A stretch of DNA of 64,000 nt, taken from Luteibacter flocculans. GTDB lineage: Bacteria > Pseudomonadota > Gammaproteobacteria > Xanthomonadales > Rhodanobacteraceae. The notes beneath the pieces were generated by a model. The model searched no databases, was not told the DNA's origin, and saw nothing but the letters and a program-made list of their open reading frames with translations. Made by a program: the position numbers and the translations under genes. The stretch covers positions 2,152,001-2,216,000 of the forward strand of contig NZ_CP063231.1 of assembly GCF_023612255.1 (NCBI RefSeq), read 5' to 3'. Each line of letters starts with the position of its first letter. The stretch's first letter is position 1. This document shows positions 1-64,000 of this stretch, in pieces.

Positions 1-2141
1 AGGTGGAACGTGTGCTCGTAGATACCCGTAAGCGACACGTTGGGTGCATGAGGCAGATCGTTGCCGGTCACGTTCGCGCAGTTGGCAAGGTTTGACTGCG
101 GCGGGCATGCCGGCAGGCCCTGATAGTCGTTGGAGCCGGCGTAGATCAGACGACCCAGTTCCTTCTTCGGGATCGCCGAGAAGATGAGGTTGAAGCGGTC
201 GTTGGTCTGCTGGTAAGCCAGCTCCGTTTCGAAGCCGAGCACCTTGGTGCTGCCGCCGACGTTGGAGAAGCCCAGGCCGTGATTGCCGTCCGGATAAACG
301 ATGGGCGCGGAGAGCTGGAAGTTCTTGAAGTTCTCGTAATAGACGGCCGAGTTCCAGGTCATGTGGCCATCGAGGAACGTGAACTTGCTGCCGACTTCGT
401 AGTTGGTCAGCGTCTCGGGCTTGTACAGCGTGCCCGCATCCTGCGTGCCGCCCGACTTGTAGCCGGTGGACACGCTGGCGTAGAGCAGGCCGTTCTCGCT
501 GACGTCGGTATCCAGGCGCAGCAGCCAGGTCGGCTTACCCTTGCTGTACTTGGCCGTATTGCGCTGCGAAATGGAGAAGCCGTTCGACGGGTCCGGATAC
601 ACGTCCGGCGAGATCGGCACCTGGGGCACGGTCGGATCGTAAGCCCAGCCCCAGTTGATACCGCCCTCGTTCTTCTTGGTGTCATGCGACCAGCGCGCAC
701 CACCGGTGAGGCGCCAGTGGTCGCTCAGGTGCCAGGTCGCCTGGCCGAACAGTGCATACGACTCCACCGTCTCCTTGGGCTGGATGAACGAGCCCTGCCA
801 GTTCACGGTGCCGTAGCGCGTACCGTTCATGATGGGGATGTCGAAGCGGATGCTGTTGTCTTCGTAGCCGTAATAGGCACCGAGGATCCAGTCGACCGTC
901 TGCGGACCGACGGACTTCAGGTTCAGTTCCTGGCTCCAGTTCTTGTAGCGGGAGTCGTTGGTGCGATCGTCCTGGTAGACGCCGTTGGTGGTGAAGCTGG
1001 TTGGCACGCTGACGCCCACGTCCTGGTCGAAATCGCTTCGACCCGTGTAGTGGTTGTAGCCAGCGATGTAGCTGAGCTGCATGCTGTCGTTGATGTTCCA
1101 GTCCATGCGGCTACGCAGCGTCTTGGACGTGCGGTCCAGGTACGGCGCGGTGTCGATCAGTGCCGACCAGAAATCCTGCCCCTCGCGCGGCTTCTGCATG
1201 AGGCTCATGCTCGGCGTGCCGCGGTCGACGAAGTACTCGTACGAAAGGTTCCACTTGAACGCGTCGCTGGGCTGCCACAGCGCGCTGACGCGCGCGGCGG
1301 ACTGGTCTTGCGAGTTGTATTTGTCGCCGCGCTGCACGTACTGGCCGGGATCGATCGGTTTGAAGTTGGCTAGCGTGCCGCCGGAAGCCGACGACGCAAG
1401 ATACGCCTGCTGTTGCTGCGCGATGCTGGGCAACTGGCCCGACGGGTTCTGGTAATCGACGTAGCCATCGTGCTGCTCGTGCACCACCGCAACACGCATG
1501 GCGAACGTGTTGCTGATGGGCAGGTTGAACGCAGCGCGCGCACCCACCTGGTTGTAGTTGCCCGCGCCCACCTGCGCGTTGCCGTAGAAGCCCGCACCGA
1601 TATCCGGCTTGGCCGTCTGAAAGCTGATGGCGCCGGCGGTGGAGTTGCGACCCCACAGCGTGCCCTGCGGGCCACGCAGCGTCTCGACGCCGTCCATGTC
1701 GAGCAGCAGGCCCGATGCCGCTTCGGCACGCGGTGCATAGACGCCATCGACGAAGGTCGCCACTTCCGGATCGGCGTATTCGGTCTTGGCGCTGTCGTTA
1801 CCGATGCCGCGCAAGGTCAGCGTCACGACACCGTGGTCACCCTGCGACGTACCCTGCAAGCCCGGTACCAGTTTGGTCAGGTCCTGCACGGTCATGACCC
1901 GCTCTCGGTCGAGGGTATCGACGGAGATGGCGGTCACCGCCACGGGCGTCTTCTGCAGCGGCGTTTCGCGCTTGGTCGCGGTCACGGAGACCGCGTCCAG
2001 GTTCTGAATTTTCTTCTCGTTGCTGCCCTGCTCTTTCGCCGGCGTGCTCTGTGCGGTGGTGTCCTGTTCCGCCGCCAACAGCGTGCCTGGCGTGATTGCC
2101 AGCGTGATGGCGACATACAACAACTTGCGATGCAGATTCAT
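1..2141 (-). CDS. TonB-dependent receptor, C-terminus cut off by window edge
   Basis: Outer-membrane active-transport receptor. Reading from ATG at 2141 the frame stays open to the window edge, giving 713 residues without the final barrel strands. A signal peptide covers about residues 1-24 (cleavage near LLAA). A short TonB-box-like segment, LDAVSVTATKRE, follows, then a plug domain with the classic VETLRGPQGTLWGRNSTAGA motif and RGIGND. A GGGGAGAG ribosome site lies just before the ATG. The gene is downstream of a GH3 glycosidase and a LacI regulator on the same strand, and a palindromic operator lies about 100 bases upstream of its start. The likely job is uptake of the oligosaccharide that the neighbouring glycosidase cleaves. 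Substrate is inferred from context only. Confidence 0.93.
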   Translation of the reverse strand, partial: MNLHRKLLYVAITLAITPGTLLAAEQDTTAQSTPAKEQGSNEKKIQNLDAVSVTATKRETPLQKTPVAVTAISVDTLDRERVMTVQDLTKLVPGLQGTSQGDHGVVTLTLRGIGNDSAKTEYADPEVATFVDGVYAPRAEAASGLLLDMDGVETLRGPQGTLWGRNSTAGAISFQTAKPDIGAGFYGNAQVGAGNYNQVGARAAFNLPISNTFAMRVAVVHEQHDGYVDYQNPSGQLPSIAQQQQAYLASSASGGTLANFKPIDPGQYVQRGDKYNSQDQSAARVSALWQPSDAFKWNLSYEYFVDRGTPSMSLMQKPREGQDFWSALIDTAPYLDRTSKTLRSRMDWNINDSMQLSYIAGYNHYTGRSDFDQDVGVSVPTSFTTNGVYQDDRTNDSRYKNWSQELNLKSVGPQTVDWILGAYYGYEDNSIRFDIPIMNGTRYGTVNWQGSFIQPKETVESYALFGQATWHLSDHWRLTGGARWSHDTKKNEGGINWGWAYDPTVPQVPISPDVYPDPSNGFSISQRNTAKYSKGKPTWLLRLDTDVSENGLLYASVSTGYKSGGTQDAGTLYKPETLTNYEVGSKFTFLDGHMTWNSAVYYENFKNFQLSAPIVYPDGNHGLGFSNVGGSTKVLGFETELAYQQTNDRFNLIFSAIPKKELGRLIYAGSNDYQGLPACPPQSNLANCANVTGNDLPHAPNVSLTGIYEHTFH

Positions 2142-2240
2142 TTGGCTCTCCCCGTCCATCGTTCGGATAAATGTTGTCCGCCGCACTACCGGTCTAGACA
2201 AACGTTTTCCCTACGTCCCCATCGACACGCCATTCCCCCG

Positions 2241-2258
2241 AATGACAGCGCTGTCATT
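2241..2258. promoter_or_regulatory. 18-bp perfect palindrome, probable LacI-family operator (receptor gene)
   Basis: AATGACAGCGCTGTCATT is a perfect palindrome with the central CG-type symmetry typical of LacI-family sites. It lies 100 bases upstream of the TonB receptor ATG. The same 14-bp core recurs at 5051-5064 in front of the glycosidase. The LacI-family gene at 5108-6121 is the obvious candidate to bind both; that link is inference. Confidence 0.75.
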
Positions 2259-2357
2259 GGTCGATGATAAAACGCGTTGGTAACGAATGCTTGCGGCACG
2301 GCAGCACGTCTTCACAGGTACGAAAAACCCCACCACGCACTCGCGTGCGCGGCTCGC

Positions 2358-2376
2358 CGAGGCGTTGGACGCCTCG
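2358..2376 (-). terminator. Hairpin downstream of the GH3 gene
   Basis: CGAGGCGT-TGG-ACGCCTCG forms an 8-bp perfect stem with a 3-base loop, 54 bases after the GH3 stop codon. A GGGGTTTTT run occurs about 25 bases further on in the minus direction. It may separate the glycosidase transcript from the receptor promoter. No T-run follows the stem directly, so this is tentative. Confidence 0.35.
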
Positions 2377-2429
2377 GGTTTGGTGCAAAGCAAACAAGCG
2401 CACTCGAGCCGGAAGCCCGAAAACGGTAG

Positions 2430-4991
2430 TCATGGCGCGTTCCCGGACGGCGGGCACGACAAGGTGCGGTCCGCCACCGTACTGAGCGATACATCCGTGA
2501 TGGCCATCTGCGCACCGGCGTGGCTGGACCACGCGAAAGGCCGATCCAACCGGCTCATGTTCGCGCCGGCCGCCCTGAAGCATTTCAACGGAATGCCCAC
2601 TCGCAGCCACTGCCCCTGGGGCAACGCGGCGAGCTGTGTACCGACCGGCACGCTGGCCTCGCATCCGGTTCCGCAGCCCACACCGATGGCGCTGTCCGCC
2701 GGCGGCGCGGCATCCATCCGCAACGTGGTGACGAGCAGCACGTCGCCGTTCGTTTCGCGCTCCACGTCGAGCGGTGCGGGCGCGACCAATTCGACGCTCG
2801 CGGCACCGGACCAGCGCACCTCGCGTGCGTCTTCCTGAGCCTTGTAGTCGACGGCTTCGATGCGCACGCTGCCGTCGGCCGCGGCCGATGGCATCGCGGT
2901 GACGTTCGTGGCGCCACCATGCGCGCCACTCAAGCGCAGCACGAAATCCGCTGCCGGCTTGCCGCGTGTGAAGTAAACGCCGGTCTGCTCGTTGTTCAGC
3001 GTGAGGCCCGGGTCCTCCGGCAGGTTGCCGGTGTCCGCATGGTCGGCGTAGGTCAGGCCGAAGCCGTAGGGAAACTGCGGGCGCTCGCCGCGCGCGATGG
3101 CTGCGACCGGTATCTGCGCCGCGCTGCGTGGCCACGCATAGGCCAGCTTGCCGTGGAAGTCGTACGCCACGCGGCCATCGGGTTTGCGCAACAAGACATC
3201 TGCCACGCCCTCGCCTTCGCTGCCCGGCAGCCATGCAACAACGAATGCGTCCGCGGCATTGATCTCGCGATTGACCCAGAGCGGACGTCCAGTCAGGAAC
3301 ACGGCCGTCACCGGGATGCCCTGCCCGCGCAGCTTACGCAGGAGTTCCAGGTCGCGGTCGTTGCCGGGGCGGTAGGCGAGATTGGAACGGTCGCCCTGGA
3401 ATTCGGCGTAGGGATCCTCGCCGAAGACGACGATCGCGGCATCGGGCTTCTGTGTGTAATTGCCTTCCACCGACAACTCGGCGCTGCCACCTGCGGCCTT
3501 CACCTGTGCGTCGATGCCCGCCCAGATGGAGGTGGCTCCCGGGAAATTCGCGTTGGTCAGACCCGTGCCCTGCCAGCCCAACGTCCAACCGCCGTTCTGC
3601 TTGGAGATATCGTCGGCGCCGTTACCGGCCACCAGCACGTGCTTGCGCGGATCGATCGGCAACGTGCCCCGATGGTTCTTCAGCAGCACCAGCGATTCGC
3701 GGACGGCGCGACGAGCCACCTCGCGATGCGCAGGACTGCCGATGATGTCGGCCGCCTTGACGGCAAGCGGATTGGTCGACGGCGCACCGGCGTCGAACAT
3801 GCCCAGCCGCATCTTCACGCGCAGGATGCGGGTTACCGCATCGTCTACGCGGCTCATCGGGATGGTGCCGGCTTTCACCTGGGCCAGCGTGTTCGTGTAC
3901 AGACCCTTCCAGGAATCGGGGGCTTCCAGCATGTCGAGCCCCGCGTTGTACGCTACGGCGCAGTCTTCATTGGTGCAGCCCGGCACCTGTCCATGCGCGT
4001 TCCAGTCGCCGAGCACAATGCCGTCGAAGCCCATGCGCTCTTTCAGTACGCCGGTGATCAACGCTTTGTTGCCGGCCATCTTGACGCCGTTCCAACTGGA
4101 GAACGAGACCATCACGACCTGCACGCCCGCCTTGATGGCCGGCGGATAGCCGGCGGCGTGGATGTCGCGCAGTGCGGCTTCGCTGATCTGCGCGTCGCCC
4201 TGGTCCTTGCCGTCGTGCGTACCGCCGTCGCCGACGAAATGCTTGGCCGTGGCAATCACATGCTGCGCATCGAGGAACTGCGGCGTGCCCGGCTTGCCTT
4301 CCAGCCCACCGACGACTGCCGCGGCGTACTGCGCGACCAACGCCGGATTCTGCGAGTAGCCCTCGTACGCACGTCCCCAGCGACCATCCTGTGGCACGGT
4401 AAGCGTCGGCGCGAAGGTCCAACTGATACCGCTGGCGCGGAGTTCCTGCGCGGTGACCTCGCCGATATCGTGGATCAGTTGCGGATCGCGCGTCGCTCCC
4501 AGCGCGGAGTTCTGCGGAAACAGCGTGCTGCCGACCAGATTGTTGTGGCCGTGCACGGCGTCGATGCCGAACAGCACCGGGATCGCCAGTCCGCCACGCG
4601 AGGTGTCCATGGAGGCGTGGTAGAACGCGTCGGCCAATTCGCGCCAATGCGAGCCGTCCGGGTACGGATGCCCCGGCGGCTTGGAATTGCCGCCCGCCAG
4701 CACCGAGCCCAGGCGATAGGTGCGTACGTCGTCCGGCGTTACGTATTTGATGTCGGCCTGGATCATCTGGCCGACCTTGTCCTCCACGGACATCTTCGCC
4801 ATCAGCGCGTGTATCCGCGCCTCGATCGCCGGGTTCGGCGGCAGCGGCGATGTGCCTTTCGGCCATTGCTCGGGGTGTACTGCGTTGGCATCACCCGCCG
4901 CGGCCGGCACGGTGCTCAACACGGCGCCGGCAAACGCCAGCGCAACGGAATGGCTTCGCAAGAACAGGCACGATCGCTGCAGCAATGGCAC
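2430..4991 (-). CDS. Glycoside hydrolase family 3 (beta-glucosidase-like), exported
   Basis: Retaining beta-glycosidase, 853 residues from a GTG at 4991. An N-terminal hydrophobic segment ending TVPAAAG is a signal peptide, so the enzyme is periplasmic or surface-exposed. The GH3 N-domain carries KHFVGDGGT and the nucleophile motif VLGDWNAHG (Asp329). A second alpha/beta domain and a C-terminal beta-sandwich-like extension follow, as in ExoP/CbgA-type glucan 1,4-beta-glucosidases. An in-frame ATG at 5039 exists, but it would leave only 11 bases to the operator at 5051. The GTG has an AGGGG ribosome site and gives a clean signal peptide, so I chose it. It lies between LacI and the TonB receptor on the same strand. 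It probably trims beta-glucosides imported by the receptor before inner-membrane transport by the MFS protein. Confidence 0.93.
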   Translation of the reverse strand: MPLLQRSCLFLRSHSVALAFAGAVLSTVPAAAGDANAVHPEQWPKGTSPLPPNPAIEARIHALMAKMSVEDKVGQMIQADIKYVTPDDVRTYRLGSVLAGGNSKPPGHPYPDGSHWRELADAFYHASMDTSRGGLAIPVLFGIDAVHGHNNLVGSTLFPQNSALGATRDPQLIHDIGEVTAQELRASGISWTFAPTLTVPQDGRWGRAYEGYSQNPALVAQYAAAVVGGLEGKPGTPQFLDAQHVIATAKHFVGDGGTHDGKDQGDAQISEAALRDIHAAGYPPAIKAGVQVVMVSFSSWNGVKMAGNKALITGVLKERMGFDGIVLGDWNAHGQVPGCTNEDCAVAYNAGLDMLEAPDSWKGLYTNTLAQVKAGTIPMSRVDDAVTRILRVKMRLGMFDAGAPSTNPLAVKAADIIGSPAHREVARRAVRESLVLLKNHRGTLPIDPRKHVLVAGNGADDISKQNGGWTLGWQGTGLTNANFPGATSIWAGIDAQVKAAGGSAELSVEGNYTQKPDAAIVVFGEDPYAEFQGDRSNLAYRPGNDRDLELLRKLRGQGIPVTAVFLTGRPLWVNREINAADAFVVAWLPGSEGEGVADVLLRKPDGRVAYDFHGKLAYAWPRSAAQIPVAAIARGERPQFPYGFGLTYADHADTGNLPEDPGLTLNNEQTGVYFTRGKPAADFVLRLSGAHGGATNVTAMPSAAADGSVRIEAVDYKAQEDAREVRWSGAASVELVAPAPLDVERETNGDVLLVTTLRMDAAPPADSAIGVGCGTGCEASVPVGTQLAALPQGQWLRVGIPLKCFRAAGANMSRLDRPFAWSSHAGAQMAITDVSLSTVADRTLSCPPSGNAP

Positions 4992-5050
4992 GGCATGGGC
5001 CCCTGGCTGGCGCACCGGCGGTGCGCTTCCGGGCCGCATCTTGGCAGGAA

Positions 5051-5064
5051 TGACAGCGCTGTCA
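5051..5064. promoter_or_regulatory. 14-bp palindrome, probable LacI-family operator (glycosidase gene)
   Basis: TGACAGCGCTGTCA matches the core of the palindrome at 2241-2258. It sits in the 116-base gap between the LacI gene stop and the GTG of the glycosidase. On the minus strand a TTGACA -35-like hexamer (5065-5060) overlaps it, so a bound repressor would block that promoter. The matching -10 is poor, so the promoter call is weak while the operator call is stronger. Confidence 0.7.
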
Positions 5065-5107
5065 ATTTGCTATGCAGCATGACCGCGGGCATCGCCAGCG
5101 AACGATC

Positions 5108-6121
5108 TCAGGGAGCTGCGGCCGTGGAACCGCGGATCTGGAGGGTGTACGGCATCTGCACCAGTTGGCCGACGCTGTGACTGCGCAGCATGCCGAGCAA
5201 CTGCTCCGCCGCAATCTTTCCCATTTCACGGGCGGGCTGCTGGACGGTGGTAAGTGCCGGCCAAAGTTGGCGAGACAACGGCGTGTCGTCGAATCCACAG
5301 ACCGACAGATCGTGCGGCACCTTCAAACCATATTCGCCAGCCGCCCACATCACACCGGTCGCCATGTCGTCGTTGGCGGCGAAGACGGCTGTCGGGCGTT
5401 CGCTCAGCGACAACAGTTGCTGCGCAGCCAGCACGCCCGAGCTGAAGGTGAAGGCGCCTTGCACGACCAAGGCGGGATCTTCCGGCAGTCCCGCCGCAGC
5501 CATCGCATCGCGATAGCCTGCCAGGCGCCATCGGCTCGCTCCATGGTTCGCGATACCGATCACGTGCGCGATGCGCCGGTGCCCGAGGGCCAGCAGATGC
5601 TCGACGATCGCACGCGCGGCACCCTGCTCGTCCATGGTCACGCCAACGGTCTTCCCGCGATGTAACGGCGACACGCTGGCATACGGCACCTTGTGTTCAC
5701 GAAGGCGTTTCAGCAGCGGCGCATAGTCGGTAATGGGCGGCGTCAGCACCACCCCGTCGGGGTGATGATCGGCAATCAGCGCGTCGAGACGGCGGATGAA
5801 ATCGCCATCGCGCATGCGCAACGGCCGCACCATCATGCTGTAGCGATGCGCGTCGCAAGCCTCGAGCACGCCATCCTGGATTTCCGCCAGGTAGGTCGAG
5901 GACGGGTTGTCGTTGTTGTCGTACAGCATCGCCACGACGAACGAGCGATTGCCTGCCAAGCTGCGTGCCGACGGATGGGGGCGATAGTCCATCGCCTCCA
6001 TGGCGGCGCGCACCCGCTGCCGCGTGGCATCGGTGACGTTGGCCTCGTCGTTGAGCACGCGTGACACCGTCTTGGGCGATACGCCCGCTGCGCGCGCCAC
6101 ATCTTCGAGGCGTACCCGCAT
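5108..6121 (-). CDS. LacI-family transcriptional regulator
   Basis: 337-residue repressor with the standard LacI layout. The N-terminal helix-turn-helix and hinge (residues 1-60; LEDVARAAGVSPKTVSRVLN, then the SARSLA hinge helix) precede a periplasmic-binding-like sensor domain, whose effector is normally a sugar. A GGAG ribosome site precedes the ATG. It is divergent from the sugar transporter at 6268 and upstream of the glycosidase and receptor, so it is the natural local regulator. The two palindromes at 2241 and 5051 are its likely operators. No copy of the palindrome is seen in its own divergent promoter region, where a different inverted repeat (6201-6218, ATGCTGCG-TC-CGCAGCAT) occurs. 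Confidence 0.93.
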   Translation of the reverse strand: MRVRLEDVARAAGVSPKTVSRVLNDEANVTDATRQRVRAAMEAMDYRPHPSARSLAGNRSFVVAMLYDNNDNPSSTYLAEIQDGVLEACDAHRYSMMVRPLRMRDGDFIRRLDALIADHHPDGVVLTPPITDYAPLLKRLREHKVPYASVSPLHRGKTVGVTMDEQGAARAIVEHLLALGHRRIAHVIGIANHGASRWRLAGYRDAMAAAGLPEDPALVVQGAFTFSSGVLAAQQLLSLSERPTAVFAANDDMATGVMWAAGEYGLKVPHDLSVCGFDDTPLSRQLWPALTTVQQPAREMGKIAAEQLLGMLRSHSVGQLVQMPYTLQIRGSTAAAP

Positions 6122-6267
6122 GGATTCTCCGCTGTCCTCAAACCTTCGTTCGACTATGCCGCCACAGCCCTGCCCTTTACAAGCGCTGAGGAAGGCCTCG
6201 ATGCTGCGTCCGCAGCATGCGCGAGGCGCCGCGCCATGACATAACTGCGTCCGGGAGGGAGGAACCG

Positions 6268-7848
6268 GTGTCCTGGATCAACGCAGCACAGGCCAGCCAC
6301 GTGCATGCCGAGCAAGCCGCCGATGAGCGTTCGCTTGCGGCCCGGCTGTGTCCGCCGCCCAGCCAGCTACCAGTGACGAAGCGGTCCACGCTGTCGTTCT
6401 GGCAGATATGGAACATGTGCTTCGGCTTTCTCGGCCTTCAGTTCGGCCTTGCGCTGCAGAACGCCAACGTCAGCCGGATCTTCCAGACACTCGGTGCGAA
6501 CCTCAACGACATTCCCGCGCTGTGGATCGCCGCGCCGCTGACCGGCTTGATCGTGCAGCCGATCGTTGGGCACTACTCCGATCGCACCTGGAACCGTCTC
6601 GGGAGGCGGCGGCCGTACTTCCTGGCCGGCGCAGTGTTCGCTTCCCTGGCCTTGCTGTGGTTACCGAACGCGCCCGCGTTGTGGATCGCCGCCGGTCTGC
6701 TGTGGATTCTGGATGCCTCGATCAACGTGTCGATGGAGCCATTTCGCGCGCTGGTCGGCGATCAGTTGCCCACGAAGCAAGGACCCGCAGGCTTTGCGAT
6801 GCAGAGCTTCTTCATTGGCGCGGGCGCGGTGGTGGCATCGCTGCTGCCGTGGGCGCTCGCGCGGTTCGGTGTGGCGAACGTGGCACCGGACGGCGGCATA
6901 CCGGACACCGTGAAGTACGCCTTCTATGTCGGCGGTGCCGTGCTGCTGGGCGCTGTGCTGTGGACCATGCTGACCACGCGGGAGTACTCCCCTGCGCAAC
7001 TGCGTTCCTTCGCGGACACGGTGCCCGAAGGTCTGCCGGCGGACGTATCGCGCGCCGTGCGCCCTGGGCTCCTGCTGCTTGTCGCGGGTGTCATGGTGCT
7101 GTTCGCTATCCGGTACTTCACGCTGGAGCGGGAGGTCTACCTCCTCTCCGGCGGTCTGCTCGCGTTCGGCCTCATGCTTACCTGGCTCAGCCGCACACGC
7201 AGCCGCGGCATGCTGCGCGAGGTCGTTGGCGACCTCTACGGCATGCCCGACTCGATGCGGCGCCTGGCCGGTGTCCAGCTGTTCTCCTGGTTCGCGCTGT
7301 TCGCGATGTGGATCTACACCACGGCAGGGGTCACCCAGACCATCTACGGCACCAGCGATACAAGCTCGTCGATCTACAACGAGGGTGCGAACTGGGTGGG
7401 CGTGCTGTTCGCCGCATACAACGGCTTCGGCGCCCTCGCTGCGATCGTCATTCCTTTCATGGTCAGACGCTGGGGCTTGCGCATCAGCCACATGGTCAAC
7501 CTCTGTCTGGGCGGCGCGGGCCTGTTGTCCTTCCTCTACATCCGCGATCCACGCTGGCTGCTCGCCTCGATGGTAGGGGTCGGCTTTGCCTGGGCATCGA
7601 TCCTGTCGCTGCCTTATGCGTTGCTATCGGACCACCTCCCGACCGCGAAGATGGGCGTCTACATGGGCATCTTCAATTTCTTCATCGTCATTCCTCAGGT
7701 GCTCGCCGCCAGCATCCTGGGTCTGCTTTTGCGACTGTGTTTCCACAACCAACCAATCTGGGCGCTCGGCCTAGGCGGCTTCAGCCTGTTCGTCGCAGGC
7801 CTGTGCACCCTTTATGTTCCCGAGCCTGGAGGCCATAAGCGCGCCTAG
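6268..7848 (+). CDS. MFS sugar transporter, SLC45/GPH-like
   Basis: Inner-membrane proton-coupled sugar transporter, 526 residues from GTG 6268, with about 12 hydrophobic segments. The loop motif DRTWNRLGRRRPYF between helices 2 and 3 is typical of SLC45/glycoside-pentoside-hexuronide carriers (sucrose, maltose or glucoside uptake). An upstream in-frame ATG at 6217 lies inside an inverted repeat, whereas GTG 6268 has a strong GGGAGGGAGGAACCG leader, so I chose the latter. It completes the local pathway of outer-membrane receptor, periplasmic GH3, inner-membrane carrier and LacI control. Confidence 0.9.
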   Translation: MSWINAAQASHVHAEQAADERSLAARLCPPPSQLPVTKRSTLSFWQIWNMCFGFLGLQFGLALQNANVSRIFQTLGANLNDIPALWIAAPLTGLIVQPIVGHYSDRTWNRLGRRRPYFLAGAVFASLALLWLPNAPALWIAAGLLWILDASINVSMEPFRALVGDQLPTKQGPAGFAMQSFFIGAGAVVASLLPWALARFGVANVAPDGGIPDTVKYAFYVGGAVLLGAVLWTMLTTREYSPAQLRSFADTVPEGLPADVSRAVRPGLLLLVAGVMVLFAIRYFTLEREVYLLSGGLLAFGLMLTWLSRTRSRGMLREVVGDLYGMPDSMRRLAGVQLFSWFALFAMWIYTTAGVTQTIYGTSDTSSSIYNEGANWVGVLFAAYNGFGALAAIVIPFMVRRWGLRISHMVNLCLGGAGLLSFLYIRDPRWLLASMVGVGFAWASILSLPYALLSDHLPTAKMGVYMGIFNFFIVIPQVLAASILGLLLRLCFHNQPIWALGLGGFSLFVAGLCTLYVPEPGGHKRA

Positions 7849-7858
7849 GGATGCTCTG

Positions 7859-7881
7859 GTGGGAGCCAGCCTGCTGGCGAT
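7859..7881 (+). repeat. REP-like palindromic repeat, single unit
   Basis: GTGGGAGCCAGCCTGCTGGC, followed by GAT, is one unit of a dispersed family also present at 22252-22386, 28132-28251 and (diverged) 34952-35030. It lies in the 39-base gap between the convergent sugar transporter and the efflux outer-membrane gene, a usual place for REP elements. Confidence 0.6.
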
Positions 7882-7887
7882 GAGGGA

Positions 7888-9387
7888 TCACTTCGTCTGG
7901 GTCGAGAATTGGGCGACCGTGTCACGGCGATTCCACCAGCCACCGCCTAGCGACTGAAACAGCGCCACCGTATCCGAGTACCGCGCCGCCCGGGCCTGTA
8001 CCAGCGCAAGATTTGTCTGCTGCCATGTCACCTCAGCGGTGAGCAAGCTGCTTTCGCTGATATCGCCGAGTGCCCACTGGCGCCGGGCAATGTCCAGGCT
8101 GCGCGCGGCGGCGTCTTCGGCCCGTTCGGCGGCCGCCATTCCCTCGGCATCCGCATGGATCGCATGGAGCGCATCGGCGACGTTCTGCATGGCACTGATC
8201 ACGGTGCTGCGGTATTGGGCAGACGCCTCCCGATAAGCCGCCTCCGCCGCACGCTGTTTGTGCTTGAGCGCGCCGCCGTCGAACAACGACTGGGTCACAT
8301 TGCCCGCCAGATTCCAGAACCCGGCCTCGCCGGCAAACAAGCGGCTGGCCTTTTCGGACGAACGACCGAAGGTGGCGTCGATCTGGATGTTGGGTAACCG
8401 ATTGGCGATGGCTACTCCCACGTTCGCACTGGCCGCATGCAACGCTTCCTCGGCGGCACGTACGTCGGGACGTTGTTCCAGCAGTTGAGCCGGCATGCTG
8501 AGCGGTAGTTCACTGGGAAGGTGAAGGTCATCCAGCGTGAACGTGACCGCCACGGGGCGGTCAGGCGTGCGGCCCGCCAAGGCGGCAATCAGATCCCGCT
8601 GCTGGACGAGCTGCTTTTCCAGCGGCGGCAGCGCAGCGCGACTCTGTTCCAGCGTCGCCACCTGGGCAGCCACCGCCGCCTCCGACACATCGCCGAGAAC
8701 ATATTGCCGCTTTACGGTATCGAGCACGTGCGTCTGCAGCTCGACCATGCGGTGCGTGGCGTCAAGCTGCCCGCGCAACGAGGCTTCTTCGATCGCCGCG
8801 TTCACCAGGTTGCTCGTCAGCGTCAGATAGGTCGCTTCCACCTGGAAGCGCTGTGCCTGCGCCTGAGCTACCAACGACTCGAGTTCGCGCCGATTGCCGC
8901 CCCAAAGGTCTGGCGAGTACGACACGCTGACCTGCGCCGTGGTCAGGCTGTACAGACTGCTTCCCGAGGCGGCCGATGTGGCGACGTCCTTGGCAACGTC
9001 TTGCCGCGTCGGATTGACACCTGCCGTGACGGCGGGGAAATAGGTTGCGCGCTGGGCGTAGACGTTCTCCCACGCCACTTGAAGCGCTGCGTGGGCCGCA
9101 TCTACATCGGCGTTGTGCGCAAGCGCGTCGTCAAGCAACGCATTGAGCGGCACGCAGTGGAACAAGGCCCACCATTGGCCGGGGATATCCATGGACGCGA
9201 CGAAGCGCTGCGTCTCTCCGTCGGCACCCGCAGTGCCGACCGTGGCTTGCGGTAGCGGTTGTGGCGCGAAGGACTTGGCCTCCGGCATCGAAGGGCGCCG
9301 ATAGTCGGGCCCCACAGCGCAGCCCGCCAACACGATGATCACGCCGGTCACGGTCCACCGGCAGGCATGCTTGAGTGCAATCCACAT
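7888..9387 (-). CDS. NodT-family outer-membrane efflux lipoprotein of RND system
   Basis: 499-residue TolC-like outer-membrane factor. The N-terminus ends in the lipobox LAGC, followed by AVGPDYRRP, the hallmark of NodT/OprM lipoproteins. Two homologous OEP halves follow, and the repeated RRPDV/VATLE-type motifs that build the alpha-barrel are visible. ATG 9387 comes 2 bases after the stop of the RND pump, so the two are translationally coupled. It is the last gene of the adaptor-pump-channel operon and should be the exit duct for the metal pump. Confidence 0.92.
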   Translation of the reverse strand: MWIALKHACRWTVTGVIIVLAGCAVGPDYRRPSMPEAKSFAPQPLPQATVGTAGADGETQRFVASMDIPGQWWALFHCVPLNALLDDALAHNADVDAAHAALQVAWENVYAQRATYFPAVTAGVNPTRQDVAKDVATSAASGSSLYSLTTAQVSVSYSPDLWGGNRRELESLVAQAQAQRFQVEATYLTLTSNLVNAAIEEASLRGQLDATHRMVELQTHVLDTVKRQYVLGDVSEAAVAAQVATLEQSRAALPPLEKQLVQQRDLIAALAGRTPDRPVAVTFTLDDLHLPSELPLSMPAQLLEQRPDVRAAEEALHAASANVGVAIANRLPNIQIDATFGRSSEKASRLFAGEAGFWNLAGNVTQSLFDGGALKHKQRAAEAAYREASAQYRSTVISAMQNVADALHAIHADAEGMAAAERAEDAAARSLDIARRQWALGDISESSLLTAEVTWQQTNLALVQARAARYSDTVALFQSLGGGWWNRRDTVAQFSTQTK

Positions 9388-9389
9388 GG

Positions 9390-12300
9390 TCAGATCTCCT
9401 TGGCGGGCTGCGAGTGACGCCGACGGCGGCGCTCCATGAAGCGCTCGAGCACGTCGTAAAGCGCCGGAAGGATGAACAGCGTGAGCAAGGTCGCGATCAC
9501 GAGACCACCGACCACGACCGTCGCCAGTCCCCGCTGTACATCGGTACCGATGCCGGTGGCGAGCGCTGCCGGCAGCATGCCGATACTCGCCACCGTGGCC
9601 GTCATCAGTACAGGACGAAAGCGCTCGGCGGAGCCGATGAGTACGGCGTCGCGCACGCCATGTCCATCGCGACGCATGCGATTGAAGTTCGACACCATGA
9701 TGATCCCGTTCTGCACGGCTACGCCGAACAGCGCGATGAAACCCACGGCCGTGGCGATATTGAGCGTCTCGCCCTTCACGTGCAGCGACACCAGGCCACC
9801 CAGCGCAGCAAGCGGAACAACGCCCAGGACCAGCAACGCCTGGCGCAGATTGCCGAATTCGGCGAACAGGAACACCGCCATCACGGCAAGTACCAGACCC
9901 ATGACCAGCACGAGACGAGCCTGGGCGCGCTGCTGGTTCTCGAATTGGCCAGCCCACTCCAGGTGATACTTTTGCGGATCGAACTTCACCTTGGCGGCAA
10001 TCTTGTCCTGTGCTTCGGCGAGGTAGTCCGATAACGCCCGATCGCGATTGTCGATACGCACGGTCAGCTGCCGCTCGGCTCCTTCATGGGCAATGGTGCT
10101 TTCACCGGTTTGCAGAACGATGTGGGTCACCATCGCCAGCGGCACGCGCGCGCCGGACGGTGCCGTCAACACCAGCTTGCCGAGCGCCTCGGGATCGGCG
10201 GCTACCTGGTGCGGCACGTGCGCCGTCACGTTGTAGACCCGATCCTCGACGTAGGCCTGCGTGATGGGAGCGCCGCCCACACCGGTCTGGATGAGCGTGT
10301 TGATGTCTGCCACATTGATGCCATAGCGCGCCGCCGCGTCGCGATCGACCGTGACCGTCAACTGGGGAATCGGCGGCTCCTGAAAGATGGAAGCATCGGC
10401 GGTGCCCCGCACGGTCTTGAGCACGTCCACGATCTCCCCGCCGATGCGGCGGAGTTCCTTGAAGTCCTCGCCGTAGACGCGCAGCACCAACGGGCTGTGG
10501 GCACCCCCGACCATATCGTTCTCGCCGTCGATGATCGGCTGGCTGATGCCTACGCTGATCCCCGGTATCTGCTGCAGGCGCCCATTGAGGTGCCGGATGA
10601 ATTCGGCCTTGCTCTCGCCGCTCGGCCACTGTGCGTAGGGTTTGAGACCCACACCTGACTCGATGTGCGACGGTGTCCAGGGATCGCTACCCGTATCGTT
10701 GCGCCCCAGTTGCGTCACCACGTAGCTGACTTCGGGGAACGCGCCCACCACGCGACGGTATTCGCTCGCCATGTCGCTGGCCTTTTCCAGCGACAATCCG
10801 CTGGGCAACTGCACCTGCACCCATAGCGAACCCTCGTCCAGGTCCGGCAGAAATTCACGGCCGATGGTCATGCCCAGTGCGATCACCGCGGCCAGCGCTC
10901 CGATGACGATCGCATAGGTGACGCGCGGGTGGCCGAGCAGCCTTTCCAACGTTCGGTGATAGCCCTTCTGCAGTCGTTCCAGAGGCTTGTTGTGAAACAT
11001 CTTGCGCGGCTTGCGCAGGGCCAGCCAGGCCAGTGCCGGAACAAGGGTGATCGCGCACAACAGCGCGCCGAGCAAGGCGTAGCCCACCGTATGCGCCATC
11101 GGCGAGAACAGCTTGCCCTCGGCCCGCTCGAACGCCAGCAGCGGCGCATAGGCCGTGATGATGATCAGCGTGGCGAAGAAGATCGGTCGCGCCACCTGCT
11201 TGACCGCGCTCAGTACGTCGGCTTCGTGCAGGTAGGCCTCTGGCCGGGCCTCGCGTTTGCGCAGGATCGCTTCGGTCACCACGATCGCGCCGTCCACGAT
11301 CACGCCGAAGTCGATGGCACCCAGCGAAAAGAGATTGGCCGGCATCCGGGTGAAATGCATGACGATGAAGGTCGTGATCAACGCAAACGGAATGGTCACC
11401 GCGGCCACGAGTGCGGCGCGCGGGCTGCCGAGGAACAGGATCAGCACCAGGCAAACCAGGGCCACGCCTTCGATCACCGTGTGTCCGACCTTGCTCACCG
11501 TGGCCTGCACCAGATCGTCGCGATCGAGGAATGGCACGATGCGCACGCCGGAAGGCGCAAGTTGCCGGTTAAGTTCGTCGACCTTCGCGTGAATGCCTTT
11601 GAGCACCATGGACGGGTTTTCGCCCAGCAACAGATCGACGATGCCCTCGATGGTGTCGGGGTTGCCGTCCTTGCCCAGGATGCCTTCGCGAATCTGATGA
11701 CCATCCTGCAACGTGCCCAGGTCGCGCACGCGTATCGGATCGCCGTTGTGCTGGGTCACCACGATATCGCCCATGTCCTTGAGCGAGCGCATCAGACCCT
11801 CACCACGGATGACGTAGGACTGCTCGCCACGCGTCACGCGGCCGCCCCCGGCGTTGGTGTTGTTGGCACTGAGCGCGGCGATCACGTCGTTCATGCCGAC
11901 GCCGAATTGCAGCAGCTTCTGCGGATCGACCTCCAACTGGAATTCCTTGGTAAAGCCGCCGAAGTTGTCGACATTCGCCACGCCGGGCACTTGTTGCAGG
12001 GCGGGGATCACTTTCCAGCGCTGGATCTCCGAGAGCTCCATCAGGTTGTGCGTGTCCGATTCCAGCGTGTAGCGGTAAATCTCACCCGCCGGTCCGGAAA
12101 CCGGATCGAGACCCGGTGTCACGCCCTGCGGCAGCGTGACGCCGGCAATGCGCTCAGTGACGCGTTGGCGAGACCAATAGATCTCCGCGCCATCGCGAAA
12201 GACCAGCGTGATCAGGGAGAGGCCGAAGGTGCTGCTGGAACGCATCGACGTCAGCCCGGGTGTGCCGGCCAATGCGCGCTCCAGCGGCGTGGTGATCTGT

Positions 12301-12488
12301 TGCTCGATCTCCTCGGCGGCCAGACCAGGCACCTGTGTCGTGACCTGCACCGTCACGTCGCTGAGTTCCGGATATGCCTCCACCGCCAACTGGGTCCATG
12401 CGTAGTGCCCATAGATCGCGACGAGCATGGCGATGCCGAACACCAATCCGCGCCGGTGGAGACACCAGGCAATGATCTTGTCAATCAT
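9390..12488 (-). CDS. Heavy-metal efflux RND pump (CzcA/CusA family)
   Basis: 1032-residue inner-membrane proton antiporter of the HME-RND family. The N-terminus (VAIYGHYAWTQLAVEAYPE, then TTQVPGLAAEEIEQQIT) and periplasmic loops are typical. Transmembrane helix 4 has the D-x5-D-x6-E arrangement GAIDFGVIVDGAIVVTE, the proton-relay signature of CzcA/NccA-type Zn/Co/Cd/Ni pumps; Cu/Ag pumps (CusA) differ here. Its ATG overlaps the end of the adaptor gene by 8 bases. It works with the adaptor upstream and the lipoprotein channel downstream. Metal specificity is inferred from the helix-4 motif only. Confidence 0.93.
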   Translation of the reverse strand: MIDKIIAWCLHRRGLVFGIAMLVAIYGHYAWTQLAVEAYPELSDVTVQVTTQVPGLAAEEIEQQITTPLERALAGTPGLTSMRSSSTFGLSLITLVFRDGAEIYWSRQRVTERIAGVTLPQGVTPGLDPVSGPAGEIYRYTLESDTHNLMELSEIQRWKVIPALQQVPGVANVDNFGGFTKEFQLEVDPQKLLQFGVGMNDVIAALSANNTNAGGGRVTRGEQSYVIRGEGLMRSLKDMGDIVVTQHNGDPIRVRDLGTLQDGHQIREGILGKDGNPDTIEGIVDLLLGENPSMVLKGIHAKVDELNRQLAPSGVRIVPFLDRDDLVQATVSKVGHTVIEGVALVCLVLILFLGSPRAALVAAVTIPFALITTFIVMHFTRMPANLFSLGAIDFGVIVDGAIVVTEAILRKREARPEAYLHEADVLSAVKQVARPIFFATLIIITAYAPLLAFERAEGKLFSPMAHTVGYALLGALLCAITLVPALAWLALRKPRKMFHNKPLERLQKGYHRTLERLLGHPRVTYAIVIGALAAVIALGMTIGREFLPDLDEGSLWVQVQLPSGLSLEKASDMASEYRRVVGAFPEVSYVVTQLGRNDTGSDPWTPSHIESGVGLKPYAQWPSGESKAEFIRHLNGRLQQIPGISVGISQPIIDGENDMVGGAHSPLVLRVYGEDFKELRRIGGEIVDVLKTVRGTADASIFQEPPIPQLTVTVDRDAAARYGINVADINTLIQTGVGGAPITQAYVEDRVYNVTAHVPHQVAADPEALGKLVLTAPSGARVPLAMVTHIVLQTGESTIAHEGAERQLTVRIDNRDRALSDYLAEAQDKIAAKVKFDPQKYHLEWAGQFENQQRAQARLVLVMGLVLAVMAVFLFAEFGNLRQALLVLGVVPLAALGGLVSLHVKGETLNIATAVGFIALFGVAVQNGIIMVSNFNRMRRDGHGVRDAVLIGSAERFRPVLMTATVASIGMLPAALATGIGTDVQRGLATVVVGGLVIATLLTLFILPALYDVLERFMERRRRRHSQPAKEI

Positions 12489-13596
12489 TGATCAGCACTC
12501 CACCGGCCACGACCACCCGAGCACCGGGCTGCAGTCCCTCGAGGATGCGCGCCTGATCGCCCTCGTCGGCGCCCAGCACGACGGTTCGGCGACGGAACGC
12601 CCACGGCGACACCTCCACGAAAACGGTGACGTTGTCGTTGTTCATCAGCAGTGCCGATTGAGGCACCAGCAGCGCTTTCGTCTGCGGCACCTGGAAGGTC
12701 GCCGTGGCGAACATGTTGACCTTCAGCGCGGCGTCGGCGTTCGACACGGCGATACGCGCCTTAACGCGGCGCGAGTCCGCATCGAGCACATCGCTTATCG
12801 ACTGGACGGTACCCTGCACATGCCGCCCCGGAAGGCTGGGCAGAACGATATCGGCCGACAGTCCAGGCGTGATTTCGGCCGACTCGTTTTCAGCCACGTT
12901 CGCGGTGACCCATACATGGCGCAAGTCGGTGATCGTCATCAGCGCTGCCGAGGCGTCATTGACGAAAGCACCCTGCGCGGCGGATAGCGCCGTGATGCTG
13001 CCATCCGTCGGAGCGACCACCGTCATATGGCCGGCGCTGCCTGGGTGAGTGGTCTCACTCGTGATCGAATCCAGCCGCGCCTGTGTGCGATCGTGCTCGG
13101 CGCGCGCCTGGATGAAGGCGCTGCGTGCGGCGTCCAGATCTTTCTGGGCGGCACCGCCGGCCTGCTTCACGCCCTCGGCGCGATCGAGCGTCGCCTTGGC
13201 GAGTGCGAGCGCATCGGTTGCCTTCTGCTGGTCGGTAACGGCTTGGGCATAGTCGCTCGACGCCATCACGGCCAGGAGCTGTCCACGCTTCACGCGATCG
13301 CCGAGCCTGACGTCGAGCTCGACGATGCGTCCCGTCAGAGGTGCCAGAACGTTGATGGTATGGGCGGGATCGGCCTCGACGAGTGCGGGTGCCGACAAAG
13401 CATGGGGCAGTCCGTGCAGCGCGACGGACTGCACTTTCAGACGTGTACGAAGCGGTGAAGCCGGCGGTACACGGATGACACCGTGATCGACGACGATGGC
13501 CGGTGTCGCTTCCTGAGAGGGGCTGTCGTTGGAACAAGCTGCCAAGAGTAGAGAAAGAATCAGGGCCGTAAGGGTATGGCGAGCATGGAACAGCAT
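12481..13596 (-). CDS. RND periplasmic adaptor (CzcB/CusB-like lipoprotein)
   Basis: 371-residue membrane-fusion protein linking the pump to the outer-membrane channel. From ATG 13596 (MLFHARHTL) a lipoprotein signal ends at LLLAAC, followed by SNDSP. Next come the barrel-sandwich/lipoyl half (APLTGRIVELDVRLGDRVKRGQ), an Ala/Lys/Asp-rich coiled-coil hairpin (about residues 110-190) and the beta-barrel domain. A longer frame to 13662 lacks a signal peptide and a ribosome site. No His-rich N-terminus is present, unlike classical CzcB. First clear gene of the operon. Confidence 0.9.
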   Translation of the reverse strand: MLFHARHTLTALILSLLLAACSNDSPSQEATPAIVVDHGVIRVPPASPLRTRLKVQSVALHGLPHALSAPALVEADPAHTINVLAPLTGRIVELDVRLGDRVKRGQLLAVMASSDYAQAVTDQQKATDALALAKATLDRAEGVKQAGGAAQKDLDAARSAFIQARAEHDRTQARLDSITSETTHPGSAGHMTVVAPTDGSITALSAAQGAFVNDASAALMTITDLRHVWVTANVAENESAEITPGLSADIVLPSLPGRHVQGTVQSISDVLDADSRRVKARIAVSNADAALKVNMFATATFQVPQTKALLVPQSALLMNNDNVTVFVEVSPWAFRRRTVVLGADEGDQARILEGLQPGARVVVAGGVLIND

Positions 13597-13712
13597 GGGA
13601 ATTCCCGGTGCTTGGGCATAGAAAACCCGTCGCGGGTCATGGCCCGCGAGCAGGAATGGCACGGAGAGAATGGATATCGCCCGTCAGGGCGACGGCATGC
13701 TCCGCGGCGTGT

Positions 13713-13952
13713 TCACGCAAAGACCCGTGGGAACGGGTCGGAGCTCTTCAGTGCAACGTGCCGATGCCAGCGCGCGACCGGGCGCACACTGCCCGGTTCG
13801 CGATGCCAGCGCATATCAATGGTTGCCATGGTCACCGACGTGTTCAGCGGTGCGGGGACCGTGATGGTCCAGTCATGGCGGGAAGCGACACGGCGATCCA
13901 GCAGCGATCGGCCCGCAGCGCGCAGACGAAAGACATCGCGAAGGAGCTTCAT
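13713..13952 (-). CDS. Small hypothetical protein at head of the metal-efflux operon
   Basis: 79 residues from ATG 13952 with a good GAGGAG ribosome site ten bases upstream. It is basic, with an RLRAAGRSLLDRR segment and no membrane helix or recognisable domain. It is oriented with the RND operon and ends 116 bases before the adaptor ATG. Metal-efflux operons often start with a small poorly conserved gene, which supports it weakly. It could also be non-coding leader. Confidence 0.4.
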   Translation of the reverse strand: MKLLRDVFRLRAAGRSLLDRRVASRHDWTITVPAPLNTSVTMATIDMRWHREPGSVRPVARWHRHVALKSSDPFPRVFA

Positions 13953-14282
13953 AGCCCATCTCCTCGTTACGGCCCAAGACGGCCGTCAGGAGTGGGCCGG
14001 TCTTCCCTAGTCGAGGAAAGCGCCGGCCGACCGCAGGCGGTCGCCGCAGGCAATCAGCTTGTGATGCGACGCCGGCATCCGATGCTCGCGGATGTCGACA
14101 TGGCGACTAGGGTTATCGTCCATATGCCTTGGTTTGGTCGGACAGGAATGCCGCGGGCGCTGGTGGCCGACGGCCCGCGCATTGTCTTGACGCACTGCGA
14201 CAGAGTCAATGCCCTTGCAGACGAAAGTTCTTGCGTCAGCACCCGGCAAAACATCTCGCCGCTATAGCCGCTTCTACAGTCC
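13953..14282. other. Intergenic stretch between peptide-cyclase gene and efflux operon
   Basis: About 330 bases with no convincing gene. A short hairpin CGACCG-CAGG-CGGTCG (14028-14043) could end the cyclase transcript. I looked here for the RRE and protease genes that should follow a lasso cyclase; none is present in any frame. Confidence 0.5.
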
Positions 14283-15863
14283 TTATCCGCATGCAGCCTG
14301 TCGCGCGCATCGCTCCAGCCACAGAAAGGATGCGAACGCAGAGGTCGCCGGGTGCTCCTGTGTCTGCTCGATCGTTTCCAGCAGCTTGAATACCGCGGTG
14401 CGGTCGACGAGACCAAGATCCGCCAGAGCGCATTCGCGAAGCTGTGCAGCGAGTGTCTTCGCATGGCGTGCGATGAGCGGCGGCAGCACGTTGGCGAAGG
14501 TTTCCTTGATGTAGCCCTTCGGGAACACATCGGCGCCCAAATGGTTTTCGAGATAGCGGCGCATCACTTCCCTTCCCTCACGGCTGCTTCGCGGCAGGCG
14601 ATGGCAGAACGCGGTGAGACGCGGATCGCTCAATGGGTTGACGGGCCATTGGCCATGCGCAAGCAGGTCCGGCGCACGGCATGCCTGGGCCAACAGCGAC
14701 GTCGCAGGCACAGGACTCTCGGGCGCATCGAAGAGCGTTCGACTGCGCGCGGCGTTGAGTGCTCGCGGCGTCAGCAGACCTTCGGCAAAGCTGCGCGCAT
14801 CCTTGGCCCAGGCCGGGCCGGCCATGGCGCTTTCGGATACTTCACTTTGGTAGGCGGGGAACAGTTCGTCACCGCCAATGCCGGTGAACATGACATGCCG
14901 GCCCTTGACGGACGCCGAGTCCCATAGCGCGGCACAGGCATCCAGGTAGAAATCGTGACAGAACCCGTACGGGCGCTGCGATGGCGAAAGATCCAGGTTC
15001 GGTGGGTAGTCGGCGATATCGACGGTCCGGTCGGACAGTCCCAGGCGTTCGGCGATCAGGCGTCGTCGATGGACCTGCGGTCCGCGGACATCGCCGTCCA
15101 GAAGGATCCCCTTGCTGTCGATATGCTCATGCCATTGCACGAGCGCCGTGGCGACCGTCGCGGAGTCCATGCCGCCACTCAATTCGACCGACGCGGCACC
15201 CAGCCAGGGACGCAGGTTCAAGACGTTTTGCAAGGCGTCTGCGAATCGCGGCAGTGCGTCCTCGCCGTCTTCCGGCGACGGCGTCGTGGGCGCCATCGAC
15301 TCCGGATAGCGAAACCGCGCCCTGCCCGGCTCCACGTGCAGTGAGGCACGTTCGGTCAGCAACACCACGCCCGTATACAGCTGTCGCGCGGCATACAAGG
15401 TGTGCAGCGCCAGTTGATGGCTGGCGACTTCCATATCGATCGCTGCCGGACGATCGGCGAATTCGGCCGAATCCCAGGTGAGGGTCACGCGGTCATCGAG
15501 TACTCGCGCGTACACCGGAACCGCACCGAGCACGCCAGCCCGAACGCGAAGGCGGTGGCCGGCTTGCGCGACTTCGATCATTACGTAGTCGAGCGGCCAG
15601 AGCAGGCTTTCTTGATAGAGCGAATGGAAGCGGGCTTCGTCGGTCTGCTCGACGACAAGCTTGCCTGCCTCGGCGTGGATCGCATCGCGGGATGCCTTTC
15701 GCTCCCTGACCACCACGAACCATTGCTCCGGCGCGCGAACGCACACGGTTTCCAGCAACGGGTGGGTATGGGGTCGGATCCAGCTTGCGCCCATGAACAG
15801 GGCGCCTTGTTTGATCGTGGGTTCGAACGACAGATCCGATAGCGATATCTCGGCCTTGATCAC
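14283..15863 (-). CDS. Asparagine-synthase-like enzyme, probable lasso-peptide cyclase (C protein)
   Basis: 526 residues from GTG 15863 (GGGAGC ribosome site, VIKAEISLSDL). The C-terminal half is an Asn-synthetase ATP-pyrophosphatase domain with the PP-loop SGGMDS at residues 229-234 and a second conserved block, FTGIGGDELFPAY. The N-terminal half resembles a degenerate class-II glutaminase domain and lacks the catalytic Cys at position 2. A protein of this shape does not make asparagine; it matches McjC/LasC cyclases that adenylate an Asp/Glu side chain for attack by the peptide N-terminus. It lies 79 bases after a 54-residue peptide gene, with a strong hairpin between, the usual order and spacing of lasso A and C genes. 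Other ATP-dependent amide-forming roles remain possible. Confidence 0.82.
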   Translation of the reverse strand: MIKAEISLSDLSFEPTIKQGALFMGASWIRPHTHPLLETVCVRAPEQWFVVVRERKASRDAIHAEAGKLVVEQTDEARFHSLYQESLLWPLDYVMIEVAQAGHRLRVRAGVLGAVPVYARVLDDRVTLTWDSAEFADRPAAIDMEVASHQLALHTLYAARQLYTGVVLLTERASLHVEPGRARFRYPESMAPTTPSPEDGEDALPRFADALQNVLNLRPWLGAASVELSGGMDSATVATALVQWHEHIDSKGILLDGDVRGPQVHRRRLIAERLGLSDRTVDIADYPPNLDLSPSQRPYGFCHDFYLDACAALWDSASVKGRHVMFTGIGGDELFPAYQSEVSESAMAGPAWAKDARSFAEGLLTPRALNAARSRTLFDAPESPVPATSLLAQACRAPDLLAHGQWPVNPLSDPRLTAFCHRLPRSSREGREVMRRYLENHLGADVFPKGYIKETFANVLPPLIARHAKTLAAQLRECALADLGLVDRTAVFKLLETIEQTQEHPATSAFASFLWLERCARQAACG

Positions 15864-15883
15864 CGCTGAGCTCCCTGCAAAGA

Positions 15884-15909
15884 AAGCCGCCTTCGGACGA
15901 AGGCGGCTT
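15884..15909 (-). terminator. Attenuator-like hairpin between peptide gene and cyclase gene
   Basis: On the minus strand AAGCCGCCTTCG-TC-CGAAGGCGGCTT forms a 12-bp perfect stem followed directly by TTTCTTT, the form of a Rho-independent terminator. It is placed after the peptide stop codon and before the cyclase GTG. Hairpins in this position in proteobacterial lasso clusters allow excess precursor over enzyme. A smaller stem, CGGAAC-GAA-GTTCCG (15922-15936), lies just upstream. Confidence 0.7.
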
Positions 15910-15942
15910 CGGCGTGCGTAACGGAACGAAGTTCCGGGGGAC

Positions 15943-16107
15943 TCAGCCCCAATCGCCGCCGCCGTGGATGGAGCCGATGCGGCCAATGTCGCCCGTGTCG
16001 TCGATCTTCGGCGCCCATTTGCCGACCGTCACGGTCGGTTGCATCGGTGCTTCCATCTGGATGCCAAACGGGTTCGAGTCGTGCATCACCTGATCGCGCT
16101 TATCCAT
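15943..16107 (-). CDS. 54-residue peptide, candidate lasso-peptide precursor
   Basis: ATG 16107 has a CAGGAG ribosome site seven bases upstream. The 54-residue product has no signal peptide or membrane helix. If residues 1-28 are a leader (ending PTVTV), Thr27 falls at position -2 and the core starts at Gly29. The core GKWAPKIDD... then has Asp8 and Asp9, suitable for a Gly1-Asp macrolactam, and a Gly-rich tail ending GGGDWG. Thr(-2), Gly1 and an acidic residue at 7-9 are the lasso precursor rules. The predicted core is 26 residues, slightly long for the class. Being directly upstream of an Asn-synthase-like cyclase is the main support; the cleavage site is inference. Confidence 0.68.
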   Translation of the reverse strand: MDKRDQVMHDSNPFGIQMEAPMQPTVTVGKWAPKIDDTGDIGRIGSIHGGGDWG

Positions 16108-16246
16108 GGAACGCTCCTGAGGTCATACGCCGCCAGATGCGGCTTTGGGACCGTAACACGACGGTCCGGCGTGCGGCGTTGCGAGAACTACGCGTTAACG
16201 GCCTTTGGCACGATGTTCAATGCCAGAAATGTGCATGGCCCGACCG

Positions 16247-16807
16247 TTACGCGTCCGTCGCCGGATACGCGAGCAGGCCATCGGTCCGAACGATGGCTGC
16301 CGGTGTCATTCGCCCAAGCTCGCTATGTCCTACGTCGAAGACATGCACCACCTCGCGGCCCGCGGCGATCGCGTAGTCGGTGATGATGCGCCGGTGGCAG
16401 CGCCACCAGAGCACCTCCGAGCACATCATCGCGGTGCGACGTTCGTCGGCCAGCGCGAGTAGTTTACGCAGCGATGCCTGGAAGGCATCGGACATCGCGT
16501 AATCCGCGTAGTTGTGAAATCCGGACACCCGCCAGAACGCGTTCACGGCGGGATCGATATCCTTCGACTTGCGTCGCCGCCCACCGAGTTCCGGCAGATA
16601 GTCATACGCGACATCCACCGCAGCGAGCGACGCCGGAAGCGTCTCGATGTTGAAATGCGGATGCGTGCGCGAACGCGGAAAGGTCCGTACGTCCACCACA
16701 CGCTCGATACGCGCGTCCTGTAGCACGCCAAGAAAGTCGTCGATGCTTCGGTTCGAGTGACCGAGCGTCAGGAGGGGCATGTCACGCGTGGGCAAGGCTC
16801 GAGTCAT
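16247..16807 (-). CDS. DUF488 family protein
   Basis: 186 residues, full length for the family. Visible family features are the N-terminal LLTLGHSNRSIDDFL, the VVDVRTFPRSRTHPHFN block, the Asp/Glu-rich ELGGRRRKS loop, and MCSEVLWWRCHRRII near residue 130. The biochemical role of DUF488 is unknown; the conserved Cys/Trp/His cluster suggests a ligand or metal site. It is divergent from the photolyase at 16932, and DUF488 genes are often found near stress or repair genes. The start at 16807 is uncertain; ATG at 16780 (MPLLTLGHSN) would lose only nine non-conserved residues. Confidence 0.88.
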   Translation of the reverse strand: MTRALPTRDMPLLTLGHSNRSIDDFLGVLQDARIERVVDVRTFPRSRTHPHFNIETLPASLAAVDVAYDYLPELGGRRRKSKDIDPAVNAFWRVSGFHNYADYAMSDAFQASLRKLLALADERRTAMMCSEVLWWRCHRRIITDYAIAAGREVVHVFDVGHSELGRMTPAAIVRTDGLLAYPATDA

Positions 16808-16931
16808 CGCATCTAGGGTCTCAGCCGGGCGGGCAATATCCGGTGAAGACGCCGTGCGCGTTTTCTCGCCTTCATGGCTGTGCCACGATCGCCATGTCGC
16901 GGCCAGGTCCGCTCAGGTCTTTCCTATACCC

Positions 16932-18467
16932 ATGCGCCATCTCGTTATCGTCCTGGGCGATCAGCTCAATCTGGATTCCCATGCCTTCGACGAGTTCGAT
17001 CGCGAGCAGGACGTGGTGTGGATGGCCGAACGGCGCGGAGAATCGACGCACATATGGTCGCACAAGACCCGCAGTGCCTTGTTTCTGTCGGCCATGCGCC
17101 ACTTTGCCGAGACGCTGCGGGATGCCGACCTGCCCTTGCTTTACACGCGGCTCGACGACGCAGGTCCTGACGACCTCCTCGCCTTGCTGGACGAGACCGT
17201 GGCCCAGCGGCAGCCCAAGCGCTTGGTTGCCGTACGGCCCGGCGAGCATCGCCTGCGCGAGGGATTGCGCGCCATCGCCGCACGTCACGGCATCGACTAC
17301 GTGGAACGGCCCGACAATCATTTCATGGTTTCCACGGAGGACTTCGCCACCTGGGCGAAAGGCAAGAGCCAGTGGCGCATGGAGACCTTCTACCGCTGGA
17401 TGCGCGTGCGCCACGGTGTCCTGCTGGAGAATGGCAAGCCGGTGGGTGGCCGCTGGAACTTCGATCATGACAACCGCGGCGCCTTCGGTCGCGCCGGGCC
17501 GGGCTGGCTTCCGGCGCCGCAGCGTTTCGAACCGGATGCGGTGACCCGTGAAACCATCGCGGAGGTGAATGCGGCGTTCCCCGAGCATCCGGGTGACCCG
17601 TCGACGTTCGATTGGCCTGTGACGCGCGCCGATGCGCTGGCGGCGCTCGACGATTTTCTGAATCACCGACTCGTGGCCTTCGGCCAGTGGCAGGACGCGA
17701 TGTGGGCCGGCGAGCCATGGCTTTACCACGCACGCCTGTCGAGTTCGATGAACCTCAAGCTGCTGAGTCCGGCCGAAGTGATCCGTGCCGTGCTCGATCG
17801 CTACGACGCCGGCAAGGTGCCACTGGCATCGGCGGAAGGCTTCATCCGCCAGATCCTTGGTTGGCGTGAATTCGTTCGTGGCGTGTATTGGCTGTCACCC
17901 TCGCGCCTCCTCAGCGGCAACGCGTTGAAGGCCGATGGCGCCCTTCCCTCGTGGTACTGGACCGGTGAGACGCCCATGCGCTGCCTGGCCGAGACGATCG
18001 GCCAGACGCTGCGCTTCGGCTACGCGCATCACATTCAGCGCTTGATGGTCACGGGCAACTTCGCGCTGCTGCTCGGCGTGGAACCACGTCTCGTGCATGA
18101 GTGGTATCTGGCGGTTTACGTGGACGCCGTCGAATGGGTGGAAGCGCCCAATACGCTCGGCATGAGCCAGTTCGCCGACGGAGGACGCATGGTGTCGAAG
18201 CCGTATGTCGCTTCGGGCCGTTATATCCAACGGATGAGCAACTACTGCGACGGCTGCCGCTTCCGTCCAGGTGACGCACTGGGCGACAGCGCCTGTCCGT
18301 TCACCACCTTGTATTGGGACTTCCTGGCCCGTCACGAGGAACGCTTTCGCCATCACCCCCGCGCTGCCATGCAGTGGCGGTCGCTCGATCGGCTGTCGCC
18401 CGAGACGTTGACGGCCATACGCGCCAAGGCCGCGGAACTCAGAGCAAGCCTTGCCGCCTCGGCGTGA
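16932..18467 (+). CDS. FeS-type photolyase/cryptochrome (FeS-BCP, PhrB-like)
   Basis: 511-residue flavoprotein of the bacterial (6-4) photolyase / CryPro group, which repairs UV lesions using FAD and light. The start MRHLVIVLGDQLNLDSHAF is the family's N-terminus, so I use ATG 16932. Four cysteines, Cys351, Cys439, Cys442 and Cys455, match the spacing of the [4Fe-4S] ligands in Agrobacterium PhrB. The C-terminal FAD-binding helical domain has GWREFVRGVYW and GNFALLLG. An in-frame extension to 16779 has no family similarity. Divergent from a DUF488 gene, sharing a roughly 120-base promoter region. Confidence 0.93.
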   Translation: MRHLVIVLGDQLNLDSHAFDEFDREQDVVWMAERRGESTHIWSHKTRSALFLSAMRHFAETLRDADLPLLYTRLDDAGPDDLLALLDETVAQRQPKRLVAVRPGEHRLREGLRAIAARHGIDYVERPDNHFMVSTEDFATWAKGKSQWRMETFYRWMRVRHGVLLENGKPVGGRWNFDHDNRGAFGRAGPGWLPAPQRFEPDAVTRETIAEVNAAFPEHPGDPSTFDWPVTRADALAALDDFLNHRLVAFGQWQDAMWAGEPWLYHARLSSSMNLKLLSPAEVIRAVLDRYDAGKVPLASAEGFIRQILGWREFVRGVYWLSPSRLLSGNALKADGALPSWYWTGETPMRCLAETIGQTLRFGYAHHIQRLMVTGNFALLLGVEPRLVHEWYLAVYVDAVEWVEAPNTLGMSQFADGGRMVSKPYVASGRYIQRMSNYCDGCRFRPGDALGDSACPFTTLYWDFLARHEERFRHHPRAAMQWRSLDRLSPETLTAIRAKAAELRASLAASA

Positions 18468-18584
18468 GACGTCTTCACGCGGCTTTCGTAAGTTCTTCCT
18501 GAATCCGTGACGTGGAAGAAAGCCTGCGGAAAATTCCGTGAGCGTACGCTGTGCGGTGCCACGTGGCCGACATCGAAGATATCC

Positions 18585-19448
18585 ATGAAGAAGCTGATGC
18601 TTTTCCTCGTACTGCTTTGCCTGGCCACTGCGGCCGCGGCAGCGGATTCCCCCAAGGATGTGCAGGCGGCGATCGACCGCGGCGACTATGCGACGGCCGA
18701 GACGCTGCTCCGGCAAGCCGTGAGCGAGCACCCGTCGAGCGCGAAGGCGCATTACGTGCTCGCGGAAGTGCTCGCACACCAGGGCAACATTGGCGAAGCG
18801 AAGGCGGAGGCGACGAAAGCGTCGTCGCTGGACCCGGCCACCCATTTCACGGATCCGGCAAAGTTCCAGGCCTTCCAGCGCAAGCTCGACGCCGCGCTCG
18901 GCACGCCGGGAGCGAAGCGCCCTTTGGGGTCGCTGCGGAGCATTGACGCTCCGCAGGCGCCGGCTGTGGCCGCCCCCGTTGCCGCGACATCGAGCGGTTC
19001 GTCGCATCTCGGTCTCGTGATCGTCGGCGGCATTGCCTTGCTGCTGATCTTCTTCCTGATGCGTCGTCGCCGTGACGCGGTGCCGCCGACCACGGCCTAT
19101 CCGCCGCCCCCGGTGAACGGGCAGCCGCCCTATGGCGGGTACGGCGGCAACGGCTCGTACGGTGCCTATCCGCCGCCCCCGCCGCCGCGTTCAGGCGTGG
19201 GTTCGGCCGTCGCCGCCGGCCTGGGCGGTGTGGCGGCGGGCATGCTGCTCGATGAAGCCTTGCGCGGTCATGGCGAGTCCGGCCTCGGCGCGGGCAGTGA
19301 CCCGCGCGCGGCGGGCACGTTCGTCGATCAGCCTGCGGACCCGACAGGACAGGCTTACGATGACCTGCGCGATGACCCGATCGACATGGGCAACGATGAC
19401 GCGTCGTGGGACGACAGCAGCAGCTCGTCCGACGACGACAGCTGGTAA
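18585..19448 (+). CDS. TPR-containing membrane protein with Asp/Ser-rich tail
   Basis: 287 residues from ATG 18585. Signal peptide (MKKLMLFLVLL ... AAAADS); a pair of TPR-like helices at about 25-120 (DYATAETLLRQAVSEHPSS); a membrane helix near 155-172 (LVIVGGIALLLIFFLMRRRR); then a Pro/Gly/Tyr-rich linker, a glycine-zipper-like hydrophobic stretch (VAAGLGGVAAGMLLDEAL) and an acidic tail ending SSSSSDDDSW. The topology suggests a periplasmic TPR domain with a cytoplasmic low-complexity arm. The family is not known to me by function. It stands alone, followed by a strong hairpin. Confidence 0.85.
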   Translation: MKKLMLFLVLLCLATAAAAADSPKDVQAAIDRGDYATAETLLRQAVSEHPSSAKAHYVLAEVLAHQGNIGEAKAEATKASSLDPATHFTDPAKFQAFQRKLDAALGTPGAKRPLGSLRSIDAPQAPAVAAPVAATSSGSSHLGLVIVGGIALLLIFFLMRRRRDAVPPTTAYPPPPVNGQPPYGGYGGNGSYGAYPPPPPPRSGVGSAVAAGLGGVAAGMLLDEALRGHGESGLGAGSDPRAAGTFVDQPADPTGQAYDDLRDDPIDMGNDDASWDDSSSSSDDDSW

Positions 19449-19462
19449 GCCCGTGTCCACGC

Positions 19463-19494
19463 CCCGAACCGGCGCTGTATGACGCCGGTTCGGG
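19463..19494 (+). terminator. Hairpin after the TPR protein gene
   Basis: CCCGAACCGGCG-CTGTATGA-CGCCGGTTCGGG is a perfect 12-bp stem 14 bases after the stop codon. No T-run follows, but its position and strength fit a transcription end. Confidence 0.55.
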
Positions 19495-19584
19495 CGATCC
19501 CCCGATTCATCCTGGCGCAAGGAAGGCCGGGGCATAGTCCGGCTGCAGTGTTTCCGGCCTCGTGCCTCGTACGGAGATCGTTCC

Positions 19585-19875
19585 ATGCGCCAATCCACCC
19601 TGCTCCTGGCCGCCTCGCTCGGCCTCGCCTTTGCCTCGCACGCGTTCGCCTCGGATCGCCCCGATCCGGTCAAGCTGACCGAGAAGTGCACGAAAGAGGC
19701 CGCCGACAAGTTCGACGTGAAGCACGATTACGTCCAGCTCCAGCCCCTGCAGTCCTCGGACTCGGGCTATACGATGAGCGGTACGGCAGACGCCGGCATC
19801 GACGGCAAGAAGAACTTCACCTGCCAGTTCGACAAGAAAGGCAAGTTCGCCAACCTCGTACAGGAAGGCAAGTAA
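19585..19875 (+). CDS. Small secreted protein of unknown function
   Basis: 96 residues with GGAG ribosome site and a clear signal peptide (LLLAASLGLAFASHAFA). The mature part is about 73 residues, Lys/Asp-rich, with two cysteines (EKCTKE and FTCQFDKKGK) that could form a disulfide. It ends LVQEGK. No known domain recognised; a periplasmic PepSY-like or binding role cannot be supported. Convergent with the phospholipase gene. Confidence 0.82.
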   Translation: MRQSTLLLAASLGLAFASHAFASDRPDPVKLTEKCTKEAADKFDVKHDYVQLQPLQSSDSGYTMSGTADAGIDGKKNFTCQFDKKGKFANLVQEGK

Positions 19876-19881
19876 GCTTCC

Positions 19882-19909
19882 GCGCCGCCGCGAAGCATGG
19901 CGGCGGCGC
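19882..19909. terminator. Hairpin between convergent genes
   Basis: GCGCCGCCG-cgaagcatgg-CGGCGGCGC, a 9-bp stem six bases after the small secreted protein gene and 15 bases before the phospholipase stop. It could serve both strands. Confidence 0.5.
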
Positions 19910-19924
19910 ATTCCTTACCGTGTC

Positions 19925-22030
19925 TCAGCGCCGCGATGAAAGCGCTGGATCGGTGCGCGACGGGCGCCCCGTCTCGCGATGACCCGCGAGGCGACGCAGG
20001 AAACGCGGGTCGTGGTCGCTGGTGACGGTCATGTCGTACCAGTGATCGCTTGAAAGAATGTCCCAAAGACTCTCGACGCGGCTGCCCGGCAGAACGACGT
20101 GGCGGCGCGATGGCTGGTGCGTGTAATCGTCGCTCGGGTTGACCGTCACGATGCAGGCACGGCTTCCCTCGTTGACGATGACGAGACGCAGCAACCCGTC
20201 GAGTTCGCTTTCCGCGATGTGCACTTCCAGTGCCGCGTGCGAGCCCTGATCGGCAGCGGGCTGGCTTCCGGCGAACTGGCGAAGGAAGCCATTGGGACCG
20301 GTTACCGACAGGTCGTAGGCATGGCCGCTGTAGAGGCTTGTCCATGTGTCCGCGAGCGACTTGCCTGCTTCGACCGTATAGGTCCAGGGACCATCGGTGC
20401 GCGCCGTGGAGAACACGTGGAAGAATGCGCCCACTTTTCCCTGGTTGATGAATTCCAGCCCGTACTTGCCCGCGGCGATGTCGACGCGACCGCGTACGTC
20501 CACGTCATAGGCCAGGGGGCGCGCGGGCCGCTGGCCGGGCTCCTGCTTCGGCATGCGCTGTTCGGCAGGCGGCGCGGGGTGCAGTGGGTCGTGCTTCTGC
20601 TGGTCCGGTCGGTAATCCCCGGTGGCGGGTAGGCGAGGCGCATCGCCGTCATGGCGCGAGAAATCGAAGGCACGCGTGAGGTCGCCACACACCGCACGGC
20701 GCCAGGCGGAAATGTTCGGTTCGCGCACGCCGAAACGCGCTTCGAGAAAGCGCAGGATGGACGTGTGGTCGTAGGTCTCCGAGCACACCCAGCCGCCAGT
20801 GCTCCAGGGGGATACAACGAGCATCGGCACGCGTACGCCGAGACCATACACGCCGGGCACGAAGCCATGGCCGCCGGCATACAACTCGCCCTCGGTCGAC
20901 ACCGTCGACAATCCCTGATCGCGGGACACCGGCGCATATGGCGGCACGATGTGATCGAAGAAGCCGTCGTTCTCGTCGTAGGTGATGAACAGCGCCGTCT
21001 TGCTCCACACGTCGGGATTCGACGTGAGTGCATCCAGCACGCCGTCGACGTACCAGGCGCCGTAGTTGGCAGGCCAACTCGGATGTTCGGTATAGGCTTC
21101 GGGCGCAGCGATCCAGGACACCTGCGGCAAGCGGTTCGCCATCACGTCCTCGCGCAGCAGGGCGAAGGGCGACTGCCCGCGGGCGATCTCGGTACCGGTA
21201 CGCGCCTTGTCGTAAAGCGGGTTGCCCGGCTGCGCGTTGCGGTAGTTGTCAAAGTAAAGAAGCGAGTTGTCGCCGTAGTTCCCGATGTACGGGTTCGGCG
21301 TCCAGCCCCAGCTTCCCGCGGCGTCCAGGCCCGTGCCAATGTCCTGGTAGATCTTCCACGAGACACCCGCCTGTTCCAGTCGCTCCGGATAGGTCGTCCA
21401 GTGGTAACCCTTCTCGGCGTTGTCGAGCACGGGACCGGCGCCCTGCCCGTCGTTGCCGACGTAGCCGCTCCACATGTAGTAGCGATTGGGATCGGTCGAG
21501 GAAAGCATGCTGCAGTGATACGCATCGCAGATCGTGAAGGCGTCCGCGAGTGCATAGTGGAACGGGATGTCCTCGCGCGTCAGGTACGCCATGGTGGTGG
21601 TGCCCTTCGCCTGCACCCATCCGTCGTACTTGCCGCCGTTGGCTGCCGCGTGCGTGTCGTTCCAGCCGTGCGGCAGGTCTTCGATGAACTGCAGGCCAAG
21701 TCGCTCGGCATCCGGGTGGAACGGCAGCAGGTAGTCGTCGGGGCTCCCGGGGTGTGGCTGATGCCATACCGAGCGGCCGTTCGCGAGCGTGAAAGTGCGC
21801 GTGTCGCCGAAGCCACGCACGCCGCCGAGGCTGCCGAAGTAATGGTCGAACGAACGGTTCTCCTGCATGAGGATCACCACGTGCTCCACGTCGGCGAGGG
21901 TGCCTGTTCGCCGCGAGGCAGGAATCGAAAGCGCCTTGGTGATCGATGAGGGAACGACCCCGGCGGCGAGAGCGGCGCCCGTGGCGCCGAGTGAAAGCTT
22001 GAGGAAGTGCCGCCGATCGTGTGACGTCAT
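19925..22030 (-). CDS. Phosphocholine-type phospholipase C, Tat-exported
   Basis: 701 residues from ATG 22030. The N-terminus MTSHDRRHFLKLSLGATGAA is a twin-arginine signal, so the enzyme is exported folded. The phosphoesterase domain begins HVVILMQENRSFDHYFGSL (residues 50-69), the metal-binding start motif of bacterial phospholipase C (PlcN/PlcH/AcpA superfamily), and continues with FITYDENDGFFDHIVPP. Two C-terminal DUF756 beta domains complete the usual length of about 700. It cleaves phosphatidylcholine-like lipids to diacylglycerol and a phosphorylated head group. A CTGTCACATTT element (22130-22120) resembles half of a Pho box; the second half is poor. Frames extending to 22349 lack similarity and a ribosome site. 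Confidence 0.93.
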   Translation of the reverse strand: MTSHDRRHFLKLSLGATGAALAAGVVPSSITKALSIPASRRTGTLADVEHVVILMQENRSFDHYFGSLGGVRGFGDTRTFTLANGRSVWHQPHPGSPDDYLLPFHPDAERLGLQFIEDLPHGWNDTHAAANGGKYDGWVQAKGTTTMAYLTREDIPFHYALADAFTICDAYHCSMLSSTDPNRYYMWSGYVGNDGQGAGPVLDNAEKGYHWTTYPERLEQAGVSWKIYQDIGTGLDAAGSWGWTPNPYIGNYGDNSLLYFDNYRNAQPGNPLYDKARTGTEIARGQSPFALLREDVMANRLPQVSWIAAPEAYTEHPSWPANYGAWYVDGVLDALTSNPDVWSKTALFITYDENDGFFDHIVPPYAPVSRDQGLSTVSTEGELYAGGHGFVPGVYGLGVRVPMLVVSPWSTGGWVCSETYDHTSILRFLEARFGVREPNISAWRRAVCGDLTRAFDFSRHDGDAPRLPATGDYRPDQQKHDPLHPAPPAEQRMPKQEPGQRPARPLAYDVDVRGRVDIAAGKYGLEFINQGKVGAFFHVFSTARTDGPWTYTVEAGKSLADTWTSLYSGHAYDLSVTGPNGFLRQFAGSQPAADQGSHAALEVHIAESELDGLLRLVIVNEGSRACIVTVNPSDDYTHQPSRRHVVLPGSRVESLWDILSSDHWYDMTVTSDHDPRFLRRLAGHRETGRPSRTDPALSSRR

Positions 22031-22251
22031 GGTGTGCCCTTTGCGCGGATGGGGCGCGTGCGTCGCATGCCCACGCGCTCCGCTGACTGCGTTGCCCTGT
22101 GCCGCGCAGTGTCGCGGTGAAATGTGACAGGGTCGTTCCAATGTCTCGCCGTCGTGTATGGCGATGTGGATTCTGCGAAAGTCGTCGCATTCCGGGCAGA
22201 GGATGCTCCACAGCGCCGTCGCGCGGCACGGGACGGTCCTGCTCCGTAGCC

Positions 22252-22386
22252 ATCGCCGACAGGTCGACTCCCACCAAGCATGAGCTTCGTCGCGGCGTAT
22301 GGTGTCCTGCTGGCACACAGACATGCACCCCGCTGGCGCGGACAGACACGGAGCGCCGGCTGGGTGGGAGCCGACCTGTCGGCGAT
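22252..22386. repeat. REP-like inverted pair
   Basis: Two 24-base units of the GTGGGAGC family face each other: 22252-22275 (ATCGCCGACAGGTCGACTCC then CACC) and 22363-22386 (GGTGGGAGCCGACCTGTCGG then CGAT), differing at one base and separated by 87 bases. This is the architecture of REPIN/BIME elements. The 463-base gap 22031-22494 between the divergent phospholipase and PNGase genes otherwise holds only their promoters. Confidence 0.65.
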
Positions 22387-22494
22387 GCTCTTAGAGCATG
22401 AAGTGGACGTCTGGATGGCGATATGCCTCACCGGCGCCCTGCCGTGCTACGTTTCATCCCGCAGGGGGCCAGTACGTCGCGGGAGAACGGGCGC

Positions 22495-24282
22495 ATGGCT
22501 TTTATCGATGGGGCGGACCGCAAGGTCTTGCGATGGGTTTCGCTTGGCTGTATCGCGGCCTGTGCCGCGCAGGGGGCGTTCGCAACGACGCCAGGGTTCG
22601 ACGTGGGCTCCGCGAACGTCGCGGTGGCCGACCCCGTCGTGCCTCGACCGCCGGGCAAGGCGTGCGTGGTCGAACTGTTCACAGGGTTTACCTTCACCGA
22701 CTTCTCGAATCATCCCTATACCTATGCGCCACCGACGGGCTGCGGCCGATCGTGGTCTAAGGTCGTGCTCGAAGCCGATTTTTCCGTGACGGCGGGGCGC
22801 CAGTTCGATCGCACCGCATCGCTATGGCTGGGCGGCGCCAACCTTTACTTCGGCACCACGCAGGAGCCGTCGTCCTCGGTCGCTCCGAGCTGGCATGTGG
22901 AACGCGACGTCACCGACTTTGCCAGCCTGTTCGGCAACCCGCAGACCGGCCAGGCGGTGCTTGGCAACGTCGTCAACGACACCTATACCGGCGTGATCAG
23001 CGGCTCCGCCAGGCTCGTGTTCTACCCCGCCAATGTCCTCGCGCCTCGGGGCGATGCACCAGATGCGGTATTCCCGCTTTCAGACGGCACGGCGGGCGGA
23101 CCCGTCACGCTCAACACCGGAACCGATGCGCTGACACGCACGTTCACGCTGCCGACGAATATCGAGCGCGCTTATCTGGATGTCTTCGCCCAGGGTCAGG
23201 GCGGCGACGAGTTCTGGTATTCCTGCGTGCCCGACGAGGTCACCGCGACCGCGCAGAGCTGCGGCGGCGGAGCGTACCGCGAGGTCCAGGTCGCTATCGA
23301 TGGGCAGCCCGCCGGCGTCGCGCCCGTCTATCCGTGGATCTTCACCGGCGGCATCGATCCGTACATGTGGCGCCCCACTACAGGCGTACAGACGCTCAAC
23401 TTCGTGCCGTACCGGGTCGACATCACGCCATTCGCCTCGCTGCTCAACGACGGCAAGCCGCACGCGCTGTCCATCAACGTGACCGGGGCGAACGGCTACT
23501 TCGCCGTGACCGGCAACCTGTTCGTCTACCTCGACCGCGGTCGCAAGGTCCTTTCCGGCGCACTGACGGCCAACACCTTGAAGGGGCAATCCCCGACTGC
23601 GTCGGTAGACAACACATTGACCGACGTATCCGGCACGGTGGGCGGTGCCGTCGCCACCCACGCATCGCGCAGCTTCCGCACCAGCGGTTACGTGGATACA
23701 TCGCACGGCCGCGTCGCCACGGACGTCGCGCAGACCGTGGCATTCCGCAACACGCAGACCTTTACCATCGACGCCACGCAGTACCGGCAGGCGATCGACC
23801 AGGTGTCGACGGTGGACAGCACCACGAAGACCCGCCAGGGGCCGCTGGGATGGACGGTGACCACTGAAGCGCACTACGACTTCCCACTGGTCGCGACCTT
23901 CAAATACGCCTTCGATGCCGGTGGCAACATCGTCTCCGCGCCGAGCGCCGTCACCCAGGGCTTCTCACGCCAGTTCTCGAAGCGTGTAGGTAGCCTGCTT
24001 GTCTATCGCAGCAACGTGGACAACGGCATCGACACAGCCGATACGCTCGCCTTCACTGGTGGAGCGGTCACGGGCCACAGTGGTCAGCATAGCCGCCAGG
24101 TCTATCGGTTCAAGGACAACCTCGGCAGTTGCTACAGCCGCGAGATCGGCACGGACAGTGGTGTGCTTGCCGCGGTAGCGGACGCCAATGGCTGTGCCGG
24201 CCAGCGCAACCGGCTGCTGTGGTTTACTCATCCGGACGGCTCGTCCGATACGTCGCGCACCGAAGACCCCGGCATCTTCTAA
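22495..24282 (+). CDS. Peptide-N-glycosidase A-like protein (PNGase A family), secreted
   Basis: 595 residues from ATG 22495 (GGGAGAACGGG ribosome site). A signal peptide ends near GAFATT. The N-terminal region, with CVVELFTGFTFTDF, YAPPTGCG and LWLGGANLYFGTTQEP, matches the eukaryote-like peptide-N4-(N-acetyl-beta-glucosaminyl)asparagine amidase A family, which releases N-glycans from glycoproteins. PYRVDITPFASLLNDGKPH and a long beta-rich C-terminus follow. Cysteines are paired as expected for an exported protein. N-glycan removal fits a plant-associated life, with the phospholipase next door, but activity is inferred from family only. Confidence 0.85.
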   Translation: MAFIDGADRKVLRWVSLGCIAACAAQGAFATTPGFDVGSANVAVADPVVPRPPGKACVVELFTGFTFTDFSNHPYTYAPPTGCGRSWSKVVLEADFSVTAGRQFDRTASLWLGGANLYFGTTQEPSSSVAPSWHVERDVTDFASLFGNPQTGQAVLGNVVNDTYTGVISGSARLVFYPANVLAPRGDAPDAVFPLSDGTAGGPVTLNTGTDALTRTFTLPTNIERAYLDVFAQGQGGDEFWYSCVPDEVTATAQSCGGGAYREVQVAIDGQPAGVAPVYPWIFTGGIDPYMWRPTTGVQTLNFVPYRVDITPFASLLNDGKPHALSINVTGANGYFAVTGNLFVYLDRGRKVLSGALTANTLKGQSPTASVDNTLTDVSGTVGGAVATHASRSFRTSGYVDTSHGRVATDVAQTVAFRNTQTFTIDATQYRQAIDQVSTVDSTTKTRQGPLGWTVTTEAHYDFPLVATFKYAFDAGGNIVSAPSAVTQGFSRQFSKRVGSLLVYRSNVDNGIDTADTLAFTGGAVTGHSGQHSRQVYRFKDNLGSCYSREIGTDSGVLAAVADANGCAGQRNRLLWFTHPDGSSDTSRTEDPGIF

Positions 24283-24300
24283 GTCGGTGTGACGGAGCGT

Positions 24301-24332
24301 ACGGTGCCGCTCGACGGGTCGAGCGGCACCGT
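24301..24332. terminator. Perfect 14-bp hairpin between convergent genes
   Basis: ACGGTGCCGCTCGA-CGGG-TCGAGCGGCACCGT, a 14-bp perfect stem lying between the PNGase A-like stop and the regulator stop (it shares one base with the latter). Likely bidirectional terminator. Confidence 0.65.
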
Positions 24333-24910
24333 CAGTCCTTGAAGATGGCCGGTGTACCGACCCAGATCATGCGCACCTCGGCCTTGCCGACGTTGCGCAT
24401 GCTGTAAGGATGCCTCTGATCGAAGTGCGCGCTGTCACCCGCATCGAGCACGAACTTCTTTCTGCCCACCGTCATCTCGAGCCTGCCGCTCAGGATGTAC
24501 CAGAACCCCTCGCCTTCGCGATGAATCGTCGGCGCGGCGAGGCCTGGCGGGACCGTCAAGCGAAGCGCTTCCATCTTGCGTTCGGCATGCCTGCCGCTCA
24601 GCCGTTCGTACACGACCGGAGATTCCAGGTCGATGCGGTCATGTTCGTCGGCGCGGCAAACGATCTGCCCCGGCGAGGGCACGCCGACGAAATAATCGAC
24701 GTCGACGTCCAACGCCCGCGCAATCGCCTCCAGCGACAACAACGACGGATAGGCAAGATTCCTCTCGACCTGCGAAAGAAACGGTATCGACAGCCCCGAG
24801 CGGTTGGCGAGCGCTTGCAGCGTAAGATCCAGCCCGCGCCGGCGGTCGCGGATCGCCGATCCGATGCTCAGGCCCGCACTCTTGTCCGGCGTGCCTTGTG
24901 CGGCCGCCAT
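24332..24910 (-). CDS. XRE-family regulator with C-terminal cupin domain
   Basis: 192 residues. Helix-turn-helix at about 15-70 (LTLQALANRSGLSIPFLSQVERN) followed by a cupin barrel (about 110-185) with the HREGEGFWYILSGRLEM metal/ligand motif. Regulators of this build usually sense small metabolites such as amino acids, polyamines or fatty-acid derivatives. It starts 2 bases after the stop of the SnoaL-like gene, so the two are one operon; the direct target is unknown. Confidence 0.92.
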   Translation of the reverse strand: MAAAQGTPDKSAGLSIGSAIRDRRRGLDLTLQALANRSGLSIPFLSQVERNLAYPSLLSLEAIARALDVDVDYFVGVPSPGQIVCRADEHDRIDLESPVVYERLSGRHAERKMEALRLTVPPGLAAPTIHREGEGFWYILSGRLEMTVGRKKFVLDAGDSAHFDQRHPYSMRNVGKAEVRMIWVGTPAIFKD

Positions 24911-24912
24911 CG

Positions 24913-25362
24913 TTACGAACTGTGATCGCTGCTGATGAGCCAGCGCGTGCCGACCTTGTGAAAGAGCAACGTGGTCACGCCCGAGATCTCCGCACCCGTG
25001 TCGGGTTTGAGGTGGTAGCGGCCGATGACGAACGCGTACTGCGAACCCAGCGGCTTGACGTCCACCAGTTCCAGAGTGAGCTTGCCCAGACTGGCACCGG
25101 GCTTCTGAAACCGCGAGGCGTACATGGCTTCAATCGCCTCGTAACCTTCGACGATGCCGCTCGCGCTTACATAGCGCGTGCCCGGCGCACGTTCGTAGCA
25201 TTCCATGAAGGTCTTGAGATCGCCTGCCGACCATGCTGCAGCGCTCGCATCCAGCGTCTGCTTGATGGCGGCGGACGTCGACACAGGAGGTGTTTCAGCC
25301 GACACGGCGATGGTTGCAGACACAGCGCTCAACGCGCAGAACAGCACGGAAGTGGTTTTCAT
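24913..25362 (-). CDS. Secreted SnoaL/DUF4440-like protein
   Basis: 149 residues from ATG 25362 with an AGGGG ribosome site. A signal peptide (MKTTSVLFCALSAVSATIAVSA) is followed by a cone-shaped NTF2/ketosteroid-isomerase-like fold: IKQTLDASAAAWSAGDLKTFMECY, then GYEAIEAMYASRF and a C-terminal TTLLFHKVGTRWLISSDHSS. This superfamily includes enzymes and ligand binders, so no reaction can be given. Cotranscribed with the cupin regulator downstream. Confidence 0.87.
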   Translation of the reverse strand: MKTTSVLFCALSAVSATIAVSAETPPVSTSAAIKQTLDASAAAWSAGDLKTFMECYERAPGTRYVSASGIVEGYEAIEAMYASRFQKPGASLGKLTLELVDVKPLGSQYAFVIGRYHLKPDTGAEISGVTTLLFHKVGTRWLISSDHSS

Positions 25363-25482
25363 GGCACCCCTGAAGCATGTGAGAAGTCGCTCTGCCGGCG
25401 TCGTCGTCGAAAGGCTGACGGTATCGACCGGAACCATTTAGGTGGCTATCTGACCGGTTCGGTTCGATCCTAACGTAAAAGC

Positions 25483-25511
25483 TTGACGTCATCAAAACTT
25501 TTTGATCTTAT
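25483..25511 (+). promoter_or_regulatory. Sigma70-like promoter with operator in its spacer
   Basis: TTGACG (25483-25488), a 17-base spacer and TCTTAT (25506-25511) make a good -35/-10 pair upstream of the TonB receptor at 25767. The spacer holds the 16-base inverted repeat ATCAAAA-CT-TTTTGAT (25491-25506), ideally placed for a repressor to block RNA polymerase. The rest of the 404-base gap (25363-25766) is AT-richer than its surroundings and holds no convincing gene. Confidence 0.55.
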
Positions 25512-25766
25512 CGAAATCACGCAGTGTGCACCGCAGCATACGCGATTTTTGGACGGCCATACGTTAGGGCGCCAGGGGATACAGGCGCAGCCGGTCATGG
25601 ACGTCTGGTGTCAATCGAGCAACGGCCACTCACGGCATCGTCCGTGGTACGAGGTCCGGGGGCATACACATCAAAACAGGCGAACGCGCTCTGAACCATG
25701 AGCGTGCACGAAGGACGTGCACGTTTCGCAGGCCGTCTTCTGTCCAGCCGACTCTGGGGAGTCCCA

Positions 25767-28076
25767 ATGAACCATGATTTAAAGCGCACCCTTCTCTATA
25801 CGGCCCTGTTGTCGGTCGCTCTGGCATCGGGCGTGGCCTATGCGCAGGACGCCTCCACCTCGGCAAACGACAAGACGAAGACCCTGCCATCCGATACGCC
25901 GCAGACGCTCGAAGGCATCACTGTCTCGGCCGAAAAGCGCGACCAGGACATCCAGAAGGTGCCGATCAGCATGACTGCCCTGACCGGAGAACAACTCGAA
26001 CGCCAGGGTGTTACCAGTCTCGTGGATCTGGCGCGCATTGCGCCGTCACTGACTGTCGCGTCGTCGGGCCCGGGCTCGAACAACCTGATCATTCGCGGTA
26101 TCTCGTCGAGCGCCGGCTCCGCTGCCACGGTGGGCTACTACCTCGACGATGTGCCGATTGCCGCATCGAGCAATGCCGCCCTGCTGTCGACCCGAGGCGT
26201 CATCGATCCGTCCGTCTTCGACATCGCGCGCGTCGAAGTGCTGCGCGGCCCGCAAGGCACCATCTACGGTTCCAGTTCCATGGGCGGCACGGTGAAATAC
26301 GTGACCAACCAGCCGGATCTCGATTTCGTCGAGGCCCGCATCAAGACGGATGTCTCAGGCACATACCACGGCGGTCCGAACGCGAACGTCAACGGGGTAC
26401 TCAATGTGCCGCTGCTCAAGGACAAGGTCGCGCTGCGTGTGTCCGCCTACTACCGCCGCGACGACGGCTATATCGATCGCTACGCCATTTCGCCGACGAA
26501 CTATCTGGAGGCCGACCCGGACAGCAAGAAGAAGGACAACGTCAACACATACACCACGTACGGCGCGCGCATGGCGATGCTCATCAAGCCGGACGATTCG
26601 CTGACGATCACGCCAAGCATCATCTACCAGTACTCGAAGCTGGGCTCGCCGTTCACCTACGACAAGATTCCCGCCACGCTCGCGAATCCGTACCAGGTAC
26701 GTGACGTCAACGAAACCAATGTGCAGGAATCGACGATCTCCAATATCGCCGTCCACAAGCAGTTCGATGCGTTGGAACTGATGTCGTCGGCCTCGTACTT
26801 CACCCGTAACGTCTCCATTCGCGACGACAGCTCCAAGGTCATCAACTACTTCTTCGGTCTTCCGACCGTATATCCGACGACGATGTACGGAAGCTACAAG
26901 AACAAGGAGTTCACCGAGGAAGTCAGGGCGACCAGCAAGTTCGACGGACCAGTGCAAGCCATTCTTGGCGCGTTCTACCACGACGTGCGCGCACCGCTGG
27001 CCTCCTCCATTCCGTACCCCGACGGTTTCAACCAGACGTTCGATACACCTTTCCCGGGCTACTCCACCATCTACCAGGGTGCGCGTACCGCCACGCTCAA
27101 GGAATATGCCGTCTTCGGGGAGCTGTCCTGGAACATTACCGAGAAGCTGAAGGCGAGCGCAGGCATCCGTGCGTTCGAGGTCAAGCAGGGTTTCTCGCAG
27201 AGCGGTGACGGCCTGCTCAACGGCGGCCCGAGCACGGTGCACAGCGACTCGAAGGACTACGGCAGCACGCCGAAATTCACGCTGCAGTACCAGGTGAGCC
27301 CCGAGAACATGGTGTACGTCACCGCCTCGGAGGGCTATCGCCCTGGCGGCCCGAACAACCCCGCACCGGAGGCGCTGTGCGGCTCGGAAGTGGCAGGGCT
27401 CGGTCTCAGCAAGTCGCAGTTGAACAAGTACAACCCGGACACGCTCTGGAATTACGAGATCGGTTTCAAGAGCGCGTGGCTGGATCGTCGGCTGCTCGTC
27501 GATGCGTCCGTCTATCACATCGACTGGGATCACGTGCAGCAGCAGATCGTGCTGGGCTGCGGATACAACATCACCGCGAACTTCGGCAAAGCCGTCAGCC
27601 AGGGCGCAGAGCTGGAACTGAAGTTCCTGCCGATCAATGCCGTAACCTTGAGCGCCGGCTTCGGTTACAACGATGCCCACCTGAAGAACGACGTGCCAGG
27701 TACCTCCGCGAAGGATGGCGACCGCCTCGTGAACGTGCCGCGCTTCACCGGTTCGCTTGCGGCCGAATACCGCCGCCGCGTCAACGCGGAATACGACGGC
27801 TTCATGCGTGCGGACGTCAGCTACGTGGGCGATTCGAACTTCCTGTATGACCGCGAGAGCCCGTTCTATCGGCGCAAGGGCTTTGCCACGACCAACGTCC
27901 GCGTGGGTGTGGAAGGCCGCAACGGATTCGACATCTCGTTCTACGCCACCAACCTGTTCGACAAGCACGGGGAAACCGACCTGCCCGTCGCGATTTCGGC
28001 CGACCTGCCGACGACACGCCGTGTAGCGCTGAACCAGCCACGCACGATCGGCGTCACTCTGCAGTACCAGTACTGA
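25767..28076 (+). CDS. TonB-dependent receptor (sugar/nutrient type)
   Basis: 769 residues from ATG 25767 (GGGGAG ribosome site). Signal peptide ending ASGVAYAQ; TonB-box-like TLEGITVSAEKRDQ; plug with LIIRGISSS and RVEVLRGPQGTIYGSSSMGGTVKYV; a long beta-barrel ending in an aromatic-rich strand, GVTLQYQY. It resembles the large family of uncharacterised TonB receptors of sphingomonads and xanthomonads rather than siderophore receptors. It stands alone with its own promoter and a strong terminator, so the substrate cannot be guessed. Confidence 0.93.
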   Translation: MNHDLKRTLLYTALLSVALASGVAYAQDASTSANDKTKTLPSDTPQTLEGITVSAEKRDQDIQKVPISMTALTGEQLERQGVTSLVDLARIAPSLTVASSGPGSNNLIIRGISSSAGSAATVGYYLDDVPIAASSNAALLSTRGVIDPSVFDIARVEVLRGPQGTIYGSSSMGGTVKYVTNQPDLDFVEARIKTDVSGTYHGGPNANVNGVLNVPLLKDKVALRVSAYYRRDDGYIDRYAISPTNYLEADPDSKKKDNVNTYTTYGARMAMLIKPDDSLTITPSIIYQYSKLGSPFTYDKIPATLANPYQVRDVNETNVQESTISNIAVHKQFDALELMSSASYFTRNVSIRDDSSKVINYFFGLPTVYPTTMYGSYKNKEFTEEVRATSKFDGPVQAILGAFYHDVRAPLASSIPYPDGFNQTFDTPFPGYSTIYQGARTATLKEYAVFGELSWNITEKLKASAGIRAFEVKQGFSQSGDGLLNGGPSTVHSDSKDYGSTPKFTLQYQVSPENMVYVTASEGYRPGGPNNPAPEALCGSEVAGLGLSKSQLNKYNPDTLWNYEIGFKSAWLDRRLLVDASVYHIDWDHVQQQIVLGCGYNITANFGKAVSQGAELELKFLPINAVTLSAGFGYNDAHLKNDVPGTSAKDGDRLVNVPRFTGSLAAEYRRRVNAEYDGFMRADVSYVGDSNFLYDRESPFYRRKGFATTNVRVGVEGRNGFDISFYATNLFDKHGETDLPVAISADLPTTRRVALNQPRTIGVTLQYQY

Positions 28077-28090
28077 GCTTCGATCGGAAA

Positions 28091-28126
28091 CGCGGGCGTC
28101 GTGCGACACGGCGCCCGCGCATTTTT
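28091..28126 (+). terminator. Rho-independent terminator after the TonB receptor gene
   Basis: Stem CGCGGGCG (28091-28098) pairs with CGCCCGCG (28112-28119) and is followed by CATTTTT, 15 bases past the stop codon: a complete intrinsic terminator. Confidence 0.75.
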
Positions 28127-28131
28127 CGGAC

Positions 28132-28251
28132 GGTGGGAGCCACCCTGGTGGCGAAAAGCCAACGAAGCGGTTTAGCAGTGAGGCAATCCCCCATCGCCAC
28201 CAGGATGGCTCCCACCAACAAGCGTGCCCTCGCCGCCATGGCGGCTCCCAC
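28132..28251. repeat. REP-like cluster of three units
   Basis: One forward unit (28132-28154, GGTGGGAGCCACCCTGGTGG...) and two reverse units (28193-28216, ending GGCTCCCACC; 28231-28251, CGCCGCCATGGCGGCTCCCA then C). The remaining part of the gap to 28446 shows no gene or further structure. Confidence 0.65.
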
Positions 28252-28446
28252 ATGAGTGCCGATTCGCCAGGCGACTCAGGTCCGATGCGAGGCCGCACGG
28301 TGCTCCCACCCCAAGAAGCGAAGCCCCAACGACCCGCAAATCCGCGAAGAATTTTGTTCCACGCGATGTCGATCCAGGCTCTGCTCGTTCGTCGTTGGTA
28401 GGTAGAGGGGCATGCCGCCTCCTCCCGCCCCCGACCAGGAGCCGCC

Positions 28447-28926
28447 ATGAATCCGAAGAACACCATCTGCCTTTGGTATGACAAGGACGCGTTCGAAGCC
28501 GCCACGTTCTATGCGGAAACGTTTCCTGATAGTGCCGTGGGGACGATTCACCCTGCGCCAGGCGACTATCCCGAAGGCAAGCAAGGCAGCATTCTCATGG
28601 TGGAATTCACCGTCATGGGCATCCCGTGCCTGGGCATGAACGGCGGCCCGATGGTCAAGCACAGCGAGGCATTCTCGTTCCAGGTAGCGACGGACGACCA
28701 GGCCGAGACCGACCGTCTGTGGAACGCCATCATCGACAACGGCGGCAGCCCAAGTGACTGCGGCTGGTGCAAGGACAAGTGGGGCTTGTCGTGGCAGATC
28801 ACGCCGCGCGCGCTGATGGCAGCCGTGACCGATCCCGATCGCGCTGCGGCCAAACGCGCATTCGACGCCATGATGGGCATGTCCCGGATCGATATCGCCG
28901 CCATCGAGGCGGCACGGCGCGGCTGA
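28447..28926 (+). CDS. VOC-superfamily PhnB-like protein
   Basis: 159 residues, AGGAG ribosome site. Matches the family often labelled 3-demethylubiquinone-9 3-methyltransferase: ICLWYDKDAFEAATFYAETF at the start, GKQGSILMVEFTVMGIPCLGMNGGP in the middle and WGLSWQITPRALMAAVTDPD near the end. These are vicinal-oxygen-chelate fold proteins; the methyltransferase name is a legacy label and the true activity is unknown. Isolated gene 56 bases before the M13 peptidase. Confidence 0.88.
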   Translation: MNPKNTICLWYDKDAFEAATFYAETFPDSAVGTIHPAPGDYPEGKQGSILMVEFTVMGIPCLGMNGGPMVKHSEAFSFQVATDDQAETDRLWNAIIDNGGSPSDCGWCKDKWGLSWQITPRALMAAVTDPDRAAAKRAFDAMMGMSRIDIAAIEAARRG

Positions 28927-28982
28927 CACCGGGGACGGTACCCTTACCATGATCGTGCACCCTGCACGTCAAAGGAATACGC

Positions 28983-31025
28983 ATGCCTTTCCCGCGACAC
29001 CCCTTCGCCATCGTCGCCTGCGTCGTCGTGCTGATCGCCACGCCTTCATACGCCAACGATGCATCCCCGTTCGACACGAGCGAACTGGATCGCACCGTGG
29101 TGCCGTGTATGGACTTTGATCGCTTCGTCAACGCCCGCTGGCTCGCGGCGCATCCCATTCCCGCAGATGAGGTGCGTTGGGGCGTGTTCGATCAACTCGC
29201 CCTGGAAAGCCTGCGTATTCAGCGCGACATTGCCGATCAGGCGGCGAAAACCTCAAGCCCGGCCGATGGCGACATCGCCAAACGTCAGATCGGCCTGCTT
29301 TACCGCTCAGGCATGGATACCGCGGCGATCGAACGGGCGGGCATCACGCCACTCAGGCCTACGCTCGACGCCATCGCGCGGCTGAAGACGCCGAACGATA
29401 TCGCCACCTTCCTTGGCCGCGCTGCGGCGGACGGCCAATCGTTCGTCTTCACCTTCGACGTGCAAGGCGACTATCGCGACGCCCGAAAGCAGATCGCGGC
29501 CGCGTCGCCTTCCGCGCTGGGACTACCCAACCGCGATTATTACGTGGACGCGCGATATGCGGCGGAACGAAAGGCTTACCGTACCTACATGATCGACCTG
29601 CTTCGCCTGGGCGGCGACGTCTCGCCCGAGCGCAGTGCGGACGATGCATTCGCGCTGGAAACCGCGCTCGCTGCGGTAACTCCCTCGCCGGTCGAAGCCC
29701 GGCAGCCGGCCAACCAGTTCAACGCGGTACGGGCGACGGATGCGGACCGCCTCATGCCGCACTTCCGCTGGGCACGCTATCTCGCGGCGCAGGGGTTGCC
29801 GGCAGACGCGGCATTCTCTCTCGCGCCCCCTGCTTTCTTTTCCGGCGTCGATCGATGGCTGGCCTCGGCACCGCCGGCCCAGTGGCGGGCCTACTTGCGC
29901 TTCCATGCCCTGGATACCGCCGCGCCTTATCTCACGCAGGCATTTCAAGACGCCGCATTCGCCTTCCATGGCCGCGCGCTGACGGGCCAGCAGCACGACA
30001 AGCCGCGCTGGCAGCGCGTGCTCGGCACGATCAATGCCTCGATGGGCGAAGCGATGGGCCAGCTCTATGTTGCCCGTACGTTTTCGCCCGAGGCCAAGCA
30101 GCGCGCCCAGGTCCTGGTGACCCGTTTGCTGGCGGCACTCAAGGCGCGCATCGAGGGGCTCGACTGGATGAGTGAGACCACCAAGGCGCGTGCCCTGGCC
30201 AAGTGGGAGGCATTCGTGCCGAAGGTGGGTTATCCCGATCGGTGGCGGGACTGGTCCGGCCTCGATCTGTCGCCGGTCAATTACTACGCAAACGTGCGTG
30301 CGCTCGCGCGTTACAACCACCACGACGCAATGGCGCGCGTCGGCACGCCTACGGACCGGACACGCTGGAGCGTGTTGCCGCAGACCGTGGATGCGTTCTA
30401 CCGCGCGGAGGACAACAGCATCACCTTCCCCGCCGCGATCCTACAGCCGCCGTTTTTCTACGCCGATGGCGACGACGCGATCAATTACGGCGGCATCGGT
30501 GCCGCCATCGGTCACGAGGCCACGCACGGTTTCGACGATGCGGGCCGCCAGTTCGACGGGCAAGGCAACCAGACCGATTGGTGGACATCCGACGACAACC
30601 GACGCTTCAACGCACGTGCGGATGCGCTCGTGCGACAGTTCGACGGCTATGCGCCGTTGCCCGGCCGCCCCGACGTTCATGTCAATGGACGCCTCACGCT
30701 TGGCGAGAACATCGCGGATCTCGGCGGCGTCCACATCGCGTATGACGCATTGCAAGCCGCGCTAAAGGCCGATCCTGCGGAGGCGCGTCGTCGCATCGGC
30801 GGCTTTACGCAGGATCAGCGTTTCTTTCTGGCCTTCGCGCGGATATGGCGAGGCCGGATGCGCGAGCAGCAGACGCTCGTCTATCTGGCGAGCAATCCGC
30901 ATGCCCCGCCGCACGAGCGCATCATCGGCACGCTCGGCAACGTGCCTACCTTTGCGGAGGCGTTCCAGTGCAAGGCAGGCGATGCCATGCCGAGACCGAA
31001 GAGCGAGCAAGTGCGGATCTGGTGA
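28983..31025 (+). CDS. M13-family zinc metallopeptidase (PepO/neprilysin-like)
   Basis: 680 residues with signal peptide (FAIVACVVVLIATPSYA) and AAAGGA ribosome site. The HExxH zinc motif is His511-Glu512-x2-His515 (GHEATHGFDDAG), the third ligand is Glu575 in GENIADLGG with Asp579, and the substrate-binding DAFYRAEDNSITFPAAILQ block precedes them. The C-terminus ends in the conserved -xxW (QVRIW). A periplasmic oligo-endopeptidase acting on peptides below about 40 residues. All catalytic residues are present; normal length for the family. Confidence 0.95.
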   Translation: MPFPRHPFAIVACVVVLIATPSYANDASPFDTSELDRTVVPCMDFDRFVNARWLAAHPIPADEVRWGVFDQLALESLRIQRDIADQAAKTSSPADGDIAKRQIGLLYRSGMDTAAIERAGITPLRPTLDAIARLKTPNDIATFLGRAAADGQSFVFTFDVQGDYRDARKQIAAASPSALGLPNRDYYVDARYAAERKAYRTYMIDLLRLGGDVSPERSADDAFALETALAAVTPSPVEARQPANQFNAVRATDADRLMPHFRWARYLAAQGLPADAAFSLAPPAFFSGVDRWLASAPPAQWRAYLRFHALDTAAPYLTQAFQDAAFAFHGRALTGQQHDKPRWQRVLGTINASMGEAMGQLYVARTFSPEAKQRAQVLVTRLLAALKARIEGLDWMSETTKARALAKWEAFVPKVGYPDRWRDWSGLDLSPVNYYANVRALARYNHHDAMARVGTPTDRTRWSVLPQTVDAFYRAEDNSITFPAAILQPPFFYADGDDAINYGGIGAAIGHEATHGFDDAGRQFDGQGNQTDWWTSDDNRRFNARADALVRQFDGYAPLPGRPDVHVNGRLTLGENIADLGGVHIAYDALQAALKADPAEARRRIGGFTQDQRFFLAFARIWRGRMREQQTLVYLASNPHAPPHERIIGTLGNVPTFAEAFQCKAGDAMPRPKSEQVRIW

Positions 31026-31037
31026 CCTGAGGCGCCG

Positions 31038-32027
31038 CTAGGCGATGTCCACCACGACCTTGCCTCGCGCCGCCTGGGACGTCAGCAAGGCATGCGCATC
31101 GGCCACGTCGGCGAGCGTGAAATGGTGCGGATCGAGCGTGACCCGGAGCTTGCCCGCGTCGGCCAGCAGCGCGGCTTCGGCCATGATCCGGCCGTAGTGC
31201 GACCGCCCTTCCCCACTCAGCAGCGGCAGCAGCGTGAACACGCCGGAGTACGTTGCGCTGCGGAATGACAGCGGCGCGAGGGAATGCGTCCCCCAGCCGA
31301 GCGCACTGACCACGTGACCGAAACGCCGCACGGCGCGGAACGACGCATCGAGCACCGCACCGCCCACCGTGTCGTAGACCACGTCGAAGCCGTCGCCGCC
31401 GGTGCATTGCGCCACGTAGTCGTCTACAGGGCGGGCGCGGTCGATCGGTGTGACGCCCATGGCGGCAAGCTCGCCCGCGCGTTCGGGACGATCCGTGGCG
31501 TACACGTCCGCACCGCGCGCCAGGGCGATTTGCACCGCCGCACGGCCGACGCCGCCGCTTCCACCTTGCACGAGCACCTTCATGCCTGGCGCGAGCCGGG
31601 CGCGGTCGATCAAGCCCTCCCATGCGGTGATGAACACCAGCGGCAGTGCGGCCGCTTCGCGCATCGACAGCGCGCGCGGCTTGTGCGCGAGCAGCCGGGC
31701 GTCCACGTTTGCGGCCGAGGCGAGACTGCCCTGGTGGCCGCCCACACCGCCGGTCATGCCCCAGACCTCGTCACCCACCCGAAAAGCCGTCACGTCGGAG
31801 CCCACTGCTTCGACGACACCGGCCAGATCCAGGCCCAGGACGGCGGGAAGCGGATGGCGGGCGTGCTCGGCCTTGCCCGCGCGAATCTTGGTATCGAGCG
31901 GATTGACGCCGCTGGCGTGGATGCCTACCCGAACCTCGCCGGGGCCGGGCGGTGGAAGCGACAGCGTCTTGAGCACGAAGGGGCCATCGACCTGCTCGAC
32001 AACGGCGGCGTGGATTGTGTCAGGCAT
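31038..32027 (-). CDS. Zinc-independent MDR oxidoreductase (quinone oxidoreductase-like)
   Basis: 329 residues from ATG 32027. GroES-like N-domain (ASGVNPLDTKIRAG, GLDLAGVVEAVG) and Rossmann domain with the nucleotide motif VLVQGGSGGVGRAAVQIA. The structural-zinc cysteines of alcohol dehydrogenases are missing, as in zeta-crystallin/QOR enzymes, which reduce quinones or enones with NADPH. Divergent from a LysR gene about 130 bases away, a common regulator-target pairing. The frame extending to 32177 runs through the intergenic region and has no support. Confidence 0.9.
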   Translation of the reverse strand: MPDTIHAAVVEQVDGPFVLKTLSLPPPGPGEVRVGIHASGVNPLDTKIRAGKAEHARHPLPAVLGLDLAGVVEAVGSDVTAFRVGDEVWGMTGGVGGHQGSLASAANVDARLLAHKPRALSMREAAALPLVFITAWEGLIDRARLAPGMKVLVQGGSGGVGRAAVQIALARGADVYATDRPERAGELAAMGVTPIDRARPVDDYVAQCTGGDGFDVVYDTVGGAVLDASFRAVRRFGHVVSALGWGTHSLAPLSFRSATYSGVFTLLPLLSGEGRSHYGRIMAEAALLADAGKLRVTLDPHHFTLADVADAHALLTSQAARGKVVVDIA

Positions 32028-32164
32028 ACTGGCGATCTCTGCTGAGGGTGGTGGGAATCCGATGTCTGGCGAGCGCCGCGGCATGTCGGCGTCGTGTTGC
32101 CAGTGTGGTGACCTCGCCCCTGCCTGACCACCGCCACCGCCGCATGGCCGCCATACGAAATCGC

Positions 32165-33064
32165 ATGAACGACGCACGCCTCGATTGGGACGACCTCCGC
32201 CTGTTCCTCGCCATCGCGAAGACCGGCACGCTGACAGCCGCGGCGTCCCAGCTCGACCTCAGCCAACCCACCGCGGGCCGCCGCCTGCGTCAGTTGGAAG
32301 AAGCCTGTGGCTGCATCCTGTTCCAACGCTCTGCGAGCGGCTTCCGCCTCACCGACGAGGGTGCGGCCATGCTGCGCCACGCCGAGCGCATGGAAGACGA
32401 AGTGCTCGCGATGGAACGCGAACTGGCGGGTCAGGACGATACCCTGCACGGTCAGTTGCGCGTCTCGTCACCGGACTGGTTCGCCCATCTCGTGCTTGCC
32501 CCGGCCATCGCGCGTTTCAGCCTGCACCATCCCCGGGTCACCATCGAACTGGTGGCGGACTTCCGCATGCTCAGCCTCGATCGTCGGGAAGCCGACCTCG
32601 TGTTCCGCTTTCGCCCGTCCGACGTGCCCGACGTGGTGCAACGTCGGCTCACGCACGTTCGCTATGATCTGTTCGCCTCGTCCGGATACCTCGCCGCACG
32701 CGGCCGTCCCGAGGCCACGGTCGACGGGGAAGGTCACGCCATCATCGGTATGGATACGCAGTTCGATGCGCTGGCCGATGTCGCGTGGCTGCATGAGCGA
32801 TTTCCCCGCGCGCAACTCACCATCCGCAGCAACAGCCGCGAAGCGCAAGGCATCGCCTGCGCGCATGACGCAGGGCTGGCCGTGCTGCCCAGCGTCCTCG
32901 GTCACCACTACGGCTTGGAACCCATCGACACCGGCGATGCGCTGCCGTCGCGCGATCTATGGCTTTGCTATCACACCGACCTGCGTCGTCTGCGACGACT
33001 CCGCGTGTTCCTCGATTTCCTCGGCGAGGCCATCGACGATCCGCTTGGAAGCCACGCTTCCTGA
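32165..33064 (+). CDS. LysR-family transcriptional regulator
   Basis: 299 residues from ATG 32165 (ATG 32144 possible). N-terminal winged helix: DWDDLRLFLAIAKTGTLTAAASQLDLSQPTAGRRLRQLE. The effector domain begins near residue 90 with GQLRVSSPDWFAHLVLAP. It diverges from the quinone-oxidoreductase-like gene and probably controls it in response to a small molecule. No clean T-N11-A box stands out in the shared intergenic region. Confidence 0.92.
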   Translation: MNDARLDWDDLRLFLAIAKTGTLTAAASQLDLSQPTAGRRLRQLEEACGCILFQRSASGFRLTDEGAAMLRHAERMEDEVLAMERELAGQDDTLHGQLRVSSPDWFAHLVLAPAIARFSLHHPRVTIELVADFRMLSLDRREADLVFRFRPSDVPDVVQRRLTHVRYDLFASSGYLAARGRPEATVDGEGHAIIGMDTQFDALADVAWLHERFPRAQLTIRSNSREAQGIACAHDAGLAVLPSVLGHHYGLEPIDTGDALPSRDLWLCYHTDLRRLRRLRVFLDFLGEAIDDPLGSHAS

Positions 33065-33102
33065 GAGACATCGGCGAGCTGGCTATCCAGTGGCTCAACG
33101 CC

Positions 33103-34719
33103 TCAGGCGCGCGGCACCGGCAGAGCGTGACCTGATGCGGGTGACTGCACGACGTCCGGCCGCCAGCCGCATTCCCACGCCTGTCGCCAGACCATGATCA
33201 GCGGACGGCCGGTAGCAGTACTCACGGTGTGATGTCCCGCAGCGAGCGACCAGCGGGTAGCCGCCGTTGCGCCGTCGATCGAGACCGGCGTCTCCTGGAG
33301 ACCATCCGTCGCGACATAGCTGCCGGCCAGTACGACATCGACGTTCGCCGGACCTGCCAGCGCGGGAACGGCGATGCCAGCCATGCGCACCCCTCCGGTA
33401 CCGGGCAGGTAGTGCTGCTCGATGAATGCTTGCGCTGCCGGTGGATACATCCCATCGATCGCGACCATCGTATGGTTTGCGATCAGCCAGCCGGCAATAT
33501 CGTCCGGCATGCGGCCGTACTTGAAACGCTGCCTCGCCAGACTCTCGATCACCAGATAGTAGGGGCGGCGCCTGAAGATGCCTCCGTTCTTCGGGTCCAT
33601 CAGCGTGTCGTTCGGCGTGGTACAGGCAATCACGACACGCAGTTGCGCCTCCTCCGCCGCGAGCTTGTCTCGCCAGAGCGGAGCGTGGGTGAGCACCAGG
33701 CCGAACTCCGTGAGCGCGAGGAGAGAAACGAGCGCGATCTTGCCCTTGGATGGAAGGACGCCGGAGCGGTCGACGAAGCCGATCAGCCAGAGCACCGCCA
33801 TGGGCAGCACGGGGAGAAAATCCTGTTCCGTCGGCAGAGGCCAGACGAACCAGATCATCAGCATGAACAGGAGCGCATGCACGCCGAGGAATGTTCGCCA
33901 TCGCGTGGTCGCATCCTTACCGCGCATCGTCACTACAACGAAGACAAGGATCGCGACAGCGACAAGCGCGTAACCGACGAGATGCCATGGGCGCCCGGGA
34001 CACCCGGTAGGCGCGAGGTTGTACGCGACGATGTCGAACCAGGCGGGGGCACCATCGTGCCGCATCGCCAGCCACAGGACGAACAGGCCCGGCACGGTCA
34101 CCATACCCGCGAGCAGCGCCAAGGCGTTCGCCGCGGTGACGCGGCGATGTATCCACCACCATGTGCCCCAGATCGCCCCCCCAGACGCGAGTGCGACGAC
34201 CGTCAGCGGCAGCGTTTTCTGTGAGACGGACAAGGCTGCGCCGAACAACACGCCACTCGCCAGCCAGCGCCAGGTTCGCCGCTGCGCAAGCGTCATCGTC
34301 GCCATGCCGCAAAGCCACAACGCCGCCCACAGATCGTCGGTGCGGAACTCCCCGAACTTGATGAACAGGATGGGAAGCAGGCCAATGAGGATCACGGTTG
34401 CATCAGCGATACCGTTGGAATACAGCCGGCGCGCGATGCGCCATGTCGCTACCAGCGACAGCATGTACCAGGGCACCACGGCGAGGCGCAGCCACCACAG
34501 AACGTCCGGCCGTTCGCCGAGAATTTTCAGCAGTGCGGCGTAGATCGCACTGAACAACGGACCATGGTTATCGAAAACATCGCGGTAAGGCATCGCGCCC
34601 TGCGCAATGCTCCACGCCACATGCGCATGTTGCGGCTCATCCGAATTCAGCGGATAGGCCGACAACCACAACACGCGAAGAACAAGCAGGACGATAAGCC
34701 CACCCACTCGCATGCTCAT
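33103..34719 (-). CDS. GT39/ArnT-like integral membrane glycosyltransferase
   Basis: About 538 residues, with some ten to twelve hydrophobic helices in the first 400 residues and a soluble periplasmic C-domain. The first extracytoplasmic loop has the acidic pair NSDEPQHAHVAW, as in polyprenyl-phosphate-sugar glycosyltransferases of the GT-C fold (dolichyl-phosphate-mannose mannosyltransferase/ArnT), followed by the HGPLF block. Likely transfers a sugar from an undecaprenyl-phosphate donor to a periplasmic acceptor. ATG 34719 puts the first helix at the N-terminus; a GTG at 34767 would add 16 residues. Neither has a good ribosome site. It stands alone, so the acceptor is unknown. Confidence 0.78.
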   Translation of the reverse strand: MSMRVGGLIVLLVLRVLWLSAYPLNSDEPQHAHVAWSIAQGAMPYRDVFDNHGPLFSAIYAALLKILGERPDVLWWLRLAVVPWYMLSLVATWRIARRLYSNGIADATVILIGLLPILFIKFGEFRTDDLWAALWLCGMATMTLAQRRTWRWLASGVLFGAALSVSQKTLPLTVVALASGGAIWGTWWWIHRRVTAANALALLAGMVTVPGLFVLWLAMRHDGAPAWFDIVAYNLAPTGCPGRPWHLVGYALVAVAILVFVVVTMRGKDATTRWRTFLGVHALLFMLMIWFVWPLPTEQDFLPVLPMAVLWLIGFVDRSGVLPSKGKIALVSLLALTEFGLVLTHAPLWRDKLAAEEAQLRVVIACTTPNDTLMDPKNGGIFRRRPYYLVIESLARQRFKYGRMPDDIAGWLIANHTMVAIDGMYPPAAQAFIEQHYLPGTGGVRMAGIAVPALAGPANVDVVLAGSYVATDGLQETPVSIDGATAATRWSLAAGHHTVSTATGRPLIMVWRQAWECGWRPDVVQSPASGHALPVPRA

Positions 34720-34951
34720 CGCTGCCGTCACACGGCGGGTTCTTGTCGTACACGCCGGTGAGTTCACGAGAGGTCGATCGCGTCGCGCAGGAGGAGTCTG
34801 TGCGCAACGTTAGTGCGGCGTTCTTTCCAACGCCTTTCTCAATGAGCAATGAAAAACTAAGGCACGGCGGAAGCGGTTCCTTTCATAAGTGGGACAGGAG
34901 CGCGGCCGCCGCGAATCGTTCTGTCACATGCCAGAAACCTGCGCGCTTCTC

Positions 34952-35030
34952 CTGCAGGAGCCGCCATGGCGGCGAGGGGAATCTTGTCACCATGCCGCAA
35001 GATTTCCTCGCCGCCATGGCGGCTCCTAAG
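34952..35030. repeat. REP-like inverted pair, GCC-ATG-GC variant
   Basis: CTGCAGGAGCCGCCATGGCG (from 34952) and its inverse CCTCGCCGCCATGGCGGCTC (from 35006) face each other across about 28 bases. The core CCGCCATGGCGG also occurs in the third unit at 28231. The 367-base gap 34720-35086 otherwise contains only divergent upstream regions, with no gene seen. Confidence 0.55.
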
Positions 35031-35086
35031 GGGAGGTAGCTGCTTGCTACTGAGGTTTCACAAGCCGCCGTGACGGCCCCTTCCGA

Positions 35087-36043
35087 TTACTTCACGCCTT
35101 CGTATACGATGCGGGTGAAGAAATCGGGGGCGATCACGAAGTGCCCGTAGATCGCGTCGTACTCGGCCGTGGGCTTCGCGGCGATGACTTCGTCGAGCGA
35201 CTTGCCTGCCTTCTTCATGGCGACCACCTTGTCGCGAATGCCGGCGAGCATGTCGCGAAAATCTTTCAGTTGCTTCTTGCTGCCAACCGGTCCGTGGCCG
35301 GGCACGATGATGACGTTGTCATCGAGGCGCGCGAGGATGGCGTCATCCGCTTTGATCATGCCGTCGATGCCACCGCCATGCTCGTTATCGATGAACGGAT
35401 AGACGCCGTTCCAGAACAGGTCGCCAAGCGAGGCGACGTTGGCCTCCTTGAAAAACACGTAAAGATCGGTGTCGGTATGCGACGGGTCGAGCAGACGCAC
35501 TTCCACGGTCTGGCCCTCGAAATGAAGCGTCTTGTCGGCCTTCAAGACCTCGGTCGGTATCGCGCGCTTGGGCAGCGGCTGGAAGGTGAAATCCCAGTAC
35601 GCCACATGCGTCACTTCCGAAACGCGGCGCACCGTGCCCTGCGTGGCAAGGATCTTGGCGCCGCCCTCACTCACCCACGTGTTGCCGTCCGTGTGATCCC
35701 AGTGGTAGTGCGTATTGATGACGTACTTGATTGGCGTCTTGCCCAGCGCGTCGAGTGCGGCTTCCACGCGTGGTCGCGATACGGCGATACCGGCATCGAC
35801 CAACAGCTTCCCCTGCTTACCGGCCAGCACGGTGATGTTGCCGCCCGAACCCGAAAGCATGCTCAGCGATCCGCGCAGCGCCGTCGTCTCGATCGGGTCC
35901 GTGGCCGCGGCCTGATTGATCTTGATCACCGGGCTCACCGCCTTGGCGGTCTGTGCCCACGCGGCGTTCGTGGCGGACGCGGCGACGACGGTCGCCAGGG
36001 CAAACGAAAGGATCGACCGGTTCGATAACAGGCGGCTTGTCAT
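35087..36043 (-). CDS. Secreted metallo-beta-lactamase-fold hydrolase
   Basis: 318 residues with signal peptide (about 1-30, ending AAWAQ). Zinc motif THYHWDHTDG gives His112, His114, Asp116 and His117; further ligands lie in LLDPSHTDTDLYVFF and IIVPGHGPVG. The pattern fits the quinoprotein-relay/SoxH-like MBL subgroup (periplasmic), not classical carbapenemases. Substrate unknown. Divergent from the TonB receptor behind the Fur-like box, so it may respond to the same signal, though this is inference. Confidence 0.9.
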   Translation of the reverse strand: MTSRLLSNRSILSFALATVVAASATNAAWAQTAKAVSPVIKINQAAATDPIETTALRGSLSMLSGSGGNITVLAGKQGKLLVDAGIAVSRPRVEAALDALGKTPIKYVINTHYHWDHTDGNTWVSEGGAKILATQGTVRRVSEVTHVAYWDFTFQPLPKRAIPTEVLKADKTLHFEGQTVEVRLLDPSHTDTDLYVFFKEANVASLGDLFWNGVYPFIDNEHGGGIDGMIKADDAILARLDDNVIIVPGHGPVGSKKQLKDFRDMLAGIRDKVVAMKKAGKSLDEVIAAKPTAEYDAIYGHFVIAPDFFTRIVYEGVK

Positions 36044-36169
36044 GGCGCACTCTCCTTGGGGCGGCTCGGCGGGCGCCAGCCGGATGCGACATTTAGCGCC
36101 GCCTTTTTCGCAATTTATTGTGGAAATACGCGACCGACGGCGCTTGGCAGCGGCTTAGCTTTACCTGAT

Positions 36170-36188
36170 AATGCGACTGCTTCGCATT
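36170..36188. promoter_or_regulatory. Fur-box-like palindrome
   Basis: AATGCGA-CTGCT-TCGCATT is a 19-bp inverted repeat with perfect 7-bp arms, 32 bases before the receptor ATG. It agrees with the Fur consensus AATGATAATNATTATCATT at about 12 of 19 positions and is preceded by GAT. Iron repression of the siderophore-type receptor downstream is the likely meaning. Confidence 0.5.
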
Positions 36189-36220
36189 TACATCCGCCCG
36201 CGAACCTGCCTGGATCCTCG

Positions 36221-38419
36221 ATGCCCTCCACTGCCCCCACCCTTCGTGCGCTCGTCGGCGCGATCCTCGTCGTGCTCCTGTCTCCCACCGTGCATGCGAC
36301 CGACGATGCCAATCCACAGCAGACGCCCCGCGACAACAGCACCACGCTTTCGGGCATCCAGGTCGAAGCCAACGTGGCGGCGCCCACCGCGGCCTATGCA
36401 GGCGATCAGGTCGCGCGTGGTGGACGGTTTGGCGTGCTGGGTAACCAGGACGCCATGAACGTGCCGTTTGCCAGTACCAGCTACACGGACACGCTTATTC
36501 GCAACCAGCAGGCGCGCACGCTGGGTGACGTGGTGTCGAACGACGCCGCCGTACGCACCGGCTTCGGCTTCGGCAACTTCTCGCAGACCTTCACCATTCG
36601 CGGGTTTCAGCTCTACAGCGACGATATCGCCTTCGATGGCCTGTACGGCTTGCTGCCCCGGCAACTGCTCGCACCGGAGTTGGTCAGCCGCGTGGAAGTA
36701 TTCAAGGGATCCAGCGCGTTTCTCAACGGCATCAGCCCCGGCGGCTCCGGCATCGGCGGTTCGATCAATATCGCACCCAAGCGTGCCGAAGCGCAGCCGA
36801 TCGCACGGGTCGGGCTCGACTGGGGCAGCGACAGTCAGGTGGGTGCGAGCGTCGATCTCGGTCGCCGCTTTGGCGCTGGCGATGCCTTCGGTGTGCGCGT
36901 GAATGCCGTGCATCGCGACGGCAACACCGGCATCGACGGCGAACAGCGCCGCGTCACCGCTGCGTCGGTCGCGTTCGATTACCGCGGCGACGAGCTGCGC
37001 GTCACCACGGATCTCGGCTACCAGAAGCAGGTCATTACCGGCGGCCGTGCCGTCGTCTATGCCAGTGGCCTCACCGCCGTTCCGCGTGCCCCGTCCGCAC
37101 GCACCAACTACGCGCAACCGTGGTCGAACTCCTCGCTGGAGGACACCTTCGGCGTCGTTCGCGCCGAGTACGATTTCGCACCGTGGATCACCGGTTACGT
37201 CGCGGCCGGTGCGCACCACGGCAACGAGTTTGGCGACTACGTGAGCCCTACCCTGCTCGATCGCGCTGGCAACGCCACGGAAACGCGCTTCACGGTGCCG
37301 TACATCGCCGACACCGCCACCGGCGAGGCGGGAGTCAACATGCACTTCGACACCGGCGAGGTCAGCCACCGCGTCAACGTCGGCTTCTCCGCGCTCACGT
37401 TCCGCAAGAAGGCGGCGTACGCCGGCTCACTCGATCCGATCCAGACCAACCTTTACGCGCCGACCTATGTGCCGGTGCCGGCGTTTGCCTATAACGTGGG
37501 CCCGATTTCCGATCCGGGCATTACGGGGCGCACGCAACTGCGCAGCGTCGCGGTGTCGGACACCCTCGGTTTCCTCGACGACAGCCTGGAACTCACCCTC
37601 GGCGCCCGTCGCCAGAAGCTGCACGTGCTCGGTTACAACTACGCGGTGAACGGCGTGGATGGTGCGAAGAATGCCGAGTACGAGCAGTACGCCACCAGCC
37701 CCGTCATCGGTCTGAACTACCGTATCGCCGAGCAATGGTCGGTCTACGCCAACCATATCGAAGCGCTGACGCAGGGCGATCAGGCGCCGGAGACCTTCAA
37801 CAACCGACCGGTGACCAATGCCGGCCAAGTGTTCGCGCCGTACAAGGCGAAGCAGAACGAAGTGGGCGTGAAGTGGGATGCCGGTACCGTCGGCAGCAGC
37901 CTCGCACTGTTCCAGATCAAGCAGCCGAGCGCCTACGTCGACACGTCCAACACGTATGTCGTGGACGGTGAGCAGCGGAATCGCGGCGTCGAATGGAACG
38001 TGTTTGGCCAGCCCACCGCGGGGATACGCGTGCTTGGCGGCCTCAGTTACATCCGGCCCGAACTGGTGAAGACTCAGGGGGGCACGAACGAAGGCAACGA
38101 CGCGATCGGCGTGCCCCGCTTCCAGGCCAATGCCGGCGTGGAGTGGGATCTGCCGAACGTGCCCGACGTCACCCTGAGCGCACGGGCGGTGCATACCGGC
38201 AAGCAGTATCTCGACGCGGCGAACACCCTGAAGGTACCGGCGTGGACGACGTACGATCTCGGTGCGCGCACCACGACGCATCTGGAAGGCGTACCCGTCA
38301 CCTTCCGGCTCACGGTGCAGAACGTGGCGAACAAGGGTTACTGGGCCTCGGCCAACGGCGGTTACCTGACCCAGGGCACGCCGCGCACGTTCTATGTGTC
38401 GGCCTCGTTCGACCTTTAG
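36221..38419 (+). CDS. TonB-dependent siderophore receptor
   Basis: 732 residues from ATG 36221. Signal peptide ending SPTVHAT; TonB-box-like TTLSGIQVEA; plug with QARTLGDVVSNDAAVRTG, FTIRGF and RVEVFKGSSAFLNGI, the wording typical of FhuA/FpvA-like siderophore receptors; C-terminal strand GTPRTFYVSASFDL ends in an aromatic-x-Leu signal. The Fur-like box just upstream supports a role in iron uptake. No siderophore biosynthesis genes are nearby, so it may take up a xenosiderophore. Confidence 0.92.
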   Translation: MPSTAPTLRALVGAILVVLLSPTVHATDDANPQQTPRDNSTTLSGIQVEANVAAPTAAYAGDQVARGGRFGVLGNQDAMNVPFASTSYTDTLIRNQQARTLGDVVSNDAAVRTGFGFGNFSQTFTIRGFQLYSDDIAFDGLYGLLPRQLLAPELVSRVEVFKGSSAFLNGISPGGSGIGGSINIAPKRAEAQPIARVGLDWGSDSQVGASVDLGRRFGAGDAFGVRVNAVHRDGNTGIDGEQRRVTAASVAFDYRGDELRVTTDLGYQKQVITGGRAVVYASGLTAVPRAPSARTNYAQPWSNSSLEDTFGVVRAEYDFAPWITGYVAAGAHHGNEFGDYVSPTLLDRAGNATETRFTVPYIADTATGEAGVNMHFDTGEVSHRVNVGFSALTFRKKAAYAGSLDPIQTNLYAPTYVPVPAFAYNVGPISDPGITGRTQLRSVAVSDTLGFLDDSLELTLGARRQKLHVLGYNYAVNGVDGAKNAEYEQYATSPVIGLNYRIAEQWSVYANHIEALTQGDQAPETFNNRPVTNAGQVFAPYKAKQNEVGVKWDAGTVGSSLALFQIKQPSAYVDTSNTYVVDGEQRNRGVEWNVFGQPTAGIRVLGGLSYIRPELVKTQGGTNEGNDAIGVPRFQANAGVEWDLPNVPDVTLSARAVHTGKQYLDAANTLKVPAWTTYDLGARTTTHLEGVPVTFRLTVQNVANKGYWASANGGYLTQGTPRTFYVSASFDL

Positions 38420-38422
38420 CGG

Positions 38423-40195
38423 CTAGGCCACGGACGGCTGTGCGCACTCGTGCGCGTGGCCGTTCGCGACCACGCGATTGCGTCCAGCGCGCTTGGCCGC
38501 GTAGAGCGATGCATCGGCTTCGCGGCATACACGCGGCAAGGTATAGCCGTGGTCTTCGGTGCCTGCGACCCCCACGCTGGCGGAAAACACGATGGTGTAC
38601 CCGTCCTCCACGGCGGGCGACAGCTCGATGGCCCGCCGGATGCGCTCCGCGATCGCTACGCCCTCGTCCAGCGGACAGCCCGGTAGGAACACCCCGAATT
38701 CCTCTCCACCGAGCCGTCCGAACAAGTCCGCGGGGCGCAACTGCTGCTGGCAAAGGGTCGCCGCGTGCCGAAGCACGACGTCGCCCATGGCATGACCATA
38801 GGTGTCGTTGACCTGCTTGAAGTGGTCGAGGTCGATCAACAGCAGACACGCGGGTGCGTGACGCTTTTCCATCGATCGCAGCACGCGCTCCGCTTCGTTC
38901 ATGAAATGCTGGCGATTGAAGATTCCCGTGAGGCCGTCGTAACGGGACAGCTTGCGGAAGCGGAGCTGCGACCGCTTGGTGCGGAAGAGCCAGAAGATCA
39001 CCGAGGCGAGGAACATCGACAGCAGGCCGATGTAGAGCCGCCCCGTTTCCAGCGCTTTGGTTTCCAGTGCCTTCTGCAGGCGCAGGATGTTGTTCTGCTT
39101 GGCCAGCTGTTCGGATTCCAGTTTCTGGACCACGACGTGCTGCTGGCTGAGCTGGAAGGCAAGGCTGCGCGCCGTGAGATCGGTGAGATATCCCTTGTCG
39201 GCAGCGGTATAGCGCTCGTAATAGTTGAGCGCGGCGGCGCTGTGTCCACTGGCCTTCTCGATCCGGTACAGCACGCCGTAAGCATCCCTCAGCCACTCGC
39301 TCAGGTCGGACGGATCGCTCATGGCCACGGCGGCTAGCGCCGCCTTCCGGGCTTCGTCGTTCCTGTCGAGTTTTTCGTAGATCCTGGCACGTTGCACTTG
39401 CGACGCCAGCATGTGCGGATAGTACGCATTGGTGCGGATACTGCCGCCGATGTGGTCAAGCAGATCGAGCGCTTTGCGCGGCTGGTTCTCGTCGAGCAGC
39501 CGGTCGATGAGAACCAGCCGCATGGTGTTGGCGAGCACCGGCTGGGCCGACGACACGCAGGTCTCGATGGCCTCTGTCAGGTCGGTGCTTGTCGACGAAA
39601 GATGGCCGCGCGTATCGAGCGCGGCGACGCGCAAGGAGCGTGGATAACAGAGATCGCCGCCCGGCGGCATGGATTCCTCCATCATCGCCGCGTAGCGCAG
39701 GGCGAGGTCCGCCTGGCCTGCGAGATTCAGCATCTGCGACAGATTCATCAGCAGCATCGACCGGGCGAGCGGGTCAGTGACCTTGTCCAGGCCCACGGTG
39801 ACCTGGTTCGCGAGCGCGAACGCTTCCGCATAGCGACGGTTGGCGGCGAAGTTGCTCAGCAACAGCGCCGATGCCTTGGCCGCCAGTGTGGCGTCGCCGG
39901 AATGCGCCACGATGTCCTGCAGCGCCGTCTGTGACTTGACGTAATCGCCCGAGAACATGGTCTGCCAGGCGTCGAGATAACGCAGGTACCACGTCGTGGA
40001 CGCGTCCATCGGCGGGGACACGCGGTGGATTTCCTCAAGCCGGCGTACGAACTCGGCATGATCTTTCGTGCGCAGGCTTTCGGTCTGGGCGAGAAATGCC
40101 GCCGGGTCGTCGATCGAAGTCGCGGTACGCTCTGCGGCTTCCACGGCGCCGCAGGCGAGGACGAGGCAGGCAAACCATGACCTGAAACGTTTCAT
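38423..40195 (-). CDS. Diguanylate cyclase with periplasmic TPR-like sensor
   Basis: 590 residues from ATG 40195. Signal peptide/anchor at 1-20, a long helical TPR-like sensor region (about 30-370), a coiled coil, one membrane helix (LLSMFLASVIFWLF) and a GGDEF domain. The active-site motif is GGEEF (residues 496-500), with the inhibitory site RxxD at Arg487-Asp490 exactly five residues before it. It should therefore make c-di-GMP and be product-inhibited. It starts 29 bases after the stop of the borosin precursor gene, in the same orientation, so the two are probably cotranscribed. Confidence 0.92.
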   Translation of the reverse strand: MKRFRSWFACLVLACGAVEAAERTATSIDDPAAFLAQTESLRTKDHAEFVRRLEEIHRVSPPMDASTTWYLRYLDAWQTMFSGDYVKSQTALQDIVAHSGDATLAAKASALLLSNFAANRRYAEAFALANQVTVGLDKVTDPLARSMLLMNLSQMLNLAGQADLALRYAAMMEESMPPGGDLCYPRSLRVAALDTRGHLSSTSTDLTEAIETCVSSAQPVLANTMRLVLIDRLLDENQPRKALDLLDHIGGSIRTNAYYPHMLASQVQRARIYEKLDRNDEARKAALAAVAMSDPSDLSEWLRDAYGVLYRIEKASGHSAAALNYYERYTAADKGYLTDLTARSLAFQLSQQHVVVQKLESEQLAKQNNILRLQKALETKALETGRLYIGLLSMFLASVIFWLFRTKRSQLRFRKLSRYDGLTGIFNRQHFMNEAERVLRSMEKRHAPACLLLIDLDHFKQVNDTYGHAMGDVVLRHAATLCQQQLRPADLFGRLGGEEFGVFLPGCPLDEGVAIAERIRRAIELSPAVEDGYTIVFSASVGVAGTEDHGYTLPRVCREADASLYAAKRAGRNRVVANGHAHECAQPSVA

Positions 40196-40224
40196 CCCTG
40201 GTCGTCCCCCGTCCCGGGCCTCGA

Positions 40225-40557
40225 CTATGGCTCGGCGTGGCCGGGCGCTGGCGGCGCTTGCGGCTCGTCGTCGCAATCGTCGTCACCTTGGTCGTCGTTA
40301 TCGTCGCAATCGTCGTCCCCGTCGTCATCCCCGTCATCGTCATCCTCGTGGCAGGGGGTCTGGGAAATCTGCGTCGTGTGCATGGTGATGCGGCCGAATT
40401 CACCGTCCAAGTGCGAGCTGTCACCCAGGGCAGCGGCCTTCACCAATGCCTCCGTCGCACCGGCCTTGGCGAGCAACTCGGCCAGTTCTTCGGCCGACGC
40501 ATCGCGTAACGCGGCGTCGCGCCCGATGGCCTCCAGCAGTTCGATCGTGTCACGCAT
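40225..40557 (-). CDS. Probable borosin precursor peptide with Asp/Cys-rich tail
   Basis: 110 residues from ATG 40557 (AGGGG ribosome site). Residues 1-55 are helical, with the pattern LLEAIGRDAALRDAS ... LLAKAGATEALVKAAALGD, closely resembling the borosin-binding domain of split-borosin precursors such as Shewanella SonA (LG-x-DA-x-L ... GL ... AL-x-x-GD). Residues 56-69 (RITMHTTQISQTPC) are the likely methylated core. The tail (70-97) is almost all Asp with two Cys and a few Gly, ending EPQAPPAPGHAEP. The peptide N-methyltransferase gene lies immediately upstream. No signal peptide. Function as substrate is inferred from context and the leader pattern. Confidence 0.75.
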   Translation of the reverse strand: MRDTIELLEAIGRDAALRDASAEELAELLAKAGATEALVKAAALGDSSHLDGEFGRITMHTTQISQTPCHEDDDDGDDDGDDDCDDNDDQGDDDCDDEPQAPPAPGHAEP

Positions 40558-40636
40558 GTTGTTCCCCTGTTTTCCGATAACGGTCGATGTCAGGGCCGAG
40601 GCCCCGGAAACCGTGACGGCAGCCGCCGCCGTTTCT

Positions 40637-41473
40637 TTACCGTCCGGCGTCAGCCTCAAGCGCATCGATCGCGGCCAGGCGCTCCTGTATCGCCGGATTC
40701 GGCTTCAGGGCCACGGCGGGAGGCAGCACCACGGTTTCCACCGCCGTCAGAGGATCCCCCGGCAGGTCGCGCAGACGAATGCGGCGCACCCCCGGTGTCT
40801 GGATGGGCAGCGTCGCGCCCCGGTAGACGATGATCTCGTGATCCAACGGGTAGTCCTGGGCCAGCACATCCACCAATACCTGTCGGTAGGCCGGCCCGGT
40901 CGCGAAGCGAGCCAGGGATCGGTCGCCCACCACGCCGACCTGCCACAGCACCAGGTACGCACTGGGATCGAGCCGACGCTCGTAGAACAGTAGCTGGCTG
41001 GCTTCGAAGTGCTGGCATCCATAGCGGCCCGGATCGATGCCCAGGTCGGCATACAGGCAATCCTCTGCCGAGATTCCGGGCTCCATCCGCGCCTCGAAAC
41101 CCTCGTCCCGCGCCTTCTCGATGGCCTTGTGCGGCGACCACGCGAAGATGCCAGGGTGCCCGTAGAACACGCCGCACACGCGCTTACCCGCGCGCACCTC
41201 GTCCAGCATCAGGTCGACCCATTGCCGGTACGTCCGCATGCGCGATTTTCCTTCGCGGTAGTACGGCTGCAGACTGCGCACGTCACCATGCATGCGCCGG
41301 AGCCAGGCTTCCACCACGGCGTCGGAGAGTGCCGCGAACACGACGTCCGCCTGGACGATGTAGCTGTGTGCCAGGGGCGTGAGGTGCGAGCCAAGGGTCA
41401 TGCCCATGCCGACGCACGCCAGGCTGCCGCGGCGCGGGATGGGCTCGGAGAAATGTGAAGAAGGTGTGTTCAT
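40637..41473 (-). CDS. Borosin-type peptide backbone alpha-N-methyltransferase (split SonM-like)
   Basis: 278 residues from ATG 41473; ATG 41485 or 41509 are alternatives. It belongs to the tetrapyrrole-methylase fold (SAM-dependent). Motifs SLACVGMGMTLGSHLTPLA, YYREGKSRMRTYRQWVDLM, VFYGHPGIFAWSPHKAIEKA, MEPGISAEDCLYADLGIDP and LVLWQVGVVGD match the OphMA/SonM peptide N-methyltransferases far better than the CobA/CysG porphyrin enzymes; the Arg/Tyr cluster in the second motif corresponds to the catalytic residues. Unlike fungal OphMA, no core peptide is fused at the C-terminus (it ends ALEADAGR), so the substrate must be separate; the neighbouring 110-residue gene fits. It follows the exporter outer-membrane gene by 44 bases. 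Confidence 0.85.
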   Translation of the reverse strand: MNTPSSHFSEPIPRRGSLACVGMGMTLGSHLTPLAHSYIVQADVVFAALSDAVVEAWLRRMHGDVRSLQPYYREGKSRMRTYRQWVDLMLDEVRAGKRVCGVFYGHPGIFAWSPHKAIEKARDEGFEARMEPGISAEDCLYADLGIDPGRYGCQHFEASQLLFYERRLDPSAYLVLWQVGVVGDRSLARFATGPAYRQVLVDVLAQDYPLDHEIIVYRGATLPIQTPGVRRIRLRDLPGDPLTAVETVVLPPAVALKPNPAIQERLAAIDALEADAGR

Positions 41474-41517
41474 GGGGCGGATCATAGGCGATGACGCAGT
41501 CCGCCACATGAGCCCGG

Positions 41518-43020
41518 TCAATTAGGCGTGTCGCCGCCCCCGATAGCCTTGCACACCGCCACGTATCGCACCGAAACCGCCGCCGTGCTCTGTGCCAGCT
41601 CGCGCTGCGCGTCGAGCAGGGTCCGCTGCGCGTCCAGCTCATCGATATAGCTGACGTCGCCGGCCCGATGGCGCGACACCGCCATATCGTACGCGTCGCG
41701 CGACAGACGCTCGCGTTCGACGAGTCGCGCATGCCGCTGGCGTTCGGCGGCGTACCCGTTCAATGCGGTATCCACATCCGTCCACGCCTGCAGGACGGTG
41801 TTCTGATACGCCACCGCCGCCTCCTGCTGTTCCAGCCGGCGCAGGGTGACGACGCTGCGTCGGCGGCCCATGTCGAATACCGGGAGGTCCAGTCGCGGCC
41901 CTACGGTCCACTGGCGGCTACCCCAGTCGCCAAGTTCCCCGGATCTGAGCGACTCGAAGGCGAACGAACCGCCTAGCGTGATGCGCGGGTACAGGTCGGC
42001 CACGGCAACGCCCGTGTTCGCCGTAGCAGCGTGCAGACGCGCTTCCGCCTGGCGGATGTCGGGCCGACGGCGTGCAAGCTCGGAAGGCACGCCCAGCGCC
42101 AGATCGGGCCAGGCCGGCGTGGGCGCTTCGTCATGCGGGGGAGCCAGCATGGTCTGGAGACCTCCCGGCGGCTGCCCGAGCAACAACGAGAGTCCATCGA
42201 TCGCGCTGGCCTCCTGGTCCAGCAAGGCCGGCAGGCGCGACTCGAGATCGGCCAGCAGCGCCTGCTGCCGCGTCGCATCGAGGTCGCTGGCCATGCCGCC
42301 GTCCGCGCGTGCTTTCAGCAGGGCGAAGCGCTCGGTGGCGGCATCGATGTCGGCCCGCGTGAGGGCGACCTGCCGCTGTACGCCGCGCAGTTCCATATAG
42401 CGTCGTGCCACCTCGGCCGCCACATCGAGTCGAACGCCGTCGAAGAGTGCCCCGGACACGTCCACCTGCGCGTCGGCTGCTTCGACCGAACGCCGTACGC
42501 GTCCCCAGAAGTCGAGTTCCCAGGAAGCGTCGAAGCCCGCCTCGTACACGTTGAACGGTTGGCTCAGGAGGGCAAGCACGGCATCGCGACTGCTCGCCGG
42601 CGCAAGCACATCGATGGTTCGGGTGGTCGCGCCGTTTTCGCTCGGGCGTTGGCGCTGCGCGCTGGCACCCAGGTTTACTTGTGGACCGTGCTGTGCCGCG
42701 ACGGCGTGGCGCTGCGCACGACTCTGGGCAAAACGTAGCGCCGCCGTCTGCAGATCGGGGTTGGCAGCGGCGGCGCGCGCTTCCAGTGCGTCGAGCACCG
42801 GATCGCCGAACGCCTTCCACCAATCGCTCGACGGTTCGGCGTGCTCGCCGGACCATGCCGCGTCGCGCAGCGACGGGTCGCCGGCGCGCAGGGTCGTCCA
42901 GTCCGCAGGCGGCTTGGTCGTCGGTGTCGGGCGGACGAAATCCGGGCCGACGGCGCAGCCGCCGAGCGTGCCCATCGCCAGGACGAGAAGCGGCAGAAAG
43001 CGAGGCGTTGGCGTGCGCAT
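41518..43020 (-). CDS. NodT-family outer-membrane efflux lipoprotein of ABC exporter
   Basis: 500 residues from ATG 43020. Lipobox LGGC followed by AVGPDFVRP; two OEP repeats with the typical ARRRPDIRQAEARLHAATANTGVAVADLYP and the channel-forming helices. Starts 14 bases after the second ABC permease stop, same strand. Likely the outer-membrane exit for the HlyD/ABC system encoded upstream; it is the last exporter gene before the borosin methyltransferase. Confidence 0.92.
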   Translation of the reverse strand: MRTPTPRFLPLLVLAMGTLGGCAVGPDFVRPTPTTKPPADWTTLRAGDPSLRDAAWSGEHAEPSSDWWKAFGDPVLDALEARAAAANPDLQTAALRFAQSRAQRHAVAAQHGPQVNLGASAQRQRPSENGATTRTIDVLAPASSRDAVLALLSQPFNVYEAGFDASWELDFWGRVRRSVEAADAQVDVSGALFDGVRLDVAAEVARRYMELRGVQRQVALTRADIDAATERFALLKARADGGMASDLDATRQQALLADLESRLPALLDQEASAIDGLSLLLGQPPGGLQTMLAPPHDEAPTPAWPDLALGVPSELARRRPDIRQAEARLHAATANTGVAVADLYPRITLGGSFAFESLRSGELGDWGSRQWTVGPRLDLPVFDMGRRRSVVTLRRLEQQEAAVAYQNTVLQAWTDVDTALNGYAAERQRHARLVERERLSRDAYDMAVSRHRAGDVSYIDELDAQRTLLDAQRELAQSTAAVSVRYVAVCKAIGGGDTPN

Positions 43021-43034
43021 GAGGCGTACCGGAT

Positions 43035-44162
43035 TCAGGTGAGTCGATGACGGAAGAGCCACGCCGCGGTGGGCAGGGTCACAGCGGAAATGGCAAGCAA
43101 GGGCAAGATGTCGGCGAGCACCGCGTGGAGGCCCACGCCTTCGAGGTAGACACGATGAACCATGTGGATGCCATAACGCGCGGGATCGATCATCGTGAAC
43201 CACTGCATGACCACGGGCATGTTGGCGATCGGTGTGGTCATGCCCGACAGCAGGACGAGCGGCATCATCAGCACGAACGTGTAGAGCATCGCCTGCTGCA
43301 TGCTCACCGCCAGTGCGGAAATGGCAAGCCCGATGCCCACGGCCGCCAAAGTGAACACCAACAGCGCCGTATAAAGCGTCACTAGTGAACCCGCCGGCGG
43401 GATGCGGAACCACAGGCTGGTGATGAGCACGACGAGGCTGGCCTGCGCGAGACCGACGATGATCGACGGCACCGATTTCCCGATCATGATCTCCGTCGGC
43501 GTACACGGCGTCACCAGCAACTGATCGAACGTGCCCTGCTCCCGTTCGCGGGCGACCGACAGCGCGGTCAGCATGAGCGTCTGCAGCATGCTCAGGTTCG
43601 CGATCATGGCGGTCATCATGAACCAGCGCGTTTCGAGATTCGGGTTGTACCAACTACGCACGTCCACGGTAAGCGGAACCTCGCCACCACCGTGTTCCTT
43701 CCGCCAATCGGCATTGAAGCGGCTCACGATCGTGCCCAGGTACCCCGCCGCCGTCCCTGCCGAGACCGAATTGCGCGCGTCGAGCACGAGTTGCACCGGC
43801 GTGTCCTCGCCGTTGGAAAGACGGCTTTCGAAGCGCGGCGGGATGTGTACGACGAACAGCACGTCGCCCGCATTGACGATGGGTGGGATGTCGCTCTCGT
43901 TCCGGAGTGTGGCCGCGCGCTGGAAGGCGCCGGAGCTTTCGATCCGGGCGACCAGCGCCGTGGCCGCCTCGCCGTGATCCTGATCGAGCAGCGCATAAGG
44001 GGCCTGCCGCAGGTCGAGCGTCGCCGCGTAGCCAAAAATCAACGACTGCACCAGCACCGGTGCGAACAACACCATGCGGCCCGCCGGATCCTTAAGGATC
44101 ACCTTAAGCTCCTTCCGGCAGAGGTTGAGCACGCGACGCAGGAAGGCGACAAGGCTGTTCAT
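43035..44162 (-). CDS. ABC-2 type permease (YbhR-like)
   Basis: 375 residues. N-terminal LCRKELKVILKDPAGRMVLFAP and a first membrane helix, a large periplasmic loop (about 50-170), then five to six helices with the ABC-2 motif VAREREQGTFDQLLVTP. It overlaps the previous permease by ATGA. One of two half-permeases served by the fused ATPase; family members export drugs or lipids. Confidence 0.9.
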   Translation of the reverse strand: MNSLVAFLRRVLNLCRKELKVILKDPAGRMVLFAPVLVQSLIFGYAATLDLRQAPYALLDQDHGEAATALVARIESSGAFQRAATLRNESDIPPIVNAGDVLFVVHIPPRFESRLSNGEDTPVQLVLDARNSVSAGTAAGYLGTIVSRFNADWRKEHGGGEVPLTVDVRSWYNPNLETRWFMMTAMIANLSMLQTLMLTALSVAREREQGTFDQLLVTPCTPTEIMIGKSVPSIIVGLAQASLVVLITSLWFRIPPAGSLVTLYTALLVFTLAAVGIGLAISALAVSMQQAMLYTFVLMMPLVLLSGMTTPIANMPVVMQWFTMIDPARYGIHMVHRVYLEGVGLHAVLADILPLLAISAVTLPTAAWLFRHRLT

Positions 44163-45298
44163 CCGATGCGCTTCCGGGTCTTCAGGCGTGCCGCCGCCAG
44201 GAGCACGACCGCGTAGCCGAACAGGATGGCGCAATTCCTCAGGACCATGGACCACAGGTTGCCGGCCAGGAAGAGACTTTTCAGCGCTTCCAAGTAATAC
44301 GTCGCCGGAAGCGCGTGCCCCACCACCTGCACCGGCCAGGGCATGTTGCGCAGGTCGTAGATGAAACCGGAAAGCATGAGCGCGGGAAGAAAACTGGCGA
44401 TCAACGCGATCTGGCTGGCATTGAACTGATTCTTGGTGACCGCCGAAATCAGTAGACCGATGCCGAGCGCAACGAACATGTAGAACACCGACAGAAGCAC
44501 GATCAGCAGTAGCGATCCGCGCAGCGGCACCTCGAACAGGAAGCGCGCCGCGAGCAGACACATCGCCAGCCCGATCAGGCCGACCACGAAGTACGGAATG
44601 ATTTTCGCCAGCAGGATTTCCAGCGGCCGTACCGGCGTGACGAACAGGGCTTCGAGCGTGCCGCGTTCCCACTCCCGCGCCATGACCAACGCCGTAAGGA
44701 ACGCGCCCACCAGGGTCGTTATGAGTACCAGCAGTCCGGGTACGAGGAACCACGTGCTGGTGTTGGCCTCGTTGAACCAGAGGCGCTGCTCGAGATGCAC
44801 CATGCCGATCGGCGTGGCGGTGTCACCCGCACGCTGTTCCTGCTCGGCCGCCCACGCCTGTAACGACGACTCCACGTAGCCCTGCACCGTGCGTGCCGTA
44901 TTGGCATCCGCACCGTGCAGGATCAATTGCAAGTGCGCGTCGCCGAGGTGCAGGCGTCGCGAGAAGTCCGAGGGAATACGCAGGATCGCGTTTACCTCGC
45001 GATCGGCCATCAGCGCCTCGGCGGCGTGCATGTCGTGAACCGGCTTCGGATCGAGATACGGCGACAGGCGCATGCCGGCCATCACGTCGTTCGCCATCGG
45101 CGACGGGTCTTCGAGCACGACAGCGACGGGGGCATGCTTCACGTCGAACGAAAGGCCATAGCCAAAGATCAGGATCAGCACGCCTGGCAGGGCGATACCC
45201 ACCATGAGATTGCTCCGGTCCCGCAGCAACTGCTTGACCTCCTTGCGTACGAGCGCGATCAACCGCCGCGCAAAACCGCTTCTGTTCGCCGTGCTCAT
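44159..45298 (-). CDS. ABC-2 type permease (YbhS-like)
   Basis: 379 residues with the same topology as its downstream partner: ALVRKEVKQLLRDRSNLMVGIALPG, a periplasmic domain, then MAREWERGTLEALFVTPVRPLEIL and helices to the end. Its ATG overlaps the ATPase stop (ATGA), and its own stop overlaps the next permease start. The pair forms the membrane channel of the exporter. Confidence 0.91.
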   Translation of the reverse strand: MSTANRSGFARRLIALVRKEVKQLLRDRSNLMVGIALPGVLILIFGYGLSFDVKHAPVAVVLEDPSPMANDVMAGMRLSPYLDPKPVHDMHAAEALMADREVNAILRIPSDFSRRLHLGDAHLQLILHGADANTARTVQGYVESSLQAWAAEQEQRAGDTATPIGMVHLEQRLWFNEANTSTWFLVPGLLVLITTLVGAFLTALVMAREWERGTLEALFVTPVRPLEILLAKIIPYFVVGLIGLAMCLLAARFLFEVPLRGSLLLIVLLSVFYMFVALGIGLLISAVTKNQFNASQIALIASFLPALMLSGFIYDLRNMPWPVQVVGHALPATYYLEALKSLFLAGNLWSMVLRNCAILFGYAVVLLAAARLKTRKRIG

Positions 45299-47079
45299 GC
45301 GGCATCCCTGGCGTTGCCGCCTGTATGCTGTCGGTGCTGCCGCACGATGCCGATGAACGCCTGCTCCATGTCGAAGGGGGCCTCGTCGGTCTCCCCGGCC
45401 TGCCGACGGATGGCTGCGGGTGTGCCGAGCGCAAGCACCTGCCCTGCGTCCTGGATCACGACGCGATCGCAGTACTCGGCTTCCTCCATGAAGTGCGTGG
45501 TAATGATGATGGTCGTGCCGCTTTCGGCCAGCGCCGTGATGCGTCGCCAGAACTCGCGGCGAGCCAGCGGATCCGCACCGCTCGTCGGTTCGTCGAGAAA
45601 CAGAATGTCCGGCTCGTGCAGGAGGCCGGTCGCCATCGCCAGCCGCTGCCTGAATCCACCGGGCAGGCTACCCGCCGGCGCACCGCCGGACCGTTCCAGC
45701 TCGAATTGCGCCTTTACCGCATGCATGCGCTCGCGCAGCCGGGCGCCGTGCAAACCATAGGTGCCACCGAAGAACGAAAGGTTTTCGTCCACGCTGAGGC
45801 TGCCGTACAGCGCGAACTTCTGCGACACGTAGCCGACCTGCTGGCGAGCGTGCGCGCGTGCGCGTCGAAGGTCGTATCCGGCGACGTGCAGGCTGCCCGA
45901 ACTGGCCGGAAGCAACCCGCACAGCATGCGGAACGTCGTCGTCTTGCCGGCACCGTTCGGGCCAAGCAGGCCGAAGATCTCACCGCGCTCCACGCTGAAA
46001 CTCGTGCGATCCACAGCGATAAAGTCCCCGAATCGGCGGACCAGATCCTTGACCTCGATGACGGGCCCGTCATGCGCCCGCTGCGCCGCTCCCGACGTAC
46101 TGGTGGAGGCAGCCGCGGCGAAATCGCGCTGTACCTTCGAACGCAATGCGAGCATCACCCCGTCCTCCAGGGTGGCTGCCACCGGTACGCTGCTCGCCGC
46201 ACCGAGCAGCGCGGCGAGCCCAGAATCGCCCTGCGACACGGCATGTCGTGCACGCACGACATGCACTTTTCCGCCGCGCGGCACGGCATCGATCGTGTCC
46301 TCGTCGTCGAGCAGCCGGGCCTGGAGCGAACGCGCCGCCGTCCCTGCCGCGGGCGTAGCAGCGAAACACAAGCCGTCCGCCGTCGCGCGGATCGTCGATG
46401 GGGGGCCGTCCGCCAGCAGACGACCTTCATGCAGGATGGCCACATGCTCGCAACGCTCCGCCTCGTCCATGTAGGACGTGCTGACCAGCACGCTGAGCCG
46501 CTCGTCGGCGACGAGCTGCTCGAGGATTTCCCACAGCTCACGGCGAGACAGCGGATCGACACCGACGGTCGGTTCGTCCAGAAGCAGCAGTGCGGGCGAA
46601 CGCACCAGCGTGCAGGCCAGGCCGAGCTTCTGCTTCATGCCGCCGGACAGCTTGCCTGCGGGACGGTCGGTAAATCGCCCCAGGTCGGTCATCGCCATGA
46701 GACGTGCATAGCGATCGCGACGCGTGGCCGCATCGACGCCGTGAAGGTCGGCATAGAGATCGAGGTTCTCCTGAACGCTCAAGTCTTCATACAAGCCGAA
46801 GCGCTGCGGCATGTAACTGATGCTGTCCTGCACGGCCTGCGGATCGTGGGCGACATCGATGCCCAGCACGGTCATCGTTCCCGCATCGGCCACCATCAAC
46901 CCGGCGGCAAGACGCAGCAAGGTCGTCTTGCCCGCGCCGTCAGGTCCTACAAGTGCGGTGATCGTGCCCTTTGCCACGGCGAGCGAAACGTCGTCCAGCG
47001 CTTGCACCGCCTGCCCTGTGCGGCTCGCGGCGAAACGTTTGCCGATACCGCGGGCCACCAGCGCAAGTTCGTCGGTCAT
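45295..47079 (-). CDS. Fused two-NBD ABC ATPase (YbhF-like)
   Basis: 594 residues with two nucleotide-binding domains in one chain. NBD1 has Walker A GPDGAGKTT (Asp in place of the usual Asn), signature LSGGMKQKL and Walker B LLLLDEPTVGVDP. NBD2 has GPNGAGKTT, the altered signature LPGGFRQRL and ILFLDEPTSGADP. This build is typical of the HlyD-YbhF-YbhS-YbhR exporters. ATG 47079 overlaps the adaptor stop by ATGA; longer frames are unsupported. Confidence 0.92.
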   Translation of the reverse strand: MTDELALVARGIGKRFAASRTGQAVQALDDVSLAVAKGTITALVGPDGAGKTTLLRLAAGLMVADAGTMTVLGIDVAHDPQAVQDSISYMPQRFGLYEDLSVQENLDLYADLHGVDAATRRDRYARLMAMTDLGRFTDRPAGKLSGGMKQKLGLACTLVRSPALLLLDEPTVGVDPLSRRELWEILEQLVADERLSVLVSTSYMDEAERCEHVAILHEGRLLADGPPSTIRATADGLCFAATPAAGTAARSLQARLLDDEDTIDAVPRGGKVHVVRARHAVSQGDSGLAALLGAASSVPVAATLEDGVMLALRSKVQRDFAAAASTSTSGAAQRAHDGPVIEVKDLVRRFGDFIAVDRTSFSVERGEIFGLLGPNGAGKTTTFRMLCGLLPASSGSLHVAGYDLRRARAHARQQVGYVSQKFALYGSLSVDENLSFFGGTYGLHGARLRERMHAVKAQFELERSGGAPAGSLPGGFRQRLAMATGLLHEPDILFLDEPTSGADPLARREFWRRITALAESGTTIIITTHFMEEAEYCDRVVIQDAGQVLALGTPAAIRRQAGETDEAPFDMEQAFIGIVRQHRQHTGGNARDAA

Positions 47080-48089
47080 GGCCTTGCAGCCACCGTACCG
47101 GGCAGCTCGACGGTCGCCGGCATGCCGAGGCGAAGGCGATCGTCGGGATCGTCGACGTTGATCCGCACCTCGTAGACCAGGCTGGTGCGAAGGTCCTCGG
47201 TTTCCACGTTCTTGGGCGTGAACTCGGCCACCGAGGCGATGTAGCCGACGCGACCCTCGATCGGGTGAGCCGGTGCGCTGTCGGTGGTGACGCGAGCCGC
47301 CTGGCCGGGCTTGATGCGGCCGAGATTCGTCTCCGACACGTAGGCACGGATCCACTTCGGGTGAAGCAGCGCCAAGGTGTACACGGGACGCTGCGGCGAG
47401 GCCATGTCACCCGGCTCCACGAGGCGGCTGCGTATCACGGCGTCGACGGGTGCCTTCAATTCGGCATCCGCGAGTTGCTGCGCGACGACCGCGCGTTCCG
47501 CTGCCGCGGCGTCGCGTTGCGCGCGCGCCTGGTCGATGTCTTCCTTGCGCGCTCCTACCACGGAGAGATCGTGCGCCTTGCGTTGCGCGTCGAGCTTGGC
47601 ATCGGCGGCGGCGCTCGCGGCGGCGGCCTGGTCCAGTTCCTCGTGGCTCACCGCGCGGCCGCGCGTGTCGCGACTGATCTCCCGGAGTCGATCGAGCGTC
47701 TGCCGCGCCATGCGTGCATCGGCCTGCGCGGCGCGCACGTTCGCGTCGGCCTGGGCGATCTCCTGGGGACGATTGCCGGCTTCCAGCCGCTTGAGGAGCT
47801 GATCCTGCGCACCGAGCTGTGCCTGCGCCTGAGCGAGGTGCAAGGCGAGCTTGGTGGTGTCGAGTGTGGCAAGCACCTGGCCGCTGACGACCCGATCCCC
47901 TTCCTCCACGCGCATCTGCGCGACGCGTTCGCTACCGTTGAAGGCGAGCGAGACCTGGCGGATATCGACGTTACCGTGCAGGACGATCGGTTCATCGCCA
48001 TGCGGCCGCAGCAGCCACCAGGCGATGCCCGCGGCGACCGCCAGCGTCACCGCAGCGACAGCGAGGAAACGAGGCGTCGGTCTGCGCAT
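47076..48089 (-). CDS. HlyD-family adaptor of ABC exporter (YbhG-like)
   Basis: 337 residues, AGGGG ribosome site. A single N-terminal membrane anchor (FLAVAAVTLAVAAGIAWWLL), barrel-sandwich (GNVDIRQVSLAFNGSERVAQMRVEEGDRV), a long Ala/Gln/Arg-rich coiled coil (about 75-190) and a C-terminal beta-barrel ending PGTVAARP. First gene of the exporter run; divergent from a TetR regulator with a palindrome between them. Confidence 0.92.
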   Translation of the reverse strand: MRRPTPRFLAVAAVTLAVAAGIAWWLLRPHGDEPIVLHGNVDIRQVSLAFNGSERVAQMRVEEGDRVVSGQVLATLDTTKLALHLAQAQAQLGAQDQLLKRLEAGNRPQEIAQADANVRAAQADARMARQTLDRLREISRDTRGRAVSHEELDQAAAASAAADAKLDAQRKAHDLSVVGARKEDIDQARAQRDAAAAERAVVAQQLADAELKAPVDAVIRSRLVEPGDMASPQRPVYTLALLHPKWIRAYVSETNLGRIKPGQAARVTTDSAPAHPIEGRVGYIASVAEFTPKNVETEDLRTSLVYEVRINVDDPDDRLRLGMPATVELPGTVAARP

Positions 48090-48144
48090 GAAGGGCCCCT
48101 GAGCCGCGAGAGTTCCCGCAGTCTAGGGTGCGGGCAGGGTCGAA

Positions 48145-48160
48145 TCAAATACAAATTTGA
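48145..48160. promoter_or_regulatory. Inverted repeat in TetR/exporter intergenic region
   Basis: TCAAAT-ACAA-ATTTGA, perfect 6-bp arms in the only AT-rich part of the 107-base gap between the divergent TetR and HlyD genes. It is a good candidate operator for the TetR protein on both promoters. Confidence 0.5.
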
Positions 48161-48196
48161 GTTACATTTTGCCGCACCTCGTACCCCGGTTCGCTC

Positions 48197-48862
48197 ATGT
48201 CCGCTCGTCTACCCGTGTCCCCGACGCCCCAGCGGAGTCCCCGCCAGGACGGCGAGACGACCCGCGCCACCCTGCTCGACGTCGCCGGACGGCTGTTCGC
48301 AGAACATGGCTACCTCGGTACGTCGAGCAAGGACATCTGTCTTCGCGCAGGCGTGAACATGGCCGCGGTGAACTACCACTTCGGCAGTCGGGACGGGCTT
48401 TATGCCGCCGTGCTCGTCGAGGCGCACCGGCAAGTTATCAGCCAGGAGGAACTGCGCGCCCTGGTCGCCTCGGACCAGCCTGCGAAAGACAGGGTGCGCG
48501 GCCTCATGGCACACCTCGTCGCGCAGATGGGGCAGGACGAAACCTCGTGGGGCTTCAAGGTCGTGCTGCGCGAGGTCATGGCGCCCTCGCCGCTCGCTTC
48601 GACGCTGGTCGACCAAGCAATCGTGCCGAAAGCGGGCATCGTGGCCGGGCTCATCGCCGACTGCATGGGTCTGCCGCACGACCACCCGAAGGTGCAGCGC
48701 GGCCTGATGATGACGGTGGTGCCGTGCATCGTGCTGTTGCTCGCGCCGCCCGGCCTCCGCGAGAAGGCGCTGCCTGCCTTGCAGCCCGGCTCCCCCGACC
48801 TGGCCGATCACATGGCGACCTTTGCACTGGCGGGGTTGGACGCGCTCGCGGACGCCCCCTGA
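48197..48862 (+). CDS. TetR-family regulator (CecR/YbiH-like, DUF1956 C-domain)
   Basis: 221 residues. N-terminal helix-turn-helix: RATLLDVAGRLFAEHGYLGTSSKDICLRAGVNMAAVNYHFGSRDGLYAAV; the FGS-x-DGLY wording and C-terminal domain are those of the CecR group that controls ybh-type ABC exporters in enterobacteria. Divergent from the HlyD gene here, the same arrangement. Probably represses the exporter and, if transcription reads through, the borosin genes behind it. Confidence 0.92.
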   Translation: MSARLPVSPTPQRSPRQDGETTRATLLDVAGRLFAEHGYLGTSSKDICLRAGVNMAAVNYHFGSRDGLYAAVLVEAHRQVISQEELRALVASDQPAKDRVRGLMAHLVAQMGQDETSWGFKVVLREVMAPSPLASTLVDQAIVPKAGIVAGLIADCMGLPHDHPKVQRGLMMTVVPCIVLLLAPPGLREKALPALQPGSPDLADHMATFALAGLDALADAP

Positions 48863-48992
48863 GCGCGCGATGGGCGGTGCTGGCGTCGTCGAGCAGCTGA
48901 GGCCGCCACCGCGCCGGAAGCGCCCGAGCCGCTCAACGAACGGTGCTTGGTACCATGCAGCCCTTTGCGCCGTCGGCGCCCTGGAAAACCTC

Positions 48993-49835
48993 GTGTCGCA
49001 TTACTCCGGTCCCCTGCTCACCCGCGCCGATGCCGACGCCTTGGCATCCGCGCGCGATGCCGACGCTACGACCTGGACCGGCTCGCTTGATCTCGGCCGG
49101 TCCGAAGGCGTCGCGCAGCTCGGGCCAACGCAATGGCAATGGGCCGGCCTCGCCTATCCCTATCCGGATCGTCTGAAGGACCGCACGCTCTATTACTGGG
49201 ACGGCGACGACTTCGTCGCCGTATCGCGTTTCTCGGGCTCGCTTATCAAGCTCGTGCCGACGTCATGGGGCGTACCCACGTTCGAGATCGACGGCATCAA
49301 GATGCTGCCCACGTCGAAGGAGTCGCCCCTCGACGACGCGCGCCGCAAGGTGGCGCTCGTGGAACCGCGCGGCAAGACGGTATTGGATACCTGCGGTGGC
49401 CTGGGCTACTTCGCTGCGTGCTGCCTCGACGCAGGCGTGGGACGCATCGTGTCGTTCGAGAAGAACGACGACGTGCTCTGGCTTCGAACGATCAATCCGT
49501 GGTCGCCGGACCCCGATGCGCCGTCGTCCGGTGGGCGTCTGCAACTCACGCACGACGACGTGTCACAAGCGGTGACGATGCTGCCCGACGCGTCGATGGA
49601 CGCGATTCTGCATGATCCGCCGCGCTTCGGCATTGCCGGGGAGCTATATTCACAGGCGTTCTACGACCAGCTCGCGCGTGTGCTGCGGCGTGGCGGACGC
49701 CTGTTCCATTACACCGGTTCCCCGAACAAGCTGACGTCCGGGCGCGACGTGCCGCGCGAAGTCGAAAAGCGCCTCGAAAAAGCGGGCTTCAAGGCGCAAC
49801 TGGCGTTGGATGGCGTGCTGGCGACGCGACGCTAG
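48993..49835 (+). CDS. Predicted SAM-dependent methyltransferase
   Basis: About 280 residues from GTG 48993 (start uncertain; the frame is open to 48822). Rossmann core with the SAM motif VLDTCGGLGYFAACCLDAGV near residue 130, an acidic FEKNDD after strand 2 and the motif DAILHDPPRFGIAG where N/DPPY-type enzymes bind substrate. C-terminal VLRRGGRLFHYTGSPNK closes the fold. Resembles spermidine-synthase-like methyltransferases of unknown substrate. No partner gene is linked. Confidence 0.82.
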   Translation: MSHYSGPLLTRADADALASARDADATTWTGSLDLGRSEGVAQLGPTQWQWAGLAYPYPDRLKDRTLYYWDGDDFVAVSRFSGSLIKLVPTSWGVPTFEIDGIKMLPTSKESPLDDARRKVALVEPRGKTVLDTCGGLGYFAACCLDAGVGRIVSFEKNDDVLWLRTINPWSPDPDAPSSGGRLQLTHDDVSQAVTMLPDASMDAILHDPPRFGIAGELYSQAFYDQLARVLRRGGRLFHYTGSPNKLTSGRDVPREVEKRLEKAGFKAQLALDGVLATRR

Positions 49836-49854
49836 CAACGCGGCTGCATACGCT

Positions 49855-50640
49855 TTACTCGTCGGGTGCCTTCTCGACGCGCGTCGAGACCAGCCGCATG
49901 AAGGCCTCTTGTTGATAGCGGCTCATCCGCAGTTTCTGCCCCGTGTCCATGGTGACCACGTGGTGGCCGTTGAACCAGGGGTGGATGGAGCGGACGCGGC
50001 GGACATTGATGATGGCGGAACGGTGCACCCGCGCGAAGTACCTCGGGTCCAGGCGTTCCGCCAGCGCCGTCATCGTCTCGCGCACTTCGTGAGTACGGTC
50101 GGCGAGATGGATCTCGACCACGTTACGGTTGGCCTTGATCCACACGATGTCGTTCACGTCCACGAAAGTGACCTGGTCGTCGACACGTACCGGCACGCGG
50201 TCCAGGTAACCCTCGCGCCGACGCAACGTCTCCAGCACCTGACGTATGGCGGCACCGTCGTCGGGCCTGGCGACCGGCCCCAGGCGCGCCTTCACACGGC
50301 GCAGCGTGTCCGCGAAACGGTCGCGACTGAAGGGTTTCACCAGATAGTCCACTGCGTTGGCTTCGAAGGCCCGGACGGCGTATTGCTCGTAGGCGGTGAC
50401 GAAGACCGTGGCGGGCATGCGTGCTGGCCCGATCGTCGCCACGACGTCGATACCCGTCATCGCCGGCATCTGGATGTCGAGAAAGACGAGGTCGGGCGAC
50501 TGCTCGCGAATGGCTCGCACCGCAGATGCACCGTCGCCGCATTCGCCCGCGATCAGGATATCGGGGTCATCGCGCAGCAGACGCAGCACGGCGTGCCGTG
50601 CGATCGGCTCATCGTCGACGACCAATGTGGCGATCTTCAT
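49855..50640 (-). CDS. LytTR-family response regulator
   Basis: 261 residues. Receiver domain with phosphoacceptor Asp55 (VFLDIQMPAMTG) and acidic pocket VVDDEP, then a LytTR DNA-binding domain (about 155-255; IKANRNVVEIHLADRTHEVRE, YFARVHRSAIINVRRV). Overlaps the histidine kinase by ATGA. Probably regulates extracellular or cell-surface functions, as usual for LytTR regulators. Confidence 0.93.
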   Translation of the reverse strand: MKIATLVVDDEPIARHAVLRLLRDDPDILIAGECGDGASAVRAIREQSPDLVFLDIQMPAMTGIDVVATIGPARMPATVFVTAYEQYAVRAFEANAVDYLVKPFSRDRFADTLRRVKARLGPVARPDDGAAIRQVLETLRRREGYLDRVPVRVDDQVTFVDVNDIVWIKANRNVVEIHLADRTHEVRETMTALAERLDPRYFARVHRSAIINVRRVRSIHPWFNGHHVVTMDTGQKLRMSRYQQEAFMRLVSTRVEKAPDE

Positions 50641-51752
50641 GCGTTTTCGATCTCTGGACCGTCGTCGACGTCCTCGGTTTCCCTGAAAGGCAGGCGGATA
50701 CGGCAGACCACACCCTCGGGCCAGATCATGTCGAGTCTGACTTCCGCCTCATCGCCATAAAGCTCGCGCAGCCGCAGCGCGGTGTTGGACATGCCGATGC
50801 CGTGTCCACCGCTGGATGCCGCGGGGCGCGCTTCGAGGGTACTGTTGCGGTTGCGCACCTCGATGCACAGGCTGTCGCCTTGCCGACGGCTTTCGATCTC
50901 GATGTGATCCGAACCCACGCGCTCGCCGATGCCGTGACGAATCGCGTTCTCCACGATGGGCTGGAGGATGAGGCTCGGCACCGCACAATCGAGCGTCGCC
51001 GGATCGAGATAGATGCGCGTGGTGAGGCGATCCTTGAAACGCATGCCCTGGATGCCGAGGTAGAGTTCGAGCAAGACGAGTTCCCGGCGCAAGGTGATCT
51101 CCTGCCCGTCGGAGTCCTCCAGAAACGCACGCAGCAGCTCGCTGAGGCGAAGCAGCATGTCTTCCGCCGACAGCGCGTCCTCCCTCAACAGGGTGGCAAT
51201 CGCATGCAGCGTGTTGAACAGGAAGTGGGGTTGCAACTGCGACTTCAACGCCTGCAATCGCGACTGCGCCAATTCGGTGGCGAGTCGACTCGCTTCCACC
51301 TCGCGTCGGACCTTCTCCGCTCGCAGAGTCACCGCCTGCTGGATCGCGAACAGGCCCCAGTAGGTCAGCAGGCCGCTGGCGAAGTGTTGTCCGAGGAACT
51401 GGCGAAACTGCTCGCCGAACGAGCTGGGCTCGAACACCGTGGAGACCAGGGCACCGATCGCGAGGGACAGAAAGGTGACGCCGACGCTCGCCGGCAACTG
51501 CATCCCCAGGCCGCGCAGCCGTACCGCGCCCTGGATCGGATACCTGACCGCGAGCCGGAACACGAGCGGCGCGAGCGCAGCCCAGGTGTACCACTGGATC
51601 AACGACCAGCGCAGGTAGTCCACGGCATCCCACACCGGGCCACCCAGCAGCGAGGTCATGTAGCGCTGGAAGGCGAAGACGATCGCGATCGCCGTCCACA
51701 AGGCGATATAGCGACCGAAGCCGATCTCCGTGCTGCCTAAGCGAACCTTCAT
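50637..51752 (-). CDS. LytS-like sensor histidine kinase
   Basis: About 371 residues from ATG 51752 (GGAT ribosome site; ATG 51782 possible). Four to five N-terminal membrane helices without a large loop, then the His_kinase domain with phosphoacceptor His176 in LQSQLQPHFLFNTLHAIATLL-type sequence (SQLQPHFLFN) and an HATPase domain (PIVENAIRHGI, GGHGIGMSNTALRLRELYG). Partner of the LytTR regulator that overlaps it. Confidence 0.91.
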   Translation of the reverse strand: MKVRLGSTEIGFGRYIALWTAIAIVFAFQRYMTSLLGGPVWDAVDYLRWSLIQWYTWAALAPLVFRLAVRYPIQGAVRLRGLGMQLPASVGVTFLSLAIGALVSTVFEPSSFGEQFRQFLGQHFASGLLTYWGLFAIQQAVTLRAEKVRREVEASRLATELAQSRLQALKSQLQPHFLFNTLHAIATLLREDALSAEDMLLRLSELLRAFLEDSDGQEITLRRELVLLELYLGIQGMRFKDRLTTRIYLDPATLDCAVPSLILQPIVENAIRHGIGERVGSDHIEIESRRQGDSLCIEVRNRNSTLEARPAASSGGHGIGMSNTALRLRELYGDEAEVRLDMIWPEGVVCRIRLPFRETEDVDDGPEIENA

Positions 51753-51924
51753 GGGCGTGATCCGTGCGGTGTCGAGACGCATGGTAGGGCGAGCACGACC
51801 GCTCGCAAAGCGAAAACGCTCGGCGCTACGACTCGTCCCGCGACCACGACGATTCGTCCCGAACGGGTTCTTTCGCGGCCCATGGTGACGGCTCAATGGC
51901 CCCACCCTACCTGGAGCCTTGCCG

Positions 51925-52281
51925 ATGAAACCCGCCCACATCGCCGTCGTCGCGTTGTCCCTTGTCGCCCTTCCCGTCTTCGGCCAAGCCACGGCAAACC
52001 CTCAGATTCCCGCGAAGATGTTCACTCTGGTCAACGCCACATCGGACAGCGTGACCGCGGTGGCGGTGAGGGGTGCCGATACGGGTCCGGCCACCGACGT
52101 CGGCTTGGGCGAGCCGTTAAGCGGCGGACTCACGACTACCACGGTAAGGCTCCCCGCCGGCGACTGCATACGCACGTTCGACGTCACCTTCGCCAATGGC
52201 GTCACGCGGGCCTTCCGCGACATCGACGTATGCCGGTTCCATCGCTTGCGCCTCGGCGCGTCGTTACGCCCCGGCGCGTAA
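51925..52281 (+). CDS. Small secreted protein of unknown function
   Basis: 118 residues from ATG 51925 (GGAG ribosome site). Signal peptide (AVVALSLVALPVFGQA) followed by a beta-rich domain with MFTLVNATSDSVTAVAV and two cysteines (DCIRTFDVTF, DVCRFHRL). The pattern (NAT-x-x-x-x-xAV ... G-x-CIRT) suggests a small beta-sandwich. Divergent from the histidine kinase, which may point to regulation by that pair; speculative. Confidence 0.8.
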   Translation: MKPAHIAVVALSLVALPVFGQATANPQIPAKMFTLVNATSDSVTAVAVRGADTGPATDVGLGEPLSGGLTTTTVRLPAGDCIRTFDVTFANGVTRAFRDIDVCRFHRLRLGASLRPGA

Positions 52282-52357
52282 CGTTGCGCTCTCCTGCGCG
52301 CCGCGTTCACGCGGCATGCGGTGTGCTTCGCGCAGTCATCGAGCGCGAGGTACACCG

Positions 52358-52915
52358 ATGAGTGAGGCCGATTCCCGCACGGCTCTGCTGGTGCTGGACG
52401 TCTTCAACACGTTCCAGTTTCCTGGAGGCGACGAACTGTTCCAGCAGGCCCAGGAAGCGATCGGAAAGATTCGCCTGCTCCGGGAGCGCTTTCATGCGCG
52501 CGAGGCGCCCGTCATCTTCGTGAACGACAACTTCGACCGCTGGCAGGACAGCTTCGATGAGCTGGTCGATTACGTCGCCGGCTCGGGGGCGCCGGGACGC
52601 ACGATGGTCGAAGCGCTGTGTCCGCACGGCAGCGATCTGAAGCTTCTGAAGCCGCGGCATTCGGCGTTCTTCGAGACTGCCCTGCCCTCGCTGCTCGATC
52701 ACTTCGACGTACGACGCATCGTCGTGACGGGGCTGGCCGGCGATTCCTGCGTGCTCTGCACCGTGCTGGACGCGCACGTACGCGGCATCACGCCCATCGT
52801 GCCAGCCGATACCACGGCATCGCAGACGATCGAGCGCACGACACGCGCACTGGCCCACCTGCGCGAGACCTTCGGCACTGAGACCCCGCTTTCCGAGCGG
52901 GTCGACCCGCACTGA
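52358..52915 (+). CDS. Isochorismatase-family cysteine hydrolase
   Basis: 185 residues. Catalytic triad Asp14 (LLVLDVFNTF), Lys98 (LLKPRHSAFF) and Cys131 (TGLAGDSCVLCTV) is complete, with the cis-peptide GLAGDSC loop. Family members hydrolyse isochorismate, nicotinamide or carbamoyl-type amides; the sequence alone does not choose. GAGG ribosome site before ATG 52358. Confidence 0.92.
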   Translation: MSEADSRTALLVLDVFNTFQFPGGDELFQQAQEAIGKIRLLRERFHAREAPVIFVNDNFDRWQDSFDELVDYVAGSGAPGRTMVEALCPHGSDLKLLKPRHSAFFETALPSLLDHFDVRRIVVTGLAGDSCVLCTVLDAHVRGITPIVPADTTASQTIERTTRALAHLRETFGTETPLSERVDPH

Positions 52916-52951
52916 ACCCGCCCCCGTGTTAACTACCCAAGGAGACAGCCT

Positions 52952-53605
52952 GTGAAGGACACGTTCTTCCGGCGCAATGGCCTCAGCGTTGTCGTCGCGG
53001 CCATGATGCTGGCCGCGTGGTCGGCCCAGGCAGTCACTGGGCACGCGGCGCATAACCAGGAACTGCTCGAACACGGTAAGGCCACGATCGGTTGGCATGC
53101 CTATTTGACGAGTGGCGATTTCTGGTCCGCCACGTTCGAGAATTGGGAAAGCGAATTCCTGCAGATGGGCGTGTACGTGCTGCTCACTGTCTGGCTTCGG
53201 CAGAAGGGCTCCGCCGAGTCGCGCCCTATGGATGAAGCGGAAGACGACACCGAGCCCACGCCCGTCGAACGACAGCCGCGCGCGTGGCGTCGGGGCGGTG
53301 TCGTGCGCTGGCTCTATGCCAACTCGCTGTCGATCGCTTTCCTTCTCCTTTTCTTCTTCAGCTTCACCGGACATCTTTTCGGGAGCTGGCGAAAATCGAT
53401 CGGCGACGCCGCGATGCATCACGTACCCGCGGAAAGCCTCGGGAGCTATGCGCTGGACCCGTCGTTCTGGTTCGAGTCGTTCCAGAACTGGCAAAGCGAA
53501 TTCCTGGCCGTGCTCTCGCTCGTCGTCCTGTCGATCTTCCTGCGTCAGAAAGATTCGCCCCAGTCCAAACCGGTGGACGCGCCCAACGACAAGACCGGGT
53601 CCTGA
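52952..53605 (+). CDS. DUF6766-like membrane protein with internal duplication
   Basis: 217 residues from GTG 52952 (AAGGAG ribosome site). Two halves repeat the same plan: a membrane helix, then (S)FW-x-x-(T/S)F-(E/Q)NW-(E/Q)SEFL, then a second helix and WLRQKGS/FLRQKDS. So four membrane helices with two conserved FxNWxSEFL motifs on the outer side. Function unknown. Follows the isochorismatase gene by 36 bases, possibly one operon. Confidence 0.85.
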   Translation: MKDTFFRRNGLSVVVAAMMLAAWSAQAVTGHAAHNQELLEHGKATIGWHAYLTSGDFWSATFENWESEFLQMGVYVLLTVWLRQKGSAESRPMDEAEDDTEPTPVERQPRAWRRGGVVRWLYANSLSIAFLLLFFFSFTGHLFGSWRKSIGDAAMHHVPAESLGSYALDPSFWFESFQNWQSEFLAVLSLVVLSIFLRQKDSPQSKPVDAPNDKTGS

Positions 53606-53615
53606 TCGTTGCGCC

Positions 53616-55121
53616 TCAGGCGCCGGCCTTGCGCAGCGGCACGTCGCGCATGCCCAGCGCAAGCAGGAACGCCACGGCCATGAACACGGCCGCCACGTGG
53701 TAGACAGTGTGCAGCGAGGCGCCGAATGCCAGGACGTATCGCTCGTGGACGACACTCGGCAACCCGCGTATCGCCTCAGGGCCCAGCGATCGCGGCACTG
53801 CCATGCCCTCGGGCAGCGAAGCGCGCACGCGATGCTGCAGCCCGATGCTGAAGATGGCGCCGAACAACGACACGCCGATCGAGCCACCGATCGAACGGAA
53901 CAGCGTCACGCCCGAGGTGGCGACGCCAAGATGCTGCATCTCGACGCTGTTCTGTGTGGCGAGGATCAGTACCTGCATCACCATGCCGAGGCCGACGCCG
54001 AGCAAGCCCGTGTAGCCGTAGATCAGAAACAGGGGATCGTTGTCGCCGACCGTCCCGAGCATCACCAGCCCGATCGTGGCCACGACGGTGCCGATGATCG
54101 GAAAGATGCGGTAGCGCCCCAGGCGGCTGATAAGCCGTCCACAGACGATGGAGCTGACGATCACACCGCCCATCAGCGGCAGCAGTTGCATGCCGGCCAC
54201 CGTGGGCGTGGCGTTCCTCACCACTTGCAGATAGAGCGGGATGAAGGTCGTGGAACCGAACAGCGCCGCGCCGACGAAGAAGCCGATGAGGCTGCTCAAA
54301 ACGAAGATGCGGTGACCGAACAGGTGCAGCGGCATGATCGGCTCTACGGCCCTTCGCTCGGTAATCACGAACGCAACGGCGCCTGCGAGCGCAAGCGCTA
54401 GGATGCACCACAGCGTCGGCGCGTTCCACGGCAGCGTGGTACCGCCTTCGGTCGTGAATAGAATGATGCCGCTCAGCGCCACCGTGAGCCATGCGGCACC
54501 CCAGTAGTCGATCGCGTGCTGCTTGTGTCGCGTGTGTGGGTGGAACACTGCGGCGATGACGCCGATTGCCAGCACGCCGAGCGGCAGACTCACGTAGAAG
54601 ATCCAGCGCCAGGACAGATGATCCACCATGAATCCGCCGAGCAACGGACCGATGACCGTAGCCAGCCCATACACGCCGCCGAACAGGCCCTGGTATCGGC
54701 CACGTTCGGCAGGCGGGATCACGTCGCCGATGGACGCCATGGTGACCACCAGCAGACCGCCACCGCCCAGCCCCTGCAAGGCGCGCATGAGGATCAACTG
54801 AGTCATGTCCTGCGCAAGGCCGCACAGTACGGAGCCGAGCAGGAAGATAGCGATGGCGGCCTGCAAGACGATCTTCCGCCCGAACAGGTCGCCGAACTTG
54901 CCATACAGCGGCACCACGACCGTGGAACTCAGCAGATAGGCTGTGACCACCCAGGACAACTGATCGAGGCCACCGAGGTCACTGACGATCGTGGGCAGCG
55001 CCGTGGAGACGATGGTGCCGTCGAGGGCGGCCAACAGCATGACCATCATCAAGGCCGTGAAGAGCAGGCGCAGCGATGGCTGTGGCGTGACGGCAGCTTC
55101 TTGCGATGTGTCTGGGCTCAC
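53616..55121 (-). CDS. DHA2-family MFS drug exporter (EmrB/QacA-like)
   Basis: 501 residues, about 14 membrane helices. Motif A GKFGDLFGRKIVL after helix 2, motif C region GVYGLATVIGPLLGGFMVDHLSWRWIFYVSLP and the early ALDGTIVSTALPTIVSDLGG of the 14-helix group. Proton-driven export of toxic lipophilic compounds. No EmrA-like adaptor or TetR/MarR regulator is adjacent, so regulation is unknown. GTG start at 55121. Confidence 0.92.
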   Translation of the reverse strand: MSPDTSQEAAVTPQPSLRLLFTALMMVMLLAALDGTIVSTALPTIVSDLGGLDQLSWVVTAYLLSSTVVVPLYGKFGDLFGRKIVLQAAIAIFLLGSVLCGLAQDMTQLILMRALQGLGGGGLLVVTMASIGDVIPPAERGRYQGLFGGVYGLATVIGPLLGGFMVDHLSWRWIFYVSLPLGVLAIGVIAAVFHPHTRHKQHAIDYWGAAWLTVALSGIILFTTEGGTTLPWNAPTLWCILALALAGAVAFVITERRAVEPIMPLHLFGHRIFVLSSLIGFFVGAALFGSTTFIPLYLQVVRNATPTVAGMQLLPLMGGVIVSSIVCGRLISRLGRYRIFPIIGTVVATIGLVMLGTVGDNDPLFLIYGYTGLLGVGLGMVMQVLILATQNSVEMQHLGVATSGVTLFRSIGGSIGVSLFGAIFSIGLQHRVRASLPEGMAVPRSLGPEAIRGLPSVVHERYVLAFGASLHTVYHVAAVFMAVAFLLALGMRDVPLRKAGA

Positions 55122-55213
55122 GAGAGGTCCGGGCAGCGGGCAAGGTGCGCATCATAGAGGGGACGGCGTCGTTCTGTGCTGAAGGGGCGCCGGGCGTAGA
55201 ATGACCGCTTTGA

Positions 55214-55900
55214 ATGCGGAGCCAGCCCTTGCCTTTTCCTTACTCCCTGGCGATTTTCGATCTGGACGGCACCCTGGTCGACAGTGCGGCGGACATTGCC
55301 GAATCGGTGAATCGCACGCTGCGCGACTGGAAGCTGCCGACCTACGACACGGCGCAGATCACGGAGTGGATCGGCGAAGGCTCGCGCAAGCTCATCACCT
55401 ACGCATTCCGCCATGCCGGCAGCGATGCGGACATCGACGATGTGATGCCAGGGTTTCTCGTCCATTACGCGGAGACCGCGCTCGATGCCGTCGCGTACGA
55501 TGGTGTCGTGGAGACGCTGGCCGCCCTGCATGCGCAAGGCGTGAAGGTGGCCGTTTGCACGAATAAGAACGAGGAGTTCGTGAAACCCTTGCTCGACGCG
55601 CGCGGCATGCTTCCCTTCGTGGACGGCATCGTCGGCGGCAACACCTTGCCCGAGCGCAAGCCGAGCGGCGTGCCGCTGCGTTACCTGGCCGAGCGCGCCG
55701 GTGTGTCGATTGCCGAGACCCTCATGGTGGGCGACTCGGAAAGCGACGTGCTCGCGGCGCGCGATGCCGGTATGGACTTCGTGCTCGTGAGCTATGGCTA
55801 CCGCAAGTCGCTCGATCTTCATGCAACCGGTGCGCTCGCCGTTATCGACCGGATGCCGGACCTTCTGACCATTCAGCCAGCGGCCACCTCACGCGGTTGA
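55214..55900 (+). CDS. gph: HAD phosphatase, phosphoglycolate phosphatase type
   Basis: 228 residues. HAD motif I FDLDGTLVDSAADI (Asp16 nucleophile, Asp18 acid/base), motif II VCTNKN, motif III Lys in ERKPSG and motif IV VGDSESDVLAARDAG, with an alpha-helical C1 cap: all in the Gph arrangement. Removes phosphate from 2-phosphoglycolate formed in DNA repair and oxidative metabolism. ATG 55214 is used; a TTG at 55229 with a GGAG before it is an alternative. The gph label is by family resemblance. Confidence 0.87.
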   Translation: MRSQPLPFPYSLAIFDLDGTLVDSAADIAESVNRTLRDWKLPTYDTAQITEWIGEGSRKLITYAFRHAGSDADIDDVMPGFLVHYAETALDAVAYDGVVETLAALHAQGVKVAVCTNKNEEFVKPLLDARGMLPFVDGIVGGNTLPERKPSGVPLRYLAERAGVSIAETLMVGDSESDVLAARDAGMDFVLVSYGYRKSLDLHATGALAVIDRMPDLLTIQPAATSRG

Positions 55901-55907
55901 TCGCCCA

Positions 55908-57269
55908 TCAGCGCGTGGCCTGGATGGCGGCCTTGATGAGCGCCACGTCGTCCTGAATGCCATAGTCGGGCGGCGCGGAGTAGCCGAAGCGCACGACCAC
56001 CAGCCGCGCCGACGGCACGATATAGATGCGCTGGCCGAGCGTGCCGCTGGCGAAGAACCCGTCCTTCGGAAAGCCGCCTTCGACCCGCCATTTCGCTGGC
56101 AGACTCGGCCCGTCGTTGGTCCAGAAACCGGCGCCGTATGGCGCTCCGAGTGTCGACCGACGCGACCACGCCACCCAACCCTCGGGGAGCAGGCGGCGGT
56201 GATCGGTCGTCACGCCGTCGCGGAGAAACAACATGCCGAAGCGGGCATAGTCCCGGGCGGTGGCATAGACGTACGTGGAACCCACGAAGGTGCCCTGCCC
56301 GTCGAACTCCATGGTGACGTCGCCCATGCCGAGCGGATCGAACAGCTCACGCCGGGCAAAGGCGCGCAGACCGGCGGGGCCACCGCCCACCAACTCGCCG
56401 ATCCGGCGCGAGAGCAATACGGTGTCGCCGGAGGTGTATTCGAAATGGTGTCCCGGCGGCTCCTTGGCCGGTTGCGTCGCGGCGAAGCCGGCCATGTCGG
56501 CATGCAGGAATTCCATGCGCGCCACTGGGCTGAATGCCGACTCCGCTTCTTCGAGGGCGAGGCCGCTGCGCATGCGCATCAAGTCCTCGATGGTGATCGC
56601 ACGACGCGGATCGTCCGGCGCGTTCCATTCAGCGGCCGCCAACGGACCATCTACGCGCAAGCGACCCTGGCGGACCAGGATGCCAATCAATGCATTGGTA
56701 AACGACTTGGCGACGGAGAAACCGAGCAGCGGCGTCCGCGCGTCGAAACCGGCCGCGTAGCGCTCGGCCACCACTTTTCCCTCTTTCACCACGACCACGG
56801 CCTTGACCCGTTTGACAGGTTTGTCCGGCGCCTCACGGAACAGTCGATCGAGCGCTGCCGCGATCGCGGGCGGCTCGGGCTGCGCAGGACCGAGGTCGTC
56901 AGCCGCGACGCGATGCGTGGCATGGTCGGCTGCCAGGGGATGGTTGCCTGGCAGGCGTAATCGGCAACCATAGCCTGGCGTGAAGTCGGCGCTGGCGAGG
57001 ACACCGAAAAGGCCGGACACGTCCACGCTCTGCCGTTCGGCAGACACGTGCGGTGTGAGCCAATGGCCCGCCACGTTACCGATCATCGGCACGACCAGTT
57101 CGCGATAGGTGGTCTGCGCGTCCTGCCCCGAGACGAAGGTCAGCGAGCAGACGTGATGCGCGGCAACGCCAGCGGCGACGCGCAGAGCCTGGTCGGGCCT
57201 CGCCACGAACCAGCCCGCGACACCCAGCGCGGCGACCACGCCAGCGACGATATAGGTTCTTCTTCCCAT
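55908..57269 (-). CDS. Serine hydrolase, class-C beta-lactamase/esterase fold
   Basis: 453 residues from ATG 57269 (GGGAGG ribosome site). An N-terminal membrane anchor/signal (YIVAGVVAALGVAGWFVA), then the penicillin-binding-like domain with SVAK (Ser185, Lys188) as catalytic pair, EYTSGDT for the Tyr motif and a C-terminal GFFASGTLGQRIYIVPS block. Family members are esterases, peptidases or lactamases; the substrate is unknown. It lies behind the second LytTR pair on the same strand, 95 bases after the regulator stop. Confidence 0.9.
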   Translation of the reverse strand: MGRRTYIVAGVVAALGVAGWFVARPDQALRVAAGVAAHHVCSLTFVSGQDAQTTYRELVVPMIGNVAGHWLTPHVSAERQSVDVSGLFGVLASADFTPGYGCRLRLPGNHPLAADHATHRVAADDLGPAQPEPPAIAAALDRLFREAPDKPVKRVKAVVVVKEGKVVAERYAAGFDARTPLLGFSVAKSFTNALIGILVRQGRLRVDGPLAAAEWNAPDDPRRAITIEDLMRMRSGLALEEAESAFSPVARMEFLHADMAGFAATQPAKEPPGHHFEYTSGDTVLLSRRIGELVGGGPAGLRAFARRELFDPLGMGDVTMEFDGQGTFVGSTYVYATARDYARFGMLFLRDGVTTDHRRLLPEGWVAWSRRSTLGAPYGAGFWTNDGPSLPAKWRVEGGFPKDGFFASGTLGQRIYIVPSARLVVVRFGYSAPPDYGIQDDVALIKAAIQATR

Positions 57270-57364
57270 GCGATCCTCCCGTGATGGGCGGAGTCTCGCC
57301 CCATCGCGAGGCGGTCGGCGCACCGTCGGGGACGAACCCCGTCAGCCCGGGGACGAATGCGGAA

Positions 57365-58123
57365 TCAGGAAAGGGAAAGACCCGGGGGCAGGTTCGTCAG
57401 AAAGCGCCGGGTCCAGGTGACGCGACTGCCATCGACCAGTAGCAAGCGCTGCTCCCCATCGGGCCACGGCTGTACCTGGCGGATCGCGTCGAGGCGCACG
57501 ATGGTGGAGCGGTTCACGCGAACGAAGGACGCCGGATTCAGTCGCCCATGCATGCTGTCCAGCGTACCGCGCAGGCGCCGCGGCTGGCCTTCCACGAATA
57601 CGTCTAGGTAGTTGCGGTTGGCCACCACGCGGTCGATGTGCTCCACACGTACCAGCTCTGCCGCTTCGCCGCTGGGCAGCAGAAGGCGCTCCAGATATCT
57701 GACCGGCACCGGTGCGCCATCCAGCAGGCCCTCGATGCGTCCGGCCATGTCGAGCGACGGTTTCACCTTGTCCAGCAGTCGTTGGATGGCGCGAGCGAAA
57801 CGTTCCGGGCCCACCGGCTTCAGCAGATAGTCGAACGCATGCACCTCGAATGCGCGCACTGCCTGGTCGTCGTGCGCCGTGACGAAGACGACCTCCGCGG
57901 GCAACGGCTCGCCCAGGGCCTGTAACACCGCGAAACCGTCCATGCCCGGCATGCTGATGTCGAGGAACACCACGTCCGGACGCGCCTTGTAGATCAGGCC
58001 TACCGCCGAGGGGCCGTCCGCGGCTTCGCCCACCCACTGCATGCCGTCGCTCTGCGCGAGATAGCGACGCAACTTGGCGCGTGCCGGCGCCTCGTCATCG
58101 ATGACGACCGCGCGCAGGCTCAT
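57365..58123 (-). CDS. LytTR-family response regulator (second copy)
   Basis: 252 residues from ATG 58123. Receiver with phosphoacceptor Asp55 (VFLDISMPGMDG), then a LytTR domain (VVANRNYLDVFVEGQPRRLRGTL; FVRVNRSTIVRLDAI). Overlaps its kinase by ATGA. Similar in build to the regulator at 49855 but clearly diverged, so not a recent copy. May control the serine hydrolase downstream. Confidence 0.92.
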   Translation of the reverse strand: MSLRAVVIDDEAPARAKLRRYLAQSDGMQWVGEAADGPSAVGLIYKARPDVVFLDISMPGMDGFAVLQALGEPLPAEVVFVTAHDDQAVRAFEVHAFDYLLKPVGPERFARAIQRLLDKVKPSLDMAGRIEGLLDGAPVPVRYLERLLLPSGEAAELVRVEHIDRVVANRNYLDVFVEGQPRRLRGTLDSMHGRLNPASFVRVNRSTIVRLDAIRQVQPWPDGEQRLLLVDGSRVTWTRRFLTNLPPGLSLS

Positions 58124-59205
58124 GCAACCACCCAGCGTCGCGCCGGCAGCCATACGGTGACGACGCTGCCTCCGGTGTCCACCGGATCGAGCCGGACGCC
58201 CGCGTCATCGCCGTACAGATGGCGAAGGCGCGCATCCACATTGCCCAGCCCGATGCCGTGTCCGACGTGCGTTCCTCTACCGCCGCCGAAGTCGCGCACG
58301 CGCAACGTAAGACACCCACCCTGCCGCGACGCCTCCACACGCACGCGGCGTTGGTGTCCCACGCCGCCATGTTCGATGGCGTTCTCGACCAGCGGTTGCA
58401 GAAGCAGGAACGGCACGCGCAATTCGTCCAGTGAGGGATCGTCCTGCACCTGTGCATCCAGGCCGTCGCCGAAACGTACGCGCTGGATGTCCATGTACAG
58501 CGACACGAGGCGCCATTCATCGGACAGCCGATGTTCCTGGCCCGTGGCCGAGAGCGTGGCGCGGAGCAGTTCGCCGATGCGCGAAAGCATCTCGTCCGCC
58601 ACGCGGGGGCGCTCGTACATCAGTTCGGATACGGCATTGAGCGTGTTGAACAGGAAATGGGGATTGAGCTGCAGGCGGAGCGCTTCGAGCCGCGCTTCCG
58701 ACAACGCCGACTCCAGCTGAACGGCACGGAGTTCACGCGCTTGCCCTTCGCGATAGCGGTCGAACAACCAGACGCCGGCAACGATCACGACGTAGAAGAA
58801 CAACTGCGTCGGCATCTCCATGAGATACCGCCATAGGCTGGGGAGATAGGTGAAGTCCGGCATGCCCAGCACGCGGAACACGACCTGGCGCGATGCCATC
58901 ATCAGGCTGGTCTGCAGCAACGAAAGCGCGACGAACGTGGCGGCGTGATTGAGCCACGTCCAACGCATGCGACGAAGCACGAGAAACAGCACCGGCAGAA
59001 ACGCGCCGAAGCTCAGCGAGCCGGTGAGTTCCTCGACCAGTTTGGGTAGAAACAACGACGGCTGATGATTGGCGACGTCGACGAGATAACGGTTCGTCGC
59101 TCGCAACAGACCGATCGCCACGAGAAGGGCCACCCACGCCCACGGCGCCCTGCGGCGCCATCCCCTCGGCCGTGATTCCCGCGCGTCAGCGTCGCCCCCA
59201 TCCAT
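58120..59205 (-). CDS. LytS-like sensor histidine kinase (second copy)
   Basis: 361 residues, AGGGAGC ribosome site. Four membrane helices in the first 150 residues, then His183 in RLQLNPHFLFNTLNAVSELM and an HATPase domain (PLVENAIEHGG, GHGIGLGNVDARLRHLYGDD). It has no separate sensor domain, so the membrane part must sense the signal. Forms a pair with the regulator that overlaps its end. Confidence 0.92.
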   Translation of the reverse strand: MDGGDADARESRPRGWRRRAPWAWVALLVAIGLLRATNRYLVDVANHQPSLFLPKLVEELTGSLSFGAFLPVLFLVLRRMRWTWLNHAATFVALSLLQTSLMMASRQVVFRVLGMPDFTYLPSLWRYLMEMPTQLFFYVVIVAGVWLFDRYREGQARELRAVQLESALSEARLEALRLQLNPHFLFNTLNAVSELMYERPRVADEMLSRIGELLRATLSATGQEHRLSDEWRLVSLYMDIQRVRFGDGLDAQVQDDPSLDELRVPFLLLQPLVENAIEHGGVGHQRRVRVEASRQGGCLTLRVRDFGGGRGTHVGHGIGLGNVDARLRHLYGDDAGVRLDPVDTGGSVVTVWLPARRWVVA

Positions 59206-59224
59206 GCCCTGCTCCCTTTACCAC

Positions 59225-59258
59225 GCCCCGCCGGCTCTTATACCAGAGCCGGCGGGGC
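59225..59258 (-). terminator. Perfect 14-bp hairpin after msrA
   Basis: GCCCCGCCGGCTCT-TATACC-AGAGCCGGCGGGGC, a 14-bp perfect stem between the msrA stop and the kinase ATG. No T-run, but its strength and position mark the end of the msr operon. Confidence 0.6.
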
Positions 59259-59266
59259 CTGTCGGA

Positions 59267-59773
59267 TCAGGCGGTATTCCGGCGGGGCAGCACCCAGTCC
59301 GGACGGATGAAGTGGCAGGTGTAGCCGTTCGGGTACTTCTCCAGGTAATCCTGATGTTCTGGCTCGGCTTCCCAGAACGGGCCGGCAGGAGCGAGTTCCG
59401 TCACGACCTTGCCCGGCCAGAGGCCGGAGGCGTTCACGTCGGCGATCGTGTCCTCGGCTACGGCCTTCTGCTCGTCGTCCAGGTAGAAGATGGCCGAACG
59501 GTAGCTCGTGCCGACGTCGTTACCCTGACGATTCGCCGTGGTCGGGTCGTGGATCTGGAAAAAGAACTCGAGGATCTTGCGGTAGCTGACCTTCTGCGGA
59601 TCGAACTCGATCTCGATCGCTTCGGCATGCGTTCCATGGTTGCGGTAGGTGGCGTTGGGAACATCGCCACCCGAATAGCCAACGCGGGTGGCGATCACGC
59701 CCGGCTGCTTGCGGATCAGGTCCTGCATGCCCCAGAAACACCCGCCCGCGAGGATGGCGCGTGATGTGGTCAT
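59267..59773 (-). CDS. msrA: Peptide methionine-S-sulfoxide reductase
   Basis: 168 residues. Catalytic Cys12 in GGCFWG, with [23 protein letters not shown] and [12 protein letters not shown]-like motifs (here [22 protein letters not shown]). Reduces the S-epimer of methionine sulfoxide in proteins. Resolving Cys is probably that in GYTCHF. Overlaps msrB by ATGA. No signal peptide, so cytoplasmic. Confidence 0.96.
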
Positions 59774-60231
59774 GCCACACCTCCCTTGGCGTCGGCGAAC
59801 AGGCTGGCGTATTCGCCATAGCCTTCCTTCTCGAGATCCGCGACGGGAATGAAACGGAGAGAGGCGGAATTGATGCAGTAGCGCAGGCCGCCACGGTCAC
59901 GCGGGCCATCGGGGAAGACGTGCCCCAGATGGCTGTCGGCGTGCGTCGAGCGGACCTCGGTACGGATCATGCCGTGGGTCGTGTCGCGGTTCTCCACCAC
60001 ATGCTCATCTTCGAGCGGACGGGTGAAGCTGGGCCAGCCGCAACCGCTGTCGAACTTGTCGAGCGAGGAGAACAACGGCTCGCCGGAAACGATATCCACG
60101 TAGATGCCCGGATCGTGGCTGTCATGGAATGCGTTCTGGAAAGGCCGCTCGGTCGCGCTTTCCTGGGTCACCCGGAATTGCTCGGGCGTCAGTTTCGCGA
60201 GGGCTTCGGGGGTCTTGCGGTACTTCGACAT
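59770..60231 (-). CDS. msrB: Peptide methionine-R-sulfoxide reductase, zinc-free type
   Basis: 153 residues from ATG 60231. Catalytic Cys in [11 protein letters not shown] and resolving Cys in [10 protein letters not shown] are present. The two CxxC zinc pairs of many MsrB proteins are absent ([11 protein letters not shown] and [13 protein letters not shown] instead), so this is the zinc-less form. Reduces the R-epimer, complementing MsrA, with which it is cotranscribed. Confidence 0.95.
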
Positions 60232-60357
60232 GGGGAACCTCCGGACAAGGTAGGCGGCCGACGGCACCTCCCGCCGCCAGCGCTCCCCCCATAATGCGGG
60301 CGGGCGTCGAATATGCAACGCCCAGCCAGACACCCAAAGCGGGCAATAGCCCGATCG

Positions 60358-60732
60358 CTACGTCCCCGAAATCGTCTTCTGAACCTTTCCGTCCTTATCG
60401 AGGAATTTGATCGACGACGTCCCTTCCGCAGGCATTTGGATCTGAAGGTGGCTTGAGACAAAACATCTATCCATTAGGAAGGTAAGTACCCCACGCTTGC
60501 TGTAATGCAGCCCGCCGTTGCCATTCCTCATGAACCCCGCTGAGCTCCTGGTCTCGCTTCGAAGCGATAAGCGAGATGGATGCCGTAATGCCCATCGTTC
60601 TTGGGGCAACAAGATCGTTTTTCTCATTGACGACTTCTTACTGGAATCGACAAAGCTTGCAGCCACTCGTATTGCGGACTGACCCTTTGCTTGGCTCGCC
60701 AGGATGGTGGACATATCGTGGGCTAAGCGCAA
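60358..60732 (-). pseudogene. Possible decayed small gene in lower-GC stretch
   Basis: An open frame of 124 codons whose end, AEGTSSIKFLDKDGKVQKTI, looks like real protein, whereas its first part does not. A neighbouring minus frame over about 60470-60640 reads VNEKNDLVAPRTMGITASIS and continues plausibly to a stop at LPNG. This suggests one gene broken by a frameshift near 60480-60500. No family recognised. The surrounding 620 bases (60232-60854) are visibly lower in GC than the rest of the window and hold no other gene. Confidence 0.3.
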
Positions 60733-60854
60733 TATATTGCGAATCGCACGAAGAGGGCTTGTAGAGTCGTAGCTCTTTGCCGTAGCTTTTTGCGCGAACG
60801 GCCTGCGTGCAATGCGTTGGCCTGGGGAATATCACGGGGACAGGGGAAAGGGAC

Positions 60855-62984
60855 TTGAGCGCTCTGCGTTTTGCGTTGTCGTGTCTGATTGGGTTGTGGC
60901 TGCTCCACTTTGCATTGCCGGTCCGGGCCGAAGTCATGGTCGCCCGATGGAACTGTGTGGTTGTGGGCGATGAGTACAGCAACGCCGGCTACACCGACTG
61001 TCAGCCGGTCTATGTCAATGATGGCCAAGGTGGTCACTTGGGCGGCGGACCGGGTTGGCTAGGCGGTGGCGGCGGCGGTGGGGGCTCGGGCGTGATCTCG
61101 CTCAACCCAGGCGACAAGACAATCGGGACGCGAGATCCCGCCGTCAAAAACGATTGCAACCGCGTGGGTGATCCGGTGATCCCGTCCACGGGCAACCGCA
61201 TCGAGCCCGAAACGGACTTTGCCGCAGCAGGCGAGATGGGGTTGTCACTCACCCGAACCTATGACTTGTACTGGAACGGCATTGGCATCTTCGGCCGGCG
61301 TTGGATCAGCAACTTCGACTACAAGTTGCTGTACACCACGAGTGATCCGTCCTCGTCATGCTACCCGCAGCCGTTGAGCACGCCGTGCGATCCGGCCAAC
61401 AAGCCCATCTGGGCTCAGCGTCCCGACGGCCGTCTTATCAAGTTCAACTACTCGACCAGCCCCACGCCCGGGTGGTACGAGGACAAGCCGAGCCCAGTGG
61501 CCAAGATCATCAAGACCGGCTCGACCTACACGCTCTACAGCGAAGATCAAACGGTTGAGGTGTACGACACCACCGGCTTCCCGCTGACCATCATGAACCA
61601 GCAGAACGTGGGGCTGACCTTCACGTTCGATAACTACCACTACTTGACCCGCGTGACACAAAGCTCGGGCCGGCACGTCGACTTCACCTGGAATCAAGGT
61701 CGGCTGACTCAAATCACCGATCCGGCTGGGAACGTATACCAGTACAGCTTTGTGAGCGTACTTACTCCGATCACCCAGTTCGGCTCGGTGCAGCCACCGG
61801 GAACGAGTGGGTGGAATGTTTACGCAACCATGCTCTCGAGCGTGGTTGCACCGGCCACCGCGGGCGGATCACCTGCGACGACGGTGACCTACCAGTATGA
61901 AAGTACAACGTACGTCACGGCGCTGACGGGACGCACGATCAATGGATCCCGCTACGCGACGTTCCAGTATGACGGCAACGGTCGCTCGTCGGATACTCAG
62001 ATCGCCAACGGGGCCGGGCACTACCACTTTGACTATGCCGTGGACGGCAACGGTGCCGTGACGGGCGCGACAGTGATCAATCCACTGGGCAAGTCCGAGG
62101 TATATGCATTCGACGCAGCAGGAAACCAAACCAGCTTGACCGGGCTGGCATCGGCGCATTGTCCGGCCGCGGCCAAGGCGGCAAGTTTCGATAGTCATGG
62201 GTATCCGCAAGGATCAACGGACTTCAATGGCAACACGACCCTCTACACCTATGCAGCCAACGGGCAGTTGCAGCAGCAAGTCGAGGGCTACGGTAAGGCC
62301 GAGGCGCGCACGACGGATTACGCGTGGGACGGACTCAATCGTGCAACTCGGGTAACCATCGAGGGCGACCACGAAACCACCTACGCGTACGACGGTAACA
62401 ATCGCCTCCAAACGGTCACGGTCAAGAACTTGTCGGCAAAGATCGCGGCCAGTGCGGGTGCCACGCGTGTCACAACTTACGCTTACACCACCTGGCCCAA
62501 CGGGCTGGTGGCCAGCGTCACCGTGGACGGTCCGCTGCCGGGCGCCAGCGACGCGATCACGCGGACCTACTCGCAGCAAGGCGATCTGTTGTCGGTCAAG
62601 GACAGCGCCGGGCACACGACGTCGTACGACGGCTTCAATGGACTGGGCCTCCCTGGTTCGGTCACGGGGCCCAATGGCGAAAAGCAGAGCTTCACCTACG
62701 ATGCGCGCGGGCGGGTCATGGTGTTACGGACCTATCGCAATGGCGGTACCCAAGACACGCGGTATGACTACGACGGTTTCGGACGCCTGGCTAGGGTCAC
62801 TCAGCCCGACGGCCAGATCCACGCGTTCCAATACGACGTGGCCGGTCGATTGACGGCCGAGTTCTGGCCCGATGGCAACGGAACATTCGCCGAGACTGCC
62901 TACCAGTACAACGCCATGTCGAAGCCGACGGTGATCACGAAGATGCGCGTGTATGCGCAGCCTGCCCAGGGGACGGTGCAGTGA
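60855..62984 (+). CDS. Rhs/YD-repeat secreted protein
   Basis: About 709 residues, probably from TTG 60855 (GGGGAAAGGGAC ribosome site; a frame from 60807 lacks one). Signal peptide (LSCLIGLWLLHFALPVRA), a Gly-rich linker (LGGGGGGGGSG), a DUF6531-like start (VGDPVIPSTGNRIEPETDF, LSLTRTYDLYW) and then many YD/RHS repeats of the form Y-x-YD-x2-GR-L. It ends at KPTVITKMRV with neither the RHS-associated core motif nor a toxin domain, so it is shorter than WapA/Rhs effectors. The next gene overlaps it by 4 bases. Base composition lower than its neighbours hints at transfer. Confidence 0.82.
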   Translation: MSALRFALSCLIGLWLLHFALPVRAEVMVARWNCVVVGDEYSNAGYTDCQPVYVNDGQGGHLGGGPGWLGGGGGGGGSGVISLNPGDKTIGTRDPAVKNDCNRVGDPVIPSTGNRIEPETDFAAAGEMGLSLTRTYDLYWNGIGIFGRRWISNFDYKLLYTTSDPSSSCYPQPLSTPCDPANKPIWAQRPDGRLIKFNYSTSPTPGWYEDKPSPVAKIIKTGSTYTLYSEDQTVEVYDTTGFPLTIMNQQNVGLTFTFDNYHYLTRVTQSSGRHVDFTWNQGRLTQITDPAGNVYQYSFVSVLTPITQFGSVQPPGTSGWNVYATMLSSVVAPATAGGSPATTVTYQYESTTYVTALTGRTINGSRYATFQYDGNGRSSDTQIANGAGHYHFDYAVDGNGAVTGATVINPLGKSEVYAFDAAGNQTSLTGLASAHCPAAAKAASFDSHGYPQGSTDFNGNTTLYTYAANGQLQQQVEGYGKAEARTTDYAWDGLNRATRVTIEGDHETTYAYDGNNRLQTVTVKNLSAKIAASAGATRVTTYAYTTWPNGLVASVTVDGPLPGASDAITRTYSQQGDLLSVKDSAGHTTSYDGFNGLGLPGSVTGPNGEKQSFTYDARGRVMVLRTYRNGGTQDTRYDYDGFGRLARVTQPDGQIHAFQYDVAGRLTAEFWPDGNGTFAETAYQYNAMSKPTVITKMRVYAQPAQGTVQ

Positions 62985-64000
62985 AGATGATCACGTTCAA
63001 TCACATCCAATCGAAAGCCCGCGGTCGGATGCGCGCGCTCTCATATGTTGCGATGCTTTCGTTCGGCGCCTGGCAATCCGAAACGGCGAATGCAACGTCA
63101 ACGCTGCCGTCAACCGGTTCGCGCGTTACGCTGCCGCAGCCGAACATGCAAAAGTGTGACGATCCGACCGATCCGAATTGCGGGACCAATACCAACCCGC
63201 ACGCACCAACCATCAGCTGGACGTCGGTTGTGCCGGCCAACGGTTACGTGTTGCCCACCGACACTCTGACGTTTGGGGCAACTGCCGCCGACAGAGACAC
63301 CTATGTTGCCAGCATCGATTTCTTCATCGATGACAAGAACAGGGTGACCTTCACGGGCTCGTCGTTTCAGACCACAGTGAGCGGCCTTTCCCCGGGTGCT
63401 CACACTGCCGTTGCGGTGGCGCGGGACAGCCAAGGGCGTACGGGCACTACCGACCACGTCCCGTTCACCGTGCGCACCTCGGTGATAGCTGGAAATATCG
63501 ATGGCGTCTCGTCCGACGGCATCATCAGTGGGTGGGCGTGCTCCACCTACTTGCCGCAGTCCATTCCGGTGGACCTCTACCTGGGTGGACCTTATGGGAC
63601 AGGCACTGGCATTGGCCGCTTCACCGCCAATGTGGCCAGTGAGCCGGCCGTTGCCGCCGCGTGCAACGTGAGCGGCGGCAGTTATCGCTTCTCGATTCCT
63701 CTTACATCGGCGCAGCGAGTCCAGTTCGGCGGCAAGACCATTTACTTGCATGGAATTTCTCCGGTCGGCGCGGCCAACAGCCTGCTGGGAAACTCGGGCA
63801 ATTTCGTTGTCCCCGCGGCGGTTCGGAACGCGCAAGTCGTCAGCCAGACGGTCGCGTCGACCATGCAGGCAGGTGCAAGCCAGACCGTCAATGTGCAGAT
63901 GCGCAACACTGGCGACTACACGTGGTCGGCCGGAACCGGCTTCAAGTTGGGCTCGGTGGGGGAAAACAATGTTTGGGGCATTGGGCGAGTCGCGCTGCCT
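62981..64000 (+). CDS. Secreted Ig-like/NBR1-like domain protein, truncated by window end
   Basis: Frame open from GTG 62981 (or ATG 62987) to the last base, 340 codons visible. A hydrophobic N-terminus (MRALSYVAMLSFGAWQSETANA) acts as signal. Then an Ig-like domain (PTISWTSVVPANGYVLPTD ... SIDFFIDDKNR ... SPGAHTAVAVARDSQGRTG), a second beta domain with cysteines (ISGWACS, VAAACNVSGGSY) and the start of an NBR1-like Ig domain (NVQMRNTGDYTWSAGTGF ... NVWGIGRV). Such modules sit at the front of very large bacterial surface or Rhs-type proteins. It begins inside the rhs stop codon, so the two are cotranslated. Confidence 0.8.
   Translation, partial: MKMITFNHIQSKARGRMRALSYVAMLSFGAWQSETANATSTLPSTGSRVTLPQPNMQKCDDPTDPNCGTNTNPHAPTISWTSVVPANGYVLPTDTLTFGATAADRDTYVASIDFFIDDKNRVTFTGSSFQTTVSGLSPGAHTAVAVARDSQGRTGTTDHVPFTVRTSVIAGNIDGVSSDGIISGWACSTYLPQSIPVDLYLGGPYGTGTGIGRFTANVASEPAVAAACNVSGGSYRFSIPLTSAQRVQFGGKTIYLHGISPVGAANSLLGNSGNFVVPAAVRNAQVVSQTVASTMQAGASQTVNVQMRNTGDYTWSAGTGFKLGSVGENNVWGIGRVALP

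What the first reader, a model, noticed from the sequence alone, without database searches (positions are those of the whole stretch)
40225..41473. Split borosin pathway: discrete peptide N-methyltransferase and its precursor
The protein at 40637-41473 has the sequence blocks of OphMA/SonM peptide backbone N-methyltransferases (GHPGIFAWSPH, PGISAEDCLYADLG, LWQVGVVG) but no fused core. The next gene encodes 110 residues whose first half copies the borosin-binding-domain pattern (AIGRDAALR ... AALGD). Split borosins are known from Shewanella (SonM/SonA), but their natural products and roles are almost unknown, and this precursor's tail is unusual.
Basis: partly seen in the sequence, partly recalled or inferred. 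Interest (0 to 1): 0.9.

Follow-up and report, generated by a model that had tools for sequence, protein, structure and literature searches.

The report
Borosin peptide genes with cyclase partner
Bacterial genes for making a backbone-methylated peptide sit, in many related species, beside a gene for a membrane protein that should make the messenger c-di-GMP, which suggests that these peptides, whose role is almost unknown, are signals that control it.

Summary
41473-40637(-) encodes a SonM-like borosin N-methyltransferase (SonM E 5.7e-75, precorrin methylase 5.6e-4; four mutated SonM active-site residues conserved). 40557-40225(-) encodes a discrete precursor with a SonA-type binding domain: a precursor profile without SonA has SonA chains as its top seven PDB hits, E about 2e-8 to 5e-8.

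The larger result was missed. The next gene, 40195-38423(-), encodes a helical sensor, a transmembrane helix and an intact GGEEF diguanylate cyclase domain. Of 128 methyltransferase hits with enough flank, 119 have a same-strand GGDEF gene within 3.6 kb (chance about 3%), SonM-SonA included. In the window's family, 53 genomes have methyltransferase and sensor, 18 neither, none only one. Seven of 13 sensor loci without methyltransferase still have a precursor directly upstream. Acidic precursor tails occur mostly directly before the cyclase gene (84/95 against 2/29 in the window-like group).

So this is a split borosin wired to c-di-GMP. The peptide as ligand of the sensor is the likeliest mechanism; it is untested.

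The parts
40637..41473 (-). split borosin alpha-N-methyltransferase, 278 aa, SonM-like; Y72, R78, Y82, Y104 align with SonM Y58, R67, Y71, Y93
40225..40557 (-). discrete borosin precursor, 110 aa
40396..40557 (-). borosin binding domain, residues 1-54, five predicted helices
40348..40392 (-). putative linker and core, residues 56-70 (many relatives: PQxxQxPGHE; here TTQISQTPCH); methylation sites not known
   Evidence: inference from SonA, methylated at 63 and 65
40228..40347 (-). Asp-rich C-terminal tail, residues 71-110, no secondary structure in the model
38423..40195 (-). sensor diguanylate cyclase, 590 aa; ATG 29 bases after the precursor stop
39191..40105 (-). helical (TPR-like) solenoid, residues 31-335, with cysteines C183 and C213 invariant in 72 aligned relatives; predicted periplasmic
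   Evidence: (TPR matches below cut-off); topology inferred by eye from a signal-peptide-like start and a transmembrane segment
38984..39037 (-). transmembrane segment, about residues 387-404, inside the long helix 319-418
   Evidence: sequence by inspection, model
38474..38944 (-). GGDEF domain, residues 418-574, GGEEF active site 496-500 and RPAD inhibitory site 487-490

Best explanation
This is a three-gene unit: a split borosin methyltransferase, its precursor, and a membrane diguanylate cyclase that most likely receives the peptide. Shown by comparison: enzyme and precursor are SonM/SonA-type, and precursor and cyclase are evolutionary partners. Inferred: the precursor docks through its binding domain, residues in the 56-70 region are N-methylated on the backbone, an unidentified peptidase frees the peptide, and it reaches the periplasm (helped by N-methylation or by an unknown exporter). 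There it binds the helical solenoid, and the signal passes down the long helix to change GGDEF dimerisation and c-di-GMP output. Rough confidence: enzyme and precursor assignment 0.95; functional partnership with the cyclase 0.85; peptide as ligand of the solenoid 0.55.
For: Enzyme and precursor. Partnership: 119 of 128 flanked methyltransferase hits have a same-strand GGDEF gene within 3.6 kb, against 3% of random positions in the window's genome with a wider radius. The 15 Shewanella regions that I picked all have it, including the one whose methyltransferase equals the SonM query. Gene order changes while the three genes stay together: enzyme-precursor-cyclase in most; precursor-cyclase-enzyme in, for example, L076, L117, L123, L126, L132 and L177. 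Family f1 (71 genomes, E 1e-10): 53 with both, 0 with one only, 18 with neither. Seven of 13 orphan sensor loci have a precursor directly upstream and no methyltransferase in the stretch fetched. In the window-like group acidic tails mark the precursor just before the cyclase, 84/95 against 2/29; in the distant group 15/32 against 0/10. In ten genomes with separate units, 19 of 19 units have a sensor closer to one in another genome than to their own paralogue (tandem units left out). The cyclase looks active: GGEEF in 83 of 83, with RxxD in 78.
Against: No binding, methylation or c-di-GMP data. Nine of the 128 hits lack the GGDEF gene (L059, L072, L138, L139, L141, L142, L143, L178, L180), as do L209-L213; of the most diverged enzymes (under 40% identity) 3 of 3 lack it. 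Six of 13 orphan sensor loci showed no precursor. No exporter or peptidase was seen to be conserved; the HlyD, ABC-2 and outer-membrane genes upstream in the window have no same-strand counterpart in the related loci. The covariation of core with sensor is not specific to the core: the binding domain tracks the sensor even more. Related sequences are not independent, so P values overstate. SonA-group precursors keep the cyclase but have no acidic tail. The sample is weighted to Rhodanobacteraceae.
Confidence: 0.6

Rival explanations
1. An ordinary split borosin whose product acts outside the cell (antibiotic, metal binder or similar). The cyclase is only co-regulated, or sets when the product is made, and does not sense it.
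For: Some enzyme loci have precursors and no cyclase nearby. There is no direct evidence of binding.
Against: Precursor-cyclase pairs persist without the enzyme gene, the sensor was not found in any of the 18 f1 genomes that lack the enzyme, and tail type goes with adjacency to the cyclase. No c-di-GMP riboswitch or other Rfam match at gathering score in 34000-50000.
Confidence: 0.25
2. The unprocessed or methylated precursor acts inside the cell as a regulatory partner of the cyclase, with the acidic tail as contact; there is no released signal.
For: Acidic tail tied to the adjacent cyclase; no conserved exporter seen; the whole precursor, not the core alone, tracks the sensor; precursors have no signal peptide by eye.
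Against: The sensor domain is predicted periplasmic, with two invariant cysteines. SonA-type precursors have no tail, yet keep the cyclase.
Confidence: 0.15
3. The window's upstream HlyD-ABC-ABC2-ABC2-OMF genes (48089-41518) export the product, so that the unit is part of a larger secretion cluster.
For: Only 44 bases separate the outer-membrane factor stop from the methyltransferase start, on the same strand.
Against: In the related loci over 5 kb, the HlyD and two ABC-2 queries found nothing and the outer-membrane factor only two weak opposite-strand matches (33-34%, L011 and L074). The ABC-ATPase query of that call was out of frame and tested nothing.
Confidence: 0.08
4. The enzyme is a tetrapyrrole methylase and the neighbour an unrelated acidic protein.
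For: Pfam names only TP_methylase above cut-off.
Against: Scores, catalytic residues and precursor profile.
Confidence: 0.01

Closest known systems
SonM/SonA, type IV split borosin of Shewanella oneidensis (PMC8429565, parts 1-3 of 10 read)
   Same: Discrete methyltransferase (120 of 260 aligned residues identical), discrete precursor with the same binding domain, the four mutated active-site residues kept and, as found here, the same kind of cyclase ORF directly after sonA
   Different: The window's core region is polar (TTQISQT, where SonA has YLVIS) and an acidic tail of about 40 residues follows; SonA has 71 residues and no such tail
OphMA-type fused borosins
   Same: Methyltransferase domain (E 5e-52 to 3e-47)
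   Different: Core and clasp fused to the enzyme; the solved ones are fungal
RRNPP peptide receptors of Firmicutes (recalled, no call)
   Same: Helical repeat domain that reads a small ribosomal peptide (here only proposed)
   Different: RRNPP proteins are cytosolic and mostly act on DNA or partner proteins; here the repeat domain is predicted periplasmic and feeds a diguanylate cyclase
Membrane diguanylate cyclases with periplasmic input such as YfiN/TpbB (GGDEF hits; regulation recalled)
   Same: Periplasmic input, transmembrane helix, GGDEF output
   Different: Different sensor; no borosin genes beside it that I know of (not searched)

Membership tests
Split borosin | alpha-N-methyltransferase homologous to SonM/OphMA with the active-site residues | tested here: met
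Split borosin | precursor encoded separately, with borosin binding domain | tested here: met
Split borosin | backbone N-methylation of the precursor | not testable with these tools
   needs mass spectrometry
Split borosin | assignment to published type IV or V-X | not testable with these tools
   three look-ups of the classification papers by recalled DOI: not held
Tetrapyrrole methylase (CysG, Cob/Cbi) | closer to these enzymes than to borosin enzymes; passes their family cut-offs | tested here: not met
   best NCBIfam matches YabN 30.9 bits (cut-off 525) and CysG 19.2 bits (cut-off 400). The Pfam superfamily TP_methylase is met (72 bits, cut-off 27.8)
Diguanylate cyclase | GGDEF domain with intact active site | tested here: met
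   (2e-42)
Diguanylate cyclase | makes c-di-GMP | not testable with these tools
   no assay
RRNPP peptide receptor | tandem TPR peptide-binding domain | tested here: inconclusive
   TPR_12 at 17.6 bits, below its cut-off of 30.1; helical solenoid in the model; the 50 fold hits listed match by their GGDEF domain
RRNPP peptide receptor | cytosolic receptor acting on DNA or phosphatase targets | tested here: not met
   transmembrane segment and GGDEF output

The most novel reading that the evidence does not exclude
Bacterial split borosins, SonM/SonA included, are ligands of a dedicated family of periplasmic-solenoid diguanylate cyclases: N-methylated ribosomal peptides that set c-di-GMP in Gram-negative bacteria, with arrays of variant peptides (11 precursors in L208) and peptide-receptor pairs elsewhere in the genome served by a methyltransferase in trans.
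Probability: 0.5. Interest if true: 0.93.

Novelty: new variant of a known kind. Interest (0 to 1): 0.82.

Why it matters
The role of bacterial borosins is almost unknown, and so is what many sensor diguanylate cyclases respond to (both from general knowledge). A conserved pairing of the two, present even at the best-studied split borosin, would bear on both questions. It can be tested in Shewanella oneidensis MR-1, where purified enzyme and precursor and their structures already exist (PMC8429565).

Tried and rejected
Exporter as the conserved partner: rejected, with the caveat that two of its nine queries (ABC-ATPase and GGDEF) were out of frame; the GGDEF query was redone in frame, the ABC-ATPase query was not.

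Core-receptor coevolution: core distances follow the sensor and not the GGDEF domain (partial r 0.38 against -0.04; 0.34 against 0.03 with equal numbers of columns). The control failed: the binding domain also follows the sensor (0.52 against 0.21 for GGDEF; window-like group 0.64 against 0.07). This supports co-inheritance of precursor and sensor, not ligand specificity.

Unit inheritance: Mantel r 0.90 is mostly shared ancestry. For tandem loci L014, L027, L101 and L102 the script gave both enzymes the same cyclase (distance 0.0), so these are not used.

Aspartyl peptidase (shewasin type, recalled) as maturation enzyme: no PF00026 match in the window's genome, but no control genome rang either, so uninformative. 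Rfam scan of 34000-50000: nothing. Promoter-like sites in 38200-41800: none; terminator-like sites 3 against 1.8 by chance. VIA-align not available.

Literature: searches for borosin with diguanylate cyclase, with c-di-GMP and with Rhodanobacter, for backbone N-methyltransferase with GGDEF, for RiPP with diguanylate cyclase and peptide signal, and for periplasmic tetratricopeptide cyclases with peptide ligand gave no paper; a search for SO1478, SO1479 or SO1480 gave only PMC8429565. The genome-mining papers that I looked up by recalled DOI are not held, so they may already note this neighbour. Seen: PMC8429565 parts 1-3 of 10 and find passages; PMC11395268 part 1 of 5 and find passages; PMC11285071 find passages only; the rest as listings.

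Dropped rows: 15 of 143 methyltransferase hits for short flanks (several of them do have a cyclase); short hits and hits with stops; short loci returned by the genome search left out as duplicates of longer ones. 24 of the 36 orphan sensors were not looked at beyond their coordinates or share a fetched stretch.

Full report
Observation. Both ORFs exist where stated. The 278-aa protein (41473-40637, minus) matches SonM at 5.7e-75 and fused fungal borosin enzymes at 5e-52 to 3e-47. The only tetrapyrrole enzyme among the 26 PDB sequences listed, precorrin-2 C20-methyltransferase, has E 5.6e-4, and the NCBIfam models matched stay far below their cut-offs. SonM Y58, R67, Y71 and Y93, which Miller et al. 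mutated (PMC8429565; I read parts 1-3 of 10, and find passages), are present in all 119 enzymes aligned, the window's among them, where they are Y72, R78, Y82 and Y104.

The precursor. Pfam, NCBIfam and a single-sequence PDB search show nothing close to the 110-aa protein. A profile of 68 precursors from the window and named genome contigs, holding no SonA, has as its top seven PDB hits chains of SonM-SonA entries, at 1.7e-8 to 5.3e-8. A profile of 104 precursors from loci whose enzyme is at least 60% identical to the window's finds SonA at 1.5e-7 among 4448 ORFs of 58 distant loci. The members of both sets had been gathered with a profile that had SonA among its eight seeds. The model shows five helices in residues 2-54 and no structure after them. 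Its three best fold hits are SonA chains, with weak E-values of 2.9 to 7.

The missed gene. The next gene starts 29 bases after the precursor stop (40195-38423, minus). It encodes a signal-peptide-like start, a helical solenoid (residues 31-335), a transmembrane segment in a long helix, and a GGDEF domain (2e-42) with GGEEF and an RPAD inhibitory site. The model is confident (mean pLDDT 89.9). Two cysteines of the solenoid, C183 and C213, are invariant in the 72 aligned sequences, which fits a disulphide in the periplasm (inference). The TPR matches are below their cut-offs, so I write TPR-like.

How general it is. One search pooled 143 methyltransferase hits; 128 have at least 3.0 kb upstream and 3.6 kb downstream. 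Same-strand GGDEF within 3.6 kb, by identity to the window enzyme: 70% or more, 56 of 58; 60-70%, 16 of 16; 50-60%, 23 of 23; 45-50%, 19 of 19; 40-45%, 5 of 9; 30-40%, 0 of 3. A precursor was found by profile for 108 of 128, and both for 104. A random same-strand position in the window's genome (24 GGDEF genes) would be counted in about 3% of cases even with a wider radius. The sample is weighted to Rhodanobacteraceae (75 loci). In the genus that holds SonM (taken as Shewanella because one genome is 100% identical to the query), 67 of 77 genomes have the enzyme, with 92 matches. I picked 15 of these regions, and all 15 have the cyclase downstream. At the SonM-identical enzyme the cyclase ORF begins at the base after the sonA stop.

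Is it hitch-hiking? Three observations argue against this. Gene order differs between lineages while the three genes stay together. In family f1 of the 119 genomes searched twice, 53 have enzyme and sensor, 18 have neither and none has only one, at E 1e-10; over all 119 it is 67 both, 8 enzyme only (all more diverged), 1 sensor only and 43 neither. Of 124 sensor matches in f1, 86 lie within 3.6 kb of a same-strand enzyme gene. Of the 36 without an enzyme within 8 kb, I looked at 12 fetched loci plus the window genome's own: 7 of these 13 loci have a binding-domain precursor directly upstream of the cyclase and no enzyme gene in the 8-11 kb held. So the cyclase is tied to the precursor itself.

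The tail. Among 124 unique precursors of the window-like group, 84 of 95 whose stop lies between 150 bases after and 450 bases before an inferred cyclase start have at least eight D/E after residue 62, against 2 of 29 others (the sequences are related, so the Fisher value of 3e-16 overstates). Among 42 distant ones it is 15 of 32 against 0 of 10. Several of the 11 exceptions are the first of two precursors. L208 shows the contrast within one locus: one enzyme, ten short-tailed precursors, then one acidic-tailed precursor and the cyclase. In the SonA group the tail is absent although the cyclase is present, so the tail is not needed for the partnership everywhere. I do not know what it does.

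Covariation. Precursor cores follow the sensor rather than the GGDEF domain of the same protein, but so does the binding domain. This fits co-inheritance of precursor and sensor and does not by itself show that the core is a ligand. In ten genomes with separate units, 19 of 19 units have a sensor closer to one in another genome than to their own paralogue.

Mechanism and novelty. The likeliest reading is a peptide-to-c-di-GMP circuit, given in Best explanation with the inferred steps marked. Known already: borosin enzymes and precursors, and diguanylate cyclases with sensor domains. In the held library no paper joins the two by the terms that I searched. The borosin genome-mining papers that I looked up are not held, so priority is uncertain. 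Lee 2024 on the peptidase shewasin A is recalled, not read.

Organism. G000 is unnamed. Its congener G021 has a contig of the same length as a contig of Luteibacter jiangsuensis (1235193 bases), so the window is probably from Luteibacter (inference).

Noticed in passing
L208 4590-8180 (G009:C1:1818000-1831000): Tandem array of 11 borosin precursors after one methyltransferase; cores vary around PQxxQ, and only the last copy, before the cyclase, has an acidic tail.
   Followed up: partly
L100 3803-5506 (own genome C1:2449802-2451505): A third copy of the solenoid cyclase in the window's genome with neither enzyme nor detected precursor nearby.
   Followed up: partly
L099 9049-10212 (own genome C1:355000-373000): Second complete borosin unit in the same genome: enzyme 60% identical, precursor core TYYSIQLD with a mixed-charge tail.
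   Followed up: yes
L010 and L058: Contigs labelled Candidatus Eremiobacteraeota carry Dyella-like borosin units; probably a contaminated bin (inference).
   Followed up: no
window 36056-38419: TonB-dependent receptor gene with an 85% and an 80% identical counterpart about 5-6 kb downstream of the enzyme in two Luteibacter loci (L006, L048), while the genes upstream of the enzyme differ.
   Followed up: no
L138, L139, L141, L142, L143, L178, L180: Distant borosin-type methyltransferases (33-43% identity) without a GGDEF neighbour; L138 and L178 have short precursors without an acidic tail.
   Followed up: no
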